Notes under the pieces: model-generated
What the model was told of the DNA's origin: nothing
What the model saw: the letters and a program-made list of their open reading frames with translations, nothing else
Database searches by the model: none
Position numbers and translations under genes: made by a program
Assembly (NCBI RefSeq): GCF_004216535.1
Contig: NZ_SGWX01000001.1
Coordinates: forward strand, 1,736,001-1,800,000
DNA from: Xylanimonas ulmi
Lineage (GTDB): Bacteria; Actinomycetota; Actinomycetes; Actinomycetales; Cellulomonadaceae
Length of the DNA: 64,000 nucleotides
Reading direction: 5' to 3'
Shown: positions 1-64,000 of the stretch, in pieces
How positions within the stretch are numbered: the first letter of the stretch is position 1
Layout: each line of letters begins with the position of its first letter

Positions 1-63
1 GTAGGAGTTCCGAGCGAACAGGCGGACCTGAAAGGCGAGCATCCGCACGCTGCGTGCGATCAC
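1..63 (-). CDS. ABC-2 type transporter permease, N-terminal fragment
   Basis: Only the first 21 codons are inside the window. Translation from a GTG at 63 gives a short basic start followed by hydrophobic and arginine residues (VIARSVRMLAFQVRLFARNS), the usual beginning of an ABC-2 exporter permease just before its first membrane helix. The start overlaps the TGA of the upstream ATPase gene in a GTGA arrangement, so the two are translationally coupled. The permease identity is inferred mainly from that coupling; the rest of the gene lies outside the window. Confidence 0.6.
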   Translation of the reverse strand, partial: MIARSVRMLAFQVRLFARNSY

Positions 64-1058
64 GACGTCACACCCGGTTGCTCTGCGACCAGTGCGAGGT
101 AGTTCTCCTCGAGGGTCGGCGGGCGCTCGGTGTAGTCGAGCGCCCGCGCCCTCGCCTCCTCGAGCGTCGCCAGGGACTCGGGGCTTGGGGCCACGGTGCG
201 CCACTGCAGCCTGACATGGTCTTTGCCGTGGAAGGTCTGAACATCGACGACGGCGTCGACGCCGGCCCGCTGTGCGGCCGTCGCCGCCAGCGGATCGCCG
301 GGCGGCAGGGCGAACGTCGTCACGTGGCTGAGCCCTCCGGCCCGGGCAAGGTCGGCGACGTGACCTTCCGCGCGGACCCGCCCAGCGCGCAGCACGATCA
401 GCCGGTCGGAAAGTTCCTCGGCCTCGGTCAGGTAGTGGGTCGTCAGCAGGATCCCGACGCCGCGGCGCGACAGGCTGCGCACGAGTCGGCGGACCATCTG
501 CGCGTGCTCCGGGTCGAGTCCGTTGGTCGGCTCGTCGAGCAGGAGGAGACGAGGTCGGGCCAGCAGACCGCGGGCGATGTGGAGTCGCTGCACCATGCCG
601 CGCGAGAGCTCGTTGACCTTTGATCCGGCCCGGTCCGTCAGCCCGACGTCGGCGAGCACCTCCCGGGCACGGTCGTGCCGCTCGCGCGCCGGCACGCCCG
701 CAAGGTCGGCGAAGTAGAGCAAGTTCGCCGTCGCCGTGGCCCTCTTGTAGAAGCCGCCGTCACCGCCGAGGACCAGTCCGATGTCGGCCATGGCGCGCGC
801 CGACCGACGGTACGGGTCCCTCCCGCTCACCCGCACCGAACCGGCCGTGGGCATGAGCAGGCCGGAGCACATCTTCACCGTCGTCGTCTTGCCTGCCCCG
901 TTCGGGCCGAGCAAGGTGACGATCTCTCCCGCCTCGATCGTGAGGTCGACACCCGAGACCGCGAGGGCGTCGCTCCTGCGGTAGCGGCGGACCAGCCCCG
1001 ATGCGACGAGCGGAGGCTCAGCACCGATCTGGTTGCGCGCGGCAACTGGCGTAGTCAT
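60..1058 (-). CDS. ABC transporter ATP-binding protein (ABC-2 exporter family)
   Basis: ATPase subunit, 332 residues, of a CcmA/DrrA-type exporter. It would energise the permease that begins at its 3' end by binding and hydrolysing ATP on the cytoplasmic face. Visible motifs are the Walker A GPNGAGKT at about residues 51-58, a variant signature LSRGMVQR in place of LSGGQ, Walker B LLLLDEPTNGLDP, and the switch histidine in LLTTHYLTEAEEL. The C-terminal ~100 residues are the accessory domain usual in this family. The ATG at 1058 lies 7 nt after a TAGAGT -10 box with no Shine-Dalgarno sequence, so a leaderless transcript is likely. The exported substrate cannot be told from the sequence. Confidence 0.9.
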   Translation of the reverse strand: MTTPVAARNQIGAEPPLVASGLVRRYRRSDALAVSGVDLTIEAGEIVTLLGPNGAGKTTTVKMCSGLLMPTAGSVRVSGRDPYRRSARAMADIGLVLGGDGGFYKRATATANLLYFADLAGVPARERHDRAREVLADVGLTDRAGSKVNELSRGMVQRLHIARGLLARPRLLLLDEPTNGLDPEHAQMVRRLVRSLSRRGVGILLTTHYLTEAEELSDRLIVLRAGRVRAEGHVADLARAGGLSHVTTFALPPGDPLAATAAQRAGVDAVVDVQTFHGKDHVRLQWRTVAPSPESLATLEEARARALDYTERPPTLEENYLALVAEQPGVTS

Positions 1059-1065
1059 CGGCCGG

Positions 1066-1071
1066 ACTCTA
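1066..1071 (-). promoter_or_regulatory. Leaderless -10 box of the ABC exporter operon
   Basis: On the minus strand TAGAGT is followed by 7 nt and then the ATG at 1058. This is the TANNNT-N6/7-start layout of leaderless actinobacterial genes. The 100 bases beyond it up to the mobile element at 1172 hold nothing else recognisable. Confidence 0.5.
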
Positions 1072-1173
1072 GGCCGAGTCCTCCACCTGGCGCAAAACGC
1101 GCCTCCAACCTCGTGGCGGGTTCGTGGTCCAACCGTGCCGCTGGGTCGTTGAGCGCACGAACGAGACGCTCTA

Positions 1174-1190
1174 GAGCCTGTCGAACAACT
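1174..1190 (+). repeat. Left terminal inverted repeat
   Basis: GAGCCTGTCGAACAACT, matching the reverse complement of 3533-3549 except at its outermost and innermost bases. The transposase stop codon (TAG, 1189-1191) overlaps its inner edge. Confidence 0.8.
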
Positions 1191-2070
1191 ATCCGTGTCG
1201 GTCGGGGCGGCGCAGCAGCAGGCGGATCTGGGACAGGATCGCGAGCGCTTCGTGAGCGGTGAGGGTGGCTTCGTACTGCCGCACGAGACGTCGATGTCGG
1301 TTGATCCACCCGTTGGTTCGCTCGACGACCCACCGGCGTGGTTGGACGACGAACCCGCCGACGGGCTTGGGACCGGAGACGATCTCCAGTTCGATCCCGG
1401 CCGCTGCCGCGGCGGTGGCTGGGGCTTGGCCGGTGTAGCCCTTGTCGGCCCAGACGTGCGTCACGGACGGGCACGGGTTCTTCGTCAGCAGGTCGGCGAA
1501 CGCGGCCCGGTCCTGGACGTTCGCCGCGGTCACGTGGGCGGCCAGGAGCCGTCCGGCGGTGTCGACGAGGATGTGGCGTTTGATCCCGTCGACCTTCTTC
1601 GCGCCGTCGAACCCGCGCTCCCCGGGCGCCGGGGTGGACTTGACGGACGAGGAGTCGACGACGGCTGCGGTCGGTTCCTGGTCGCGGCCGTCGTGGACGC
1701 GGTCTTCGGCGCGCAGGATCGTCAGCATCTGCCCCCACAGTTGCTTCTTCGTCCACCTGCTGAAGTGCTTGTGCGTCGCGGACCAGGTCACGGCGAAGTC
1801 GTGCGGGAGCGAGCGCCACGGGATACCGGTCGCGACGATGAGGAGCAGCGCGTTGACGTACTCGCGCCACCGGTGCTCGCAGCATGGCCGCCCGCCACGG
1901 GTGGGGGTGGGGACCACGAGCGCGGCGATGCGCGCCCAGGCCGTGTCGGTCAGGTCGGAGGGGTACGGGCGGCGCGGGATGAGTTCACACGGGACAGATC
2001 CTCTTGACCAGCACCGACATGCCGGACCGTGTCGGCGCCCGTCGGTAGCGTGCGCGTCGTGGCCCGGCAT
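1189..2070 (-). CDS. IS5-family DDE transposase
   Basis: Catalyses cut-and-paste or copy movement of the surrounding element by acting on its terminal repeats. The N-terminal IS5-type domain (PYPSDLTDTAWARI, about residues 36-48) is followed by an RNase H-like catalytic core with D139 (VVDSSSVKS), D209 (ADKGYTG) and E250 (VVERTNGWINRHRRL). Only the ATG at 2070 gives a standard in-frame start close to the domain. That adds about 30 poorly conserved-looking residues and makes the gene overlap the divergent tnpB start at 2059 by 12 bases. Most relatives start next to PRRPYPSDL, but here that position has only CTC/ATC codons, so the start is uncertain. The catalytic triad is intact. Confidence 0.85.
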   Translation of the reverse strand: MPGHDAHATDGRRHGPACRCWSRGSVPCELIPRRPYPSDLTDTAWARIAALVVPTPTRGGRPCCEHRWREYVNALLLIVATGIPWRSLPHDFAVTWSATHKHFSRWTKKQLWGQMLTILRAEDRVHDGRDQEPTAAVVDSSSVKSTPAPGERGFDGAKKVDGIKRHILVDTAGRLLAAHVTAANVQDRAAFADLLTKNPCPSVTHVWADKGYTGQAPATAAAAAGIELEIVSGPKPVGGFVVQPRRWVVERTNGWINRHRRLVRQYEATLTAHEALAILSQIRLLLRRPDRHG

Positions 2071-3495
2071 ACGACGTTCCAGTGGGTGGCTGACCCCACC
2101 GCGGAGCAGGCGCGTGCGCTGGCCCGACACGAGGGCGCAGCACGGTTCGCGTTCAACCAGGGACTTCGCCTGCACCTGAACGCCCGCCATGCGGCCAAGG
2201 ACGCCGTCGGCGACGACGTCGTGCGGGTGCCGTGGACGGGGTTCGACCTGATCAACGCGTTCAACGCGTGGAAGAAGACCGAGGACGCCGGCCGCCGCTT
2301 CGTCGTTGACGGCTCCGGCAACGTTGAGCTGGAAGTCACTGGCCTGGCCTGGCGGGCCGAGGTCAGCGCCCAGGTGTTCGAGGAGGCTGTCGTCGACCTT
2401 GGCAAGGCGCTGGGGGCGTGGACGGCCTCTCGGCGGGGCAAGCGCGCCGGACGGCCGGTCGGGCACCCTCGGCTCAAGAAGAAGAACCCGGAGCGCGGCT
2501 CGTTCCGCATGCGGAACAAGACCTCCCAGACGAAGACCGGTCAGCGGTCAACGATCCGGGTTGGTGAGAACGGTCCTCGTTCGGTGACCCTGCCGGGCAT
2601 CGGCGCCATCAAGGTCCACGACGACACCCGCCGGTTGCGTCGCATGCTCGACACGGGCCGGGCACGGATCCTGTTCGCGACCGTCTCCCGGCGTGGCGGG
2701 CGGTGGCGCATCAGCTTGAACATCGAAGCCGCCGACCTCCACCCCGCCGCCCAGCATCCCGCCCGTGACGACGCGGACCACAGCGGGTGGGTCGGCGTGG
2801 ACCGCGGGCTGCGCGCACCCGTCGCCGCCGCCACCGCCGACGGCACCGAGGTGCTCCGCATCGACGAGGCGCCCAAGGCGCTCCGGACCGCGCGACCGGT
2901 CACACGCCGGTTGCAGAAGTCGGTCTCCCGGAAGGTCAAGGGCTCCGCGGGCCGGCGGGCCGCCGTCAAACGCCTCTCACGTCACCACGAGCGGGTCCGT
3001 GCCCGCCGTCACCACTTCCTGCACGAAGTCTCGAACCTGCTGGTCAAGACCCACGACCGGCTCGTTATCGAGAACCTCAACATCACCGGCATGCTCGCTA
3101 ACCACCGGCTCGCCGCAGCCATCTCTGACGCGGCCTGGGGTGAGCTCGCCCACCAGATCACCTACAAGCAGACCTGGCGCGGCGGGCAACTCCTCACAGC
3201 GGACCGGTGGTTCCCGTCGTCGAAGACCTGCTCAGGGTGCGGTGACGTCAAGGCGACGCTCACCCTCGCGGACCGCGTCTTCACCTGCGGCACATGCGGG
3301 CTGACCATCGACCGCGACCGCAACGCCGCGATCAACCTCGCCGCCTGGGGCGAACAGCGACACTCCCAGGTCCTGGACCCCGAAGCACGAGGCCAGGCCA
3401 ACAACGCCCACCGACCGGACGGCTCTGGCCGACGCCCTCGCGTCGACGAAACCAGCCGGGATGACGTGGGAACCCTCACCGCCACCGCGGCATAG
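2059..3495 (+). CDS. tnpB: TnpB, OrfB-family RNA-guided nuclease
   Basis: TnpB proteins are RNA-guided DNA endonucleases, ancestors of Cas12, which use a guide (omega) RNA usually made from the 3' end of the element. The 478-residue product (GTG start at 2059; ATG at 2029 would add 10) has the N-terminal RHTTFQWVADPT motif. It has RuvC motifs with D248 (WVGVDRGL) and E338 (LVIENLNITGM), a four-cysteine zinc ribbon (CSGC and CGTC, C391/394/410/413), and the final DRDRNAAINLAAWG motif. All key residues are present, so it looks active. Its companion here is an IS5-type DDE transposase, not the Y1 or serine TnpA usual for tnpB elements. The guide RNA was not delimited; its likely place is about 3350-3549. 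Confidence 0.9.
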   Translation: MARHTTFQWVADPTAEQARALARHEGAARFAFNQGLRLHLNARHAAKDAVGDDVVRVPWTGFDLINAFNAWKKTEDAGRRFVVDGSGNVELEVTGLAWRAEVSAQVFEEAVVDLGKALGAWTASRRGKRAGRPVGHPRLKKKNPERGSFRMRNKTSQTKTGQRSTIRVGENGPRSVTLPGIGAIKVHDDTRRLRRMLDTGRARILFATVSRRGGRWRISLNIEAADLHPAAQHPARDDADHSGWVGVDRGLRAPVAAATADGTEVLRIDEAPKALRTARPVTRRLQKSVSRKVKGSAGRRAAVKRLSRHHERVRARRHHFLHEVSNLLVKTHDRLVIENLNITGMLANHRLAAAISDAAWGELAHQITYKQTWRGGQLLTADRWFPSSKTCSGCGDVKATLTLADRVFTCGTCGLTIDRDRNAAINLAAWGEQRHSQVLDPEARGQANNAHRPDGSGRRPRVDETSRDDVGTLTATAA

Positions 3496-3532
3496 GGACG
3501 TCCGAGAAGGACGCTGCCGAGCACCCCACCAA

Positions 3533-3549
3533 GGTTGTTCGACAGGCTT
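3533..3549 (-). repeat. Right terminal inverted repeat
   Basis: Reads GGTTGTTCGACAGGCTT on the plus strand. The TA at 3550-3551 duplicates the one at 1172-1173. The outermost base, 3549, supplies the last letter of the ldh stop codon. Confidence 0.8.
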
Positions 3550-4517
3550 TAGAGGCCGAAACGCTTCTGGACTGCCCGCATGCTCGCGGCCGAGGCGGTC
3601 AACCCGGCGATCTCGGCGTCGGACAACGGCACGCGCAGCACCTCCGGGACCCCGCGGCGGTCGACGACCGAGGGGACCGAGAGGCACACGTCGTCGATGC
3701 CGTAGTAGTCGTCCAGGCGCGAGGACACCGTGAGCACGCGGTGCTCGTTCTTGAGGACCGCCTCGATGATGCGTGTCGAGGCCAGGCCCACGGCGTAGTT
3801 GGTGGCGCCCTTGCCCGCGATGATGCGGTAGGCGGAGTCGACGACCTCGTGCGCGATGGCGGCGCGCTCGGCCTCCCCGAGCTCGCCGTACTCGGGCAGC
3901 GCCTGCCACTCCAACAACGGGACACCGCCGATCGTCGCCGAGCTCCACAGCACGATCTCCGAGTCGCCGTGCTCCCCGGCGATGTACGCGTGGACGTTGC
4001 CCACAGCGACGCCGCAGTGCAGCGCCAGCGCCGCGCGCAGCCGAGACGAGTCGAGCACCGTGCCCGACCCGAACACGCGCTCGCGCGGCAGCCCCGAGAT
4101 CTTCTGCGCGGCGTAGGTGACGATGTCGACGGGGTTGGTGACCATGATGTAGATCGCGTCGGGCGCGACCTCCAGCAGCCCCGGCAGGATCTTGCGGGTC
4201 AGGCCGATGGTGGCCTCCGCCAGGTCGAGGCGCGTCTGGCCGGGCTGCTGCTTGGCGCCGGCCGTGATGACCACGACGTCGGCGCCGCGGCACACCTCGA
4301 CGTCGTCGGACCCCACGATCTCCGCGGGCGGGATGAACATCATGCCGTGCTGAAGGTCGAGCACCTCAGCCTCGACCTTCTGGGTGTTGACGTCGAGCAG
4401 CGCGACGGTGCGCGCTGTCCCCCGGGTGAGCGCGGCGTAGGCGAGCGTCGACCCCACAGCACCCGCGCCCACAATGGCGAGCTTGTTGGTGGTGCTGCGC
4501 AGGGCGGGGATGGTCAC
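3549..4517 (-). CDS. ldh: L-lactate dehydrogenase
   Basis: Reduces pyruvate to L-lactate with NADH, the fermentative outlet of glycolysis in the cytosol. The 322-residue protein has the Rossmann motif GAGAVGS (17-23), D42 for NAD choice, and the substrate-specificity glutamine Q90 in AGAKQQPGQTR, the position that is arginine in malate dehydrogenases. It also has R96, R159 and the catalytic H183 in GEHGDSE. The GTG start at 4517 follows a GGAGG Shine-Dalgarno sequence by about 8 nt. The stop TAA is built from the TA target duplication plus the first base of the adjacent mobile element, so the insertion left the protein length unchanged. Any terminator of its own was displaced by the element. 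Confidence 0.95.
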   Translation of the reverse strand: MTIPALRSTTNKLAIVGAGAVGSTLAYAALTRGTARTVALLDVNTQKVEAEVLDLQHGMMFIPPAEIVGSDDVEVCRGADVVVITAGAKQQPGQTRLDLAEATIGLTRKILPGLLEVAPDAIYIMVTNPVDIVTYAAQKISGLPRERVFGSGTVLDSSRLRAALALHCGVAVGNVHAYIAGEHGDSEIVLWSSATIGGVPLLEWQALPEYGELGEAERAAIAHEVVDSAYRIIAGKGATNYAVGLASTRIIEAVLKNEHRVLTVSSRLDDYYGIDDVCLSVPSVVDRRGVPEVLRVPLSDAEIAGLTASAASMRAVQKRFGL

Positions 4518-4578
4518 GAGATCCTCCGTGTGGTGACTGGGACGGGTCGCCCGCTCGTGGGCGGTGACGTCGCCAAGG

Positions 4579-6648
4579 TTAGGTGTCGAGGCGACGCAGC
4601 GCAGCGCGCACGACGCCGGGGTCCGCCGTCGGCCAGAAGTCGGGCATCGACCTGGTCAGGAAGGCGCCGTACCTCGCGGTCGCGAGCCGCGGGTCGAGGA
4701 CGGCGACGACGCCGCGGTCCTGTGCGGTGCGGATCAGCCTGCCCGCGCCCTGGGCGAGCAGCAGCGCGGCGTGCGTCGCGGAGACCTGCATGAACCCGTT
4801 GCCGCCGGCCCGCTCGACCGCGCGCGTCCTGGCCGAGCGCACCGGGTCGTCCGGCCTCGGGAAGGGGATCCGGTCGATGAGCACGAGGCGGCAGGAGGGC
4901 CCGGGCACGTCGACGCCCTGCCACAGCGAGAGTGTGCCGAACAGACACGTCGCCGGGTCGTGCGCGAACTGGCGTACGAGCGTCGGCAGCTGGTCGTCAC
5001 CCTGGGCGAGCACCGGGACGTCGAGTCGCTCACGCATCGCCTCGGCCGCGGCGCCCGCGGCGCGCCGCGAGGAGAACAGTCCAAGCGTGCGCCCGCCCGC
5101 AGCCTCGATCAGCCCGGCGATCTCGTCGAGTTGCGCGTCGGTGGTGGGCTCGCGCCCCGGGGCGGGCAGATGCCGCGCGACGTAGAGGATTCCTTGGCGG
5201 GGGTAGTCGAACGGGCTGCCCACGTCGACCCCGGTCCAGTCGCCGCCATCGTCGCCGTCTCGGCCCAGGCCCAGCGACCCGGCCACGGCGTCGAAGCGCC
5301 CGCCGAGCGTCAGCGTCGCGGACGTGAACACTCCGGTCGCCTCGGCCAGCAGGCCCGCGCGGATCAAGCCCGCCACGTGCAGCGGGGCCGCGTGCAGGCG
5401 CGAGACGCCGTCGCCCCACCCGCTGCCTGGCCCGTCACCCGGCCGCGCGCACCACAGCACGTCGGACGAGGTGTCCTCGGCCGCCATGCGCTCCGCGACC
5501 TCAAACAGCTGCAGCACGGCGGACTGCGCCATCTTCGCGCCCGCGTCGAGCGGCGCTCCGCCGTCCTTGGGCGTGGCGTCGGGCTTGACGCGCGTCAACA
5601 GCTCGCGCGCGGCGTCACGCACGGCGCCCACCGCCGTGCGCAACTCCTCGGGCAGCCCCAGCGGGAAGGCGCTGGCCGCGGCCTGTGCGATGAGGGACCC
5701 GAACGCCTGCGCCGCGGCGTCGAGCTGCGTCGTCTCGGCCCCGGCGTGCCGGCGCGCGAGCCGCGCGGCGTGCTCGACGCTCGTCAGCGAGAGGTCCACC
5801 GTCGCGGCCGAGGTGACGCGGTCGGCGAGCTCGTGCGCCTCATCGACCACCACGACGCCGTGCTCAGGCAGCACGTGCGGGCTGCCCGAGACGGCGATGC
5901 CCAGCATGGCGTGGTTGGTGACGACGACGTCAGCCTCGCGCGCCGCCGCGCGCGCTCGCTCGGGGAAGCACTCAGCCAACAGCGGGCACCGCTGCCCAAG
6001 GCATTCGAGCGAGGTGACCGACACCTGGCGCCACGCGCGGTCGGGCACGCCCGGAACGAGGTCGTCGCGATCGCCCGTCTCGGTCTCCTGCGCCCACGTG
6101 TGCAGCAGCCGCACCTGGTCGGCGAGCGAGGCGGCGCCGTCCTCGCGGCGCCCTCGCCGCCCCTCGGCGGGGTGGTCCGCGGCGCTCTCGCCCGGCGCGA
6201 GGCCGGACAGGTCGAACAGCGTCGCGTCGTCGGCCGGGAAACCACCACCGACCTTGTGCAGGCACAGGTAGTTGTGCCACCCCTTGAGCAGTGCGACCTT
6301 GGGCGGGCGCGGGAGCAAGGGCGCGACCGCGTCGGCGACAAGCGGCAGGTCCCGCGTGACGACCTGCCGCTGCAGCGCGAGCGTCGCCGTCGAGACGATG
6401 ACCCGCTCGTCGGCGAGAACGGCGTGGCGCACCGCGGGCACGAGATAGCCGAGCGACTTGCCGGTGCCGGTCCCCGCCTGAACGAGCAGGTGCCGCCCGC
6501 TGTCGATCGCCGAGTCAACCTCGACCGCCATGCGGTGCTGCCCGTCGCGCCGCCCGCCGCCCAGGCGCGCGACGGCCAGGTCGAGCAGCGCCTCGACCGA
6601 GGCGACCTCGGCGTCGGCGTGCTCGGCGGCGTCGGGGGCGGTGGTCAC
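4579..6648 (-). CDS. dinG: ATP-dependent DNA helicase, DinG/XPD family
   Basis: Superfamily 2 helicase with an iron-sulphur cluster, 689 residues. It unwinds DNA 5' to 3' and resolves structures such as R-loops or G-quadruplexes. Seen in the sequence: Walker A AGTGTGKS (58-65), the four cluster cysteines C129, C216, C221 and C227, the DEAH box (269-272), and the C-terminal helicase motif QGAGRLIRT. It starts at GTG 6648, 6 nt downstream of a TAGGAT box, with no Shine-Dalgarno sequence. It ends 61 bases before ldh. No LexA or PafBC motif was found in front of it, so damage regulation is not evident. Confidence 0.93.
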   Translation of the reverse strand: MTTAPDAAEHADAEVASVEALLDLAVARLGGGRRDGQHRMAVEVDSAIDSGRHLLVQAGTGTGKSLGYLVPAVRHAVLADERVIVSTATLALQRQVVTRDLPLVADAVAPLLPRPPKVALLKGWHNYLCLHKVGGGFPADDATLFDLSGLAPGESAADHPAEGRRGRREDGAASLADQVRLLHTWAQETETGDRDDLVPGVPDRAWRQVSVTSLECLGQRCPLLAECFPERARAAAREADVVVTNHAMLGIAVSGSPHVLPEHGVVVVDEAHELADRVTSAATVDLSLTSVEHAARLARRHAGAETTQLDAAAQAFGSLIAQAAASAFPLGLPEELRTAVGAVRDAARELLTRVKPDATPKDGGAPLDAGAKMAQSAVLQLFEVAERMAAEDTSSDVLWCARPGDGPGSGWGDGVSRLHAAPLHVAGLIRAGLLAEATGVFTSATLTLGGRFDAVAGSLGLGRDGDDGGDWTGVDVGSPFDYPRQGILYVARHLPAPGREPTTDAQLDEIAGLIEAAGGRTLGLFSSRRAAGAAAEAMRERLDVPVLAQGDDQLPTLVRQFAHDPATCLFGTLSLWQGVDVPGPSCRLVLIDRIPFPRPDDPVRSARTRAVERAGGNGFMQVSATHAALLLAQGAGRLIRTAQDRGVVAVLDPRLATARYGAFLTRSMPDFWPTADPGVVRAALRRLDT

Positions 6649-6654
6649 CGAACG

Positions 6655-6660
6655 ATCCTA
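6655..6660 (-). promoter_or_regulatory. Leaderless -10 box of dinG
   Basis: TAGGAT on the minus strand, 6 nt before the GTG start at 6648. Confidence 0.5.
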
Positions 6661-6861
6661 GGGGCGGCAGCCGTCGGCGACGAGCACAACCGCCCGCTCC
6701 ATGCCGCCGAATTCATGCCGCCGAATTCCACCCTGGTGAAAGCGGCCCCTGACGCTGCCCGAGCGCATGTCGGCGTTCTACGCTCGCCAGCGAACGGCCG
6801 CTCCCGGGCAGGTCGATGCAAGGGCTCCAGGCGACGTGCCCACGAGAGACGGAGGGCTGCG

Positions 6862-7989
6862 GTGACCCACACCCGAGAGAAGGGCATGGACACCCGGGGC
6901 GACGTGCGCCCCGCACCCGAGCCCACGAACGGCGGGTACCTGCCACAGCTCGACGGCCTCCGCACCGTCGCCGTCCTCGCGGTCTTCCTGTTCCACACCG
7001 AGGCGCGGTGGTTCCCGGGCGGCTACGTCGGGGTCGACGTCTTCTTCGTGCTCTCCGGCTTCCTGATCACCGGTGTGCTCCTGCGCGAGCACGCACGCAC
7101 GGGCTCGGTGTCGCTGCTCGGCTTCTATCTGCGCCGGGCGCGGCGCCTGCTGCCCGCGCTGCTCCTGCTCGCGGTCGTCCTGAGCGTCGCGTATCTCGTG
7201 CTCTTCCAGGGAACGCTGCGAACACAGAGCCTCCTGGGCGTCCTGGCGGCGGTCGGGTACGCGACCTCGCCGATCGCCGCCTCGGGCGTCCACCTGGAGT
7301 CGATGCTCCACGCGTGGTCGCTCTCGGTCGAGGAGTACTTCTACGCACTCTGGCCGCTCGTCGTCGTCGTGGTGCTCCGGAGGGTGGGCCGGACTCGGCT
7401 GCTCGCCGTCACCGCGGCGATCACCACGGCCGCGGTGCTCTACCGCGTCGGTGTCGCGCTCGCCGGGTGGCCCCGCGACCGGATCTACTACGCGGCCGAC
7501 ACCCGCGCCGAGCAACTGCTGCTGGGCTGCCTGCTCGCGCTCGTCCTGGCCCGGCGCCAGCTGCGCGTGCCCGACTGGCTCGCCGCCGCGTGCGCCATGC
7601 TCCTGGGGGCCTTCGTCCTGGTCCCGGACGCCCTCACGGCGCCGTTCTACCTGTACGGCGGCTCGAGCCTCATCGGCGTCGCCGCGGCGACCATCATCGC
7701 CGCCCTGACCGCGGCGCGGGCGACGGCGCTGTCCCGCGTCATGTCACTGCGGCCTCTTGTATGGGTCGGGCAGCGCTCCTACGGCGTCTACCTGTGGCAC
7801 GCGCCCATCGCGGGCATCATCGGGACGCTGGTTCCCGCAGCAGCGGTGAGCCTGCAGCTCGACGCGACGGCCACGGCGCTCAAGCTGGCGCTCACGCTCG
7901 TCGTCGCCGCACTGTCGTACCGGTTCGTCGAGAGGCGCGTGATGCGGATGCGCCCGCACAGGGCGAGGTTGTCGGCGCGGCCCGTGTGA
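6862..7989 (+). CDS. Membrane acyltransferase, OafA/YrhL (acyltransferase 3) family
   Basis: Integral membrane enzyme of 375 residues that transfers an acyl group, usually acetyl, to a cell-surface glycan or glycolipid. The family opening QLDGLRTVAVLAVFLFH is present, with the catalytic histidine and glycine-rich GGYVGVDVFFVLSGFLIT, then RR(A)RRLLPAL. About ten hydrophobic helices follow. There is no C-terminal SGNH domain, so it is the short form. The GTG at 6862 is preferred because GGAGGG lies 5 nt upstream; ATG at 6886 is the alternative. It stands alone between dinG and hflX, and its acceptor is unknown. Confidence 0.9.
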   Translation: MTHTREKGMDTRGDVRPAPEPTNGGYLPQLDGLRTVAVLAVFLFHTEARWFPGGYVGVDVFFVLSGFLITGVLLREHARTGSVSLLGFYLRRARRLLPALLLLAVVLSVAYLVLFQGTLRTQSLLGVLAAVGYATSPIAASGVHLESMLHAWSLSVEEYFYALWPLVVVVVLRRVGRTRLLAVTAAITTAAVLYRVGVALAGWPRDRIYYAADTRAEQLLLGCLLALVLARRQLRVPDWLAAACAMLLGAFVLVPDALTAPFYLYGGSSLIGVAAATIIAALTAARATALSRVMSLRPLVWVGQRSYGVYLWHAPIAGIIGTLVPAAAVSLQLDATATALKLALTLVVAALSYRFVERRVMRMRPHRARLSARPV

Positions 7990-8006
7990 GGCTGTGGCGC
8001 GACGCG

Positions 8007-9560
8007 TCAGCCCGTCGTCGCCGCGACCCGGGCGCGCTCCAGCTCGGCCGCGAGCGCCTCGTCGACGCGTCCGCGCAGCAGCGTGCCCGTCGCCAGGTGC
8101 TCCTCGTGGTCGATCTCGCCCGACTGGTGCACGCGGTTGACCAGGTCGCCGCGCGAGTACGGCACGACGACGTCGATGGCGACGTCGGGCCGCGGCAACT
8201 CGGCGGCGATGAGCGCGCGCAGTTCGGCGACGCCCTCGCCCGTGTGCGCGGAGACGACGACGGTGCGCCGCTCGCGCCGCTGGACACGCCCGACGACGGC
8301 CGGGTCCGCCACGTCCGCCTTGTTGAGCACCACGACCTCAGGCACCTCGTCGATGCCGGGGATCTCCGCGAGCACCTCACGCACCGCGGCGATCTGGCCC
8401 TCGGGATCAGGGTGCGAGGCGTCGACCACGTGCAGCAGGAGCGCGGCGTCGCCCACCTCCTCCAGCGTCGAGCGGAACGCCTCGACGAGCTGGTGGGGCA
8501 GCTGCCGTACGAATCCGACGGTGTCGGCGAGCGTGTACACGCGCCCGTCGTCGGTGCGGGCGCGGCGCACGGTGGGGTCGAGGGTGGCGAACAGCGCGTT
8601 CTCGACGAGCACGCCGGCGTCGGTCAGCGCGTTGAGCAGCGAAGACTTGCCCGCGTTGGTGTAGCCCGCGATGGCGACGTTCGGGATCGCGTGCCGCTTG
8701 CGCTCAAGCCGCTTGGTCGCGCGCGACGGCGCCATGTCCTTGATCTCGCGGCGCAGCTTGGCCATGCGGTTGCGGATGCGGCGGCGGTCGAGCTCGATCT
8801 TGGTCTCACCGGGGCCGCGCGAGCCCATGCCGGCGCCCCCAGAGCCCACCTGGCCGCCCGCCTGGCGGGACATCGAGTCGCCCCAGCCGCGCAGGCGCGG
8901 CAGCAGGTACTCGAGCTGGGCGAGCTCAACCTGGGCCTTGCCCTCCCGTGACTTGGCGTGCTGGGCGAAGATGTCGAGGATCAACGCGGTGCGGTCGACG
9001 ACCTTGACCTTGACGATGTCCTCGAGCGCGCGACGCTGCGAGGGCGCGAGCTCGGTGTCGGCGACGACGGTGTCGGCCCCGACGTCGCGCACGAGCGCGG
9101 CGAGCTCGGCCGCCTTGCCCGAGCCGAGGTAGGTGCCGGGGTCGGGCTTCTGACGCCGCTGCAGCAGGCCGTCGAGCACCTGCGAGCCCGCGGTCTCGGC
9201 GAGCGCGGCGAGCTCGCGCAGTGAGACCTCGGCCTCGGCCGCGGCGGCCTCGCCACCCGAGTACATGCCGATCAGCACGACCTTCTCCAGGCGCAGCTGG
9301 CGGTACTCGACCTCGGTGACGTCCTCAAGCTCGGTCGACAGTCCGGCGACCCGCCGCAGCGCGGTGCGCTCCTCCAGGTCGATCTGCTCGCCGTCGTGCG
9401 CCACGTGCACCGTGCCGCCCTCGGCGCGGGCCGTGCCCGCCCTGGCCAGGACCCGGGCCACGACGTCGTTCGCGATGGCCTGCGCGTCGCGCGGGGCCGC
9501 GCTCGCGTCGTGATCGTGCTCCGCGGCGGGGACCGTCGGGTCCTGCGGGGTGTGGGTCAA
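8007..9560 (-). CDS. hflX: GTPase HflX
   Basis: Ribosome-associated GTPase of 517 residues that splits stalled or stressed 70S ribosomes by binding the 50S subunit. It has the N-terminal HflX domain, the glycine-rich linker (GGAGMGSRGPGETKIELDRRRI), and the G domain with Walker A GYTNAGKSSLL near residue 300, G3 DTVGFV and G4 NKAD. The TTG at 9560 starts the frame, and GAGAGG about 8 nt upstream supports it. The ~80 residues before the conserved domain are poorly defined, so an internal start cannot be excluded. It converges with the acyltransferase gene, leaving only 17 bases between them. Confidence 0.93.
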   Translation of the reverse strand: MTHTPQDPTVPAAEHDHDASAAPRDAQAIANDVVARVLARAGTARAEGGTVHVAHDGEQIDLEERTALRRVAGLSTELEDVTEVEYRQLRLEKVVLIGMYSGGEAAAAEAEVSLRELAALAETAGSQVLDGLLQRRQKPDPGTYLGSGKAAELAALVRDVGADTVVADTELAPSQRRALEDIVKVKVVDRTALILDIFAQHAKSREGKAQVELAQLEYLLPRLRGWGDSMSRQAGGQVGSGGAGMGSRGPGETKIELDRRRIRNRMAKLRREIKDMAPSRATKRLERKRHAIPNVAIAGYTNAGKSSLLNALTDAGVLVENALFATLDPTVRRARTDDGRVYTLADTVGFVRQLPHQLVEAFRSTLEEVGDAALLLHVVDASHPDPEGQIAAVREVLAEIPGIDEVPEVVVLNKADVADPAVVGRVQRRERRTVVVSAHTGEGVAELRALIAAELPRPDVAIDVVVPYSRGDLVNRVHQSGEIDHEEHLATGTLLRGRVDEALAAELERARVAATTG

Positions 9561-9731
9561 GATGTGCCTCTCGTGCGGGGTGCGCCATTTCCGGGCGCGT
9601 GGAACACGTCATTCTCCCACGCAACGCCGTCCCGGTCCCGGGGATTTCCGCCCCCGACATCGCGGCGCGTCAGCGGTGCGCGGGCAGGACGCCAGGCGGC
9701 CCGCGGCCCGCGGCTCGCGGCGCCCGCCGCA

Positions 9732-9737
9732 TAAGAT
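9732..9737 (+). promoter_or_regulatory. Leaderless -10 box of the methyltransferase gene
   Basis: TAAGAT followed by 6 nt and the GTG at 9744. Confidence 0.5.
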
Positions 9738-9743
9738 CACGCC

Positions 9744-10394
9744 GTGACCGACGCCGAGCTGCCCGACGTTCCCGAGCACTACTTCACGGGTGGGCCCGCC
9801 ACGGCCGCCGAGCGGCGCACCGTGACCGTGCGCCTCGCGGGGCGCGACGTCGAGGTCGAGGTGGCCTCGGGCGTCTTCTCCCCCGGCCGCGTCGACCTGG
9901 GCACGCAGGTGCTGCTGCGCGCGGCGCCCACTCCCCCCTCGACCGGGCGCCTGCTCGACCTCGGCTGCGGGTGGGGCCCGCTCGCGCTCACCCTCGCGAC
10001 CGAGTCCCCGGAGGCGACCGTGTGGGCCGTCGACGTGAGCGAGCGCGCCCTGGACCTCACGCGACGCAACGCGCAGCGCCTCGGGCTCGCGAACCTACGC
10101 ACCGCGCGGCCTGGGCCGGGCGGGGTGCCCGACGACGTCACGTTCACCGCCATCTGGTCCAACCCGCCGATCCGCGTCGGCAAGGACGTGCTGCACGACA
10201 TGCTGCGCACGTGGCTCGCACGGCTCGCGCCGTCGTCGGGCGACGCCGACGGGGCGTGGCTTGTGGTGCAGCGCAACCTCGGCGCGGACTCGCTCGCGCG
10301 GTGGATCGAGGCCGAGCTCGGCGAGAGCCTCGGCGTGCGCGTCGAGCGCGCCGCGAGCGCCAAGGGCTACCGCGTGCTGCGCGTGACGCGCTGA
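9744..10394 (+). CDS. Class I SAM-dependent methyltransferase, RsmC-like small domain
   Basis: A 216-residue methyltransferase of the MTS family that in relatives (RsmC/RsmD/RlmG) forms N2-methylguanosine in ribosomal RNA. The SAM-binding motif DLGCGWGPLAL is at residues 72-82, an acidic second strand AVDVSERAL follows, and the catalytic NPPI motif, typical of methylation of exocyclic amino groups, is at 143-146. The protein lacks the N-terminal duplicated domain of E. coli RsmC. The gene is a single, apparently leaderless transcription unit converging on dapF. The target nucleotide cannot be assigned. Confidence 0.85.
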   Translation: MTDAELPDVPEHYFTGGPATAAERRTVTVRLAGRDVEVEVASGVFSPGRVDLGTQVLLRAAPTPPSTGRLLDLGCGWGPLALTLATESPEATVWAVDVSERALDLTRRNAQRLGLANLRTARPGPGGVPDDVTFTAIWSNPPIRVGKDVLHDMLRTWLARLAPSSGDADGAWLVVQRNLGADSLARWIEAELGESLGVRVERAASAKGYRVLRVTR

Positions 10395-10433
10395 GCGGCC
10401 GGGGCGCGCACCGGGCCCCGCGCGCCGGGCTCG

Positions 10434-11417
10434 CTACGGGCGCGTCTCGCCCGTGAAGACCAGCTGCGCGGGCCCCGCGAGCTCGGCGCGGCCGCCCGGC
10501 AGGGCGCGCACGCGCAGCAGCCCGCCGGGCACCTCGACGAACCAGGTGTCGACCGGCTCGCGCCCACCCGCGGCGGCCCAGGTGCGCACCGCGAGAGCGG
10601 CCGCGACCGCTCCCGTCCCGCACGACTGTGTCTCGCCGACGCCGCGCTCGTGCACACGCATGCGCACGCGCCCGACCACCGCGCCATCCTCGGCGGCGCT
10701 CTCGCCGAGCGGCACCACCAGTTCGACGTTGGTGCCGTGCGGCGGCGCCGGCGCGACCTGCGGGGCGACGGTCAGGTCGAGCCCCGCGAGCTCGTCGACA
10801 GACGCCAGGGCCACCACGGTGTGCGGGTTGCCGAGGTCGACCGACAGCGCGGGGCGCGGCGCGCTCCAGCCGCGCACGGCGACCGCGGAGTCGGCGCCGG
10901 CGGCCTCGGCCTCCGGGCCGCCCGGCAGCAGCCACGCGCCCATGTCGACCGCGTACCACGGCGTGCCGTCGGGCCCCTGCTCCTTGCGCACACGCCGGAC
11001 CCCGGCCCGGGTGCCGAGCGCGAGCTCACCGCCGTCGTCCAGGCGGGCCAGGCCGAGCGACTCGGCGAACGCCGTGAACACGCGCACGCCGTTGCCGCAC
11101 ATCTCCGCGACGGACCCGTCGGCGTTGCGGTAGTCCATGAACCAGATCGCTCCCGGCTCCTGGGCGAGGACCTCGTCAGCGATGGACTCGCCGGCCCGCG
11201 CGATGGCGGCCGTGGGCGCCAAACGGATCACGCCGTCCCCGCCGACACCGCCGCGGCGGTCGGTCAACCGCCGCACCTGCTCGGGGGTCAGATCGAGGTC
11301 GCCGCGCGTGTCGGCGACCAGGACGAAGTCGTTGTGGGTGCCGTGGCCCTTGGTGAACCTCAGCGTGCGGGGCTGCGCGGGCGGCGTCGTCGGCTCGGCG
11401 TCGGCCTGGGTCGTCAT
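10434..11417 (-). CDS. dapF: Diaminopimelate epimerase
   Basis: Converts LL- to meso-diaminopimelate for lysine and peptidoglycan synthesis. Its 327 residues contain the two active-site cysteines, C107 in MCGNGVRVF and C266 in ETQSCGTGAVA, which act as the acid/base pair. FTKGHGTHNDFVLV near the N terminus is the usual substrate loop. The ATG at 11417 overlaps the miaA stop codon (ATGA), so dapF is translated after miaA from the same message. Other dap genes (dapA, dapB) sit elsewhere in the window. Confidence 0.96.
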   Translation of the reverse strand: MTTQADAEPTTPPAQPRTLRFTKGHGTHNDFVLVADTRGDLDLTPEQVRRLTDRRGGVGGDGVIRLAPTAAIARAGESIADEVLAQEPGAIWFMDYRNADGSVAEMCGNGVRVFTAFAESLGLARLDDGGELALGTRAGVRRVRKEQGPDGTPWYAVDMGAWLLPGGPEAEAAGADSAVAVRGWSAPRPALSVDLGNPHTVVALASVDELAGLDLTVAPQVAPAPPHGTNVELVVPLGESAAEDGAVVGRVRMRVHERGVGETQSCGTGAVAAALAVRTWAAAGGREPVDTWFVEVPGGLLRVRALPGGRAELAGPAQLVFTGETRP

Positions 11418-12397
11418 GACCCCAGACTACGGCGGACGGGCGCCGCGCCCGGCTCGGGCAGCGTGCCGGCGTCAGCGGCCGTGACGACGTCGAGCGCCCG
11501 GGCGAGCAGGTCGGGGTCGGCCGCGTCGAGCCAGCGCACCCGCGGATCGCGGCCGAACCAGCCCATCTGTTTTCGGGCCAGGCGCCGCGTGTTCGCCGTG
11601 ACCGCGGCGCGCGCCTCGTCCCGGCTCGTGCGGCCCGCGAGCGCCTCAAGCACCTCGGCGTACCCGACGGCGCGCGCCGCCGTCGTCCCCAGCCCGTGCC
11701 CGCACCCGCCCTGCGCGGGGCTCGCCAGGCCGCGCACCTCCTCGACCAGGCCGAGGTCCCACATGCGCTCGACGCGCGAGGCGACGCGCGCGTCGAGCGT
11801 GACGCGGTCACAGTCGAGGCCGATCTGCACGGCGGGGCGCACGTACTCCTGCCGCGGCAGGTTGGCGGTGTAGGGCTGACCGGTGATCGCGATGACCTCG
11901 AGCGCGCGCACGATGCGCCGCGTGTTGTGCGGCCCGATGCTCGCGGCGGCGTCGGGGTCGTGGCGGGCGAGCTCGGCGTGCAGGGCGAGGCGCCCCTCGC
12001 TCTCGGCGCGCTGTTCGAGCTCGGCGCGCACGCGTGGGTCGGTGCCCGGGAAGTCCATGTGGTCCAGCAGCGCGCGCACGTACAGCCCGGACCCGCCGAC
12101 GACGACGGCGCGAGCGCCGCGCGCGGCGATGGCGGCGAGGTCGGCACGGGCCTCGGCCTGGTACCGCGCGACCGAGGCGTCCTCAAGCGGGTCGAGCACG
12201 TCGAGCTGGTGGTGGACGACGCCGCGCCGCTGCGCGGGCGGCACCTTGGCGGTGCCGACGTCCATGCCCCGGTACAGCTGGTAGGCGTCCGCGTTGACGA
12301 TCTCGGCGGGCGCCCCCGGCAGGCTCAAGGCCTGCGCGAGGTCGAGCGCGAGGTCTGACTTCCCGGTGGCGGTGGGGCCGACGACGGCGACGATCAC
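11414..12397 (-). CDS. miaA: tRNA dimethylallyltransferase
   Basis: Transfers a dimethylallyl group to N6 of adenosine 37 in tRNAs reading codons that begin with U. The product is the substrate of MiaB, encoded 2 kb away. The 327-residue protein starts VAVVGPTATGKSDLA with the P-loop at 7-14, followed by the NADAYQLYRGMDVGTAK pyrophosphate-site motif and VVVGGSGLYVRALL. The GTG start at 12397 lies 6 nt after a TACGGT -10 box. It is the first gene of a miaA-dapF unit, joined by a 4-base overlap. Confidence 0.96.
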   Translation of the reverse strand: MIVAVVGPTATGKSDLALDLAQALSLPGAPAEIVNADAYQLYRGMDVGTAKVPPAQRRGVVHHQLDVLDPLEDASVARYQAEARADLAAIAARGARAVVVGGSGLYVRALLDHMDFPGTDPRVRAELEQRAESEGRLALHAELARHDPDAAASIGPHNTRRIVRALEVIAITGQPYTANLPRQEYVRPAVQIGLDCDRVTLDARVASRVERMWDLGLVEEVRGLASPAQGGCGHGLGTTAARAVGYAEVLEALAGRTSRDEARAAVTANTRRLARKQMGWFGRDPRVRWLDAADPDLLARALDVVTAADAGTLPEPGAAPVRRSLGS

Positions 12398-12403
12398 GCG
12401 CCC

Positions 12404-12409
12404 ACCGTA
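12404..12409 (-). promoter_or_regulatory. Leaderless -10 box of miaA-dapF
   Basis: TACGGT on the minus strand, 6 nt before the GTG at 12397. Confidence 0.5.
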
Positions 12410-12473
12410 CGACGCCGCACGGCGCCGCCAGCGCGCAGCGGCGTCGTCGAACCCGTCCGGTTGGGCCCGCCGC

Positions 12474-13088
12474 TCATGTCACCAGGCGGCGCACGGTCAC
12501 GCGGTAGGAGCCCGGCAGGTGCTCGTGCCGGGCCGGCGCGTCGCGCGCCTCGTGCGACCAGCGTCCGTGTGCGGTCACCTGCGCCAGCACCGCGTCCACC
12601 CCCGGCGACGGTTGGTCCGCGACCACGATCAGGCCTGGCATGGCGCGTGCCGCGGCCGACGGCGATCCCCGCAGCGCGGCGAGCAGACGGTCGGCGGCGG
12701 CGCGCACGGTCGCGGCGGGCGCCTGCGCGGGCGTCTCGACCACGTCGACCGCGCGCGCTGCGAGGGCGAGGCCCGCGTCAGCCAGCGCGAACAGGGCGAT
12801 CGACGCCCCGGTCGACGCCCACCCGTCCCACGCGGCGTCGGCGCACCCCGCGAGCGATCGCGCGAGCGGCACGTGCGCGTCCGCGATCCCGGCCCCGGCC
12901 AGCGTCGGGCGCAGCCGCCCGGACCGCGCCACGGGGCCGTGAGCGAGCACGGCGACGGCGCACGCCTGGGCGACCTCGCGGGCCAGGACGGAGCGGACGG
13001 CGTCGCGCAGGCCGGGCACGGCGTCCCCCTCGCCTGACGCACCGCACACCAGCAGGGGCGTGGCGGGGACGACGACGAGGCTCGGCAC
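12474..13088 (-). CDS. Class III extradiol dioxygenase-like protein, function unknown
   Basis: A 204-residue protein whose beginning (PSLVVVPATPLLVCGASG) and overall pattern match the extradiol ring-cleavage dioxygenase subunit-B-like proteins that accompany miaA/miaB in many actinobacteria. The family is known from conserved position; no reaction is established here, and clear metal-binding histidines are not obvious. It lies 76 bases upstream of miaA on the same strand and may be cotranscribed, though miaA has its own -10 box. The GTG start at 13088 is 6 nt downstream of TAGTGT, suggesting a leaderless message. Confidence 0.65.
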   Translation of the reverse strand: MPSLVVVPATPLLVCGASGEGDAVPGLRDAVRSVLAREVAQACAVAVLAHGPVARSGRLRPTLAGAGIADAHVPLARSLAGCADAAWDGWASTGASIALFALADAGLALAARAVDVVETPAQAPAATVRAAADRLLAALRGSPSAAARAMPGLIVVADQPSPGVDAVLAQVTAHGRWSHEARDAPARHEHLPGSYRVTVRRLVT

Positions 13089-13094
13089 GCGCCG

Positions 13095-13100
13095 ACACTA
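13095..13100 (-). promoter_or_regulatory. Leaderless -10 box of the extradiol-like gene
   Basis: TAGTGT on the minus strand, 6 nt before the GTG at 13088. It is back to back with the promoter of the YbjN pair. Confidence 0.45.
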
Positions 13101-13163
13101 CCGCCGGTGGGTGGTTCGGCGTGGTCGCCCGGCGTCGCCTCCCACCGCCGCGACCGTGCCCGG

Positions 13164-13169
13164 TAGGGT
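13164..13169 (+). promoter_or_regulatory. Leaderless -10 box of the YbjN gene pair
   Basis: TAGGGT followed by 7 nt and the GTG at 13177. No Shine-Dalgarno sequence precedes that GTG. Confidence 0.5.
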
Positions 13170-13176
13170 TGTTGGG

Positions 13177-13821
13177 GTGAGGTTCTTCGGGTCACGCCGG
13201 GACGGCGGCTCCGCCGACCGTCCGACAGGAAGGGACGAGGGCAGGACGCCAGTCCGCCGCCACGACGACGCTGATGAGGCGAGCGACCTCGACGAACAGG
13301 AGCTGCGCGAACGCGTCGAGAGCGTGCTGCTTCGCGTCGCGGCCGGCGCCCGCGGCACGTCTGGCCCTGCGCGTGGCGACCGGGGCCCCGTGCCCACGGC
13401 GCTGTCGCACGACCGCGTCGTCGCGTGGCTGGAGCGCTCCGGGTTCTCCTACTTCGCCGACTCCGACGGCGACCTCGGCGGGCTGTGGCACGGCCGGCTC
13501 TTCTACTTCCTGGTGCTCGGGGAGCGCGACGAGGTGCTTCAGGTGCGCGGTCAGTGGCACCGCCAGGCGACGATCGAGCGCCTGGAGGAGCTGCTGGAGG
13601 TGTGCAACGCGTGGAACGCCGACCACATCTGTCCCAAGACGTACACGCGCGTGCGCGACGACGGCGGCGTCGTCGTGTGCGCCGAGACGACGGTGGACGT
13701 CGAGCACGGTGTGACTGACGACCAGCTCGAGCAACTGCTGCAGTGCGGGCTGATGACCGGATCGATGTTCTTCGACAGCCTCGACGCCGAGTACCCCGAC
13801 CCGCTGCAGGAGGCGCCATGA
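13177..13821 (+). CDS. YbjN domain-containing protein (first of pair)
   Basis: A 214-residue protein whose C-terminal ~140 residues form a YbjN (type III secretion chaperone-like) domain: VVAWLERSGFSYFADSDG, LGERDEVLQVRGQW, then CNAWNADHICPKTY and a DVEHGVTDDQLEQLL tail. The first 70 residues are charged and low in order. In actinobacteria such pairs sit between miaA/dapF and miaB; their biochemical role is not known. The stop overlaps the next gene's ATG (ATGA), so the two proteins are probably made together and may act as partners. GTG 13177 is chosen because it follows a leaderless -10 box. Confidence 0.8.
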   Translation: MRFFGSRRDGGSADRPTGRDEGRTPVRRHDDADEASDLDEQELRERVESVLLRVAAGARGTSGPARGDRGPVPTALSHDRVVAWLERSGFSYFADSDGDLGGLWHGRLFYFLVLGERDEVLQVRGQWHRQATIERLEELLEVCNAWNADHICPKTYTRVRDDGGVVVCAETTVDVEHGVTDDQLEQLLQCGLMTGSMFFDSLDAEYPDPLQEAP

Positions 13822-14339
13822 GCCGCCGCAGCACCTGGCTCGACCGGGTCCGGGGACTGGCGCCGCGCGCGGGGCGCTCCCCGGGGGCGTCGCGACCCGC
13901 CGACCCGGTCACCGACCAACGGCCCGAGCCGCTGACGTCACAGCGGGTGGGCGACGACCTGACCCGGCGCGGCTACCGGTTCCGGATCGACTCCGACGGC
14001 GACGTCACGGGCACCTGGGACGGCAACCGGTTCTGGTTCCTGCTGCTGGGCGACCACGAGGAGATCCTGCAGATCCGCGGGCGGTGGTCCGGCGCCGCGC
14101 CCCGGCCCACACGGCTCGCTGTGCTCCAGGCGGTCAACGACTGGAACCGCGAGCGCATCTGGCCCAAGGTCTACGCGCGCGAGGAGGGCGACGGCCTCGC
14201 GCTGTACGCCGAGGTGTCGGTCGACTTCGAGCACGGTGCGACCGACGACCAGCTCGCCGCGACGATCACGTGCGGGCTGGCGACGGCGTCGCAGTTCTTC
14301 GGGTCGCTCGCGGCGCTGGCGCCGCCCGACGCGGCATGA
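13818..14339 (+). CDS. YbjN domain-containing protein (second of pair)
   Basis: A 173-residue paralogue of the preceding protein. The shared core is easy to align: VGDDLTRRGYRFRIDSDGD, FLLLGDHEEILQIRGRW, VNDWNRERIWPKVY and VDFEHGATDDQLAATI. The N-terminal ~40 residues are variable. The ATG at 13818 overlaps the previous stop codon. It ends 6 bases from the convergent miaB stop. Function is unknown; a local duplication followed by divergence is the simplest origin. Confidence 0.8.
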   Translation: MSRRSTWLDRVRGLAPRAGRSPGASRPADPVTDQRPEPLTSQRVGDDLTRRGYRFRIDSDGDVTGTWDGNRFWFLLLGDHEEILQIRGRWSGAAPRPTRLAVLQAVNDWNRERIWPKVYAREEGDGLALYAEVSVDFEHGATDDQLAATITCGLATASQFFGSLAALAPPDAA

Positions 14340-14345
14340 CGAGGG

Positions 14346-15953
14346 TCAGCGGCTCAGGAGCGTCGGCATGCCGAGGGAGACCGGGCCCGACGGCGCGGGA
14401 GCGCCATGGCTGTGGCCCTCCTCCGGGGCGCCCAGACGCGTGCGCTCGCGCTGCGCCCACGTGTCACCCGAGCGGGTGCGGCGCACCGCGTACGCGCCGC
14501 CCGCCAGCGCCGAGTCGGCGATCAGGTGGTGCGGCGCGGCGTGCGTGACCGCCGCGGTCACCATGTCCCCCGGGCGCGGCAGGCGCGGGTCGAGGTCGGC
14601 CGTGGGCGCCAGCCTCGGGTCGGCGAGCGAGGTCGGCGCGCCCGGCGCGGTGACGCCGTCGGGCAGGGCGACGTGCACCAGGCGGTTGTCGGGCGCGCGC
14701 CCGGACAGTCGCGCGGTCGCGCCGTCCTTCTTGCCCGAGCCCTCGACCACCAGCACCTCAAGAGTGCGGCCCACCTGCGCCGCGGCCTCCTGGGCGCTGA
14801 TGCGCTCCTGCAGCGCGAGCAGCCGTTCGAACCGCTCCTGCACGACCTCTTTGGGGACCTGCGCGTCCATGGTCGCGGCGGGCGTGCCGGGGCGCGGGGA
14901 GTACTGGAAGGTGAACGCCGAGGCGAACCGCGACGCCTCGACCACGCGCAGCGTCTGCGCGAAGTCCTCCTCGGTCTCGCCCGGGAACCCGACGATCAGG
15001 TCGGTCGTGATGGCCGCGTCGGGCATGACTGCGCGCACACGGTCGAGGATGCCGAGGAACCTCTCGGAGCGGTACGAGCGGCGCATGGCCCGCAGGATCC
15101 GGTCCGAGCCCGATTGGAGCGGCATGTGCAGCGACGGCATGACGTTGGGGGTCTGCGCCATCGCGTCGATGACGTCGTCGGTGAACGCGGCGGGGTGCGG
15201 GCTGGTGAAGCGCACGCGCTCCAGGCCCTCGATCTGCCCGCACGCGCGCAGCAGCTTGGCGAACGCGCCGCGGTCGCCGAACTCGACGCCGTAGGAGTTG
15301 ACGTTCTGGCCCAGCAGCGTGACCTCCACGGCGCCGGCGTCGACGAGCGCCTGGACCTCGGCGAGGATCTCGCCGGGGCGCCGGTCGCGCTCCTTGCCGC
15401 GCAGGTGCGGCACGATGCAGAAGGTGCAGGTGTTGTTGCAGCCCACCGAGATGGAGACCCAGCCCGCGTAGACCGACTCACGGCGCGTGGGCAGCGTGGA
15501 CGGGAACACCTGCAGCGACTCGGCGATCTCCACCTGTGCGGCCGCGTTGTGCCGCGCACGCTCGAGCAGCACGGGCAGGGCGTCCAGGTTGTGCGTGCCG
15601 AAGACGACGTCGACGTACGGCGCCTTGGCGACGATCTCACCGCGGTCCTTCTGGGCGAGGCAGCCGCCCACGGCGATCTGCATGCCGGGCCGCTGCGCCT
15701 TGATGCCGGCCAGGTGCCCGAGGTTGCCGTACAGGCGCGTCGCGGCGTTCTCGCGCACGGCGCAGGTGTTGATGACGACGACGTCGGCGAGGTTCGCCGC
15801 GTCGTCCTGCGCGGACGCGCGGACATAGCCGGCCTGCTCGAGCATGCCGGCCATGTGCTCGGAGTCGTGGACGTTCATCTGGCACCCGAGGGTGCGCACG
15901 ACATAGGTGCGCGCCGCGGGCACGCCGGACAGGGAAAGGGTGGCGGAGGACAT
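14346..15953 (-). CDS. miaB: tRNA-2-methylthio-N6-dimethylallyladenosine synthase
   Basis: Radical-SAM methylthiotransferase that adds a methylthio group to C2 of i6A37, the base made by MiaA. The domains are in order. The N-terminal UPF0004 domain has the auxiliary-cluster cysteines in TLGCQMN (C24), NTCAVREN and GGCLAQKD. The radical-SAM domain has the CxxxCxxC motif in [20 protein letters not shown]-terminal TRAM region follows, with an unusually long tail of roughly 70 residues. ATG 15953 (535 residues) is favoured over GTG 15959 because it lies 7 nt after a TACCCT -10 box. Confidence 0.95.
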
Positions 15954-15960
15954 CGCCACT

Positions 15961-15966
15961 AGGGTA
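15961..15966 (-). promoter_or_regulatory. Leaderless -10 box of miaB
   Basis: TACCCT on the minus strand, 7 nt before the ATG at 15953. Confidence 0.5.
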
Positions 15967-15979
15967 CGGTCCCGACTCC

Positions 15980-15999
15980 ACGTCGGGAAAACCCGACGT
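15980..15999. repeat. Perfect 8-bp inverted repeat with AAAA centre
   Basis: ACGTCGGG and CCCGACGT arms around AAAA, between the divergent miaB and amino-acid transporter promoters. Symmetry and position suit a regulator-binding site. As RNA it would also form a hairpin, but no U-run follows on either strand. Confidence 0.45.
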
Positions 16000-16029
16000 C
16001 GGCGCAGGTCATGAACCGACGAATCGGAA

Positions 16030-16035
16030 TATTGT
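16030..16035 (+). promoter_or_regulatory. Candidate -10 box of the amino-acid ABC transporter operon
   Basis: TATTGT in the only AT-rich patch upstream of the transporter operon. It would give a leader of about 85 nt before the ATG at 16129. No convincing -35 element is visible. Confidence 0.35.
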
Positions 16036-16128
16036 GATCAAGTTGTAGCCGCAGAGGGAAGTCCGGGGCTGTTGCTCGACCCCGGCGACCGCGATGCTGG
16101 ACGAACACACGAACGGGGGCGGAACACG

Positions 16129-16878
16129 ATGGACATTGATGCACCCGCACTGGTGGAGCTCACAGGCGTCAACAAGCACTTCGGCGACCTGCACGTACTG
16201 CGCGATATCAATCTCACGGTGCGCAAGGGTGAAGTTCTGGTCGTGGTCGGCCCCTCCGGGTCGGGCAAGTCCACACTGTGCCGAGCGATCAACCGCCTGG
16301 AGACCATCGACGAGGGCGCGATCCGCGTGGACGGCAAACCGTTGCCGGCCGAGGGCAGGGGGCTGGCCCGGCTGCGCGCCGACGTGGGCATGGTGTTCCA
16401 GTCGTTCAACCTGTTCGCACACAAGACGGTGCTCGACAACGTGACCCTCGGTCCGCGGAAGGTGCGCCGTTCCTCGCGCAAGGCCGCCGACGACGAGGCG
16501 CTCGCGTTGTTGCGACGCGTCGGCGTCGAGGACCAGGCGCGCAAGATGCCGGCGCAGCTCTCGGGCGGCCAGCAACAACGTGTGGCCATCGCCCGGGCGC
16601 TGGCCATGCATCCCAAGGTCATGCTCTTCGACGAGCCCACGAGCGCGCTTGACCCCGAGATGGTCAACGAGGTGCTCGACGCGATGGTCGCGCTCGCCAA
16701 AGAGGGCATGACGATGATCGTCGTGACCCATGAGATGGGCTTTGCCCGCAAAGCGGCGGACAGAGTCGTCTTCATGGCCGACGGACAGATCGTCGAAGAG
16801 GCAGACCCGGACACGTTCTTCACCGCCCCAACGTCGGAGCGGGCGAAGGACTTCCTCTCGAAGATCCTCATCCACTGA
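16129..16878 (+). CDS. gluA: Polar amino-acid ABC transporter ATPase (glutamate type)
   Basis: Cytoplasmic ATPase, 249 residues, of a glutamate/glutamine-type importer. Walker [10 protein letters not shown] is at 41-49, signature LSGGQQQR at 144-151, Walker [14 protein letters not shown] near 165, and the H-loop VVTHEMGF follows. The ATG at 16129 has GGGGGCGG about 6 nt upstream. It is the first gene of a four-gene set (ATPase, lipoprotein receptor, two permeases) with the same order as the gluABCD operon of Corynebacterium, the basis for the symbol. Substrate specificity is inferred from family and order only. Confidence 0.85.
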
Positions 16879-16931
16879 CACGGGCGGGCCACCACACGGC
16901 CCGACCGGACGCACCACACGAAGGGGACACC

Positions 16932-17789
16932 ATGCGCAAGCGCACTACCGGGCTGCTGGCCCTCGCGGCCTCCGCCGCCCTGACCCTGGCCGCGTGTTCG
17001 AGCGCCGAGCCCGGCGGAGAGGCCAACGAGCCGACCGGCGACGGCACCGGAACAGGCACGATCAAGATCGGGGTCAAGTTCGACCAGCCGGGCCTCGGCT
17101 ACCAGGACGGCGCCGACCACACCGGCTTCGACGTCGACGTCGCGACCTACGTCGCCGGCAAGCTCGGCTACTCGCCCGACCAGATCCAGTGGGTCGAGTC
17201 CCCGTCGGCGCAGCGTGAGCAGATGCTGCAGACCGGGCAGGTCGACATGATCTTCGCGACGTACTCGATCACCGAGGAGCGCCAGAAGGTCGTCGACTTC
17301 GCCGGACCGTACTTCGTCGCCGGCCAGGATCTGCTCGTGGGCACCGACAACACCGACATCACGGGCCCCGACGCGCTCGAGGGCAAGAACCTGTGCTCGG
17401 TCACCGGCTCGACGTCGGCGCAGAAGATCAAGGACTCCTACTCGGCCGGGGTCAACCTGCTGGAGCGCCCGGGCTACGCCGAGTGCGTGACCGCGCTCGT
17501 GGCCGGCCAGGTCGACGCCGTCACGACCGACGACATCATCCTCGCGGGCCTGGCCGCGACCGACGCCAACAAGGGCAAGGTCAAGGTGGTCGGCGCGCCG
17601 TTCACGACCGAGCGCTACGGCATCGGCCTGCCCAAGGGCTCGACCGACACCTGCGAGAAGGTCAACGCGGCGGTCCAGGAGATGTTCGACGACGGCTCCT
17701 GGGAGCAGTTCATCGAGAAGAACACCGAGGGCACCGGCTACACGCCCAACGCCGACGAGAACCCGCCGACGCTGGACGCCTGCGCCTGA
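16932..17789 (+). CDS. gluB: Amino-acid-binding lipoprotein of the ABC transporter
   Basis: Extracellular solute receptor of 285 residues. A signal peptide (MRKRTTGLLALAASAALTLA) ends in a lipobox LAAC with the acylated cysteine at 22. The mature part is a family-3 binding protein: TIKIGVKFDQPGLGYQ, GFDVDVATYVAGKLG, and DMIFATYSITEERQKVVDFAGPYF, which forms the ligand-binding cleft. KGSTDTCEKVNAAVQEM follows near the end. The paired cysteines in the second half could form a disulphide. A strong hairpin follows the gene, which may help keep the receptor in excess over the permeases. Confidence 0.9.
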   Translation: MRKRTTGLLALAASAALTLAACSSAEPGGEANEPTGDGTGTGTIKIGVKFDQPGLGYQDGADHTGFDVDVATYVAGKLGYSPDQIQWVESPSAQREQMLQTGQVDMIFATYSITEERQKVVDFAGPYFVAGQDLLVGTDNTDITGPDALEGKNLCSVTGSTSAQKIKDSYSAGVNLLERPGYAECVTALVAGQVDAVTTDDIILAGLAATDANKGKVKVVGAPFTTERYGIGLPKGSTDTCEKVNAAVQEMFDDGSWEQFIEKNTEGTGYTPNADENPPTLDACA

Positions 17790-17814
17790 TCGGACCTCGC
17801 TCGACCCTCGTCTC

Positions 17815-17851
17815 GGCGGACCCGACCGCGATCGCGCTGGTCGGGTCCGCC
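17815..17851 (+). terminator. Intercistronic hairpin between receptor and permease genes
   Basis: A perfect 13-bp stem (GGCGGACCCGACC and its complement) with an 11-nt loop, lying between gluB and gluC without a following U-run. Such hairpins in binding-protein operons often protect the upstream message or partly terminate transcription. Confidence 0.55.
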
Positions 17852-17876
17852 GTGACCACTCCGTGAAGGGAGCCGC

Positions 17877-18554
17877 ATGTCGCCATTCCTCGACGTGCTC
17901 TCGCAGTACGACGTGCTCGGCGCGTTCTGGGTCAACATCCAATTGACCTTCTGGGGCGCCCTGGTCGCGCTCGGCATCGGCACGGTGCTGGCGATCATGC
18001 GGATCTCACCCCTGCTCTCGTTGCAGTGGGCCGGCAAGGCGTATGTCAACATCATCCGCAACACGCCGCTGACGGTCATCATGACGTTCCTGGTCCTGGC
18101 GATCTGGACACAGTTGAGCATCACGCTCTCGCGCGACTTCACCACGAACTTCTTCCTGTTCGCCGTCATCGGGCTCGGGGTCTACCACGCCGCGTTCGTC
18201 TGCGAGGCGATCCGCTCAGGCGTCAACACCGTGCCCGTCGGGCAGGCCGAGGCCGCGCGCGCGATCGGGCTGCCCTTTCTCGCCGCCGCCCGGATCATCG
18301 TGCTGCCCCAGGCGTTCCGCGGCGCGATCGCCCCGCTCGGCAACACCCTGATCGCCCTGCTCAAGAACTCGACGGTCGCGGCCGCCGCCTCCGTCTCGAC
18401 CGAGACGTCGAGCGTCATGAAGACCATGATCGAGTTCCACGCCGACTACCGCTGGCAGGTCTTCCTGACCTTCGCGATCGGGTTCGTCATCCTGGTCATC
18501 CCCATCGGCCTGGCCACCACGTGGCTGTCGAGCCGATTGGCGGTCAGGCGATGA
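17877..18554 (+). CDS. gluC: Amino-acid ABC transporter permease 1
   Basis: Membrane permease of 225 residues, HisM/ArtM family. It has about five transmembrane helices and the cytoplasmic coupling loop that contacts the ATPase (GQAEAARAIGLPFLAAARIIVLPQAFR). NIIRNTPLTVIMTF is the typical EAA-family entry segment. ATG 17877 follows GAAGGGAG by about 6 nt. Its TGA overlaps the start of a 17-codon reading frame that bridges to the next permease. Confidence 0.9.
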   Translation: MSPFLDVLSQYDVLGAFWVNIQLTFWGALVALGIGTVLAIMRISPLLSLQWAGKAYVNIIRNTPLTVIMTFLVLAIWTQLSITLSRDFTTNFFLFAVIGLGVYHAAFVCEAIRSGVNTVPVGQAEAARAIGLPFLAAARIIVLPQAFRGAIAPLGNTLIALLKNSTVAAAASVSTETSSVMKTMIEFHADYRWQVFLTFAIGFVILVIPIGLATTWLSSRLAVRR

Positions 18555-18604
18555 CCGCGCCCCGCCCCGTCACCATCCGCGACCTCACGGGGAGCACACG
18601 ATGA
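18551..18604 (+). CDS. 17-codon bridging reading frame between the two permease genes
   Basis: ATG at 18551 overlaps the gluC stop, and its own TGA overlaps the gluD ATG at 18601 (ATGA at both ends), coding MTAPRPVTIRDLTGSTR. A GGGGAG motif for gluD lies inside it. It could serve as a translational-coupling bridge that carries ribosomes from one permease gene to the next. No function for the peptide itself is implied, and it may be chance. Confidence 0.3.
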   Translation: MTAPRPVTIRDLTGSTR

Positions 18605-19488
18605 GCGCCTCCGTCCTGTTCGACGCCCCCGGCCCGCGCGGCCGCCGCGCGATGGCGATCGGCAACCTCGTGGGCGCCGTCGTCGTGCTCGGCCTGCTCG
18701 CCTGGGTCCTGGTCGTCCTGTCGGGCAAGGGTCAGTTGGCCGCCGGGCTCTGGCGCACCGCCACCGATCCGCGGGCCTGGGAGTTCTACTACCTGCCCGG
18801 CCTGCAGAACACGCTGCGCGCTGCCGCCTTCGCGACCGTCGGAGCGGTCGTCTTCGGCGTGCTGTTCGGCGTCGGCCGGCTCTCGGCCCTGCGGCCCGTG
18901 CGCTGGGTGTGCTCGATCATCGTCGAGTTCCTGCGCGCGGTGCCCGTGCTGCTGATGATGGTGTTCCTCAACGCGCTGTTCGGGATCGGCCTCAAGGCCG
19001 TGATCAGCGACTCGGCCTTCACCGCCGTCGTCGTCGCGCTGGTCCTCTACAACGGCTCGGTCATCGCGGAGCTGGTGCGCGCCGGAGTCGGGAACCTGCC
19101 GCGCGGACAGGCCGAGGCCGGACTCTCGCTCGGTCTCACCCGCGGACAGACCTTGCGCTCAGTCCAGCTCCCCCAAGCGCTCATCGCCATGTTGCCCGCC
19201 GTCATCTCCCAGCTCGTGGTCGTCCTGAAGGACTCCGCCCTCGGCCAGCTCATCGGCTACAAGGAGCTCCTACGCTCGGCGCAGATCCTCGCCTCGGGAG
19301 GCGGCAACCCGCTCCAGGCGCTGTTCGTGATCGCCGTGCTGTTCATCCTGCTCAACGTCGTGCTGTCCTTCGTCGCCGGGCGCCTCGCCCGGCGTCTGTC
19401 CAGCCGCACCTCGGCCAAGCCTCAGGCGGGGCAGGGTGTCGGGCCGGGGATCGTCGTGACTCGCGCCGGCGCCGTCGACGAGCCGTAG
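18601..19488 (+). CDS. gluD: Amino-acid ABC transporter permease 2
   Basis: Second permease, 295 residues, HisQ/GlnP-type. About five to six membrane helices are visible. LQNTLRAAAFATVGAVVFGVLFG and FLRAVPVLLMMVF mark the domain entry, and GQAEAGLSLGLTRGQTLRSVQLPQAL is the ATPase-coupling loop. It has a longer N terminus and a charged C-terminal tail than gluC, so the pair would form a heterodimeric channel. ATG 18601 has GGGGAG 6 nt upstream. It is the last gene of the importer operon and converges on recX. Confidence 0.9.
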   Translation: MSASVLFDAPGPRGRRAMAIGNLVGAVVVLGLLAWVLVVLSGKGQLAAGLWRTATDPRAWEFYYLPGLQNTLRAAAFATVGAVVFGVLFGVGRLSALRPVRWVCSIIVEFLRAVPVLLMMVFLNALFGIGLKAVISDSAFTAVVVALVLYNGSVIAELVRAGVGNLPRGQAEAGLSLGLTRGQTLRSVQLPQALIAMLPAVISQLVVVLKDSALGQLIGYKELLRSAQILASGGGNPLQALFVIAVLFILLNVVLSFVAGRLARRLSSRTSAKPQAGQGVGPGIVVTRAGAVDEP

Positions 19489-19550
19489 ACCTCAGCCCGG
19501 CGGCACCCCGGTCGCAGGAGCCCCAGCCCCCAGGTCGAACGGTCGACGGC

Positions 19551-20321
19551 CTACGGCGTGTCCGGCAGGTCGTCGGTCTCCTCGCCCTCCGCGGCGAGCG
19601 CGTCCTTGACGACCGCGAAGGCCAGGCCGGGGCCATAGCCCTTGCGGGCCAGCGCCGAGACGGCCCGGCGCACGCGCGCGTCCCGAGCGGCCCCACGCGA
19701 GCGGGCCACGAGCCGGCCCGCGAGCGCCCGCGCCTGCGCCTGCTCGTCGTCGTCCCCGACCTGGGACAGCGCGTCGGCCGCCGTGTCCTCGTCGATCCCC
19801 CGCCGGCGCAGTTCCGCGGCGATGGCGCGCCGCGCCAGGCCGCGCTCGGCGTGCCGAGTGCGCACGACCATCTGCGCGTACCCGGTGTCGTCGACCAACC
19901 CGACCTCGTCGAACCGGTCGAGCACGGGCGCCACGACGTGCTCGGGGTAGCCCTTGCGGGCCAGCGACTGCTCCAGCTCACGGCGGCTCTTGGGCGCGGC
20001 CGTGAGGATGCGCAGCACAGTCTCACGCGCGAGCTCGGCCGCCTCGTCAGCGCTGACCTCGCCCATCTCAAGCCGTTCGGCCACGGTTTTACGTGGGGCG
20101 CGCTCGCGCGCGCCAGCCCGACCACCCGGGTCACCCCCGGACCCGTCCCGCGGCCAGGACCGGCGGCCCGTGCGGCCGCGGCGCTTCCCCACGCCGCGAC
20201 CGCCGTCGCCCACGCCGTGCGCGTCATCCCGCTCGGCTCCCGGGCCGTCCGCGGGCGCCGGGGAGCGACCGCCCCACGGGTCCGGGACCAACGCCCCGGA
20301 CTCCCGCGAGGCGTCGACCAT
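19551..20321 (-). CDS. recX: Regulatory protein RecX
   Basis: Inhibitor and modulator of RecA filament assembly, 256 residues. The conserved three-helix repeats begin around residue 95 (ILTAAPKSRRELEQSLARKGYPEHVV) and continue with FDEVGLVDDTGYAQMVVRTRHAERGLARRAI and a final VRRAVSALARKGYGPGLAF. The first ~90 residues are a low-complexity Gly/Arg/Pro-rich extension. ATG 20321 overlaps the recA stop (ATGA), so RecX is made by coupled translation behind RecA, as in other actinobacteria. Confidence 0.92.
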   Translation of the reverse strand: MVDASRESGALVPDPWGGRSPAPADGPGAERDDAHGVGDGGRGVGKRRGRTGRRSWPRDGSGGDPGGRAGARERAPRKTVAERLEMGEVSADEAAELARETVLRILTAAPKSRRELEQSLARKGYPEHVVAPVLDRFDEVGLVDDTGYAQMVVRTRHAERGLARRAIAAELRRRGIDEDTAADALSQVGDDDEQAQARALAGRLVARSRGAARDARVRRAVSALARKGYGPGLAFAVVKDALAAEGEETDDLPDTP

Positions 20322-22540
20322 CAGAAGGGCGCCTTCTTGCCCTTGGCGCCGCTGGCGGGCGCGGCCGCGGCGGCCGGGGCCGCGGCCTTGCCTGCGGCGG
20401 TCGGGGCGGCCGCCTTGCCCGCCGCGGCGTCGTCGGCGGGGGCGTCGACCTTCGCGCCCACGCCGAGCTTCTCCTTGATCCGCTTCTCGATCTCGTTGGC
20501 GAGGTCGGGGTTGTCGCGCAGGAACCCGCGCGCGTTCTCCTTGCCCTGGCCGAGTTGGTCGCCCTCGTAGGTGAACCACGAGCCCGACTTGCGGACCAGC
20601 CCGTGCTCCACGCCCATGTCGATCAGGCCGCCCTCACGCGAGATGCCCACGCCGTAGAGGATGTCGAACTCGGCCTGCTTGAACGGTGGCGCCATCTTGT
20701 TCTTGACGACCTTGACGCGCGTGCGGTTGCCGACGGGCTCGGTGCCCTCCTTGAGCGTCTCGATCCGCCGGATGTCCATCCGCACGGAGGCGTAGAACTT
20801 GAGCGCCTTGCCACCTGTCGTGGTCTCCGGGCTGTTGTGCACCATCACACCGTCGACGAGGTAGTTGTGGTTCCCCTCGACCTCGATGTCATAGCGGTGC
20901 GTCGCGCGCGTCTGGGGCTTGACATGGACGTCCAGCACCTTGGCGGGCATCGGAACCATCCGGGGCTCGACGAACTGGGGGCTCACGTCGAACGCGCCCT
21001 GGAATCGCGGCAGCACCTTGTACTGCATCGACGGGTGGATGTACGGCGCCACGATCTCCTGCAGTCGCGCCGTACCCGCCGTCGTGAGCTGAATGACCCA
21101 CTGCTGCTCGGCGCCGCGCTGGCGCAACGCGCAGTCGACGCCGTGCGTGTCGCGCAGGTAGCCGACCAGGCGCTCGCGTGAGCCGGGGCTCATCGCGTCC
21201 ACGCACACCTCGGCGCGTCCTGAGCCGTCCGCGGTGCGCTGCTGTAGGCCCTTCGAGCGCACCTGGAACGAGAAGTCGTCCATGTACCAGACTGCGAGGG
21301 CGAGCGGGGTGAGCGCCTTGAGGTAGTCGTCGGTGATGTGCTTCTTGCCGTCACCGAAGTAGACGACCTCGCGCAGCTCCGCGAGCTCGGGCAGGGGCGT
21401 GAGGTCGATGTGGACAGAGCCGTCCGCTCGCACGCTCCGCGACTGCCCGACATTGCCGAACATCGAGGCCTTCCAGTCGAGGTAGGCCACCTGCTTCGGA
21501 CCATGGCCCATGCGGAACCTGACCCCGCGGCGACCACGCGTGTTGGGCGCGATGTGCGCGTCGCCCAGCAGACCGCCCAGCACCATCTGCCACTGCTGGT
21601 CGGATAGCAGCACGTCCTGCGCGACCATCACGCGGTCGCCCGCGATGATCTCGCCCGCCTCGCGCCAGCCCCCGGGGGTCCTGATGAGGTGGTTCTCGGT
21701 GGCCGCGAACTGCGCCCGCCCGTTCTTGCCCGACTTCTCGACGGTGAACTGCAGGAACCGCTCGGTCGGACCGTTGTCGAACCAGTTGACGACTCGGCGG
21801 GGTACGACCTGACCCGTCTCGGGGTCGTAGGACAGCACGTCGACCGGCATCCTCTGGTTGACGATCTTGCCGATCTTCTCGGTCGTGCCGTCAGCCAGGA
21901 CCACGCGCGTCGAGTAGTGGAAGCACCCGAAGAACACGCCGATCTTCTCGCGCAGCTGGTTGATGAAGATGGCGGTCGTGCCCGAGGAGTTGAGCGCGCC
22001 GGTGATCTTGCGCAGCGCCTGGGACATCAGGCGGGCCTGGAGGCCCACGTGGCTGTCGCCCATCTCGCCCTCGATCTCGGCCTTGGGCACCAGCGCCGCG
22101 ACCGAGTCGATGACGATGACGTCGAGCGCGCCCGAGCGGATCAGCATGTCCGCGATCTCGAGCGCCTGCTCCCCCGTGTCGGGCTGGGAGACCAGCAGCG
22201 CGTCGGTGTCGACGCCGAGCTTCTTGGCGTACTCCGGGTCCAGGGCGTGCTCGGCGTCGATGAACGCCGCGATGCCGCCCGCGCGCTGCGCGCTGGCGAC
22301 CGCGTGCAGCGCCACCGTCGTCTTGCCCGAGGACTCCGGGCCGTAGATCTCGACGACGCGGCCACGTGGCAGGCCCCCGATGCCGAGTGCGACGTCGAGT
22401 GCGATCGAGCCGGTGGGGATCACCTCGACGGGGGCGCGGGACTCGTCGCCGAGCCGCATGACCGAGCCCTTGCCGAAGCTGCGGTCGATCTGGGCGAGCG
22501 CGGCCTCAAGGGCCTTGTCACGGTCTGCCGGTGCGGGCAT
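20321..22540 (-). CDS. recA: Recombinase RecA, precursor containing an intein
   Basis: Strand-exchange protein and LexA co-protease. The precursor is 739 residues: a 205-residue N-extein ending [13 protein letters not shown], a 364-residue intein, and a 170-residue C-extein starting [18 protein letters not shown]. Splicing would give a normal 375-residue RecA with Walker A GPESSGKT (67-74) and a lysine/alanine-rich tail. The insertion point, after Gly205, is the same as in Mycobacterium leprae RecA and differs from the M. tuberculosis site. ATG 22540 is preferred because GAAGGTGA lies about 5 nt upstream; ATG 22603 would add 21 basic residues. Two damage-responsive promoter motifs lie upstream and recX follows with an overlap. 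Confidence 0.97.
20834..21925 (-). mobile_element. RecA intein with LAGLIDADG-type homing endonuclease
   Basis: A 364-residue in-frame insertion. Splicing blocks are complete: Cys1 ([13 protein letters not shown]), block [12 protein letters not shown] with the TxxH-type histidine, and the C-terminal [16 protein letters not shown] ending His-Asn before Ser+1. The centre holds two dodecapeptide-like motifs, [11 protein letters not shown] (about 115-125) and [11 protein letters not shown] (about 210-220), each with the acidic metal ligand kept. Both splicing and homing therefore look functional. Base composition is not obviously different from recA. Confidence 0.93.
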
Positions 22541-22612
22541 GTCGGTCACCTTCGTGTTCGGGGCGCGGCGTGTGCGCGCCGGCTTACGTGTCTGCATGCT
22601 CATCGGTGCCAG

Positions 22613-22635
22613 ACCGTAGGCGCAGCCACCGACAC
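22613..22635 (-). promoter_or_regulatory. PafBC-type (RecA-NDp) promoter of recA
   Basis: The minus strand reads GTGTCGGTG, 8 nt, TACGGT. This matches the mycobacterial LexA-independent DNA-damage promoter consensus TTGTCRGTG-N8-TANNNT at all but the first base, with exact spacing. Transcripts would start near 22606. Confidence 0.75.
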
Positions 22636-22694
22636 GGACGCCTTCTCCGGCCCTCACCTGTCGACAAGGTTCCGGAATCCGTGCCTGTGGACCG

Positions 22695-22716
22695 ACTCTA
22701 GCCGAACATCTGTTCG
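22695..22716 (-). promoter_or_regulatory. LexA (SOS) box and -10 of the upstream recA promoter
   Basis: 22703-22716 holds CGAACATCTGTTCG, matching the actinobacterial SOS box GAAC-N4-GTTC with flanking C and G. On the minus strand it is followed by TAGAGT (22700-22695), a good -10 box, so bound LexA would block this promoter. The leader to ATG 22540 would be about 150 nt. Confidence 0.8.
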
Positions 22717-22765
22717 ATGGTGGCGACACGCCGGTGTGTCGTCCACGCGGGGTCACGCCGCGAGG

Positions 22766-23002
22766 TCACCGGCTGCGCGGCGGCGCCTGTCGTCCGGGGT
22801 GCTTGCCCCAGCGCTCGGCGTCGGGCACGTCGAGCGCGTCGCACAGCGCGTGCCAGACGTCGCGCGGCTGCAGGCCGGCGTCGAGCGCCTCCACGGGCGT
22901 CCGGCCCCCGAGGTCGACCAGCACCTGCTCGCGCGCGAGCGCGCGCCCGTAGGCGGGTCCGAAGACCTCGTCGACCAACTGCCAGAACTCACGCAGGCGC
23001 AC
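22766..23002 (-). CDS. DUF3046 family protein
   Basis: A 78-residue protein starting RLREFWQLVDEVFGPAYGR and continuing DLGGRTPVEALDAGLQPRDVWHALCDALDVP. This is the DUF3046 pattern found next to recA in most actinobacteria; its function is unknown. The GTG at 23002 begins the conserved sequence directly. It ends 50 bases before the recA SOS box and reads in the same direction as recA. Confidence 0.8.
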   Translation of the reverse strand: MRLREFWQLVDEVFGPAYGRALAREQVLVDLGGRTPVEALDAGLQPRDVWHALCDALDVPDAERWGKHPGRQAPPRSR

Positions 23003-23051
23003 GGGACTAGCGTGCCATCCCGCAGGGTCTCCACGGGCGGGGCGGGCGACG

Positions 23052-23180
23052 GGTGGTTTCGACAGGCTCAACCACCCGGGAGGTCGGGGCGGGCGGGCGG
23101 CGGGGGTGGTTTCGACAGGCTCAACCAGCCGGGGGGTCGGGGCGGGCGGGGGGCGGGGGGTTTCGACAGGCTCAACCACC
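23052..23180 (+). repeat. ~53-bp tandem repeat, about 2.5 copies, with short inverted repeat
   Basis: Three copies of GGTTTCGACAGGCTCAACCAC-like sequence begin at about 23052, 23105 and 23156, 53 and 51 bases apart. They are separated by near-identical G-rich spacers. Each copy can fold (GGTGGTT / AACCACC). It fills the gap between DUF3046 and lhr and ends 7 bases before the lhr promoter motif. A further single copy is at 29146. Confidence 0.8.
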
Positions 23181-23186
23181 GGGGGT

Positions 23187-23209
23187 GTGTCGGCGGGGCG
23201 GGACACAAT
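23187..23209 (+). promoter_or_regulatory. PafBC-like promoter of lhr-nei2, leaderless
   Basis: GTGTCGGCG, 8 nt, CACAAT, then 6 nt to the GTG at 23216. It has the same architecture as the recA PafBC-type motif, with two mismatches to TTGTCRGTG and one in the -10 box. Confidence 0.55.
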
Positions 23210-23215
23210 GGTCGG

Positions 23216-26200
23216 GTGGCCACTCCCCTCGACGGCTTCGGACCCGCGACCCGCGCGTGGTTCTCGGGCGCGTTCGAGGGCCCGACGGCGGCGCAGGCGG
23301 GCGCCTGGGACGCCATCGGCCAGGGCCGGCACACCCTCGTCGTCGCGCCGACGGGCTCGGGCAAGACGCTCGCGGCGTTCCTCTGGGCGATCGACCGTCT
23401 GCACCATGAGCCGGTCCCCGAGCGGGCCCGACGCTGCCGCGTGCTGTACGTCTCGCCGCTCAAGGCGCTGGCGGCCGATGTGCAGCGCAACCTGCGCTCC
23501 CCCCTCACCGGCATCCGCCAGGCCGCCGCCCGGGCGGGCGCCGAGACGCCCGAGGTCGTCGTCGGCATGCGCACGGGCGACACTCCCACCTCCGAGCGCC
23601 GGGCTTTCGCGACCCGCCCGCCCGACGTGCTGGTCACGACGCCCGAGTCGCTGTTCCTCGTGCTCACCTCCCAGGCGCGCGCGGGGCTCCTGGGTGTCGA
23701 GACGGTGATCCTCGACGAGATCCACGCGGTGGCGGGCGCCAAGCGCGGCGCGCACCTCGCGCTGAGCCTCGAACGGCTCGACGCGCTCCTGGTCGGCGCG
23801 GGCGCCGCGCCCGCGCAGCGCGTGGGCCTGTCGGCGACCGTCCGGCCGGTCGAGGAGGTCGCCGGGTTCCTCGCCGGCCACCGCTCGCCCGACGACGGCG
23901 GCCGCCAGGTCGTCGTCGTGCAGCCGCCCGCGGCCAAGGAGTGGGACATCGACGTCGTCGTTCCGGTGCCCGACCTCGCCGACCTCGACGCCGTCGCCGA
24001 CGCCGCAGGCGCCGCGCGAGACGCCACCCAAGCGGGGGCGGGCGCCGCGCTCGGCGCGCTGGGCGCCGCCGCGCCCCCGGCGCCCGACCTGTCGGGCGAG
24101 GCGACCTCTCCCCCGCGGCGGGCGTCGGTGTGGCCGCACGTCGAGGAGCGCGTCGTCGACCTGGTGGCCGCCCACCGCTCGACGCTGGTCTTCACCAACT
24201 CCCGGCGCGGCGCCGAGCGCCTGACCAGCCGCATGAACGAGCTGTGGGCCCAGCGGCGGGGCGAGTTGATCGGCGACCCGGCCGCCACCTGGCCCGCGCA
24301 GGCGCCGGGCCAGTCCGGGACGGCGGCCGCGCTGCCCGCCGGCGGCGATGTGCTCGCGCGCGCCCACCACGGCTCGATGAGCCGCGTCGAGCGCACCCGC
24401 ACCGAGTCGGAGCTCAAGGAGGGCCGGCTGCCCGCCGTCGTCGCGACGAGCTCGCTCGAGCTCGGCATCGACATGGGCGCCGTGGACCTCGTGGTGCAGG
24501 TCGGCGCGCCGCCGTCGGTCGCGAGCGGCCTGCAGCGCATCGGCCGGGCGGGCCACCAGGTCGGGGCCGTGTCGCACGGCGTCGTCTTCCCGACGCACCG
24601 CGGCGACCTGGTGCCGGCCGCGGTCGTCGCCCAGCGCATGCGCGACGGCGAGATCGAGCCGTTGCGCGTGCCCTCGACACCGCTCGACGTGCTCGCCCAG
24701 CAGGTGGTCGCCGCCCTCGCGACCGACGACTGGGACGCCGACGAGCTGCTCGCGACCTTCCGGCGCGCCCATCCCTACGCCCACCTGGGCGCCGCGACGT
24801 GGCACGCGGTGCTGGACATGCTCGCGGGCCGCTACCCCAGCGAGGACTTCGCGGAGCTGCGCGCCCGCATCGTGTGGGATCGCGCGACGGGCCGCCTGTC
24901 GGCGCGCCCGGGCGCGCTGCGCCTGGCCGCCACGAGCGGCGGCACCATCCCCGACCGCGGGCTGTACGGCGTCTTCCTCGCCTCGGGCGACGCCGCCGAC
25001 GGCGCGGCCGGACCCGGCGGCGCGCAGCGCGGCGGCAAGCGCGTCGGGGAGCTCGACGAGGAGATGGTCTACGAGTCTCGCGTGGGCGACACCTTCACGC
25101 TCGGCTCCTCGACGTGGCGCATCGAGGACATCACACCCGACCGCGTGCTCGTGACCCCCGCGCCGGGCCTGCCGGGCCGCCTGCCGTTCTGGAAGGGCGA
25201 CTCCCAGGGCCGCCCGGTCGAGCTCGGGCGCGCCATGGGCGCGTTCGTGCGCACCACCGCCGCGCTGCTCTCCGACGACGGCGCCACGGGCCGCGCGCGC
25301 CTGCGCGAGGCGGGGCTCGACGCGTGGGCCGCCGACAACCTCGCCGCCTACCTCACCGAACAGCGCGCCGCGACGGGCGCCGTCGCCGACGACCGCACCA
25401 TCGTCGTCGAGCGATTCCGCGACGAGCTCGGCGACTGGCGTGTGGTGGTCCACTCCCCCTTCGGGGCGCGCGTGCACGCGCCGTGGTCGCTGATCCTGGC
25501 CGGGCGGCTGCGCGAGCGCTACGGACTCGACGTGGCCGCGATGCACTCCGACGACGGCATCGTGCTGCGCCTGCCCGATGCCGACGCCGGGTGGGACGGC
25601 GGCTGGGACCGCGCCATCGAGCAGGGCGGACCAGGGGTCGGCGACGCGCCGCTCGTGTCCGCGCAGGACCTGCTCGTCGACCCCGACGACGTCGTGCGCG
25701 CGGTGCGCGACGAGCTCGGCTCGTCGGTGCTGTTCGCGGCCCGGTTCCGCGAGGCCGCCGCGCGCGCGCTGCTGCTGCCCCGTCGCCGCCCCGACCGGCG
25801 CCAGCCGCTGTGGCAGCAGCGCCAGCGCGCCGCCCAGCTGCTCCAGGTCGCCGCGCAGTTCCCCGACTTCCCGATCACGCTCGAGGCGGCGCGCGAGTGC
25901 CTGCAGGACGACTTCGACGTCGCGGCGCTCAGCGCGCTGATGGGCGACATCGCGGCGGGGCGGGTGCGCATGGTCGAGGTGGCGACCCAGAGCCCGTCGC
26001 CCTTCGCGCAGTCGCTGCTGTTCGGCTACACCGCGCAGTTCCTGTACGACGGCGACGCGCCGCTCGCCGAGCGCCGCGCGGCCGCGCTCTCGCTCGACCC
26101 CGACCTGCTGGCCGAGCTCCTGGGAGACCAGGGCGCGACGGCGATCGCCGACCTGCTCGACCCCGCGGCCGTCGAGCGCACCGAGGCCGAGTTGCAGGGC

Positions 26201-28138
26201 CTTGCGCCTGACCGGCAGGCGCGCGACGCCGAGGGGCTGTGGGATGTGCTGCGCCGCACGGGCCCCCACCCGCTTCCGGCGCTCGAGGCGCGCACACGCG
26301 CGCAGGCGCGCGGGCAGGTCGCCGACTGGCTCTCCGGGCTGGAAGGTGACCGGCGCGTCATCCGGGTGCGGTTCGCGGGCGCCGACCAGTGGGCCGTCGC
26401 GCAGGACGCGGGGCGCCTGCGAGACGCGCTGGGCGTCGCGCTACCGGTCGGCGTGCCCGAGGCCTACACCGAGCTGGTCCCCGACCCGCTGGGTGACCTG
26501 GTGCGCCGCCATGTGCGCACGCACGGCCCGGTGGCCGCGGCCGACGTCGCCGCTCGCTTCGGACTCGGCGTCGCCGTGGTGCTGCACGCCCTCGCCCGGC
26601 TGGAGGCGGCGGGCACGGTGGTGCGCGGCGCACTGCGACCGTCGTCGCTGGGCGGCACGGGCGACGAGTGGTGCGACCCCGACGTGCTGCGCACGCTGCG
26701 TCGCCGCTCGCTCGCGGCGCTGCGGGCCGAGGTCGAGCCCGTCGAGCCGCAGGCGCTGGGCGTGTTCCTGCCGCGCTGGCAGCAGGTCGGGTCCCGGGCG
26801 GCGGCGCGCGGGGCCGACGGCGTGCTGCGCGCCGTCGAGCAGCTCGCCGGCGCCGCCGTGCCCGCGAGCGCCCTGGAGACCCTCGTGCTGCCCACTCGGG
26901 TGCCCGACTACTCGCCCTCGCTGCTCGACGACCTCACGACGGCGGGCGAGGTGTTGTGGTGCGGCCACGCGCGGCTGCCCGGCTCGGGCGGCGGCGACGG
27001 CATGGTGTCGCTGCATCTCGCCGACGGCGCCCCGCTCACGCTGCGGCCACCCGACCCGGTCGAGGAGGGTGGCCCGCTCGACACCGACCTGCACCGCGCG
27101 GTGCTCGACCTGCTCACGGGCTCGGGCGGGTACTTCCTGCCGCGCCTGGCCGACCTCGCGGGCGCGTCGACCGGCGCGACGCTCGAGGCGCTGTGGGACC
27201 TGGTGTGGGCCGGGTGGGTCACCAACGACGGCCTCGGACCGCTGCGTGAGGCCGTCGGGGTGGGCGGGGGCGGCGCGCACCGGGCGCCGCGCGCCCCGGC
27301 CAGGGCCCGCCCGGTGCGCCACTCGCGCTTCGGCGCGCTCGGCCGCCCGGCCTCGGCGCTCTCGGCGGCCGCGACGGTGCGCTCGGGTGGAGGCCGGTGG
27401 GCGGCGCTGCCGACCGTCGAGCGCGACCCCACGCTGCGCGCGCACGCCCTGACGCAGGTGCTGCTGGAGCGTCACGGCGTGCTGACGCGCGCGGTCGCGC
27501 CGTCGGAGGGGGCCACGCGCGCGTTCCGGGACGTGTACCGGGTGCTGCGCGAGTTGGAGGAGCGCGGCGCGGTGCGGCGCGGGTACTTCGTCGAGGGGCT
27601 CGGCGGGTCGCAGTTCGCGTTGCCCGGGGCGGTCGACCAACTGCGTGTGGACGCCGCGGATCGGGTGCGCGCCCGGGAGGCCGACGACGAGGCGCCCGCC
27701 CGGCCCGGGCCGACGCCGCACAGCGCGCTCCTGCTCGCCGCGACCGATCCCGCCAACCCGTACGGCGCGGCGCTCGCGTGGCCGCCGGGCCCCGCGCCGC
27801 TCGACGGCGCGGGGGCGCACCGGCCCGGACGCAAGGCGGGCGCCGTGGTCGTGCTCGTCGACGGCGATCTCGTCCTGTACGTCGAGCGGGGCGGACGCAC
27901 GGTGCTGTCGTTCGCGCTGGACGGGCGCGCCGCGGCAGACCAGCCGGCGATCGCCGACGCCGCCGCGCGCGAGCTTGCCCGCGCGGCGCGGGCGGGATCG
28001 CTGGGCCGCCTCCTCGTCCAGCGGGTCGACGGCGTCGCGGCCCTCGCCGCCGCCCGCGAGCGCACTGCGGTGGCGGCCGCGCTGCTCGACGCGGGCTTCG
28101 CGGTGACGCCGCGCGGCCTGCGCGTCGCGGGCGGGTGA
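23216..28138 (+). CDS. lhr: ATP-dependent DNA helicase Lhr
   Basis: Giant superfamily 2 helicase, 1640 residues, a 3'-5' translocase that unwinds RNA:DNA and DNA duplexes in repair. The N-terminal helicase core shows Walker A VAPTGSGKT (about 44-52), VSPLKALAADVQRNL, the DEIH box (about 167-170), GLSATV and the C-terminal helicase motif LQRIGRAGHQ. A winged-helix region and the long Lhr C-terminal domain follow. The GTG start is leaderless. It overlaps or abuts nei2 (3 bases between stop and start). The same lhr-nei2 neighbourhood is found in Mycobacterium tuberculosis, supporting a shared role in damage repair. Confidence 0.95.
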   Translation: MATPLDGFGPATRAWFSGAFEGPTAAQAGAWDAIGQGRHTLVVAPTGSGKTLAAFLWAIDRLHHEPVPERARRCRVLYVSPLKALAADVQRNLRSPLTGIRQAAARAGAETPEVVVGMRTGDTPTSERRAFATRPPDVLVTTPESLFLVLTSQARAGLLGVETVILDEIHAVAGAKRGAHLALSLERLDALLVGAGAAPAQRVGLSATVRPVEEVAGFLAGHRSPDDGGRQVVVVQPPAAKEWDIDVVVPVPDLADLDAVADAAGAARDATQAGAGAALGALGAAAPPAPDLSGEATSPPRRASVWPHVEERVVDLVAAHRSTLVFTNSRRGAERLTSRMNELWAQRRGELIGDPAATWPAQAPGQSGTAAALPAGGDVLARAHHGSMSRVERTRTESELKEGRLPAVVATSSLELGIDMGAVDLVVQVGAPPSVASGLQRIGRAGHQVGAVSHGVVFPTHRGDLVPAAVVAQRMRDGEIEPLRVPSTPLDVLAQQVVAALATDDWDADELLATFRRAHPYAHLGAATWHAVLDMLAGRYPSEDFAELRARIVWDRATGRLSARPGALRLAATSGGTIPDRGLYGVFLASGDAADGAAGPGGAQRGGKRVGELDEEMVYESRVGDTFTLGSSTWRIEDITPDRVLVTPAPGLPGRLPFWKGDSQGRPVELGRAMGAFVRTTAALLSDDGATGRARLREAGLDAWAADNLAAYLTEQRAATGAVADDRTIVVERFRDELGDWRVVVHSPFGARVHAPWSLILAGRLRERYGLDVAAMHSDDGIVLRLPDADAGWDGGWDRAIEQGGPGVGDAPLVSAQDLLVDPDDVVRAVRDELGSSVLFAARFREAAARALLLPRRRPDRRQPLWQQRQRAAQLLQVAAQFPDFPITLEAARECLQDDFDVAALSALMGDIAAGRVRMVEVATQSPSPFAQSLLFGYTAQFLYDGDAPLAERRAAALSLDPDLLAELLGDQGATAIADLLDPAAVERTEAELQGLAPDRQARDAEGLWDVLRRTGPHPLPALEARTRAQARGQVADWLSGLEGDRRVIRVRFAGADQWAVAQDAGRLRDALGVALPVGVPEAYTELVPDPLGDLVRRHVRTHGPVAAADVAARFGLGVAVVLHALARLEAAGTVVRGALRPSSLGGTGDEWCDPDVLRTLRRRSLAALRAEVEPVEPQALGVFLPRWQQVGSRAAARGADGVLRAVEQLAGAAVPASALETLVLPTRVPDYSPSLLDDLTTAGEVLWCGHARLPGSGGGDGMVSLHLADGAPLTLRPPDPVEEGGPLDTDLHRAVLDLLTGSGGYFLPRLADLAGASTGATLEALWDLVWAGWVTNDGLGPLREAVGVGGGGAHRAPRAPARARPVRHSRFGALGRPASALSAAATVRSGGGRWAALPTVERDPTLRAHALTQVLLERHGVLTRAVAPSEGATRAFRDVYRVLRELEERGAVRRGYFVEGLGGSQFALPGAVDQLRVDAADRVRAREADDEAPARPGPTPHSALLLAATDPANPYGAALAWPPGPAPLDGAGAHRPGRKAGAVVVLVDGDLVLYVERGGRTVLSFALDGRAAADQPAIADAAARELARAARAGSLGRLLVQRVDGVAALAAARERTAVAAALLDAGFAVTPRGLRVAGG

Positions 28139-28141
28139 CCG

Positions 28142-29113
28142 GTGCCTGAGGGAGACGTGCTGCGGCTGACGGCCGAGCGGCTCGGCGCGGCGCTGGCCGG
28201 ATCGCCGCTGGTGCGCGCCGAGCTGCGCTGGCCGTCGCTCGCCGGCGCCGACCTCGTCGGCGCCACGCTGCGCGAGGCGGTCGCGTACGGCAAGCACCTG
28301 CTCCTCCGCTTCGACGACGCTCCTGCGCCCGCCGCGACCGACCCCGCCGTCGCTGACCCCACCGTCGCCGACCCCGCCGTCGCCGACCCCGCCGTCGCCG
28401 ACCCCGCCGTCGCCGACCCCGCTGTCACCGCCCGTCCGCGCGCAGCGCCCCTCCCCGACGCCGAGCCGCCATCGGGCCTGACTCTGCACGCACACCTGCG
28501 CATGGACGGCTCCTGGGACGTGCGCCGCACGGGCAGCCGAGAGGCGGCGGGACGCTCGGCCGCGGTGCGGGCCGTGCTCGCCACCGACACCTGGACGTGT
28601 CTCGGCTGGCGTCTGGGCATGCTCGATCTGGTGCGCACCCGCGACGAGGGCGCGCTCGTGGGCCACCTCGGCCCCGACGTGCTCTCCCCCGGCTTCGCGA
28701 CCGGGGACGGCGTCGTCATCGGCGCCCGGGGCCTGGCCGTCGAGCCGGGACGTGCCGTGTGCGCGGCGTTGCTCGACCAGCGCGCAGTCGCCGGGCTCGG
28801 GACGATCTGGATGGCCGAGACGCTGTTCGCCGAGCGTCTGTGGCCGTGGACCCGGGTGGGCGACCTCGACGAGGCGGGCCGGGTGCGGTTGCTGCGCACC
28901 GCCGCGCGCCTGATCGGCGGCAGCGTGACCGTCGGGCGCAGGTCGGGGTTGGGGGCCGTCGAGCGGCGCGTCCACGGTCGCCATCATCGGCCGTGCGCGC
29001 GCTGCGGCACGCCGATCGCACTGGGCTCGACGACGGGTCCCGAGGTCCGGCCGGACCAGGGGGCGTTCGAGCGCGTCGTGTACTGGTGCCCGTCCTGTCA
29101 GCGGCCGCGCTGA
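28142..29113 (+). CDS. nei2: Fpg/Nei family DNA glycosylase (Nei2 type)
   Basis: Base-excision glycosylase/AP lyase for oxidised bases. The 323-residue protein begins PEGDVLRLTAERL, giving the catalytic Pro2 and Glu3. The conserved lysine is in AYGKHLLLRF, the helix-two-turn-helix in VAGLGTIWMAETLFAERLWPW, and the C-terminal zinc finger has CARC and CPSC pairs. A disordered insertion at about residues 60-100 is made of six DPAVA-like pentapeptides, encoded by a 15-base tandem repeat; it falls in a loop before the HAHLRMDGSW strand. GTG 28142 is 3 bases after the lhr stop, so the two are coupled. Confidence 0.92.
   Translation: MPEGDVLRLTAERLGAALAGSPLVRAELRWPSLAGADLVGATLREAVAYGKHLLLRFDDAPAPAATDPAVADPTVADPAVADPAVADPAVADPAVTARPRAAPLPDAEPPSGLTLHAHLRMDGSWDVRRTGSREAAGRSAAVRAVLATDTWTCLGWRLGMLDLVRTRDEGALVGHLGPDVLSPGFATGDGVVIGARGLAVEPGRAVCAALLDQRAVAGLGTIWMAETLFAERLWPWTRVGDLDEAGRVRLLRTAARLIGGSVTVGRRSGLGAVERRVHGRHHRPCARCGTPIALGSTTGPEVRPDQGAFERVVYWCPSCQRPR
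28340..28429 (+). repeat. 15-bp coding tandem repeat inside nei2, 6 copies
   Basis: Six consecutive GACCCCGCCGTCGCC-like units. Four are identical and the outer ones carry one or two changes. They encode a Asp-Pro-Ala-Val-Ala repeat, and copy number could vary by slippage without shifting the frame. Confidence 0.9.
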
Positions 29114-29145
29114 CGGGCGCGTTGAGCCGTCGCGGGCGCGGACGG

Positions 29146-29170
29146 CGTGGTTTCGACGGGCTCAACCAGC
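29146..29170 (+). repeat. Single dispersed copy of the GGTTTCGACAGGCTCAACC repeat
   Basis: GTGGTTTCGACGGGCTCAACC, one base different from the 23052-23180 repeat core. It lies 33 bases after nei2 and before its terminator. Confidence 0.75.
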
Positions 29171-29192
29171 GGTGGGGCCCGGACAGCACGAC

Positions 29193-29220
29193 GGGCGGCC
29201 CCCGGTGGAAGGGGCCGCCC
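29193..29220. terminator. Hairpin terminator between nei2 and clgR
   Basis: A perfect 10-bp stem GGGCGGCCCC with an 8-nt loop between the converging nei2 and clgR genes. It could end transcription from both sides. The plus strand continues with a T/G-rich run and no clean U-tract. Confidence 0.65.
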
Positions 29221-29244
29221 GCGTGTGGTGTGTGTCTGTGGTGG

Positions 29245-29586
29245 TCAGCCGACCGGAGTCAGCTCGACGTCGGCACCACGGCGCCAGTCCCCGCCGCGGG
29301 CCAGCAGGCCCGCCACGAAGTCCGCCGGGATGGTGTCGGGAACGGCCACGCCCTCGGCGATCGCGATGCGGTCGCTGACCTCGCGCAGCACGAGCGACAT
29401 CGGCAGGTCGAGCGCCTCGCAGATCGAGGCCAGCAACTCCGACGACGCCTCCTTCTGACCCCGTTCGACCTCGCTCAAGTAGCCGAGCGAGACGCGGGCC
29501 GCGGACGACACCTCCCGTAGGGTGCGCCCCTGACGCTGCCGCGCGTCGCGCAGCACGTCACCGATCTCTCGTCGAAGTACGACCAT
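29245..29586 (-). CDS. clgR: XRE-family transcriptional regulator ClgR
   Basis: A 113-residue helix-turn-helix activator that in actinobacteria controls clp protease and stress genes and is itself degraded by Clp. The HTH lies at about residues 10-65 ([50 protein letters not shown]). The C-terminal tail ends in hydrophobic residues, a feature of Clp substrates, though here it is ELTPVG. ATG 29586 has an AGAGGGGG Shine-Dalgarno sequence. Position next to cinA and pgsA, as in mycobacteria, supports the name. Confidence 0.88.
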
Positions 29587-29859
29587 CTCGCGCCCCCTCT
29601 CGTCACCCGCCCGGTCCCCGTGACCGGAAGTCGCATTACCGTACCGTGTGCGTCCCGAGGTGGGCCTCGACTGGCGCATCCCGGGTCGACCTGTTGGCCT
29701 GGTACTGATCACGCCCTCTCCAACGCCGTCCCCCCGGCCCTTGTTCCCTGTCGCCCGGCCGCGAGACGCCCGTCACAGCGGGTATAGGTCGAACCTCCCA
29801 CGCACGCTCGCACTGCGCCAGCCCGGGGCGAGAATCGTGACACGGAGTTCACCCGCCCA

Positions 29860-30333
29860 TCACAGCGCCTCGATCGCGAGGGTCAGCACCCCGTCGGCCG
29901 CGCCGGCGCGGACGGCGGCCCTGTCTCCCGGCAGGTCAAGGCGGCGCACGAGCGAGCGCACCGGGGTCGCCACGGCGACGAAGGCGAGGCCGGGCGCCTT
30001 GCCGTCCTGGGGGTCGGGCCCGGCGACACCCGTGGTCGCAAGGCCGACGTCGGCCCGTGCCACGCGGCGCACGCCGTCGGCCATCGCCGCGGCCACGTCG
30101 GGGTCGACGGCGCCGCGCTCGGCCAGCAGTCCTGCGTCGACCCCGAGCAGTGACGCCTTGAGGTCGGTCGCGTAGGCGACGACGCCGCCGCGCAGCACGG
30201 CCGACGCGCCCGGGACGTCGACCAGACGCGCGACGACCAGTCCCCCGGTCAGGGACTCCGCGACGGCGAGCGTCCAACCCCGTGCGGCGACCCGCGCGAG
30301 CACGTCGGCCGCGTCTGGGACCTGCGGCCTCAC
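29860..30333 (-). CDS. cinA: CinA C-terminal domain protein, nicotinamide-nucleotide amidohydrolase type
   Basis: A 157-residue stand-alone PncC domain, which deamidates nicotinamide mononucleotide to nicotinate mononucleotide in NAD recycling. The motifs TLAVAESLTGGLVVARLVDVPGAS, GGVVAYATDLKASLLGV and ATTGVAGPDPQDGKAPGLAFVAV are all present. The N-terminal MoCF-like domain of full CinA is absent, as in most actinobacteria. GTG 30333 begins 7 bases after the pgsA stop, so it is cotranscribed with pgsA. The 273 bases between it and clgR contain -10-like sequences but no gene. Confidence 0.92.
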   Translation of the reverse strand: MRPQVPDAADVLARVAARGWTLAVAESLTGGLVVARLVDVPGASAVLRGGVVAYATDLKASLLGVDAGLLAERGAVDPDVAAAMADGVRRVARADVGLATTGVAGPDPQDGKAPGLAFVAVATPVRSLVRRLDLPGDRAAVRAGAADGVLTLAIEAL

Positions 30334-30340
30334 ACCACGC

Positions 30341-30952
30341 TCACGGCGTCGGCGCCGTGGTCTTGGAGGTCGGGTCGCGGCGGGCGTCGCGCCGCACACG
30401 CCAGCCGGCCACGGCGTAGTCCACACCGGTCACGACGGTCACGGCGATCGCGGCGGCGAGCACGACCCACGCGACCACACGCACGAAGCCAGGCAGGTGC
30501 TCCAGCGGCAGCAGGAAGAGGGTGATGGCGGCGACCTGCAACGCCGTCTTGAGCTTGCCGCCGCGCGAGGCGGGGATCACCACGTACCGCAGCAGGGACA
30601 TGCGCATCGCGGTGATGCCCAGCTCGCGCACGAGGACGACGACGGGCACCCACCAGGGCAGCTCGCCCAACGGGACCCACAGGAGGATCAGCGCCACACC
30701 CACGAGCGCCTTGTCGGCGATGGGGTCGAGCAGCTTGCCCAGGTCGGTGATCAGGTTCCGGCTGCGCGCCAGGTAGCCGTCGACGCGGTCGCTCGCGGCG
30801 GCGATCACGAAGATTCCGGTCGCCACCAGGCGCCACACGACGCTCTGGCCGTCCTGCGCGAGCAGCGCCCAGGCGAAGACCGGCACGAGCACGATGCGTG
30901 CCATCGTCACCAGATTGGCGGCGTTCCACGGGGAGGGGACTGCGTCGACCAC
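30341..30952 (-). CDS. pgsA: CDP-diacylglycerol--glycerol-3-phosphate 3-phosphatidyltransferase
   Basis: Membrane enzyme making phosphatidylglycerol phosphate, 203 residues with about four to five membrane helices. The CDP-alcohol phosphotransferase signature is complete in ASDRVDGYLARSRNLITDLG continuing to KLLDPIADK (D-x2-DG-x2-AR-x8-G-x3-D-x3-D). The C-terminal tail is basic. GTG 30952 is the start. In many actinobacteria this gene follows ftsK; here a CapA-like gene in the opposite direction lies between them. Confidence 0.93.
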   Translation of the reverse strand: MVDAVPSPWNAANLVTMARIVLVPVFAWALLAQDGQSVVWRLVATGIFVIAAASDRVDGYLARSRNLITDLGKLLDPIADKALVGVALILLWVPLGELPWWVPVVVLVRELGITAMRMSLLRYVVIPASRGGKLKTALQVAAITLFLLPLEHLPGFVRVVAWVVLAAAIAVTVVTGVDYAVAGWRVRRDARRDPTSKTTAPTP

Positions 30953-31077
30953 TCGCTCAGCGTAGTTGCTGCGCCGGCCCCCTCTGCACCCGCAGCGCCG
31001 TCGGGCGTGATCTGACCGGGCGAGATGGCCTAGCGTTCAACGATGCACCTCACGGCTTCGACGTCAGGCGGACCCCT

Positions 31078-32394
31078 GTGACACGGACGCGACGCGGCGC
31101 CCGGCGCCCGCGCTACGGACTGGCCGCAGGCCTGGTCGCGGGCGGTCTCGCGGCGGGCGCGCTCACCGGGGCGGTGACCGGCCACCTTCAGGCCGACCGC
31201 TCCGCCGACGCCGCGGGCGGCGCCCCAGGCGCCGCCGCGCCCACGGCTCCGGCCGCGCAGGAGCCGACGACGCCGCCCCCGCCGTCGCCCGAGCCGGCCG
31301 TCTTCACTCTGCTGGCTGGCGGCGACGTGCTGCTGCACGCGCCCGTGACCCGGTCGGCCACCCACGACGGCGTCCTGGACTACTCGGCCGTCCTGTCGGG
31401 GCTCGACGCGTGGGTGCAGGGCGCGGACCTGGCGCTGTGCCACTTCGAGACGCCCGTGGCGCCGCCCGGCCAGCAGGTGACCACCTACCCCGTCTTCGGC
31501 GTGCCCGCGCAGATCGTCACGGATCTGGCCGAGCAGGGCTGGGACGGCTGCTCGACGGCGTCGAACCACTCGGTCGACCGCGCCCTGCCCGGGCTCGTCG
31601 CGACGCTCGACGCGTTCGACGCCGCCGGGCTCGGCCACGCCGGCACGGCGCGCACCCAGGCCGAGGCCGACGCGCCGCAGCTGTACACGCTGGAGCGCGA
31701 GGGGCGCGCGCTGACGGTCGCGCACCTGTCGATCACCTACGGCCTCAATGGGCTGCCGATGCCCGCCGACGCCCCGTGGGCCGTCCACCTCATCGACGTC
31801 GAGGCCACGCTCGCCCAGGCGGCCGCGGCGCGCGGCGCGGGCGCCGACCTGGTCGTCGTCAGCCTGCATGACGGTGTCGAGTACCGCGCCGAGCCCACGC
31901 AGGATCAGATCGCGGTGTCTTCGGCCCTGGCCGACTCGGGCCTGATCGACCTCGTCATCGGGCATCACGCGCACGTGCCCCAACCGATCGTGCGGCTCGA
32001 CGGCGGGCCGGGCGGGGTGGGCATGTGGGTCGCCTACGGCCTCGGCAACATGGTGTCGAACCAGAGCGTCGACTGCTGCACCGCGGCGTCGTCGAACGGG
32101 GTGCTGATGACGGCCACGGTCGTCGCGCAGCCCGACGGACCGGCGCGTGTGACCGGCGTCGAGTGGACCGCGACGACCGTCGACCGCGCGGCCGGGCACC
32201 GCGTGCGCGTACTGGCCGAGGCCTTGGCGGACCCGGCCTCGGGCACGCTCTCCCCCGCCGAGCTCGCGGCACGGGACCAGCGCGTGCGCGACGTCGTCGG
32301 CGGCCAAGCGCCCGAGCGAACCACGCCGCCGGCGCCGACCGGGCCTGCGCCGGTGGTCGTGCGCCGCGCCGAGCAGCCGGCCCCGCCCGCCTGA
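31078..32394 (+). CDS. CapA family protein (poly-gamma-glutamate synthesis/metallophosphatase-like)
   Basis: A 438-residue secreted or membrane-anchored protein. An N-terminal signal anchor (RYGLAAGLVAGGLAAGALTGAVTG) and an Ala/Pro-rich linker lead to a CapA domain of the calcineurin-like fold: LLAGGDVLLHAPV, DLALCHFETPVAP, STASNHSVDRALPGLVATLDAF, VVVSLHDGVEYRAEPT and VIGHHAHVPQPI. Histidines and aspartates at these motifs would bind metal. GTG 31078 has AGGCGGA a few bases upstream and TAGCGT about 40 bases before it. The C-terminal ~70 residues are Pro/Ala-rich. Without capB or capC nearby, a role in poly-glutamate synthesis is unlikely; cell-envelope hydrolysis is a guess. Confidence 0.85.
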   Translation: MTRTRRGARRPRYGLAAGLVAGGLAAGALTGAVTGHLQADRSADAAGGAPGAAAPTAPAAQEPTTPPPPSPEPAVFTLLAGGDVLLHAPVTRSATHDGVLDYSAVLSGLDAWVQGADLALCHFETPVAPPGQQVTTYPVFGVPAQIVTDLAEQGWDGCSTASNHSVDRALPGLVATLDAFDAAGLGHAGTARTQAEADAPQLYTLEREGRALTVAHLSITYGLNGLPMPADAPWAVHLIDVEATLAQAAAARGAGADLVVVSLHDGVEYRAEPTQDQIAVSSALADSGLIDLVIGHHAHVPQPIVRLDGGPGGVGMWVAYGLGNMVSNQSVDCCTAASSNGVLMTATVVAQPDGPARVTGVEWTATTVDRAAGHRVRVLAEALADPASGTLSPAELAARDQRVRDVVGGQAPERTTPPAPTGPAPVVVRRAEQPAPPA

Positions 32395-32425
32395 GTCGAA
32401 CGCCTGAGCCGAACGCCGCCCGGCG

Positions 32426-35215
32426 TCAGCGCCAGCCGGTCTCCGGGTCGGTGTCGGCGTCGTCGTGGTAGTCGGTCGCGGCCGCGGGCCGGTGGCCGTC
32501 GACGCCGTCGGCGTACCGGTCGGCGCCGCTCGGCTCCTCGTCCTGGTCGAAGACCTGCTGCGGCTCGCCGCGCAGCAGCGCGAGCGCCGCGGGCAGGTCG
32601 TCGGGCTGGACCAGCACCTCGCGCGCCTTGGACCCCTCGGACGGGCCGACGATCTCACGCGACTCGAGCAGGTCCATGAGGCGACCGGCCTTGGCGAAGC
32701 CGACGCGCAGCTTGCGCTGGAGCATCGACGTCGAGCCGAACTGGGTCGTGACCACGAGCTCGGCGGCCTGCAGCAGCACGTCGAGGTCGTCGCCGATGTC
32801 GTCGTCGACTTGCTTCTTGGCGCTGGCGGGCGCGACCACGTCGACCCGGTAGACGGGCTTGAGCTGCGCCTTGACGTGCTCGACGATGGCGTGCACCTCG
32901 GACTCGCTGACCCAGGCGCCCTGCACGCGCATGGGCTTGGCGGCGCCCATGGGCAGGAACAGGGCGTCGCCCTGGCCGATGAGCTTCTCGGCGCCCGGCT
33001 GGTCCAGCACGACGCGCGAGTCGGCGAGCGACGACGTCGCGAACGCCAGACGCGAGGGCACGTTGGCCTTGATCAGGCCCGTGACGACGTCGACCGACGG
33101 GCGCTGCGTGGCCAGGACCAGGTGGATGCCCGCGGCGCGCGCGAGCTGGGTGATGCGCTGGATCGACGCCTCGACGTCGCGCGGGGCGACCATCATGAGG
33201 TCGGCGAGCTCGTCGACCACCACGAGCAGGTACGGGTAGGTCGCGATCTTGCGCTCCGAGCCGGGCAGCGGCTTGACCTTGCCGGCGCGCACCGCGGCGT
33301 TGAAGTCGTCGATGTGCTTGTAGCCGAACGCGGCGAGGTCGTCGTAGCGCGCGTCCATCTCCCGCACCACCCACTCCAGCGCCTCCGCGGCCTTCTTGGG
33401 GCTGGTGATGATGGGGGTGATCAGGTGCGGGATGCCCTCGTAGATCGTCAGCTCGACGCGCTTGGGGTCCACGAGCACCAGGCGGACCTGCTCGGGCGTC
33501 GAGCGCATCATGATCGAGACGATCATCGAGTTGATGAAGCTCGACTTGCCCGCGCCCGTGGCGCCCGCGACGAGGATGTGCGGCATCTTCGCGAGGTTCG
33601 CGACGACGAACCCGCCCTCGACGTCCTTGCCGATGCCGACGACCATGGGGTGCTCGGTGCGCCGCGCGGCGCCCGAGCGCAGCACGTCGCCCAGCACGAC
33701 GATCTCGCGGTCGGTGTTGGGGATCTCGATGCCGATCGCCGACTTGCCGGGGATGGGCGCGAGGATGCGCACGTCGGCCGAGGCGACGGCGTAGGCGATG
33801 TTGTTGGACAGCGACGTGATGCGCTCGACCTTGACCTTGGGCCCGACCTCGACCTCGTAGCGCGTGACCGTGGGGCCACGTGTGAAGCCCGTGACCGCGG
33901 CGTCGACCTCGAACTGCTCGAACACCCCGGTCAGCGCCTCGACGACGCGGTCGTTGGCGGCCGAGCGCGTCTTGTGCGGAGCGCCCTTGACCAGCAGCTC
34001 CTCGTCGGGCATGAGGTAGACCGTGTCGCCGCCCAGCATGGGCTGCACCGGGCGGCCCACGGGCGCGGGCGGCGGGGGTGGGGGCGTGACCTCGCGGCCC
34101 GCGGCCTCGTCGTGGTGGACCGCGGTGATGATCTCGGTGGCAGGGTTGGCCGTGGGGTTCGCCGCGGGCTTGGCGCCGCGGGTCGGCTTGCCCGCGCCGG
34201 GGCCCTTCTCCAGCAGCGCGGCCTTCTCGAACGCCTCGTCGCCGGCGAACCCGCCGTCGGGCTTGCCCACCTCGCGCCTCTCGGCGGCGCGCTCGGCGCG
34301 CGTCTTGCGGCGTCGTTTGGCGGGCGGGGCGTCGTCGCCGTCGTGCGCCGAGACACCGTCGGCGAGCTCCAGGCCGTCGCCGTCGGCGGGCTCCTCGCGG
34401 TGGTTGCCCGTGAGCCGGTCGTAGACGCCGCGCAGCCGGTCGGGGATGCGGTGCACGGGCGTCGCGGTGATGACCAGGAGCGCGAAGAAGCCCAGCAGCA
34501 GGAAGATCGGCACCGCGACGGGCGCGGTGACACCGGCGACCACGGGCGTCGCCACGAGGTAGCCGACAATCCCGCCAGCGCCGCGCAACCCGGCGAACCC
34601 GTCGCTCGGGCTCGGCCCCCCGGCCGAGATCGCCACGAGCGCGCACACGCTCACGACCATCAGCGAGACCCCGATCGCGACGCGCGAGTTCGACTGCGCC
34701 CGCTCGGGGTGGCGCATGACGCGCACGCCGAGCCACAGCAGCAGCACGGGCACAGCGACGCCCGCGGCGCCGAACGTGCCCGCCACGACGGCGTGCACCG
34801 CGTCGCCGAACACTCCGGGAATGCCCCACCACTCGCGCGCGGCCACCACGATGGCCAGCGCGAGCAGGAGGAAGGCGACGCCGTCACGGCGGTGCTCGGG
34901 TTCCAGGTCTCTCGCTCCTCGGAAGATCGTGCGGACGGCGCCCCCGACGCCGTGGGCGACGCCGAGCCACACGGCGCGCACCGCGCGCACGGGCCAGGAC
35001 CGGCGCGCTGGCGCCGGCGGCCGCTTGGACGCGGGCCTCTTGGCCGGCGGACGGCTGGCGGACTGCCGCGTCGCGGCGCCGCGCGCCTTGGTCGCCGCGC
35101 CCGGCGACCGCACGACGGCGGTGCGCGCCGAAGCGCCCGGCTGTCGGGACGTCGCGGCGCGCGACGTCCCCGCCGAGCCCTTCGCCGTCCGCGTGGGGGG
35201 TGTCCGGGTCGCCAT
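32426..35215 (-). CDS. ftsK: DNA translocase FtsK/SpoIIIE
   Basis: Septum-bound ATP-driven DNA pump that clears chromosome termini at division, 929 residues. Basic Pro/Ala-rich start (1-90), four to five membrane helices (about 115-280), and a charged linker to about 400. The motor domain then shows Walker A GATGAGKSSF near 550-558 and Walker B YLLVVVDELADLMM. QRPSVDVVTGLIKANVPSRLAFAT follows, and a C-terminal gamma winged-helix domain (LQRKLRVGFAKAGRLMDLLE) reads KOPS. ATG 35215 lies 9 nt after a TACCGT box, giving a near-leaderless start. A short acidic tail ends the protein. Confidence 0.95.
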   Translation of the reverse strand: MATRTPPTRTAKGSAGTSRAATSRQPGASARTAVVRSPGAATKARGAATRQSASRPPAKRPASKRPPAPARRSWPVRAVRAVWLGVAHGVGGAVRTIFRGARDLEPEHRRDGVAFLLLALAIVVAAREWWGIPGVFGDAVHAVVAGTFGAAGVAVPVLLLWLGVRVMRHPERAQSNSRVAIGVSLMVVSVCALVAISAGGPSPSDGFAGLRGAGGIVGYLVATPVVAGVTAPVAVPIFLLLGFFALLVITATPVHRIPDRLRGVYDRLTGNHREEPADGDGLELADGVSAHDGDDAPPAKRRRKTRAERAAERREVGKPDGGFAGDEAFEKAALLEKGPGAGKPTRGAKPAANPTANPATEIITAVHHDEAAGREVTPPPPPPAPVGRPVQPMLGGDTVYLMPDEELLVKGAPHKTRSAANDRVVEALTGVFEQFEVDAAVTGFTRGPTVTRYEVEVGPKVKVERITSLSNNIAYAVASADVRILAPIPGKSAIGIEIPNTDREIVVLGDVLRSGAARRTEHPMVVGIGKDVEGGFVVANLAKMPHILVAGATGAGKSSFINSMIVSIMMRSTPEQVRLVLVDPKRVELTIYEGIPHLITPIITSPKKAAEALEWVVREMDARYDDLAAFGYKHIDDFNAAVRAGKVKPLPGSERKIATYPYLLVVVDELADLMMVAPRDVEASIQRITQLARAAGIHLVLATQRPSVDVVTGLIKANVPSRLAFATSSLADSRVVLDQPGAEKLIGQGDALFLPMGAAKPMRVQGAWVSESEVHAIVEHVKAQLKPVYRVDVVAPASAKKQVDDDIGDDLDVLLQAAELVVTTQFGSTSMLQRKLRVGFAKAGRLMDLLESREIVGPSEGSKAREVLVQPDDLPAALALLRGEPQQVFDQDEEPSGADRYADGVDGHRPAAATDYHDDADTDPETGWR

Positions 35216-35461
35216 AGTGCCCCCACGGTATCGAGCGCGGGTGACGGCAGGCGGCATCGACACGGCTCGGAGGGCCACCGGGCGGACCGCGGGGCGGACG
35301 CCGGGCGAGCGGCCGGCGAGCGGCCGGGCGGGCCGACGCCGCCCCTCGGCTCGCGACAGGAGGCGCTCACGGGTCATCCACCAGAGTTGTCGGCGCTGAC
35401 GGCCATGGCACGATGCGACCATCGCCGCGCACCGGCACGGGGCACGAGACGAAGGGGCGCG

Positions 35462-36307
35462 ATGCGCGAGTTGAGGCAGGTCGCCACCGGGGTCTGGGTC
35501 GCGACCGCGCAGGTCTGGACGTCGAACACCGTCGTCGTGGTCGACGACGACGGCGCCGCGCTCGTCGTCGACCCGGGCATCACTCGCGCGGAGGTCGACG
35601 GGCTCGTCGCGGCGGTCGAGGCCCACGGGTGGCGCGTGGTCGCCGGCCTGTCGACGCACCCGCACTGGGACCACGTGCTGTGGTCACCGGCCTGGGGCGC
35701 CGCGCCGCGGTTCGCGGCGCCACGCGCGATCGCAGCGCTGGCGGGCGATGTCGAGCGCGGATGGGCCGAGGCGTCCGCGACCGCGCCTGGGCACGACCGC
35801 GCGCTGTTCGGCGCGCTGACCCCGCTTCCGACGGCGGACGGCGCCCCGCTCGGCTCCCCGGTCCCGCTCGGCTCCCCGGTCCCGCTCGGCCCGCCGGCGC
35901 CGCGCGGCTGCCGGGTCGTGACGCACGACGCGCACGCGCCCGGGCACCTGGCGCTCGTGACGCGTGGCGTGCTCGTGGCGGGCGACATGCTCTCGGACGT
36001 CGAGGTGCCGCTGCTCGACGTCGGGCCGGGCGGGGACGGCGCACGCGCACCGCGGGACCCGGTCGCCGACTACCGCGCGGCGCTCGACGCGCTGGAGCGC
36101 GCTGTCGAGGAGTGCGAGGTGGACGTGCTCGTCCCCGGGCACGGGGCGGTGGCCGTCGGGCGCGAGGCGATCGCGCGGCGGTTCGCCGACGACCGCGCGT
36201 ACCTGCGCGACCCCGACGGGTCGAGGGACCCGCGGCTGGCCGACGCGTGGGTCGCGGGCGAGCACGCCGCCCAGGTCGCCTTCCTGCGCTCGCGCGCCAC
36301 GGGGTGA
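35462..36307 (+). CDS. MBL-fold metallo-hydrolase
   Basis: A 281-residue metallo-beta-lactamase-fold hydrolase. The metal motif is THPHWDHVLW, with further ligands in DAHAPGHLALV, GDMLSDVEVP and VLVPGHGAV. Family members hydrolyse thioesters, lactones, phosphoesters or quorum signals, and the substrate cannot be told here. A proline-rich repeat (PLGSPVPLGSPVPLGPPAP), encoded by an 18-base tandem duplication, sits in a loop near residue 130. ATG 35462 has GAAGGGG 4 nt upstream. It is a single gene diverging from ftsK. Confidence 0.85.
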   Translation: MRELRQVATGVWVATAQVWTSNTVVVVDDDGAALVVDPGITRAEVDGLVAAVEAHGWRVVAGLSTHPHWDHVLWSPAWGAAPRFAAPRAIAALAGDVERGWAEASATAPGHDRALFGALTPLPTADGAPLGSPVPLGSPVPLGPPAPRGCRVVTHDAHAPGHLALVTRGVLVAGDMLSDVEVPLLDVGPGGDGARAPRDPVADYRAALDALERAVEECEVDVLVPGHGAVAVGREAIARRFADDRAYLRDPDGSRDPRLADAWVAGEHAAQVAFLRSRATG

Positions 36308-36380
36308 CGGGCCGCGGGGTGAGGGCCCGCGAGGTGAGGGACCGCCGCACGGAGACGCACGCCGCAGGGCGCGGGATCGT

Positions 36381-37097
36381 TCAGCGGGCGGCCGAGGGCC
36401 ACGCCGCCTGACGGGCGGCGACGGCGCGGACCACGCGCGCCCAGAGCGCGAAGGCGGCGAGGGTCGCGGCGGTGGCGCCGAGGTCGGCCGCCACGTCGAG
36501 GCGCGACGCGGTCTGAGCGCCGAACGCCTCGACGTTGCCCAGCAGCATCGCAGCGAGCCAGCAGCCCCACCAGAGCCCGAGCGTGGCCCGAGGGCGCACA
36601 CCCGTCCCGGCGGCGACGTCGCGCACGACCTGGTAGGGGAACCAGAGGTTGACGATCGGGACCACCCACCCCAGCCAGACCCAGACGCCGCCGCGCACGT
36701 GACCGACCTCAGATGCGGCCTGCGCGAACGCCCGGGCGGCCGACAGCCACCCACATGTGACGACAAAGGCCCCGACCTGGGCGAGGACCACCAGGAGTCC
36801 CGTGACGTCGACGGCGGTCGTGCCGGCCGCAGGGCCGCCGCCCGCGCGTCCGCTCGCCGCCGAAGCGGCCGCGTGGAGCGTCGCGAGCAGGAGCGCGACC
36901 TGCGCCAGCGTGACCGCCGCCGCGATCGCGACCGTCGCTGTGGCGAGCCGGGTCGGCGCCTGCGGCAGCACCGGGGTCCGGCGCGGCTGGTAGCCCCGGA
37001 AGGCGGGCACATCGCGTGCGTCCGGGCCCGCGCGCAGCGCCGGCCCGGGCGACGGCGACGGCGGTGTCAGATGCGGGACGCGCGGTTGCTCGGTCAT
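36381..37097 (-). CDS. DUF4328 domain membrane protein
   Basis: A 238-residue protein with a proline-rich cytoplasmic start (about 45 residues) and around six membrane helices. The motif WVWLGWVVPIVNLWFPYQVVRDV is the DUF4328 signature seen in many actinobacterial membrane proteins of unknown role. No catalytic residues are apparent. It lies downstream of rnj on the same strand but is separated from it by a strong hairpin terminator, so it is probably transcribed independently. Confidence 0.75.
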   Translation of the reverse strand: MTEQPRVPHLTPPSPSPGPALRAGPDARDVPAFRGYQPRRTPVLPQAPTRLATATVAIAAAVTLAQVALLLATLHAAASAASGRAGGGPAAGTTAVDVTGLLVVLAQVGAFVVTCGWLSAARAFAQAASEVGHVRGGVWVWLGWVVPIVNLWFPYQVVRDVAAGTGVRPRATLGLWWGCWLAAMLLGNVEAFGAQTASRLDVAADLGATAATLAAFALWARVVRAVAARQAAWPSAAR

Positions 37098-37168
37098 CAG
37101 GGCCCTTCAGGTCGGCGAACGCGCGCCACGCTACGGCGGGCGAGGCCGTGCCCGAGGGCAAACGATCA

Positions 37169-37200
37169 GCGCCGGCCGGTGAGCGATCACCGGCCGGCGC
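37169..37200 (-). terminator. Strong hairpin terminator after rnj
   Basis: A perfect 14-bp GC-rich stem (GCGCCGGCCGGTGA) with a 4-nt loop, TCGC in the minus-strand RNA, 16 bases beyond the rnj stop. No U-run follows, as is common for actinobacterial terminators. Confidence 0.7.
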
Positions 37201-37215
37201 CAGGCTCGCTAAGGC

Positions 37216-38901
37216 TCAGGCCTCGACGACGACCGGGACGATCATCGGGCGGCGCCGCAGCCGGCGGTTGACCCATTGGCCGATCACGCGGCGCATGATC
37301 TGCTGGAGCTGGTAGGTGTCGGTCGCGCCCGCCGTGATGGCGTCCTCCAACGCCTTGACCACCTCGGGGCGGATCTCGTCGAACACCGCGGCGTCCTCCG
37401 CCATGCCGCGCACCAGGATCTGGGGGCCCGCCAGCACCTTGCCGGTCGCGGAGTCGACCACGGCGAAGACCGAGACGAAGCCCTCCTCGCCGAGGATGCG
37501 ACGGTCCTTGAGCTCGGCCTCGGTGATCTCGCCGACGCTCGACCCGTCGACGTACACGTACCCGCACGGCACCGCGCCGACGACCGACGCCTTGCCGTCC
37601 ACGAGGTCGACGACGACGCCGTCCTCGGCGAGGACGACGCGCTCGGCGGGCACGCCGGTGCGCACCGCGAGCGCCCCGTTGGCCACCAGGTGGCGGACCT
37701 CACCGTGCACCGGCATGACGTTCTTGGGCCGCAGCACGTTGTAGCAGTACAGGAGCTCGCCCGCGGACGCGTGCCCGGAGACGTGCACCTTGGCGTTGCC
37801 CGAATGGACCACGCGCGCGCCGAGCCGGGTCAGCCCGTTGATGACGCGGAACACCGAGTTCTCGTTCCCGGGGATGAGCGACGAGGCGAGGATGACGGTG
37901 TCGCCGTGGCCGACCCGCACCTGGTGGTCGCCGTTGGCCATGCGGCTGAGCGCGGCCATCGGCTCGCCCTGCGACCCGGTCGACATGTAGACGATCTGGT
38001 CGTCGGGCAGGTCGGCGGCCTTCTTGAGGTCGATCAGCACCCCGTCGGGCACCCGGAGGTATCCCAGGTCGGCGGCGATGGCCATATTGCGCACCATCGA
38101 GCGTCCGACGAGCGCGACTCGCCGCCCGTGGTTCTGGGCCGCGTTGAGCACCTGCTGCACGCGGTGCACGTGCGAGGCGAACGAGGCCACGATGATGCGC
38201 TTGTCGGCCTGCGCGAACACCGAGTCGAGCACGGGTCCGATCTCGACCTCGGGCGTGACGAAGCCGGGCACCTCGGCGTTGGTCGAGTCGACCATGAACA
38301 GGTCGACGCCCTGCTCCCCCAGCCGCGCGAACGCGCGCAGGTCGGTGATGCGCCCGTCGAGCGGGAGCTGGTCCATCTTGAAGTCGCCCGTGTGCAGCAC
38401 GGTGCCGGCGTCGGTCGTGACCGCCACGGCGAGCGCGTCCGGGATCGAGTGGTTGACGGCGACGAACTCGCACGAGAACACGCCGAACCGCTCGGTCTGC
38501 CCCTCCTTGACCGCGAGCGTGATGGGCGAGATCCGGTGCTCCTTGAGCTTCGCCTCAACGAAGGCGAGCGTGAGCTGCGATCCGACCAGCGGGATGTCGC
38601 GCTTGAGCCGCAGCAGGTAGGGCACGGCGCCGATGTGGTCCTCGTGCCCGTGCGTGAGCACGATCGCCTCGACGTCGTCCAGGCGGTCCTTGATGTAGTC
38701 GAAGTCCGGCAGGATCAGGTCGACGCCGGGCTGGTTGTCCTCGGGGAACAGCACGCCGCAGTCGATGATCAGCAGGCGGCCGGCGTATTCGAGCACGGCC
38801 ATGTTGCGGCCGACCTCGCCGAGGCCGCCGAGCGCGACGATCCGCAGGCCTCCCGCGCGCAGGGGCGGCGGCAGGGTCAGCTCAGGGTGTGGGTGGCTCA
38901 C
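37216..38901 (-). CDS. rnj: Ribonuclease J
   Basis: Zinc-dependent endo- and 5'-3' exoribonuclease for rRNA maturation and mRNA decay, 561 residues from this start. The beta-lactamase core has THGHEDHIGAVPYLL (H84, H86, D88, H89), then TGDFKMDQ and the beta-CASP region with STGSQGEPMAALSRMA and HVSGHASAGEL. The C-terminal domain ends at a basic patch (VNRRLRRRPMIVPVVVEA). GTG 38901 is preferred because GGAG sits 6 nt upstream; ATG 38913 has no Shine-Dalgarno sequence. It follows dapA by 71 bases, the usual actinobacterial dapA-rnj pair. Confidence 0.95.
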   Translation of the reverse strand: MSHPHPELTLPPPLRAGGLRIVALGGLGEVGRNMAVLEYAGRLLIIDCGVLFPEDNQPGVDLILPDFDYIKDRLDDVEAIVLTHGHEDHIGAVPYLLRLKRDIPLVGSQLTLAFVEAKLKEHRISPITLAVKEGQTERFGVFSCEFVAVNHSIPDALAVAVTTDAGTVLHTGDFKMDQLPLDGRITDLRAFARLGEQGVDLFMVDSTNAEVPGFVTPEVEIGPVLDSVFAQADKRIIVASFASHVHRVQQVLNAAQNHGRRVALVGRSMVRNMAIAADLGYLRVPDGVLIDLKKAADLPDDQIVYMSTGSQGEPMAALSRMANGDHQVRVGHGDTVILASSLIPGNENSVFRVINGLTRLGARVVHSGNAKVHVSGHASAGELLYCYNVLRPKNVMPVHGEVRHLVANGALAVRTGVPAERVVLAEDGVVVDLVDGKASVVGAVPCGYVYVDGSSVGEITEAELKDRRILGEEGFVSVFAVVDSATGKVLAGPQILVRGMAEDAAVFDEIRPEVVKALEDAITAGATDTYQLQQIMRRVIGQWVNRRLRRRPMIVPVVVEA

Positions 38902-38972
38902 GGGGAACTCCATCAAGACGTCGGGGTGTGAAGGGGTGGCCGGGGTCTGCCCGGCCGAGAGTCGTGGCGCGC

Positions 38973-39887
38973 TCAGGAGGTCGCGGCGAGCGCGCCCGCG
39001 TCGACCAGGCTCGCGCGCACCGCGGCGGCCTCGTCGTCGGACGCCGCCACGAGCGGCAGGCGGACCGTGCGGCCGGTCACGACGCCGAGCGCCTCGACCG
39101 CCGCCTTGGCCATGACGGCCTGGAAACCGGCGCCGTTGAGCGCGGTGATCGCGGGCAGCGCGGCGCGGAACGCCGCGAGCGCGCCGGCGGTGTCTCCGGC
39201 GTCCCAGGCCGCGACGGCCTGGGCGAAGGCGCCGGGCACGGCGTGCGCGGCGACCGAGACGACGCCGGCGCCGCCGTGGGCGAGGAAGGGCAGGAGCAGC
39301 GCGTCGTCGCCTGAGTACCAGGCCAGGCCGGTGCTCGCGGACAGGCCAGCCACGGCCGCCACGTCACCCGAAGCGTCCTTGGTCGCGACGATCAGCGGGT
39401 GGCGCGCGACGCGCTCGTACGCCTGCGCGCTCACGCGTACGCCGGTGCGTCCGGGGACGTCGTAGAGCATGACGGGCTTGCCGCCCGCGTCGGCGACGGT
39501 CTCGAAGTGCCGGGCCAGGCCCTCCTGCGACGGGCGCGAGTAGTAGGGCGAGACGACCAGGAGGCCGTCGGCCCCCGCCTGCGCGGCCTGCTGGGCCATG
39601 CGGGCCGCGTGCGCGGTGTCGTTCGACCCCGCTCCCGCGAGGACTGTGGCGCGGTCGCCGACCGCGTCGACGACGGCGGCGACGAGGTCCGCCTTCTCGG
39701 GCGCGTGCGTCGTCGGCGCCTCGCCCGTGGTGCCGTTCAGGACGATGCCGTCACAGCCGTGGTCCACCAGCCAGACCGCCAATCTGCGCGCGGCCTCCAG
39801 GTCCACTGTCCCGTCGGCCGCCATCGGGGTCACCATCGCGGTGAGAACGGCCCCGAAGGGGCGCGCGGGGTTTGACGTCAGAGCCAT
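38973..39887 (-). CDS. dapA: 4-hydroxy-tetrahydrodipicolinate synthase
   Basis: Condenses pyruvate with aspartate semialdehyde, the first committed step to lysine and diaminopimelate. The 304-residue TIM-barrel protein has the substrate loop LNGTTGEAPTTHAPEK, Y142 in LYDVPGRTGV and the Schiff-base lysine K170 in IVATKDASGD. The ATG at 39887 follows TACGGT by 6 nt, so the message is probably leaderless. DapB and DapF, later in the same pathway, are encoded elsewhere in this window. Confidence 0.96.
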   Translation of the reverse strand: MALTSNPARPFGAVLTAMVTPMAADGTVDLEAARRLAVWLVDHGCDGIVLNGTTGEAPTTHAPEKADLVAAVVDAVGDRATVLAGAGSNDTAHAARMAQQAAQAGADGLLVVSPYYSRPSQEGLARHFETVADAGGKPVMLYDVPGRTGVRVSAQAYERVARHPLIVATKDASGDVAAVAGLSASTGLAWYSGDDALLLPFLAHGGAGVVSVAAHAVPGAFAQAVAAWDAGDTAGALAAFRAALPAITALNGAGFQAVMAKAAVEALGVVTGRTVRLPLVAASDDEAAAVRASLVDAGALAATS

Positions 39888-39893
39888 GGGAAC

Positions 39894-39899
39894 ACCGTA
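39894..39899 (-). promoter_or_regulatory. Leaderless -10 box of dapA
   Basis: TACGGT on the minus strand, 6 nt before the ATG at 39887. Confidence 0.55.
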
Positions 39900-39963
39900 C
39901 CGGCCGAGACACGTGGGCTCCCGCCACGCGGCGACGTGAGCCGCGACGCGGCATGCTCGGAGC

Positions 39964-41433
39964 ATGGTCACCGCGCTGTCCCCCGCTCTCGTCTCCCACC
40001 TGCCCACAGGTCTGCTGGTCGACGGGCACTGGGGCCCGGCGACCGGCGGCCGCACGTTCGAGGTCGCCGACCCCGCAACCGGGGATGTGCTGTTCGACGT
40101 CGCCGACGCCGCCCCCGAGGACGCCCGCCGCGCCCTGGCCGCCGCGCACGACGCCGCGCCGGCCTGGCGCGCCACCCCGCCGCGCGAGCGCGGCGAGCTG
40201 CTGCGCGCCGTCTACGAACGCCTGGTCGCGCGCGCCGACGACGTCGCCGCGCTCATCACCGCCGAGTCCGGCAAGACCCGCGCCGAGGCGCGGGCCGAGG
40301 CGCTCTACGGCGCCGACTTCCTGCGCTGGTACGCCGAGGAGGCCGTGCGCCTGCCCGGGCTCGCGCGCACCGCGCCCGGCGGCGCCAACCGCCAGCTCGT
40401 CCACCGCCGTCCGATCGGGCCGGCGCTGCTGATCACCCCGTGGAACTTCCCGCTGGCCATGGCGACCCGCAAGATCGGCCCGGCGCTCGCCGCCGGGTGC
40501 TGCGTCGTCGTCAAGCCGGCCCACCTGGCCCCGCTGACGACGATGCTCGTGGCCGAGGTGCTGCGCTCCGAGCTGGAGGAGCGCGGGCTGCCGGCCGGCG
40601 TCGTCAACGTCGTGCCGACGTCGCGCTCCGCCGCGGCGACCTCGCCGCTGCTGGCCGACCCGCGTCTGCGCAAGCTCTCGTTCACCGGCTCGACCGCCGT
40701 GGGCCGCTCGCTGCTCGAACAGGCCGCCGCCCAGGTGCTCGGGGTGTCGATGGAGCTCGGCGGCAACGCGCCGTTCATCGTCATGCCCGACGCCGACCTC
40801 GACGCCGCGATCGAGGGCGCCATGGTGGCCAAGCTGCGCAACGCCGGGCAGTCGTGCGTCGCGGCCAACCGGTTCCTCGTGCACGACTCGCTCGCGCGCC
40901 AGTTCGCGCGGCGCCTCGCCGAGCGGTTCGACGCGCTGCGGCTGGGTCCCGGCGCCGACGATGGCGTCGACCTCGGCCCGCTCATCGACCCCGCCGCGGT
41001 GGAGAAGGTCGACGCGCTGGTCGCCGATGCGACCGCGCGCGGCGCGCAGGTGCTCGCCGGGGGCGAGCGGCTGGCGCGTCCGGGCTCGTTCTACCGGCCG
41101 ACGGTGCTGACGGGCGTGGGACCCGACGCGCGCGTGGCGCGTGAGGAGGTCTTCGGCCCGGTGGCGCCCGTCATCGCGTTCGCCGACGACGACGAGGCGA
41201 TCGCGCTGGCCAACGACACCGAGTACGGGCTCGCGGCCTACGCGTACACGACGTCATTGGCGCGCGCGGCGCGGCTGGGCGACGAGCTCGAGGCCGGGAT
41301 GATCGGCCTCAACCGCGGCATGGTCTCCGACGCGAGCGCGCCGTTCGGCGGGCTCAAGCAGTCGGGCCTCGGACGCGAGGGCGGCGAGGCGGGCGTCGAG
41401 GAGTACCTCGAGACGGTCTACGTGGCCCTCTGA
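39964..41433 (+). CDS. gabD: NAD(P)-dependent succinate-semialdehyde dehydrogenase family protein
   Basis: Aldehyde dehydrogenase of 489 residues, closest in pattern to succinate-semialdehyde dehydrogenases, which oxidise the product of GABA breakdown to succinate. The NAD-site motif ITPWNFPLAM, catalytic E264 (MELGGNAPF) and nucleophile C298 (NAGQSCVAANRF) are present. The C-terminal APFGGLKQSGLGREGGEAGVEEYLE motif is typical of GabD. No GABA aminotransferase is adjacent, so the true substrate is inferred. ATG 39964 follows CATGCT by 6 nt. Confidence 0.85.
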   Translation: MVTALSPALVSHLPTGLLVDGHWGPATGGRTFEVADPATGDVLFDVADAAPEDARRALAAAHDAAPAWRATPPRERGELLRAVYERLVARADDVAALITAESGKTRAEARAEALYGADFLRWYAEEAVRLPGLARTAPGGANRQLVHRRPIGPALLITPWNFPLAMATRKIGPALAAGCCVVVKPAHLAPLTTMLVAEVLRSELEERGLPAGVVNVVPTSRSAAATSPLLADPRLRKLSFTGSTAVGRSLLEQAAAQVLGVSMELGGNAPFIVMPDADLDAAIEGAMVAKLRNAGQSCVAANRFLVHDSLARQFARRLAERFDALRLGPGADDGVDLGPLIDPAAVEKVDALVADATARGAQVLAGGERLARPGSFYRPTVLTGVGPDARVAREEVFGPVAPVIAFADDDEAIALANDTEYGLAAYAYTTSLARAARLGDELEAGMIGLNRGMVSDASAPFGGLKQSGLGREGGEAGVEEYLETVYVAL

Positions 41434-41506
41434 CGCCCACCGCGGCGCGGACCACGCGCTGCGCGACGAGACGGCGTTGTCCCCTCGGCGCGGGGCGTGG
41501 TTGGGT

Positions 41507-42226
41507 GTGCCGGTGGCACGCATCCCACCGAGTCCCGCCGTGCGCGCGGCGACGCGCCAGGGGCTGTCGGTCGCGATCGCGACGGGGCTGTACGGCGTCT
41601 CGTTCGGGGCGCTCTCGGTGGCCGCCGGGATCGGTGTGCTGCCCACCATGGCGCTGAGCCTGCTGCTGTTCTCGGGCGGCTCCCAGTTCGCGCTCGTCGG
41701 CGTCGTCGGGGCGGGCGGGTCGCCCGTGGCGGCCGTCGCGACCGCGGCCCTGTTGGGCGCCCGCAACACCCTCTACGGCGCGGTGGTCACGCCGCTGCTC
41801 GGCGTGCGCGGGCCGCGGCGCGCGCTCGCGGCGCAGCTCACCATCGACGAGTCGACCGCGGTCGCCGCCGCCCAGGCCGACCGGCGCGCCGCGCGCGCCG
41901 GGTTCTGGGTCACCGGAGTGGGCGTGTTCGCGCTGTGGAACGCGTTCACTCTGCTCGGCGCCCTGGCGGGGCACGCGATGGGCGACCCGCGCGCGTGGGG
42001 CCTCGACGCGGCGGCGGCTGCGGCCTTCCTGGCGCTGGTGTGGCCGCGGCTCGCCTCGCGCGCGACCCAGGTCGTGGCGGGCGTCGCCGTCCTCGTGTCG
42101 GTCGCGCTCATCCCCGTGGCGCCGTCGGGCATCCCGGTGCTCGCCGCGGCGGCGTCGGCGATCGTCGTCGGCTGGGTGGCCGGGCCGCGCGCCACGGCGC
42201 CCGCGAGCGAGCGGGCGGGCGCATGA
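41507..42226 (+). CDS. azlC: AzlC family branched-chain amino-acid exporter, large subunit
   Basis: Membrane protein of about 239 residues with the AzlC opening RQGLSVAIATGLYGVSFGALSVAAG, then ALSLLLFSGGSQFALVG and the LLGARNTLYG motif. It has six or more membrane helices. With AzlD it forms a two-part exporter for branched-chain or related amino acids. GTG 41507 is chosen; GTG 41513 and TTG 41477 are other options. Its TGA overlaps the azlD ATG (ATGA), typical for this pair. Confidence 0.9.
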   Translation: MPVARIPPSPAVRAATRQGLSVAIATGLYGVSFGALSVAAGIGVLPTMALSLLLFSGGSQFALVGVVGAGGSPVAAVATAALLGARNTLYGAVVTPLLGVRGPRRALAAQLTIDESTAVAAAQADRRAARAGFWVTGVGVFALWNAFTLLGALAGHAMGDPRAWGLDAAAAAAFLALVWPRLASRATQVVAGVAVLVSVALIPVAPSGIPVLAAAASAIVVGWVAGPRATAPASERAGA

Positions 42227-42543
42227 GCGCCGCAGCGCTGTGGGCCACGGTTCTGGCGGCCTCACTCGCGTGCTTCGCGCTCAAGCTCGCCGGGCACCTG
42301 GTGCCCGAGCACTGGCTGGCCGACCCGCGCGTCGCGCGCCTGACCTCGCTGGTGACCGTCGCGCTGCTCACCTCGCTCGTCGTGGTCCAGACGCTGGGCG
42401 CGGGCCGCGGCGTGACGCTCGACGCCCGCCTGCCCGCCCTCGCCGTGGCCGCGATCGCGCTCGTCCTGCGCGCGCCGTTCATCGTGGTCGTGGTGCTCGC
42501 GGCGGCGACCGCCGCCGGCCTGCGGTGGCTCGGGTGGGGCTGA
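42223..42543 (+). CDS. azlD: AzlD family branched-chain amino-acid exporter, small subunit
   Basis: A 106-residue protein with four hydrophobic segments (ALWATVLAASLACFALKLAG, SLVTVALLTSLVVVQTLG, LAVAAIALVLRAPFIVVVVLA) matching AzlD. It is translationally coupled to azlC by a 4-base overlap and should be its partner in the membrane. Confidence 0.9.
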   Translation: MSAAALWATVLAASLACFALKLAGHLVPEHWLADPRVARLTSLVTVALLTSLVVVQTLGAGRGVTLDARLPALAVAAIALVLRAPFIVVVVLAAATAAGLRWLGWG

Positions 42544-42569
42544 GGCGCGGTCGTCCCCACGCGTGACGG

Positions 42570-42575
42570 TACGGT
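42570..42575 (+). promoter_or_regulatory. Leaderless -10 box of the GNAT gene
   Basis: TACGGT followed by 7 nt and the ATG at 42583. Confidence 0.5.
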
Positions 42576-42582
42576 CGAGCCC

Positions 42583-43113
42583 ATGGCTCTGTTCACCTCC
42601 GCCGACGGCGTGAGCGCCGACGTCTCGGTCCGGCCCGCCGTGCCCGGTGACGAGGACGCCGTGACCCGCGTCCAGACCGCGGCGTGGCGCGTGGCGCCCG
42701 CGCTGGGCGACGCCGTCGTCGACCTTGTGGACGCCGACGCCGTCCGCGCGCGGTGGGCGCAGGCGGTGACCGCTCCGCCAGGCCCGGGATTCGCGGTGCT
42801 GGTCGCGCTGGCGGGGCCGGCCGTCGTCGGCTTCACCGCGGTGGCGCCGGGCCAACTGCTCGCCCTGGAGGTCGACCCGGCCCACCGCCGGCGCGGGCAC
42901 GGCTCACGGCTCCTGTCGGCCGCCGTCGACCGGCTGCGCGCCGACGGCGCCGACGCCGTGGTCACCTGGGTGCTCGACGGCGACGAGGCGCGCGAGCGCT
43001 TCCTCGGGCAGTCCGGGCTCGGCCCCGACGGCCCCGAGCGCGCGTTGGCCGTCGGGCTTGAGGCCGACGGGGTGCGCAGCGTCGTCGAGCACCGCTGGTC
43101 CGCGCTGCTGTGA
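42583..43113 (+). CDS. GNAT family N-acetyltransferase
   Basis: A 176-residue acetyl-CoA-dependent acetyltransferase. The coenzyme-A motif is clear: LLALEVDPAHRRRGHGSRLLSAAVDRL (Q/RxxGxG/A type). WVLDGDEARERFLGQSGLGPDG forms the C-terminal half. The acceptor is unknown. The 100 bases after it are GC-rich and could fold, but no clean terminator was resolved. Confidence 0.85.
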   Translation: MALFTSADGVSADVSVRPAVPGDEDAVTRVQTAAWRVAPALGDAVVDLVDADAVRARWAQAVTAPPGPGFAVLVALAGPAVVGFTAVAPGQLLALEVDPAHRRRGHGSRLLSAAVDRLRADGADAVVTWVLDGDEARERFLGQSGLGPDGPERALAVGLEADGVRSVVEHRWSALL

Positions 43114-43215
43114 GCTGATCCGGGCCGCGCGCCGCGTGCAACCGCGCGCGCCAGCGACGCGCGCGCCGACGCGCGGCGGCCTCCGCGCGGGCGTCAGGGC
43201 TGTTTGACTTGGCCG

Positions 43216-44520
43216 ATGGTCACCTCCGGCGACTCGCTGTGGCGCACCCTTGTGGGCCTGCGAGGCAACCCCCGCGCCTGCGTCTGGACCGAGCCCCTGT
43301 GGGGCCTGTCGATGGCGCTCGTGCTCCCGTACCTCTCGGTGTTCATGCTGTCCCTGGGCCTGCATGACAGCCAGATCGGCATGCTGGCGACCATCGGCAT
43401 GGTGTCGCAGGTGGGCTTCGGCCTGGCCGGCGGCATCATCACCGACCGGATGGGCAGACGCGCGACGACCGCGTGGTTCGACGTGGCGGCCTGGGTCATC
43501 CCGTGTGTGCTGTGGGCGTTCGCCCAGAACTTCTGGTTCTTCCTCGCCGCCTCGCTCGTCAACGGCGCGCTGCAGGTGACCCAGAACTCGTGGGACTGCC
43601 TCATGGTCGAGGATGCCGAGCGCGGCAAGATCACGCGGATCTACTCGCTCGTCAAGGTCGCGGCCGACTGCTCGGCGCTGTTCGCGCCGATCGCGGCCGT
43701 GCTGGTCGCCCAGCTCGGGCTGGAGCCCGCGGTGCGCATCCTGTTCGTCAACGCGGCGCTGGTCATGACCGTCAAGATCGTGTGGCTGTACCGGTGGTCG
43801 TCGGAGACCCGCCAGGGCAAGGTCCGCATGGAGCAGACGCGCGGGCAGAGCGTGTGGCGGCTCCTGGCCGGATACCGCGGCGCCCTGGGCCTGCTGCTGC
43901 GCTCGCGCGGCTCGCTGCTCGCCCTCGTGGTCGCGGCGCTGACCGCGGCGGTCACGCTCGTCAACGGCACGTTCTGGCAGGTCGTGGTCAGCCAGCACCT
44001 GCACGTGCCGGACGCGCTGCTGCCGTTCTTCCCCATGGTCCGCTCGATGCTGTCGGCGCTCTTCTTCTTCACGCTCATCCCACGGCTGACCACCTCCGTG
44101 GACCTCAAACGGCCCACGCTGTGGGGGTTCGGGGTGTACCTCGCGGGGCAGCTCGCCCTGGTGGCGATCCCGGCCGCCGACGGCGCGGCGACGGCGGGCA
44201 CCTTCGCGTTCCTCGCGCTGTGCCTGCTGCTCGACAGCTTTGGCGCGGGCATGCTCTTCATGCTCTCGGAGTCGCTGGTGGCGCTGCACGTCGACGAGGC
44301 CGAGCGCTCGCGCGTCATGGCGATCCAGCGCACGTGCGTCATGCTCGCCGCGGCGCCGTTCGGGTGGGTCGCGGGGTGGCTGTCGGGGATGGACCGCACC
44401 TACCCGTTCCTGCTCACCGCGGGGCTGCTCGCCGTCGGACTCGTGGTCACCTGGGCACGCTGGGTGCCGACCCACGCCGACCTGGACGCCGCGCTCGCCG
44501 CGCAAGAGCCCGCGACGTGA
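43216..44520 (+). CDS. Major facilitator superfamily transporter
   Basis: A 434-residue permease with about twelve membrane helices. The MFS loop 2-3 motif is GGIITDRMGRRATTAWFDV, and a long cytoplasmic loop in the middle is basic (SSETRQGKVRMEQTRGQSVWRLL). The substrate cannot be told; many relatives in actinobacteria are predicted sugar or drug transporters. ATG 43216 is chosen over TTG 43204. Short inverted repeats (GTCACG/CGTGAC) follow the stop at about 44530-44545. Confidence 0.85.
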   Translation: MVTSGDSLWRTLVGLRGNPRACVWTEPLWGLSMALVLPYLSVFMLSLGLHDSQIGMLATIGMVSQVGFGLAGGIITDRMGRRATTAWFDVAAWVIPCVLWAFAQNFWFFLAASLVNGALQVTQNSWDCLMVEDAERGKITRIYSLVKVAADCSALFAPIAAVLVAQLGLEPAVRILFVNAALVMTVKIVWLYRWSSETRQGKVRMEQTRGQSVWRLLAGYRGALGLLLRSRGSLLALVVAALTAAVTLVNGTFWQVVVSQHLHVPDALLPFFPMVRSMLSALFFFTLIPRLTTSVDLKRPTLWGFGVYLAGQLALVAIPAADGAATAGTFAFLALCLLLDSFGAGMLFMLSESLVALHVDEAERSRVMAIQRTCVMLAAAPFGWVAGWLSGMDRTYPFLLTAGLLAVGLVVTWARWVPTHADLDAALAAQEPAT

Positions 44521-44590
44521 CGGCCCCCTCGTCACGCAGCCGTGACACAACGGTGACACGCCGCTAGCACGCCGTTGGCACGCTGGCCAC

Positions 44591-45073
44591 GTGACCCGGA
44601 TCGTGACGAACTACTTCGCAGCCGCATCCGACGACGTCGCGGCAATGGCTCTGCTGGACCCCGAGGGACCGTCTGCGCTGGCGCAGGGCTCGGGCGAACC
44701 GCTCTTCGACACGGTGGAGCTGCCGTCGATCGAGCCGTTCGTGATGCTGGGCACGCTCTACGAGCTGCTCTCAGGTCGGCCCTACCGCGAGTGCACCGCG
44801 GAGGATCGGCACGGGCAGGTGGTGGGCGGCTCGGATGAGGGCCCGTGGGTCGTCACGCTGTCGGACGGCCTCGTGAGCGCGCTCGCGCAGACGCATCGGG
44901 CGCGCCTGGCCGAGGTCGCCGAGCGGTGGGCCCGCACTCCTGAGCTGCGCACGCTCAACCCGCAGCGCCAGCCGGTGCGGCTCGGCGGCGCGGTGGCCTC
45001 ACTCGCCGCGTTGGCTCACCGCGCGGTCGAGGTGCGCCACTCGCTGTACTGCTGGACGTGCCTGCCCGAGTGA
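44591..45073 (+). CDS. Hypothetical protein, no recognised family
   Basis: A 160-residue soluble-looking protein starting at GTG 44591 (MTRIVTNYFAAASDDVAAMA). It has no signal peptide or membrane segment. It begins acidic with a PSIEPFVMLGTLYELLSGR segment, has a predicted helix-rich middle (VSALAQTHRARLAEVAERWAR), and ends with two cysteines in YCWTCLPE. Codon use is like its neighbours, so it is likely a real gene. It stands alone between the MFS gene and the convergent TPR-like gene, so context gives no hint of function. Confidence 0.7.
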   Translation: MTRIVTNYFAAASDDVAAMALLDPEGPSALAQGSGEPLFDTVELPSIEPFVMLGTLYELLSGRPYRECTAEDRHGQVVGGSDEGPWVVTLSDGLVSALAQTHRARLAEVAERWARTPELRTLNPQRQPVRLGGAVASLAALAHRAVEVRHSLYCWTCLPE

Positions 45074-45083
45074 CGCGGTGTGG

Positions 45084-45538
45084 TCAGTACAGGGCCGACG
45101 CCTGGCGAAGCGCGGCCCTGGCCCGCTTGCGGTCACCCGCGGCGTCGTAGGCGAAGGCCAGGCGGTACCACGCGCGCCAACTGTCCGGCGCGGCCTCGAC
45201 CGCCTCGCGGTAGGGGCCGAACGCCGCGTCGGCGGCGGCTTTGTCGATCCGCCCGCCCGGTGAGCGCGGCAGGTCGTCGACCGGCAGACCGCCACTGGCC
45301 GCGAGCTCGTCGGCCATGCGCTGCACGCGCGTGGCCAGGCGGAACTCGACGGCGATGAGCCCCACCACGAGCAGCGGGATGATCAGCGCGGCGGCGCCGA
45401 TGGCCACGACCAGCGGCTCGCCTGTGCGGATCATCGATATCCCGCGGCCCGCGACCGCCCACACGTACAGCGCGAGCAGCATCGTGACGACGACGGCGCC
45501 CACCAGGCCGCGCGCAGGACGCCGCGCGCCGTGCGCCA

Positions 45539-45539
<1 letters not shown>
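45084..45539 (-). CDS. Small membrane protein with C-terminal TPR-like segment
   Basis: A 151-residue protein. Two membrane helices lie at about 12-30 and 42-65, followed by an acidic linker. A single tetratricopeptide-like unit ends it (FGPYREAVEAAPDSWRAWYRLAFAYDAAGDRKRARAALRQASALY). ATG 45539 overlaps the dapB stop (ATGA), so it is made with dapB. Such genes recur behind dapB in related actinobacteria; the function is unknown. Confidence 0.75.
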
Positions 45540-47682
<2,143 letters not shown>

Positions 47683-47684
47683 AC

Positions 47685-49931
47685 TCAGGCCTCGGCGGGC
47701 TCAGCGCCCTCGGCCGGGGCCTCGGACTGTGCGTCGTCCTCGTCGGTCACGGCCACGAGCGACAGCTTGCCGCGCGGGTCGATCTCGCCGATCTCGACCT
47801 GGACCTTCTGGCCCACCGACAGCACGTCGTCGACGTTCTCGACGCGCTTGCCGCCCACGAGCTTGCGGATCTGCGAGATGTGCAGCAGCCCGTCCTTGCC
47901 CGGGGACAGCGAGATGAACGCGCCGAACGACGTCGTCTTGACGACGGTGCCGACGAAGCGCTCGCCCACCTCGGGCACGTGCGGGTTCGCGATCGCGTTG
48001 ATCGCCGCACGCGCGGCCTCCGCCGACGGGCCGTCGGTGGCGCCGATGTAGACCGTGCCGTCGTCCTCGATCGAGATGTCGGCGCCGGTCTCCTCCTGGA
48101 TCTGGTTGATCATCTTGCCCTTGGGGCCGATGACCTCGCCGATCTTGTCGACCGGCACCTTGACCGAGATGACGCGCGGGGCGTTCGGGGACATCTCGTC
48201 CGGGACGTCGATGGCCTCGTTGATGACGTCGAGGATCGTCACGCGGGCCTCGTGGGCCTGGGTCAGCGCGCCGGCGAGCACCGAGGCGGGGATGCCGTCG
48301 AGCTTGGTGTCGAGCTGGATGGCGGTGACGAACTCGCGCGTGCCGGCGACCTTGAAGTCCATGTCGCCCAGCGCGTCCTCGGCGCCGAGGATGTCGGTCA
48401 GCGCGACGTAGCGCGTCTGGCCGTCGACCTCGTCGGAGATGAGGCCCATCGCGATGCCCGCGACAGGGGCGCGCAGCGGCACACCGGCGTTGAGCATCGA
48501 CAGCGTCGAGGCGCACACCGAGCCCATGGACGTCGAGCCGTTCGAGCCCAGCGCCTCGGAGACCTGGCGGATCGCGTAGGGGAACTCCTCACGCGAGGGC
48601 AGCACCGGCACGAGGGCGCGCTCGGCGAGCGCGCCGTGGCCGATCTCGCGGCGCTTGGGCGAGCCCACGCGGCCGGTCTCACCCGTCGAGAACGGCGGGA
48701 AGTTGTAGTTGTGCATGTAGCGCTTGCGCGTGACCGGCCCGAGCGAGTCGATCTGCTGCTCCATGCGCAGCATGTTGAGCGTGGTCACACCCAGGATCTG
48801 GGTCTCGCCGCGCTCGAAGATGGCCGAGCCGTGCACGCGCGGGATGACCTCGACCTCGGCCGAGAGCGTGCGGATGTCGCGCGGACCGCGACCGTCGATG
48901 CGGATCTGCTCGGTGAGCACGCGGTGGCGCATGAGCTTCTTCTGCACCGAGCGGAAGGCGGCCGAGACCTCCTTCTCGCGACCCTCGAACTGCTCGCCCA
49001 GCTCGGCCAGCAGCTCGGCCTTGATCTCGTCGAGGCGGGCCTCACGGGTCTGCTTGTCGGCGATCGTCAGGGCCTGCGACGCGCGCTCGGTGGCGGCGGC
49101 CTCGACGGCGGCGTACGCGTCGTCCTGGTAGTCCGGGAACAGCGGGAACTCCTGGACCTCCTTGGCGGCCTGGGCGGCGAGCTGGGCCTGGGCCTCGCAC
49201 AGCGCGCGCAGGAACGGCTTGGCGGCCTCGATGCCCTCGGCCACGACGGCCTCGGTCGGCGCCTGGACGCCCTCCTGGATGAGCCTCCAGGCGTCGTCGG
49301 TCGCCTCGGCCTCGATCATCGCGATGGCGACGTCGACGTCACCCGCGGCGTCGGTGACGACGCGGCCGGCGACGACCATCTCGAAGACGGCGCGCTCCTT
49401 GTCCGAGTACTTCGGGAAGGCGACCCACTGGCCGTCGATGAGCGCGATGCGCACACCCGCGACCGGACCCGAGAAGGGCAGGCCGGAGATCTGGGTCGAC
49501 AGCGACGCGGCGTTGATCGCGAGCACGTCGTAGGCGTCGTCGGGGTGGATGGCCAGGACCGTCACGACGACCTGGACCTCGTTGCGCAGGCCCTTGACGA
49601 ACAGGGGGCGCAGCGGGCGGTCGATCAGACGGCAGGCGAGGATCGCCTCGGTCGAGGGACGGCCCTCTCGGCGGAAGAACGAGCCGGGGATGCGCCCCGC
49701 GGCGTACATGCGCTCTTCGACGTCGACCGTCAGCGGGAAGAAGTCGAACTGCTCCTTGGGGTGCTTGCCGGCCGTCGTGGCCGACAGGAGCATCGTCTCG
49801 CCGTCGAGGTAGGCGGCGACTGAGCCGGCCGCCTGGCGGGCCAGACGGCCCGTCTCGAAGCGGACGGTGCGGGTGCCGAAGCGGCCGTTGTCGATGACGG
49901 CCTCGGCGAACTGGATCTCGGGACCCTCCAC
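47685..49931 (-). CDS. pnp: Polyribonucleotide nucleotidyltransferase (PNPase)
   Basis: Phosphorolytic 3'-5' exoribonuclease and RNA tailing enzyme, 748 residues. The two RNase PH domains are separated by an alpha-helical domain. [24 protein letters not shown] is reflected here as [18 protein letters not shown] in the second core. A KH domain ([20 protein letters not shown]) and an S1 domain ([20 protein letters not shown]) follow, and an acidic alanine-rich tail ends it. GTG 49931 has GGGAGGG about 6 nt upstream. A large hairpin separates it from rpsO. Confidence 0.97.
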
Positions 49932-50093
49932 GGGTGCCCTCCCATCTGCGAGGGCGCCGGTTCCGGCGGTCTTCGATCGAGGCCCACCGACAGCCTCCGC
50001 GTGGAGCGGGGCGACGTTCGGGAGGCCACTACCGAGGACCGGACGGGAGCCCGGCGCGACATGGTTCTGCTACGTGACTACGGGTACATCTCA

Positions 50094-50136
50094 CCAGAAC
50101 GGCCCGGCCCCAGCGAGAGGGACCGGGCCGGTCTGG
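50094..50136 (-). terminator. Hairpin between rpsO and pnp
   Basis: Long stem: a CGGCCCGG-type core of 12 pairs with one mismatch, extended by CCAGA/TCTGG, with a 7-nt loop. The rpsO-pnp intergenic region commonly carries a partial terminator and processing site, and this fits that role. Confidence 0.6.
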
Positions 50137-50213
50137 CGTCAGATGTCAACGGCGTGTGGCGTCCCGTGGGAGCGGGCCGCCGCCATCGCCGCCTACGGCT
50201 CGGCCGAGGAGCG

Positions 50214-50483
50214 TCAGCGACGCAGGCCGAGGCGCTCGATCAGCGAGCGGTAACGCTGGATGTCGATCTTCTGGAGGTAGCCCAGGAGGCGACGGCGCTG
50301 GCCGACGAGCAGGAGCAGGCCACGACGCGAGTGGTGGTCGTGCTTGTGCTCCTTGAGGTGCTCGGTCAGGTCCTTGATGCGCTGCGTCAGGAGCGCGATC
50401 TGCACCTCGGGCGAGCCCGTGTCACCCTCGTGGGTCGCGTACTCGGTGATGATCGCCTTCTTGGTGGCGTTGTCGAGCGGCAT
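50214..50483 (-). CDS. rpsO: 30S ribosomal protein S15
   Basis: Primary 16S rRNA-binding protein of the small subunit platform, exactly the usual 89 residues. It has the S15 pattern [44 protein letters not shown] and a basic end [12 protein letters not shown]. The ATG at 50483 has a strong GAGGAG Shine-Dalgarno sequence about 7 nt upstream. Confidence 0.98.
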
Positions 50484-50618
50484 GTGGCTCTCCTCGGTGT
50501 CGTTGCGCGGTGCACCGGGGCTCTTCCACCGGGCGCTCTGGATCCGCGGCCGTTCGTACGGCCTGGTCATCCTACCAGCGCGGCCCTGCCCGTCCGGTCG
50601 CAGGGCGCGTGCGGCCCG

Positions 50619-51629
50619 TCACCCCAGCAGGTCGCGCGCCCGGTCGACGTCGGCGCGCATCTGCACGACCAAGTCGTCCACGCTGTCGAACCGCAGCGTC
50701 GGGCGCAGCCGCTCGACGAACTCGACGACGACCTCCTCGTCGTACAGGTCGAGGTCGTCGCGGTCCAGCACGTAGGCCTCCACGCGCCGGTCCACGCCGT
50801 CGAACGTCGGGTTGGTGCCCACCGACACCGCCGCCGGAAGCACGCGGTCGGCGTGATCGGCGTGGTCCGGGCCCGCCGCGGCGAGCCCGGGACGGCGCAG
50901 CCATCCGGCGTAGACGCCGTCGGCCGGCACCATGCCCTGGATGGCGCCGAGGTTGGCGGTGGGGAAGCCGAGCAGGCGTCCGCGCGCGTCGCCGTGCACG
51001 ACGAGGCCGCGCACCCGATGCGCGCGCCCGAGCACGTCGGCGGCGCCGGCGACGTCGCCCTCGGCGAGCAGGGCCCGCGCCGCCGAGCTCGACCAGCGGG
51101 GGCTGCCGCCCGCGGTCTGCGGACGGCACACACCGATGTCGTCGACCGCGACGACCTCGAACCCGTGCGCTCCGCCGAGCTCGACCATGGTGGCCAGCGA
51201 GCCGGAGTTGCCCTTGCCGAACCGCACGTCGTGGCCGACGACGACGGTGCGCGCCGCCAGCGCCTCGACGAGGTAGCGGGTGACGAACTCCTCGGGCGTC
51301 AGGCCCGCCAGGTCGAGCGTGTAGCGCAGGACGAGGACGGCGTCGAGCCCGGTCTGGGCCATCAGGTCGAGCCGGTCGTCGAGCCCGGTCAGCAGCTCGG
51401 GCGCGTCGTCGGGGCGGTGCACCTGCGCCGGGTGCGGGTCGAACGTCACGGCGACGGCGGCGCGGCCGTCGGCGCGCGCGAGGCCGACCACGCGGCCGAG
51501 CACCGCGCGGTGTCCGCGGTGCACACCGTCGAAGTTCCCGATCGTCACCACGCAGGAGGAGTGACCGCCCTGCCCCACACCGGCCGTGAGGGCCTTGGCG
51601 GCCTCGGCCAGGTCATGCCACACCTGCAC
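50619..51629 (-). CDS. ribF: Bifunctional riboflavin kinase/FAD synthetase
   Basis: Makes FMN from riboflavin and FAD from FMN, 336 residues. The N-terminal adenylyltransferase domain has TIGNFDGVHRGHRAVL and FDPHPAQVHRP. The C-terminal kinase domain has GRLLGFPTANLG, VPADGVYAGW and VSVGTNPTFDG. GTG 51629 is chosen because GAGGAG lies 8-10 nt upstream; starting at 51695 would add an unrelated basic leader. It precedes rpsO and pnp in the conserved actinobacterial order. Confidence 0.95.
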   Translation of the reverse strand: MQVWHDLAEAAKALTAGVGQGGHSSCVVTIGNFDGVHRGHRAVLGRVVGLARADGRAAVAVTFDPHPAQVHRPDDAPELLTGLDDRLDLMAQTGLDAVLVLRYTLDLAGLTPEEFVTRYLVEALAARTVVVGHDVRFGKGNSGSLATMVELGGAHGFEVVAVDDIGVCRPQTAGGSPRWSSSAARALLAEGDVAGAADVLGRAHRVRGLVVHGDARGRLLGFPTANLGAIQGMVPADGVYAGWLRRPGLAAAGPDHADHADRVLPAAVSVGTNPTFDGVDRRVEAYVLDRDDLDLYDEEVVVEFVERLRPTLRFDSVDDLVVQMRADVDRARDLLG

Positions 51630-51744
51630 GCGCTTCGCTCCTCGTCGTCCGCTCGTCCTCGGCCCGGAGCCCGACCCGAACCGCACGAAGGCCAAGCGTA
51701 GAGCGTGATCACACGCGCCTGGGCGCGCGAGGCGGCGCAGACGC

Positions 51745-51781
51745 GACGGGGCGCGCGCGGCGATGCCGCGCGCGCCCCGTC
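51745..51781 (-). terminator. Strong 17-bp hairpin terminator ending the catabolic operon
   Basis: A perfect 17-bp GC-rich stem (GACGGGGCGCGCGCGGC) with a 3-nt loop, 11 bases beyond the stop of the small peptide gene and upstream of ribF. It is the only obvious stop signal after the tetR-to-peptide gene series. Confidence 0.75.
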
Positions 51782-51792
51782 ACCTGACGTCC

Positions 51793-51957
51793 TCAGCGTG
51801 CGTCGTCGTACCCGGCGAACCCCGCCTCGTCATCGAGCTTCTCCAGCACCACGCGGGGCTTGATGAGCTTGCTCGGCTCCAGGTCGTCGTACCCGGCGAA
51901 GCCAGCGGCGTCGTCGTACTGGTTCGCGGGCTGCGTGTCGTTCGTGCGGTCCTGCAT
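51793..51957 (-). CDS. 54-residue peptide with duplicated AGFAGYDD motif
   Basis: A short acidic reading frame. It opens MQDRTNDTQPANQ, then has YDDAAGFAGYDDLEP, a basic-hydrophobic middle (SKLIKPRVVLEK), then LDDEAGFAGYDDAR and stop. The two DD-x-AGFAGYDD blocks are identical at 10 of 11 positions. A strong GAGGAGGT Shine-Dalgarno sequence lies about 10 nt upstream of the ATG and a 17-bp terminator hairpin follows, so it is very likely translated. It is the last gene in line after three SDRs, an aldehyde dehydrogenase and a P450, 88 bases after the previous stop. No family is recognised. It has no cysteine, so lanthipeptide or sactipeptide chemistry is unlikely; a precursor peptide or a small binding or scaffold peptide are both possible. 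Confidence 0.7.
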   Translation of the reverse strand: MQDRTNDTQPANQYDDAAGFAGYDDLEPSKLIKPRVVLEKLDDEAGFAGYDDAR

Positions 51958-52045
51958 GTCGTCGTCGACCTCCTCGTGCGGCGTGCGATGCCTCCATCCT
52001 GGCCCCCGGGGGGTGGCCCCACACCTCCGGTCGGCGTGGCGTGCC

Positions 52046-52792
52046 TCACGATTCGGCGCGCCTCGACGTCAGCCCGCCGTCGACGACGACGTCCGTCCCG
52101 TTGACCCAGGAGGCCTCGCGCGACAGCAGGAACGCCACGACGGCCGCGATCTCCTCGGGCTGCGCGTGGCGGCCCGTGTGCGCCGCGGCCCGCTGGACCG
52201 CGCCGCCCATCGAGGTCTCGAAGTCGCCGAGGATCGGCGTCTCGACGGGCCCCGGGCTCACGGTGCAGCTGCGCACGCCGCGGGGCGCCAGCCGCGCGCA
52301 CAGGCGCCGGGAGTAGGCGAGCACGGCCTTCTTCGACACGTCGTAGGCCTGCGCGCCGCTGATCCCGCTGGACCCGGCCCACTCGAGCGCCGCGTCGTCG
52401 TCGGCCGCCAGCAGCCATGCGATCCGGTCCTCGAAGCCGGGGTGGTATCCGGCGAGCGAGGCGACGGCGACGATCGCGCCGCCGACCGCGATCCTGTCGG
52501 CCAGCGCCTCGGTCAGGCGTCGCGTGCCGAGCAGGTTGACCCCGATCACCGTCCGCGGGGGCGCGGTGCCGGGCACGCCCGCGACGTTCGCGAGCCCGTC
52601 GATGCGGTCGGGCAGCGCGCCGAGCGCCTCGCGGACACTGTCGGCGTCGGCCAGGTCGCACTCGACGAACTCGATCGCGTCGTCCGGCGCGGCCTTGCGG
52701 TCGAGTCCGATCACCTCGCAGTCCTGGGCCAACCGGCGCGCGAGCGCGGCGCCGATTCCGGACGCCGCCCCGGTCACGACGACGCGCCTCAT
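52046..52792 (-). CDS. Short-chain dehydrogenase/reductase (SDR) 1
   Basis: NAD(P)-dependent alcohol/ketone oxidoreductase of 248 residues, similar in layout to 3-alpha-hydroxysteroid and carveol-type SDRs. It has the cofactor motif TGAASGIG (7-14), NVAG (69-72), catalytic Y150 and K154 (YDVSK), and a helical insertion before the active site (about 120-145) seen in the 3-alpha-HSD group. It ends WVNGTDVVVDGGL. ATG 52792 overlaps the preceding SDR stop (ATGA). Part of the tetR-led operon; substrate unknown. Confidence 0.88.
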   Translation of the reverse strand: MRRVVVTGAASGIGAALARRLAQDCEVIGLDRKAAPDDAIEFVECDLADADSVREALGALPDRIDGLANVAGVPGTAPPRTVIGVNLLGTRRLTEALADRIAVGGAIVAVASLAGYHPGFEDRIAWLLAADDDAALEWAGSSGISGAQAYDVSKKAVLAYSRRLCARLAPRGVRSCTVSPGPVETPILGDFETSMGGAVQRAAAHTGRHAQPEEIAAVVAFLLSREASWVNGTDVVVDGGLTSRRAES

Positions 52793-53565
52793 GTCCCCTC
52801 GATCCGCGGCGGCCGCGCCACGCGCCCCTCGGCGTCCCGCGCGCCCGGTACCCCGCGGGGGCGGTAGGCGATCGGCTCGACGCCGGGCTGCAGCACGTAG
52901 AGCCCGCCGGGCTCGTGGGCCGCGAGCGCCAGCCGCGCGACCGTCGCGGCGGACAGGAGCGGGAACTGGCCCGTGCGGTACTGGGCGGGGATGAGGCCGG
53001 TGTTCACGAAGCCGGGACAGATCGCCGAGAGCGTGACGCCCCGGCGCTCCAGGGCGGGCGCCAGCGCCCGCACGAGTCCGACGGCCGCGTGTTTGGTCGC
53101 GGTGTAGAGCGGGTCGTCAGGCCAGGTCGCCACGCCGGCGAGCGACGCGGTCACCACGATCCGGCCCGGGCCGTCGGCGTCGCAGGCGGCGCGCAGCGCG
53201 GGCGCCGCGGCCCGCACCCCGTTCCACACACCGCGCACGTTGGTCTGCCACAGCAGGTCGAACGTCGCGTCATCGACCGCGAGCGCGTCGGGGCCCGGCC
53301 GCGCCACACCCGCGCCGAGGTTGACGTAGGCGAGTCGGCCCAGCCCGGACGCGGCCTCGACGGCGCGCTCCATGTCGTCGGGCGCGCGGACGTCGGTGGC
53401 CACGAACCGCCCGCCGACCGCGGTGGCGAGCCTGTCCCCGGCGTCCTCGTCGACGTCCGCGACGACGACCCTCACACCGCGGTCGGCGAGCAGTTCGACG
53501 ATCGCCCGGCCGACGCCGCTGGCGCCCCCGGTGACCAGGGCGGACTCAGGGCGCTGTGCGCGCAT
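52789..53565 (-). CDS. Short-chain dehydrogenase/reductase (SDR) 2
   Basis: A 258-residue SDR with TGGASGVG (12-19), aspartate at the end of the second strand (VVVADVDEDAG, NAD preference), and catalytic Y154/K158 in YTATKHA. The NAG motif is altered to NLGAG. The C terminus is longer and proline/arginine-rich (VLQPGVEPIAYRPRGVPGARD). ATG 53565 has GGGAGGT about 6 nt upstream. It is coupled to SDR1 by a 4-base overlap, so the two may act on successive steps or alternative isomers. Confidence 0.88.
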   Translation of the reverse strand: MRAQRPESALVTGGASGVGRAIVELLADRGVRVVVADVDEDAGDRLATAVGGRFVATDVRAPDDMERAVEAASGLGRLAYVNLGAGVARPGPDALAVDDATFDLLWQTNVRGVWNGVRAAAPALRAACDADGPGRIVVTASLAGVATWPDDPLYTATKHAAVGLVRALAPALERRGVTLSAICPGFVNTGLIPAQYRTGQFPLLSAATVARLALAAHEPGGLYVLQPGVEPIAYRPRGVPGARDAEGRVARPPRIEGT

Positions 53566-53592
53566 GACGACCTCCCGCGCACGCCGGCGCGG

Positions 53593-54372
53593 TCACGCGC
53601 TGTCGACGGCCATGCCGCCGTCGAAGCGCAGGTAACCGCCTGTCATGTACGACGACTCGTCGCTGGCGAGGAACGCCGCGGCGCTCGCGACCTCCTCGGG
53701 GCTCCCGTAGCGGCCGAGCTGGGTCAGTGCGGTGTAGGCGGCCTTGGCCTGCTCGGGGGCGCCGGGTGCGGCGCCGTTCTCGATGTCGCGCATCATGGGC
53801 GACTCGATGACGCCCGGCGCCAGCGCGTTGACACGCACGCCCGACCCGGCGAGCTCGGCCGCGGCGGCCTTGGTGAGGCCGATGATCGCGTGCTTGGAGG
53901 CGCAGTAGGCGGCGATGAGAGGCACGCCGCGCAGCCCGGCCACCGACGCCACGTTGACGATCACGCCGCCGCCGCGCGCCGCCATCCGAGGCCCCGCGTA
54001 CTTGAGGCCGAGGAACACGCTGCGCACGTTGACGCGCATGATGGTGTCGAACGAGTCCTCCTCCAGATCGGTCAGCGGCATGATGCCGGCCTGAACGCCG
54101 GCGTTGCTGACCAGCACGTCGACGCCGCCGAGCTGGTCGGCGGCGTCGAGGTAGGCCGTGACGCCCTCCGGCGTGGCGACGTCGCCCTCCACCGCCTCCA
54201 CCTTCGCTCCCTCGGCCTCCACGGCTACGCGCACCGCGTCGAGCGGACTGCGGCCGCTGCCGACGACGACGAGATTCGCCCCCTCAGCGGCCAGGCGCAC
54301 GGCGATGGCGCCGCCGAGCGCGCCCGCCGCTCCGGTGACGACGGCTGTCTTGCCTGCGAGTCGGTTCCCCAT
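53593..54372 (-). CDS. Short-chain dehydrogenase/reductase (SDR) 3
   Basis: A classical 259-residue SDR: TGAAGALG (13-20), NAGVQ (90-94), Y156/K160 in YCASKHA, and the C-terminal YMTGGYLRFDGGMAVDSA. Compared with SDR1 and SDR2 it is closest to the FabG/BKR-like group. ATG 54372 is preferred over GTG 54381 because the GTG overlaps the AGGGAAG ribosome-binding site. It lies 60 bases behind the aldehyde dehydrogenase gene in the operon. Confidence 0.88.
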   Translation of the reverse strand: MGNRLAGKTAVVTGAAGALGGAIAVRLAAEGANLVVVGSGRSPLDAVRVAVEAEGAKVEAVEGDVATPEGVTAYLDAADQLGGVDVLVSNAGVQAGIMPLTDLEEDSFDTIMRVNVRSVFLGLKYAGPRMAARGGGVIVNVASVAGLRGVPLIAAYCASKHAIIGLTKAAAAELAGSGVRVNALAPGVIESPMMRDIENGAAPGAPEQAKAAYTALTQLGRYGSPEEVASAAAFLASDESSYMTGGYLRFDGGMAVDSA

Positions 54373-54432
54373 GCCAATCACTTCCCTGTCTCCTCGTTGA
54401 GATGCGGATGTGGCTGCGAAGGCTCGCCTGCC

Positions 54433-55890
54433 TCATCGCAGGATGGACTTGACCTCCACGAACTCGTCGATCCCGAACTCGCCGAGCTCGCGCCCGACGC
54501 CCGAGTGCCCATACCCGCCGAACGGGGCGTCGAAGCGGTCGCGCGTGCGCACCCCGTTGACCTTGACCTGGCCCGTGCGCATCTGACCGGCGACGCGCGC
54601 CGCCCGGTCAGGGTCGGCGGACCAGACGCCCCCGGACAGGCCGTAGCGCGACGCGTTGGCGATCGCGACGGCCTCGCTCTCGCCGGTGTAGGGCAGAACG
54701 ACCAGCACCGGGCCGAAGACCTCGTCCTGGGCGAGCGGGGAGTCGGGCGCCACGCGCGAGAACACCGAGGGCCGCAGGAAGTGGCCGCGGTCCAGGCCCT
54801 CGGGGGCCCGCGGTCCCCCGGTCAGGAGCCGTGCGCCCGACGCCAGCGCCCCGGCGATGTGTGAGCGGACCGAATCGCGCTGGGCGGCGCTGATCAGCGG
54901 GCCGAGGTCGGTGCCGTCGGCGAACGGGTCGCCGACGCGCAGCTCCTCGACCGCGGCGACCAGCCGCTCCTCCACCTCGGCGACCCGGTCGCGGGGCGCC
55001 ACGACGCGCGACAGCGCGTTGCACGCCTGCCCGCTGTTGGCCAGCCCCTGCCACACGGCGCTCGGGATCGCGACGTCGAGGTCGGCGTCGTCGAGCAGGA
55101 CGTTGGCGGACTTGCCGCCCAGCTCCAGACAGCACCGCTTGACGCCCGCCGCGGCGAGCTGTCCTACGCGCGCGCCGGAGGCCACCGAGCCCGTCAGCGA
55201 GACGACGGCGACGTCGGGATGTGTCACGAGCGCCTCGCCGACCTCACGCCCGGGGCCGGTGACCAGGTTGAACACGCCGGGCGGCAGACCGGCCGCCGCC
55301 ACGCACTCGGCGAAGGCGAACGCGTTGAGGGGGGCGAGTCCGCTGGGCTTGAGGACCACCGCGCACCCGGCCAGCAGCGCGGGCCCCACCTTGGCCGCGA
55401 TCTGGTGCAACGGGTAGTTCCACGGCGTGATGGCCGCCACCACCCCCGCCGGCTCACGCACCACGGTGCTGCCCGCGAGGCTCTGCCGCCACGGGTGGCG
55501 CTGTGCGACGCGGACGCTCGCGCGCAGCACCTCGACGGGCATGCCCGCCTGAGCCGCGATCGCCTGCCGCAGCGGCGTGCCGATCTCGGTCGCCGTCACG
55601 ACGCCGAGCTCGCCTCCGCGTGCGGCGAGCTCGTCGGCGAGCCGCGAGACGAGCCGCGCGCGCTCCTCGACCGGGCGCCGCCCCCACGCGGGCCACGCCG
55701 TCCGCGCCGCGCCGACCGCGCGCTCGACGTCGGCGCCGTCGCCGGCGACGACGCTCGCCACGATCCGCTCGGTCGCCGGGTTCTCGACCTCGATCACCGA
55801 CCGCGACTGGGAGCGGACCCACTCGCCGCCCACATAGAGCTCGTCGCGGTCGCGGAGCAGGCGCGTGCGGACCCCCGCCAAGCCGGTCAT
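54433..55890 (-). CDS. Aldehyde dehydrogenase family protein
   Basis: NAD(P)-dependent aldehyde dehydrogenase of 485 residues. It has ITPWNYPLHQ (oxyanion asparagine N158), catalytic E256 (LELGGKSANV), nucleophile C290 (NSGQACNAL) and the terminal FGGYGHSGVGRELGEFGIDEF. It would oxidise an aldehyde produced by the P450 and SDR enzymes to the acid. ATG 55890 overlaps the P450 stop (ATGA), so the two are translated together, suggesting a close functional link. Confidence 0.92.
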   Translation of the reverse strand: MTGLAGVRTRLLRDRDELYVGGEWVRSQSRSVIEVENPATERIVASVVAGDGADVERAVGAARTAWPAWGRRPVEERARLVSRLADELAARGGELGVVTATEIGTPLRQAIAAQAGMPVEVLRASVRVAQRHPWRQSLAGSTVVREPAGVVAAITPWNYPLHQIAAKVGPALLAGCAVVLKPSGLAPLNAFAFAECVAAAGLPPGVFNLVTGPGREVGEALVTHPDVAVVSLTGSVASGARVGQLAAAGVKRCCLELGGKSANVLLDDADLDVAIPSAVWQGLANSGQACNALSRVVAPRDRVAEVEERLVAAVEELRVGDPFADGTDLGPLISAAQRDSVRSHIAGALASGARLLTGGPRAPEGLDRGHFLRPSVFSRVAPDSPLAQDEVFGPVLVVLPYTGESEAVAIANASRYGLSGGVWSADPDRAARVAGQMRTGQVKVNGVRTRDRFDAPFGGYGHSGVGRELGEFGIDEFVEVKSILR

Positions 55891-57095
55891 GCTCCGCCCC
55901 GCACGACGCGCACCGGCAGCCTCTTGACGCCGCGGAACCAGTTGGACAGCAGCCAGTCGGGCTCGCCGGTCACCTCGAAGCGGACGCCGCGCTGGAGCGC
56001 CGCCTCGAAGAAGAGCCGCGCCTCCAGGCGGGCCAGATGCGCGCCCAGGCAGAAGTGCGGTCCGGCCCCGAACGCGAGGTGCGCGTTCGTGCGCCCGCCC
56101 AGGACGAACGTGTCCGGGTCGGGAAAGACGCGCTCGTCACGGTTGGCCGAGGCGAACCACAGGACGACCTTCTGCCCCGCCGCGACACGCGTGCCGTGCA
56201 GGGTCACGTCCTCGCTCGCCGTCCGCCGCATGTTGATCACGGGCGACACCCAGCGGAGCATCTCCTCGATGGCCGCGGGCAACACCTCGGGGCGTCGCTC
56301 CAGCTCGGGCCACAGGCCGGCTCGGCTCAGGACGCGCACACCGCCCGACAGCAGGTTCCGGGTGGTCTCGTTGCCGGCCACCGTGAGCAGGAGGAAGAAC
56401 GGGTCCAGCTCGTCGGGCCGCAGCCGCTCGCCCTCGACCTCGGCGTGCGTCAGCACGCTGACGAGGTCCTCGCGCGGCTCGGCGAGGCGCGCGTCGGCCA
56501 GCGCGTGGAAGTAGTCGAACAGCTCGGCGCGAGCCGTCGCCAACGCGTCGGGCATGGGCGCGTGGTCCGGGTCCTGGCTCGCGATCATGTTCGTCCACCG
56601 CAGCAGGAGCGGCGCGTCCTGGCTGGGCACGCCCAGCATCGTCGCGAACACCAACAGCGGCAGCCGTTCGGACACCGTCGCGACGAAGTCGAGCTCACCG
56701 CGCTCCACGGCCTCGTCCAGCAGTCCGGTGACGACGTCGACGATCCGGCCCTGCCACCCCAGCACCCGCCGCGGGGTGAAGTGGGGCACCATGACCTTGC
56801 GCAGCAGCAGGTGCCGCGGGGCGTCCATATTGTGGATCGAATGGCTCTCGCCCTCGGCCCTGCGGCTCTGGATCTGGGTGCCGTCGGCTGAGGAGAACGT
56901 CGCCGCGTCCTTCGCCACCGCGTCGACGTCCGCATGCCGCGTCACCGACCAGAACCCGGGACCGTCCGGCTCGTCGTTCCAGAAGACGGGCGCGTGGTCG
57001 CGCAGCAGGCGGAAGGCCTCGCCGTCGCGCCCCTGCGCGAACATGCGCGCGTCGGTGAGGTCGATGGACTCCAGGGTCAGCCCCGAGGTGGTCAT
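55887..57095 (-). CDS. Cytochrome P450
   Basis: Haem monooxygenase of 402 residues. It has the I-helix AGNETT (240-245), ExxR in EEMLRW (278-281) and the haem loop FGAGPHFCLGAHLARLE with the cysteine ligand C349. The RTNAHLAFG and NWFRGVKRLPV stretches resemble the actinobacterial CYP124/125/142 type that hydroxylates terminal methyl groups, but the substrate is not known. No ferredoxin or ferredoxin reductase gene is in the window, so electrons must come from elsewhere. ATG 57095 has GAAGGAG about 5 nt upstream. Confidence 0.93.
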   Translation of the reverse strand: MTTSGLTLESIDLTDARMFAQGRDGEAFRLLRDHAPVFWNDEPDGPGFWSVTRHADVDAVAKDAATFSSADGTQIQSRRAEGESHSIHNMDAPRHLLLRKVMVPHFTPRRVLGWQGRIVDVVTGLLDEAVERGELDFVATVSERLPLLVFATMLGVPSQDAPLLLRWTNMIASQDPDHAPMPDALATARAELFDYFHALADARLAEPREDLVSVLTHAEVEGERLRPDELDPFFLLLTVAGNETTRNLLSGGVRVLSRAGLWPELERRPEVLPAAIEEMLRWVSPVINMRRTASEDVTLHGTRVAAGQKVVLWFASANRDERVFPDPDTFVLGGRTNAHLAFGAGPHFCLGAHLARLEARLFFEAALQRGVRFEVTGEPDWLLSNWFRGVKRLPVRVVRGGA

Positions 57096-57122
57096 TGACG
57101 CTCCTTCCCCGCGTCCGCGGGC

Positions 57123-58856
57123 TCACTGGATGACGGTGACCGTGCCCGTGGCGCCGTCGACCGACACCCACTGGCCGTCCTGGAGCGAGCGGCTGCCGAC
57201 GCCGACCGACACGACGCACGGAATGCCCAGCTCGCGGCTGACGATCACGGCATGGCTGACGGTCGCCCCCTGGTCCACGACGACGGCCCCGGCCGGGATG
57301 AACAGCGGCGTCCACGACGAGTCGGTGATCGCGGCGACCAGCACGTCGCCGGGCTCCAACCCGCGCGGGTCCGACGGGTCGGTGATGACGCGCACACGGC
57401 CGGTCGCGGTCCCCGGGCAGCCGGGCACGCCCTGGAGCACGTCGCCGGGCGCCGCGGGGGCGACGTCGACCGCCCGGCGCCGCCACGTGTCGAGCGGGGG
57501 CACCTGTCCGTCGACGATGAACGGAGCCTCGAGCGCCGCGAGCCGGGCCATCTGCTCCTTGCGCGGGGGCACGATCTGCGCGACCTGGGAGGCGTCGGAG
57601 ATGACTGACGTCCACTCGGCGTCGGTGAGCATGCCGAAGTCCTCGACCTCGGCGAAGACTCCCCGCTCGACCATGCGACGGCCCAGCTCGCGCATCGCCA
57701 TGCGCGCCTCGTGCACCAGGGTGATCACGTTGGTCTTGCTGCGCTCGCGTCCCGCCAGGAACGTGCGGGCCGCCTGCGCGCCCGCCAGGAACTGCGCCTG
57801 GGTCGGCGGGTCACCCGCCAGCGCGGCCGCGGCCTGGGCGAGCGCCGCCTCGCGCTCGGAGCCGAGTCGCCGCTGCGCGTCGCGGGGGTCCGCCGAGTTG
57901 GGGGCGTGACGGATCCGGTCGATGGCCGACCACGCGATCTCGGGGTGCGTCTCGAACGTGCGTGACCGCATCTCCCACTCGTTGAAGCCCCGGGCGCCGT
58001 GGGCGCGGATGAACATGTCGAACGCCGCCAGGAACCCGGTGGCGTCGGGGTGGCTCGAGGCCTCGAGGCGTGCGCGCAGCCCGTCGACGCCCGTGTCGAA
58101 GGCCTGCGTGAGGTGCGCGGAGGCGGTCACCGTCCGCGACAGGTCCCACAGCGCGTGGGCGGGCAGCGCGCTGTCGACCTCTCCCAGGCCGCTGATCAGC
58201 CGGGTCACCAGGGTCGGGTCGTCCAGCGCGGCGGCGACGGCGCCCAGGATCGCCGGGGGGACCAGCGCGCAGTGCGTCAGGAAGATGTGCTCGACCCACA
58301 GGCGCTGCCAATGGGTGTTGATGAGGTCGCGCGCCCGCTCCAGGAGCTGCGCGTCGGTCAGCGCACCCAGGTCGGGGCGCTGGTCCCGCAGGGCGCGCAC
58401 CGTGTCGCGCGACGCCTCCTGCTCGGGAAGCCGGGTGGCCGTCAGGATCCACTCGAGGGTCTTCGCGCTGCGCTCGGCGTGCGTCGGGCTCTCGTCGTGC
58501 GGGCCCGCCATGTACGGCGGCGCGGTCGCCGCCTCGGCGCCGAAGAAGGTCTGGTCGACGGCCTCGGGCGACATCCCCGGCACGCGGGCGCCGAAGACGC
58601 GCGTGATGCTCACGTTGAGGTACGCGTACCCGCCGAACACCCCCAGCGTCTCCATCACGCCCGGCGTGAACTCGTCGTCGTCGAACGCGCCGAACCGCAC
58701 GAGTGCCTCGGCCCAGCCCGGCTCGGCGTGCGGGATCCCCCACAGCGTCCAGGAGAAGGGGGCGACCGGGTCGGGGAAGACCTCCCCCACGTTGCCACGG
58801 GTGTAGATCGGGAACTTCTCACTCGGGTCGTTGTCGACCACCCATCGCTCCGGCAT
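57123..58856 (-). CDS. PEP-utilising phosphotransferase, substrate and phosphohistidine domains only
   Basis: A 577-residue protein related to rifampicin phosphotransferase, PEP synthase and phenylphosphate synthase. The long N-terminal and central part (1-460) matches the acceptor-binding domain: WTLWGIPHAEPGW and AHGARGFNEWEMRSRTFETHPE. The C-terminal swivelling domain has the phosphorylated histidine H535 in DQGATVSHAVIVSRELGIPCVV. The ATP-binding domain that normally starts these proteins is missing, so it needs a partner. The dikinase at 62603 on the divergent arm is the obvious candidate. ATG 58856 is used because the GTG at 58865 overlaps the AAGGAG ribosome-binding site. It lies 66 bases after tetR. 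Confidence 0.85.
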   Translation of the reverse strand: MPERWVVDNDPSEKFPIYTRGNVGEVFPDPVAPFSWTLWGIPHAEPGWAEALVRFGAFDDDEFTPGVMETLGVFGGYAYLNVSITRVFGARVPGMSPEAVDQTFFGAEAATAPPYMAGPHDESPTHAERSAKTLEWILTATRLPEQEASRDTVRALRDQRPDLGALTDAQLLERARDLINTHWQRLWVEHIFLTHCALVPPAILGAVAAALDDPTLVTRLISGLGEVDSALPAHALWDLSRTVTASAHLTQAFDTGVDGLRARLEASSHPDATGFLAAFDMFIRAHGARGFNEWEMRSRTFETHPEIAWSAIDRIRHAPNSADPRDAQRRLGSEREAALAQAAAALAGDPPTQAQFLAGAQAARTFLAGRERSKTNVITLVHEARMAMRELGRRMVERGVFAEVEDFGMLTDAEWTSVISDASQVAQIVPPRKEQMARLAALEAPFIVDGQVPPLDTWRRRAVDVAPAAPGDVLQGVPGCPGTATGRVRVITDPSDPRGLEPGDVLVAAITDSSWTPLFIPAGAVVVDQGATVSHAVIVSRELGIPCVVSVGVGSRSLQDGQWVSVDGATGTVTVIQ

Positions 58857-58922
58857 GTGACTCACTCCTTTGTGATCGGTTCCGGTGGGGACGGGCCGCG
58901 CCTCGACGGTCCGCTCGCGGCC

Positions 58923-59660
58923 TCAGGGAGACCGCGAGCCGTACACCGCCTGGTACCACAGCTCGCCGACGACGCGGCCGAGCTGCTGCAGCTCCTCGAC
59001 GCGGGGTGCGCGGGCGGGCAGCCCGATGTGCGTGTAGGCGAGTTGGTCGGTCATGGCGCCCAGCGCGTCCGCGACCAGGTCCGTGGCGCGGTCGGCGTCG
59101 ATGCGACCTTCGCGCTCGAGCCGGCGCAGCCATCGCGCCGTCCGCTCGGTGAACTCGGCGCGGATGCGCAGCCAGCTCTCGGCGAACCCGCTGCCGTCCT
59201 GGGCCGAGGATGCCTCGCGGGTCACGCGCATGAGGTGGCGGTGCTGGGCGTAGGTCGTGAAGTACGCGACCGTGGAGCGCACCAGCGCCTCCCGGTCGTC
59301 CAGCCCGGTCGCGTTCAGGCGGCGCGTCGAGCACAGCAGGTCACGCACGCACGGCTCGATCACGGCGAGCAACGCCTCGCCCTTGTTGGCGAAGTGTCGG
59401 TAGAAGCTGCCCTGCGAGACGCCCGCGTTGCCCACGATGTCGCTGATCCGCGTGCGTGTGTAGCCGTACTCGGCGAAGCAGGTGGCGGCGGCCGCGACCA
59501 GCCGCTCGCGGGTGCGCGCGCCGCGGGCGGTGCTCGCCCCGCTGCCGAAGAGCCCGCTCGTGGAGGCGTCGGGCGCCTGCGGTTCAAGGCTCGACGCGAT
59601 GCGACTGTCAGTCGCTATTGCTGACGCTCGCGTCGCGTCGCCTGCCGCCGTCGATGCCAT
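58923..59660 (-). CDS. TetR family transcriptional regulator
   Basis: A 245-residue repressor-type regulator. A variable N-terminal 40 residues precede the HTH (RERLVAAAATCFAEYGYTRTRISDIVGNAGVSQGSFYRHFANKGE). The C-terminal ligand domain includes TVAYFTTYAQHRHLMRV and LGAMTDQLAYTHIGLPA. It is the first gene of its arm and faces the acyl-CoA synthetase arm across a 153-base gap, so it probably controls both arms and itself. ATG 59660 is chosen; 59696 has no promoter room because a TTGACA -35 element is there. Confidence 0.9.
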   Translation of the reverse strand: MASTAAGDATRASAIATDSRIASSLEPQAPDASTSGLFGSGASTARGARTRERLVAAAATCFAEYGYTRTRISDIVGNAGVSQGSFYRHFANKGEALLAVIEPCVRDLLCSTRRLNATGLDDREALVRSTVAYFTTYAQHRHLMRVTREASSAQDGSGFAESWLRIRAEFTERTARWLRRLEREGRIDADRATDLVADALGAMTDQLAYTHIGLPARAPRVEELQQLGRVVGELWYQAVYGSRSP

Positions 59661-59690
59661 GCAGGGAGTTAGCCATAGCGCGTCCACCCA

Positions 59691-59696
59691 TGTCAA
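59691..59696 (-). promoter_or_regulatory. -35 element of the tetR-led operon
   Basis: A perfect TTGACA on the minus strand. A -10 such as GCTAAC/TAACTC 17-19 bases downstream would place the transcript start at or next to the ATG at 59660. Confidence 0.5.
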
Positions 59697-59727
59697 GGGG
59701 CTGTTTCCGGGGCTATGCGCCGGGGTC

Positions 59728-59757
59728 TTGTGCGATAACGGTCGCCAGCCGTACAGT
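59728..59757 (+). promoter_or_regulatory. Promoter of the acyl-CoA synthetase arm
   Basis: TTGTGC, 18-base spacer, TACAGT. The transcript would start near 59764, just before the inverted repeat at 59773. Confidence 0.5.
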
Positions 59758-59772
59758 CCCGAACCTGACGAA

Positions 59773-59790
59773 TGTGATCGCTAGTCACTA
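59773..59790. promoter_or_regulatory. Candidate TetR operator
   Basis: TGTGATCGCTAGTCACTA, with GTGA and TCAC half-sites 7 bases apart in the divergent control region. It lies immediately downstream of the plus-strand promoter, where a bound repressor would block transcription. The symmetry is only partial. Confidence 0.35.
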
Positions 59791-59813
59791 TCGAGGAGAT
59801 AAGGATCGATCGC

Positions 59814-61331
59814 ATGTACCCGGGTGACCACGCGCTGCGCGCACCGGAGCGGCCGGCGCTGATCATGGCGAACGAGGGCCGCGTCGTGACCTACCGCGAG
59901 CTCGACGAGCGCAGCCGCCTCGTGGCCGGCGCGCTGCGCGAGCACGGCGCGGGGCGGGGCGACGTCGTCCTGGTCGCATGGGAGAACGACGTGCGCTGGG
60001 GTGAGGTCGTCTGGGCGTGCCTGCGCGCGGGCCTTGTCGTCGCGCCGGTCAACACCCACCTGGGCCCCGATGAGCTCGCCCCGCTCATCACGCAGGCGGC
60101 ACCCACCGTCGTGGTCACCTCCGCCCGGCTCGCCGCGACCGTCGGCGCCGCGCTCGACCGTGCGCAGTGGCGTGCGGGCTGCCTCGTCGCCGACGCGCCT
60201 CGGCCCGAGTCGCGCGGATGGGCCGACTACGAGCGGGCCGTCTCCCGTGCGACGCCGCTGCCGGCCGCGGACGAGGCCGCGGGCGCACGGCTGCTGTTCA
60301 GCTCGGGCACCACGGGCCGACCGAAGGCGTTGCGCCAACCGGTCCCCGACGCGCACCCGCGCGACCTGCCGCTGCGACTGGGCCCGTTGCTCTCGCGCCT
60401 GGGGTTCGACACACCCGACCCCGTCTACCTGTCGACGGGGCCGGCGTATCACGCCGCGCCATTCGCGTTCCTGCAGACGGTGCACCAGCTCGGCGGCGCC
60501 GTCGTGCTCATGGAGCGGTTCGACCCCGCCGCGGCGCTGCGCGCCATCGAGCGCCACCGCGTGACCCACAGCCAGTGGGTGCCGACGATGTTCGTCCGCC
60601 TGCTGCGCCTGCCCCAGGCCGAGCGCGACCGACACGACCTGTCGTCGCACCGGGTCGCCGTCCACTCCGGCGCGCCCTGCTCCCCCGACGTCAAGGAGGC
60701 CATGCTCGAGTGGTGGGGGCCGATCCTCCACGAGTACTACGGCGCGTCGGAGGGCTACGGGCACACCGCCATCGGCCCCGCCGAGTGGCGCGCGCACCGC
60801 GGCTCGGTCGGCACCGCCGTGCGCGGGCGCCTGCACATCCTCGACGACGACGGCGCCGAGCTGCCGGTGGGCTCCGTCGGCGCCGTGTGGTTCGAGCCAC
60901 CCCCGACGCCGCAGGGCCCGGCCCCCCGCTCGGCCTGGGGCGCCGTCGGCGACCTCGGCCGGCTCGACGACGACGGCTACCTGTACCTGACCGGCCGGGC
61001 GGGGCAGACCATCATCTCGGGCGGGGTCAACATCTACCCGCGCGAGGTGGAGGACGTCCTGATCACGCACCCCGACGTCGCCGACGTCGCCGTGATCGGC
61101 GTGCCGGACACCGAGTTCGGCGAGAGCGTTCGGGCGATCGTCCAGCCCGAGCCGGGCCGCGCGGGCGACGACGCGCTCGCCGAGGACCTGATCACCCTCG
61201 CCCGGGCGCGCCTCGCCCACTTCAAGTGCCCCCGCGCCGTCGACTTCGTCGACCGACTCCCCCGCACCGCGACCGGCAAGCTGCTGCTCGCGCCGCTCCG
61301 GGCCGCCTACTGGCCCGAGCAGACACCGTAG
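59814..61331 (+). CDS. AMP-forming acyl-CoA synthetase
   Basis: ANL-superfamily ligase of 505 residues that activates a carboxylic acid to its CoA thioester through an acyl-adenylate. It has the P-loop LLFSSGTTGRPKAL, adenine motif YGASEGYG and hinge GDLGRLDDDGYLYLTGR. The C-terminal catalytic lysine lies in PRTATGKLLLAPL. ATG 59814 has AAGGA about 8 nt upstream. It would take the acid made by the P450, SDR and aldehyde dehydrogenase steps into CoA-based breakdown. First gene of the divergent arm. Confidence 0.92.
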   Translation: MYPGDHALRAPERPALIMANEGRVVTYRELDERSRLVAGALREHGAGRGDVVLVAWENDVRWGEVVWACLRAGLVVAPVNTHLGPDELAPLITQAAPTVVVTSARLAATVGAALDRAQWRAGCLVADAPRPESRGWADYERAVSRATPLPAADEAAGARLLFSSGTTGRPKALRQPVPDAHPRDLPLRLGPLLSRLGFDTPDPVYLSTGPAYHAAPFAFLQTVHQLGGAVVLMERFDPAAALRAIERHRVTHSQWVPTMFVRLLRLPQAERDRHDLSSHRVAVHSGAPCSPDVKEAMLEWWGPILHEYYGASEGYGHTAIGPAEWRAHRGSVGTAVRGRLHILDDDGAELPVGSVGAVWFEPPPTPQGPAPRSAWGAVGDLGRLDDDGYLYLTGRAGQTIISGGVNIYPREVEDVLITHPDVADVAVIGVPDTEFGESVRAIVQPEPGRAGDDALAEDLITLARARLAHFKCPRAVDFVDRLPRTATGKLLLAPLRAAYWPEQTP

Positions 61332-61340
61332 AGGACAGCC

Positions 61341-62600
61341 ATGGAACTGCTGCTCATCAGGCACGCTCGACCGGAGCCGGCGACCGCGCACGAACCCGCG
61401 GACCCGCACCTGAGCCCGGAGGGCCACCGCCAGGCCGGTCTCCTGGCTCAGTTCCTCGCGGGGTCCGGAGCCCGGGTCGACGCGCTCTACCGCAGCCCGA
61501 TGCGACGGGCCGGACAGACGGCCGCTCCGCTCGCCGCGGCGACCGGGCTGACCGCCCACGTCGATGACGGCCTGGCCGAGTTCGACACGGGCGCCTCGCT
61601 CTACATCCCCACCGAGGAGCGCACCGACGACCTGGCCGCGCTCTGGGAGGGCCTGCGGGCGGGCCGCTGGGACGGCGTGACGATCGACCTCGACGCCTTC
61701 CAGCGCCGGGTGGTGACCTGCGTCGAGCGGATCGTCACCCGCCACCCCTCCCAGGTCGTCGCCCTGGTCTGCCACTTCGGCGTCATCAACGCCTACGTGG
61801 CGGACGTGCTCGGCCTGCGCGACCCCTTCTTCTTCGAGCCTGGCTACACGTCGATCACGCGCGTGATGGCCGACCAGGAGGGCCGTCGCAGCCTGCGCAG
61901 CGCCAACGAGACCTCCCATCTGCTGCCCCACGGGCCGAACCCACCACAGGAGGAGACCATGGCCGACCAGCGGACGACGTCGACGCCGACCTCGACGCGG
62001 CTTCTCGTCACCCATGCCCTGCGGGTCCTGGGCATGGCGACGCCGCAATACGTCTCGCGGCTGACCGGGCTGCCCGAGGGCGAGATCGCCGACGCGCTGG
62101 CCTCGGCGCAGCGCGATGACCTCGTGCGCGCCCGCACCGGGCGGCTCGCCGGGTGGTCGCTCACCGCGGCCGGGCGAGTCTGGCATGCCCGCGCGCTCGC
62201 CGAGGAGCTGGAGCGCAGCGGTGTGCGTGGCGAGGTGGAGCGCGCGCACGAGGCGTTCGTCGCGCTCAACCAGCCGTTCAAGCGCATCTGCACGAGCTGG
62301 CAGGTCAAGGACGCCGTTCCCAACGACCACGCCGACGCCGCGTACGACCGTGCGGTCCTCGAACGGCTTGAGGCCCTGCACCGCGAGGCCATGGGCCTGA
62401 CCGGCGGGCTCGCGCACGCGCTGCCACGGTTCGGCTGGTACTCCTCGGCCCTCACCGACGCGCGCGACCGGTTGCTCGGCGGCGACCTCGGTGCGCTGTC
62501 GGCGCCCCTGTCCGGCAGCTACCACGACCTGTGGATGGCGCTGCACCAAGACCTGCTCTCGACGCTGGGCCGCGAGCGCTCTGCGAAGGACGGACACTGA
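61341..62600 (+). CDS. Histidine phosphatase fused to a PPDK-associated winged-helix-like domain
   Basis: A 419-residue two-part protein. Residues 1-200 are a histidine phosphatase (phosphoglycerate mutase-like) domain with RHAR (7-10, H8 the phosphorylated residue), R56 and H145 in VCHFGVIN. Residues 207-419 begin MADQRTTSTPT and carry a winged-helix-like start (LLVTHALRVLGMATPQYVSRLTGLPEGEIADAL), then a helical domain with FKRICTSWQVKDAVPNDH that I associate with actinobacterial PPDK proteins. A strong AGGAGGAG sits just before the internal ATG at 61959, so the second part may also be made alone. ATG 61341 has GAGGA 6 nt upstream; the gene follows the acyl-CoA synthetase by 9 bases. Confidence 0.85.
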   Translation: MELLLIRHARPEPATAHEPADPHLSPEGHRQAGLLAQFLAGSGARVDALYRSPMRRAGQTAAPLAAATGLTAHVDDGLAEFDTGASLYIPTEERTDDLAALWEGLRAGRWDGVTIDLDAFQRRVVTCVERIVTRHPSQVVALVCHFGVINAYVADVLGLRDPFFFEPGYTSITRVMADQEGRRSLRSANETSHLLPHGPNPPQEETMADQRTTSTPTSTRLLVTHALRVLGMATPQYVSRLTGLPEGEIADALASAQRDDLVRARTGRLAGWSLTAAGRVWHARALAEELERSGVRGEVERAHEAFVALNQPFKRICTSWQVKDAVPNDHADAAYDRAVLERLEALHREAMGLTGGLAHALPRFGWYSSALTDARDRLLGGDLGALSAPLSGSYHDLWMALHQDLLSTLGRERSAKDGH

Positions 62601-62602
62601 TC

Positions 62603-64000
62603 ATGCTCCGCACCCGTGCCACCCGCCCGCTGCCCGTCGACCAGGCGCCCGGGGACGCCGTCTTCCCGTTCGACCACGCCCACGCCTCGCCGCCGCGCGA
62701 GCTGACGGACCTGCTGGGCGGCAAGGGCGCCGGACTGGCCGAGATGACCTCGGCGCTGGGCCTGCCCGTGCCGCCCGGGTTCACCCTCGCGGTGCCGCTG
62801 TGCCGCCGGTACCGCGCCGCGGGCTGGCCTGCGGGCCTCGACGCCGCGCTGCGGTCGGCGGTCGCGAGGCTGAGCGAGACGATGGGCCGGTCGTTCGGCG
62901 ACCCGGCGGACCCGCTGCTTCTGGCGGTGCGCAGCGGGGCTCCGCGATCCATGCCGGGCATGCTCGACACGGTGCTCAACATCGGGCTCAACGACGAGAC
63001 CGCCCACGCCCTGGCCGAACGATCCGGTGACCCGTCGTTCGCGTGGGACACCTACCAAAGGTTCCTGCACCTGTACGCCACCACCGTCATGGGCGTGCCC
63101 GACGGGCGGCTGCCGCCGCGCGCGGACGCCCGGGCGCAGGATCCGCGGCAGCGGGTCGCCGCCCTCAAGGCGGCCGTCGAGGCCGCGGCGGGCCAGGGCG
63201 TCCCGACCGACCCCGACGTCCAGCTCCGCCAGGCCGTCGAAGCCGTCTTCCGGTCGTGGGACTCCCCGCGCGCCCGCGCGTCTCGGGCCACGGAGGGAGT
63301 CGACGACGACCTGGGCACCGCCGTCAACGTGCAGGCCATGGTGTTCGGCAACGACGGCGCCGACTCGGGCACCGGCGTCGTGTTCACACGCGACCCCACG
63401 ACGGGCCACGACGTGCTCTACGGCGACTACCTGCCCCACGCGCAGGGCGAGGACGTGGTGGCGGGCAAGGCCATGACGCTGCCGATCGCGCGCATGGCCG
63501 AGCACGTGCCGGACGCCCACCGCGACCTGTGCGCCGCGCTGCGGCGCCTGGAGGCCCACTACCGCGACATCTGCGACGTCGAGTTCACGGTCGAGAGGGG
63601 CAGGCTGTGGCTGCTGCAGACGCGCGTCGCGCGGCGCGGAGCGGTCGCCGCGGTGCGCGCGGCCGTGCGCATGACGCACGACGGCGCCATCGCCCTGACC
63701 CCCGCGGAGGCCGTCGCGCGTGTGCCCGCCGACCTGCGGGCCAGAGCCCGGCACGAGGTGCTCGACCAGGAGGGCTGCGCGGTCGAGTCGACGGCGCCCT
63801 CGCTGGGCTCGGGGATCGGCGTCTCCCCCGGGCGCGCGTCCGGCCGGGTCGTGCTGTCGAGCGAGGAGGCCGCCGAGACGGAGGGCGACTACATCCTCGT
63901 GCGCCCCGAGACGAGCCCCGACGACATCGCCGGGATGTCGGCCGCGGCGGGTGTCCTCACGACGACCGGCGGCCTGGTCAGCCACGCGGCGGTGGTGGCC
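62603..64000 (+). CDS. Pyruvate phosphate dikinase-type enzyme, 3' end outside window
   Basis: 466 codons are visible. The N-terminal ATP-binding domain is PPDK-like: LTDLLGGKGAGLAEMTSALGLPVPPGF, VRSGAPRSMPGMLDTVLNIGLND and DSGTGVVFTRDPTTG. The swivelling phosphohistidine domain ends at the window edge with TTGGLVSHAAVVA (H461). Whether a C-terminal PEP/pyruvate domain follows is not visible; some actinobacterial PpdK proteins stop soon after this histidine. It starts 2 bases after the fused phosphatase gene. It could supply the ATP-binding function that the 57123-58856 phosphotransferase lacks. Confidence 0.88.
   Translation, partial: MLRTRATRPLPVDQAPGDAVFPFDHAHASPPRELTDLLGGKGAGLAEMTSALGLPVPPGFTLAVPLCRRYRAAGWPAGLDAALRSAVARLSETMGRSFGDPADPLLLAVRSGAPRSMPGMLDTVLNIGLNDETAHALAERSGDPSFAWDTYQRFLHLYATTVMGVPDGRLPPRADARAQDPRQRVAALKAAVEAAAGQGVPTDPDVQLRQAVEAVFRSWDSPRARASRATEGVDDDLGTAVNVQAMVFGNDGADSGTGVVFTRDPTTGHDVLYGDYLPHAQGEDVVAGKAMTLPIARMAEHVPDAHRDLCAALRRLEAHYRDICDVEFTVERGRLWLLQTRVARRGAVAAVRAAVRMTHDGAIALTPAEAVARVPADLRARARHEVLDQEGCAVESTAPSLGSGIGVSPGRASGRVVLSSEEAAETEGDYILVRPETSPDDIAGMSAAAGVLTTTGGLVSHAAVVA

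What the first reader, a model, noticed from the sequence alone, without database searches (positions are those of the whole stretch)
51745..64000. Divergent catabolic locus that looks like phosphate-tagged P450 oxidation of an alcohol or phenol
One tetR-controlled locus combines a PEP-utilising phosphotransferase split from its ATP-binding domain, a PPDK-type dikinase, a P450, three SDRs, an aldehyde dehydrogenase, a histidine phosphatase and an acyl-CoA synthetase. In Corynebacterium the cre system phosphorylates p-cresol with a two-part PEP-synthase-like enzyme, lets a P450 oxidise the phosphate ester, finishes with dehydrogenases and then removes the phosphate. The same parts are here, with an added CoA ligase, three different SDRs and fused or rearranged subunits. 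That suggests a related but distinct route for another substrate, such as an alkylphenol, terpenoid or branched alcohol. Gene functions are read from motifs; the pathway is inference.
Basis: partly seen in the sequence, partly recalled or inferred. Interest (0 to 1): 0.85.

Follow-up and report, generated by a model that had tools for sequence, protein, structure and literature searches.

The report
Split kinase feeding a P450 pathway
A conserved 12-gene island in an actinobacterium looks like a breakdown pathway in which a kinase made of separate proteins puts a phosphate on an unknown alcohol or phenol, a P450 and dehydrogenases oxidise it and a phosphatase removes the tag; the kinase parts recur in other bacteria and hint at what a recently described class of shortened PPDK enzymes is for.

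Summary
The set is conserved in a genus-mate and in Amycolatopsis orientalis, and a reshuffled core with an unrelated phosphatase (SurE) recurs in Rhodococcus and others. This supports phosphate-tagged oxidation as in Cre, but the kinase is not CreHI. The CreH-like acceptor protein has no CreI-type ATP subunit in its genome. Instead the locus carries a PPDK cut off before its PEP-binding domain, the type called VadK (Rv1127c) in mycobacteria, plus a winged-helix companion. Of 24 short-PPDK places in 151 genomes of one family I fetched 22: companion in 22, a separate swivel acceptor in 20. In sister genera the opposite half of PPDK is kept (PEP barrel intact, ATP site lost in the 8 of 12 aligned), again within 15 kb of CreH-like genes (12 of 12). 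I read this as a PTS-like phosphohistidine relay charging small-molecule acceptor proteins from ATP or PEP. Substrate and chemistry are untested. Exceptions exist: some genomes hold a lone CreH-like gene and only a housekeeping PPDK, and some short PPDKs have no acceptor nearby.

The parts
52046..52792 (-). SDR1, coniferyl-alcohol dehydrogenase family
   Evidence: NCBIfam NF009092 245.1 bits against cut-off 242
52789..53565 (-). SDR2, short-chain dehydrogenase
   Evidence: PF00106 126.6 bits
53593..54381 (-). SDR3, short-chain dehydrogenase
   Evidence: PF13561 190.5 bits; NF005559 227.5 over cut-off 215
54433..55890 (-). aldehyde dehydrogenase
   Evidence: PF00171 508 bits
55887..57095 (-). 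cytochrome P450 (CYP125/124/142-like group)
   Evidence: PF00067; best PDB matches include CYP125MRCA, CYP125, CYP124, CYP142
57123..58865 (-). CreH-like acceptor protein: N-terminal substrate-binding region (inferred) plus C-terminal swivel domain with catalytic His (residue 538), no ATP-grasp
   Evidence: PF00391 at 504-574 only; His538 invariant in 18 of 18 aligned
58923..59552 (-). TetR-type regulator (start codon not settled; a longer reading starts at 59696)
   Evidence: PF00440
59600..59615 (+). operator-like palindrome TGCGACTGTCAGTCGC upstream of tetR
   Evidence: pattern drawn from the alignment of this stretch, so the count is partly circular: 2 matches in the window, 0.09 expected; two also in L033
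59773..59788 (+). operator-like palindrome TGTGATCGCTAGTCAC upstream of the AMP-ligase gene
   Evidence: one exact match in L034
59814..61331 (+). AMP-forming acyl-CoA ligase (FadD4-like)
   Evidence: PF00501/PF13193; NF038341 best NCBIfam hit, under its cut-off
61341..61955 (+). histidine phosphatase half of a fusion protein
   Evidence: PF00300 109 bits, residues 3-187
61956..62600 (+). winged-helix companion half of the fusion; separate gene in A. orientalis
   Evidence: AlphaFold2 pLDDT 80 from a 2-sequence alignment; residues 1-92 match MarR/PadR/AspA winged helices
62603..64000 (+). short PPDK (VadK type): ATP-grasp plus swivel His461, no PEP-binding domain; gene continues to window-equivalent 64267, then ferredoxin (about 64264-64458) and ferredoxin reductase (64465-65670) outside the window
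   Evidence: NF004531 460.6 bits over cut-off 456

Best explanation
The island encodes a catabolic pathway that works on phosphate esters. A PPDK-derived charging protein (short PPDK) uses ATP, probably with inorganic phosphate as in PPDK, to phosphorylate its own swivel histidine. With its winged-helix companion acting as a docking partner, it passes the phosphoryl group to the swivel histidine of the CreH-like protein, or lets that swivel visit its ATP site. The CreH-like protein then phosphorylates a hydroxyl group of a lipophilic substrate bound in its own domain. The P450, fed by the ferredoxin and ferredoxin reductase, hydroxylates a methyl group of the ester; SDR1 and ALDH oxidise it to the acid; the AMP-ligase makes the CoA thioester; the histidine phosphatase removes the tag; SDR2/SDR3 may then oxidise the freed alcohol. 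TetR represses both arms through two operators. Shown here: gene content, conservation, domain losses, the conserved catalytic His in both kinase proteins, co-localisation in many genomes. Inferred: every chemical step, the order, the direction of transfer, TetR control and the substrate.
For: 12-gene collinearity in two further genomes. A second arrangement with the same core (CreH-like, wHTH, ligase, P450, ALDH, SDR1, short PPDK, TetR) but SurE instead of histidine phosphatase in seven loci: L063, L255, L200, L201, L202, L203, L233. A third on R. opacus B4 pROB02 with P450, ALDH, ferredoxin, reductase and short PPDK, an N-terminal-swivel acceptor protein ending in the wHTH domain, and a tyrosine-protein phosphatase by annotation. 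No CreI-type ATP-grasp in the own genome: all six PPDK_N places fall in the short PPDK and one canonical PPDK. In 151 genomes of one family, 19 of 19 genomes with a full-coverage CreH-like match have a PPDK-type match, against 14 of 132 others. 22 of the 24 short-PPDK places there were fetched: wHTH in the same locus in 22 of 22, a swivel acceptor separate from the PPDK in 20 of 22. Four of these acceptors (L214, L217, L229, L230) are longer; scanned, they are NAD-epimerase-type domain plus CreH-like half, without PPDK_N. Fusions of the wHTH domain with the phosphatase (window), short PPDK (L214, L229), AMP-ligase (L065) and acceptor (L254). Mirror-image domain loss: 8 of the 12 divergent PPDKs were aligned, all 8 with PEP barrel and swivel His kept and ATP-site motifs lost (domains of L208); 12 of 12 lie within 15 kb of a CreH-like gene. 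Free-standing swivel protein of 125 aa in L262. Literature: HpeI supplies the ATP site, HpeH carries the acceptor site and essential His and alone moves phosphate between two phenols (PMC12167813, abstract and passages); VadK autophosphorylates with ATP, His422 being the site (PMC13400623, passages).
Against: No enzyme of this locus has been tested. Genomes with lone CreH-like genes but no short PPDK exist: G073, G288, G349, G149 (only canonical PPDK proteins among the recognised ones, no wHTH beside the four PPDKs read) and, by frame length, G585, G653, G602, G740, G568, G556, G664, G447, G648, G573; so a short PPDK is not always needed, or another donor serves. Short PPDK plus wHTH occurs without a nearby swivel acceptor in Streptomyces atratus (L257), Streptomyces NBC_01591 (L268), L210, L219, L231, L232, and within 10 kb in L264, L265, L269; L218 is a 5.7-kb contig, and L238, at a contig end, showed neither wHTH nor acceptor. 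VadK's authors report a regulatory role on the methylcitrate cycle and binding to its enzymes (PMC13400623, abstract). That the P450 prefers the phosphate ester is unsupported by any sequence evidence here.
Confidence: 0.62

Rival explanations
1. The short PPDK is a protein histidine kinase that regulates enzymes of the pathway (as proposed for VadK and the methylcitrate cycle), and the CreH-like protein is charged by something else, such as the housekeeping PPDK or a phosphate ester.
For: The VadK paper reports autophosphorylation, interaction with methylcitrate enzymes and altered flux (PMC13400623, abstract and passages). Lone CreH-like genes occur with only a canonical PPDK in several genomes.
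Against: In the loci examined the recurring partners of short PPDKs are the wHTH protein and a swivel acceptor, while the metabolic enzymes vary (P450, carboxylase, dioxygenase, acyl-CoA dehydrogenase). Loss of the ATP half in favour of the PEP half in sister genera fits a charging role better than a regulator.
Confidence: 0.2
2. A plain CreHI-type two-component dikinase pathway (p-cresol-like), with the PPDK gene irrelevant and a CreI-type subunit elsewhere.
For: CreH-like architecture and the P450/ferredoxin/dehydrogenase/phosphatase set resemble Cre (CreJ P450, CreE and CreF redox partners, CreD in PMC9549646, passages).
Against: Own genome has no further PPDK_N protein; among 28 CreH-type genomes a CreI-type stand-alone ATP-grasp was clear only in G648 and G573, the candidate in G503 carrying a cyclic-nucleotide-binding domain; the acceptor proteins beside those two (L226, L228) branch far from the window protein.
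Confidence: 0.07
3. Phosphate is not a tag for the P450 but a leaving group or a retention device, for example in a terpenoid route; the phosphatase serves another step and the P450 acts on the free substrate.
For: P450 closest to sterol and methyl-branched-lipid hydroxylases, which act on free lipids (general knowledge); SDR2 and SDR3 found only in the window type.
Against: Phosphatases of different families recur in loci with the same P450 and ALDH, which fits removal of a tag.
Confidence: 0.15

Closest known systems
Cre pathway of Corynebacterium glutamicum (CreHI, CreJEF, CreG, CreC, CreD; roles of CreG and CreC recalled)
   Same: Lone acceptor/swivel subunit, P450 with ferredoxin and reductase, alcohol and aldehyde dehydrogenases, phosphatase in one locus
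   Different: No CreI-type subunit; short PPDK plus wHTH instead; added CoA ligase and up to three SDRs; CreJ not seen among the 60 best PDB matches shown for this P450 (CreJ entry codes recalled)
Hpe pathway, HpeHI two-component dikinase (PMC9618137, PMC12167813)
   Same: Phosphorylate, modify, dephosphorylate; CoA synthetase follows; H subunit carries acceptor site and His
   Different: HpeI is an ATP-grasp protein like that of RPH, without a swivel; here the ATP protein is PPDK-type with its own His
VadK (Rv1127c) and its operon partner Rv1126c (PMC13400623)
   Same: PPDK cut after the swivel domain, His kept, a partner gene beside it
   Different: VadK was interpreted as a regulatory histidine kinase; here the partner set points to charging of small-molecule acceptor proteins
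PEP:sugar phosphotransferase system (general knowledge)
   Same: Phosphohistidine passed between soluble proteins before reaching the substrate
   Different: Different acceptor proteins, no transport, ATP or PEP as donor; His-to-His transfer not shown here

Membership tests
Two-component small-molecule dikinase (PpsAB/CreHI/HpeHI) | Acceptor subunit with swivel domain and catalytic His, no ATP-grasp | tested here: met
Two-component small-molecule dikinase (PpsAB/CreHI/HpeHI) | Stand-alone PEP-synthase/RPH-type ATP-grasp subunit without swivel | tested here: not met
   PPDK_N places in the genome fall in two PPDK-type proteins, both with a swivel
Two-component small-molecule dikinase (PpsAB/CreHI/HpeHI) | ATP-dependent phosphorylation of a small hydroxylated molecule | not testable with these tools
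   needs enzyme assay
VadK / PRK05878 short PPDK | PPDK_N plus swivel His, no PEP-binding domain PF02896 | tested here: met
VadK / PRK05878 short PPDK | Score over NCBIfam NF004531 cut-off | tested here: met
   460.6 against 456
VadK / PRK05878 short PPDK | Companion gene beside it (Rv1126c in M. tuberculosis) | tested here: inconclusive
   wHTH homologs lie beside short PPDK in M. branderi and M. avium plasmids; homology to Rv1126c itself not tested
Pyruvate, phosphate dikinase | C-terminal PEP/pyruvate-binding domain | tested here: not met
   no PF02896 match
Cre pathway | P450 orthologous to CreJ acting on an aryl phosphate | tested here: inconclusive
   one search lists CYP125/124/142 types first; CreJ sequence was not compared directly
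CYP125/CYP142/CYP124 sterol and lipid hydroxylases | Clustering inside one of these families | tested here: inconclusive
   similar bit scores (about 243-250) to CYP125, CYP124, CYP142 and another P450; 355 bits to CYP125MRCA, read from its name as a reconstructed ancestor

The most novel reading that the evidence does not exclude
Short PPDKs of the VadK type, with their winged-helix companions, are general charging subunits of a soluble, PTS-like phosphohistidine relay. They feed swappable acceptor proteins (C-terminal-swivel CreH-like, NAD-epimerase fusions of it, N-terminal-swivel forms, or a free swivel plus a separate acceptor) that phosphorylate lipophilic alcohols and phenols. The donor has been exchanged in evolution: ATP in VadK types, PEP in the mirror type that kept the barrel and lost the ATP site. 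In mycobacteria the same pairing would join VadK to Rv2047c, the epimerase/PEP-utilising protein of the pks12 operon, for example to phosphorylate the mycoketide alcohol.
Probability: 0.42. Interest if true: 0.88.

Novelty: new variant of a known kind. Interest (0 to 1): 0.75.

Why it matters
It gives a testable answer to a current open question: what a PPDK without its pyruvate domain does with its phosphohistidine. It also widens phosphate-tagged catabolism from a few phenol pathways to a modular system seen with P450, biotin-carboxylase, dioxygenase and acyl-CoA dehydrogenase genes, with named carriers such as R. opacus B4, R. pyridinivorans P23, R. oxybenzonivorans S2-17, A. orientalis and Diaphorobacter HDW4B. 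A P450 that prefers phosphate esters would also be a useful tool for selective oxidation.

Tried and rejected
Considered and put aside: a CreHI pair (no CreI-type subunit in the genome). Considered: the wHTH protein as the pathway's repressor; less likely because it occurs fused to four kinds of enzyme and a TetR gene with operator-like palindromes is present, but DNA binding is not excluded, since its first 92 residues are a MarR/PadR-type winged helix. The C-terminal helical half of the wHTH protein was barely tested in that second look; this is no evidence of a new fold.

Literature: a search for papers joining PEP-utilizing enzyme, PPDK, P450 and gene cluster found only an Aspergillus paper (listing); the two VadK papers found do not contain the word Rv2047c; two searches found only the HpeHI paper. 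So nothing in print was found in that library, which lacks most subscription papers; the original Cre papers were not read, and the work on R. oxybenzonivorans S2-17 (Baek et al. 2022b) was seen only as a citation. In PMC7058343 (passages) PpdK (rv1127c), Pks12 and Rv2047c are named in one list of genes needed more with high mycobactin than with hemin; other unrelated genes are in that list too. The authors link Rv2047c with Pks12; the link to Rv1127c is mine. That the roughly 860-aa frames in L103-L108 are Rv2047c homologs is inferred from length and domain order (L103 scanned), not from comparison with that sequence.

Limits of the counts: the p-values ignore kinship; at genus level the table is 6 of 6 against 8 of 25, p 0.004. 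The loci were chosen partly because they held matches; the 22-of-24 set is the one tied to a full search, itself capped at nine scored candidates a genome in most genomes. Profile A1 held L058, from one of the searched genomes.
Full report
What is there. The window is part of a 3.97-Mb genome in one contig. The locus has two divergent arms. The minus arm reads TetR, CreH-like protein, P450, ALDH, SDR3, SDR2, SDR1. The plus arm reads AMP-ligase, histidine phosphatase fused to a winged-helix companion, short PPDK, then, past the window end, a single-cluster ferredoxin and a ferredoxin reductase. Two copies of one palindrome, TGNGANYGNNAGTCNC, stand in the intergenic stretch, one before each arm; they are the only two in 64 kb (0.09 expected), and two stand in the same stretch of the genus-mate, one exact copy in A. 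orientalis. The pattern was drawn from this very stretch, so the chance figure flatters it. It fits TetR control of both arms but does not show it.

The block is an island. In G005 the same 12 genes lie between truB and ribF, as here. Of 9 locus-lacking relatives whose ribF stretch was scanned, truB was seen within about 1.3 kb of ribF in 8, with no locus gene in between; in G001 it was not visible in the short stretch, and the fragmentary G006 was searched but not scanned. A. orientalis DSM 43388 has the same genes, 50-73% identical, with no truB or ribF match in the 21.7-kb stretch held.

The kinase. The CreH-like protein has a C-terminal swivel domain with an invariant His (18 of 18 aligned) and no ATP-grasp. 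Known two-component dikinases pair such a protein with an ATP-grasp subunit of PEP-synthase/RPH type (PMC12167813, abstract and passages). The own genome shows no such subunit: the six PPDK_N places fall on the short PPDK and on a canonical PPDK. The short PPDK keeps the PPDK-type ATP motifs and the swivel His but has no PEP-binding domain, and scores over the cut-off of NCBIfam NF004531. VadK of M. tuberculosis has the same cut and autophosphorylates, with His422 as the site (PMC13400623, abstract, section 17 and passages).

Do these parts belong together? I searched 151 genomes of one related family with both proteins. All 19 genomes with a full-coverage CreH-like match have a PPDK-type match; of the other 132, 14 do. 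By genus it is 6 of 6 against 8 of 25. The 38 PPDK-type places there are 24 short ones, 12 divergent ones and 2 full-length ones, sorted by frame length and score. I fetched 22 of the 24 short ones (not G421, G413). All 22 have the winged-helix companion in the locus. In 20 there is a swivel acceptor protein separate from the PPDK: CreH-like, or with the swivel at the N-terminus, or a short swivel frame beside an acceptor frame (L222, L224). Two of the 22 PPDKs are longer (L222, L224) but show no PF02896.

Epimerase fusions. In L214, L217, L229 and L230 the acceptor is an NAD-epimerase-type domain followed by the CreH-like half, without PPDK_N, in the same locus as a short PPDK and companion. 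The two loci without an acceptor (L231, L232) come from genomes whose CreH-like half sits in a roughly 860-aa frame elsewhere; the one scanned, L103 of G132, has the same epimerase-plus-swivel order. This is the domain order published for Rv2047c (PMC7058343, passages). In the tree, six such genes form one clade, and its nearest rows, L214 and L217, are ones that lie with short PPDKs (99/100 support).

The mirror type. The 12 divergent PPDKs all lie within 15 kb of a CreH-like gene. Eight were aligned (L208, L193-L199): the PEP barrel and swivel His are kept, while the ATP-site motifs are gone. L208 has PF02896 at 227 bits and no PF01326 at E 0.01, and has the companion beside it. Read as a pair, the two half-PPDKs say that the thing kept is the charged swivel and its partners, and that the donor is exchangeable. 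This is inference.

Named plasmids. Starting from the companion protein, 20 plasmid records match, with 23 places. Stretches were read for 16 records (for ZPP and R. opacus VOC-14 one of two places); the remaining four are two R. opacus and two S. atratus records with the same hit values as ones read. Companion and short PPDK stand within about 10 kb in 14 of the 16; Nonomuraea has no PPDK match nearby, and Streptomyces NBC_01224 only a 285-aa PPDK-like piece. A separate swivel acceptor is within about 10 kb in 9 of the 16 (R. pyridinivorans, ZPP, R. opacus B4, N. resinovorum, M. branderi, M. avium, R. oxybenzonivorans, LW-XY12, Diaphorobacter). It is unclear in Nonomuraea (a 433-aa frame with a swivel match beside a PPDK_N-swivel fusion) and not seen in R. 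opacus G13, R. koreensis, R. opacus VOC-14, S. atratus, NBC_01591 and NBC_01224. R. pyridinivorans P23 pA carries two copies of the SurE form of this pathway and a third cluster with carboxylase and phosphatase genes that recalls Hpe.

Exceptions to the pairing. Of 28 genomes picked for CreH-type genes, 17 hold a short PPDK by frame length; G585, G653, G602, G740, G568, G556, G664 and G447 show only full-length-size PPDK or fused frames; G648 and G573 have a CreI-type subunit besides a full-length-size PPDK; G658 has the mirror type. G073, G288, G349 and G149 hold lone CreH-like genes, and the PPDKs read from them are canonical with no companion match in the stretch. In these the canonical PPDK might serve, or another donor. 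In the tree their acceptors mix with those of short-PPDK loci; the window clade's nearest row is one of them, L066 of G073.

The chemistry. Different phosphatases stand in loci that share the P450 and ALDH: histidine phosphatase, SurE, and in R. opacus B4 a tyrosine-protein phosphatase by annotation. That is the best sign that an ester is hydrolysed. The P450 is nearest to CYP125/124/142 among solved structures, enzymes known for terminal methyl oxidation of sterols and branched lipids (general knowledge), and SDR1 is of the coniferyl-alcohol dehydrogenase family. A methyl to carboxyl oxidation beside a protected hydroxyl is therefore my guess; the two extra SDRs of the window type would suit a secondary alcohol. 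No tool result names the substrate.

Mycobacteria. In one M. tuberculosis TnSeq study PpdK (rv1127c), Pks12 and Rv2047c are listed together, with other genes, as needed more with high mycobactin than with hemin (PMC7058343, passages). Its authors tie Rv2047c to Pks12. Joining VadK to Rv2047c is my reading, described only; no test with those genes is proposed here.

Verdict. Observation confirmed, interpretation partly right. The kinase is a new variant of the two-component small-molecule dikinases, with a PPDK-derived charging protein and a winged-helix companion. Functional linkage of the three kinase parts I hold at about 0.9, charging of the CreH-like protein by the short PPDK at about 0.7, P450 action on the ester at about 0.55.

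Noticed in passing
L262 (R. oxybenzonivorans S2-17 pRB98) and L259 (R. pyridinivorans P23 pA): Clusters with several swivel acceptor proteins, in L262 one split into a free swivel of 125 aa plus a separate protein, short PPDK, companion, biotin-dependent carboxylase, thiolase and phosphatase: looks like a Hpe-type carboxylation route with the PPDK module.
   Followed up: partly
L254 22038-24419 (R. opacus B4 pROB02): 793-aa protein with N-terminal swivel, middle acceptor region and the winged-helix companion at its C-terminus, in a P450/ALDH/ferredoxin cluster with a short PPDK 60% identical to the window's.
   Followed up: partly
L208 12559-15093 and L193-L199: PPDK relatives with intact PEP barrel and swivel His but degenerate ATP site, possible PEP-only charging proteins.
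   Followed up: yes
L257 (Streptomyces atratus plasmid): Short PPDK and companion near P450 and terpene-synthesis genes with no swivel acceptor match within 10 kb.
   Followed up: no
L258 (Diaphorobacter sp. HDW4B plasmid): The trio acceptor, companion, short PPDK in a betaproteobacterium, flanked by ring-hydroxylating dioxygenase genes.
   Followed up: partly
L264, L265, L269 around 8700-13500: Two histidine phosphatase-like matches beside companion, short PPDK and AMP-ligase in Rhodococcus plasmids, with no acceptor match within 10 kb.
   Followed up: no
L227 9393-10643 (G503): 417-aa frame with a partial PPDK_N ATP-grasp and a cyclic-nucleotide-binding domain.
   Followed up: no
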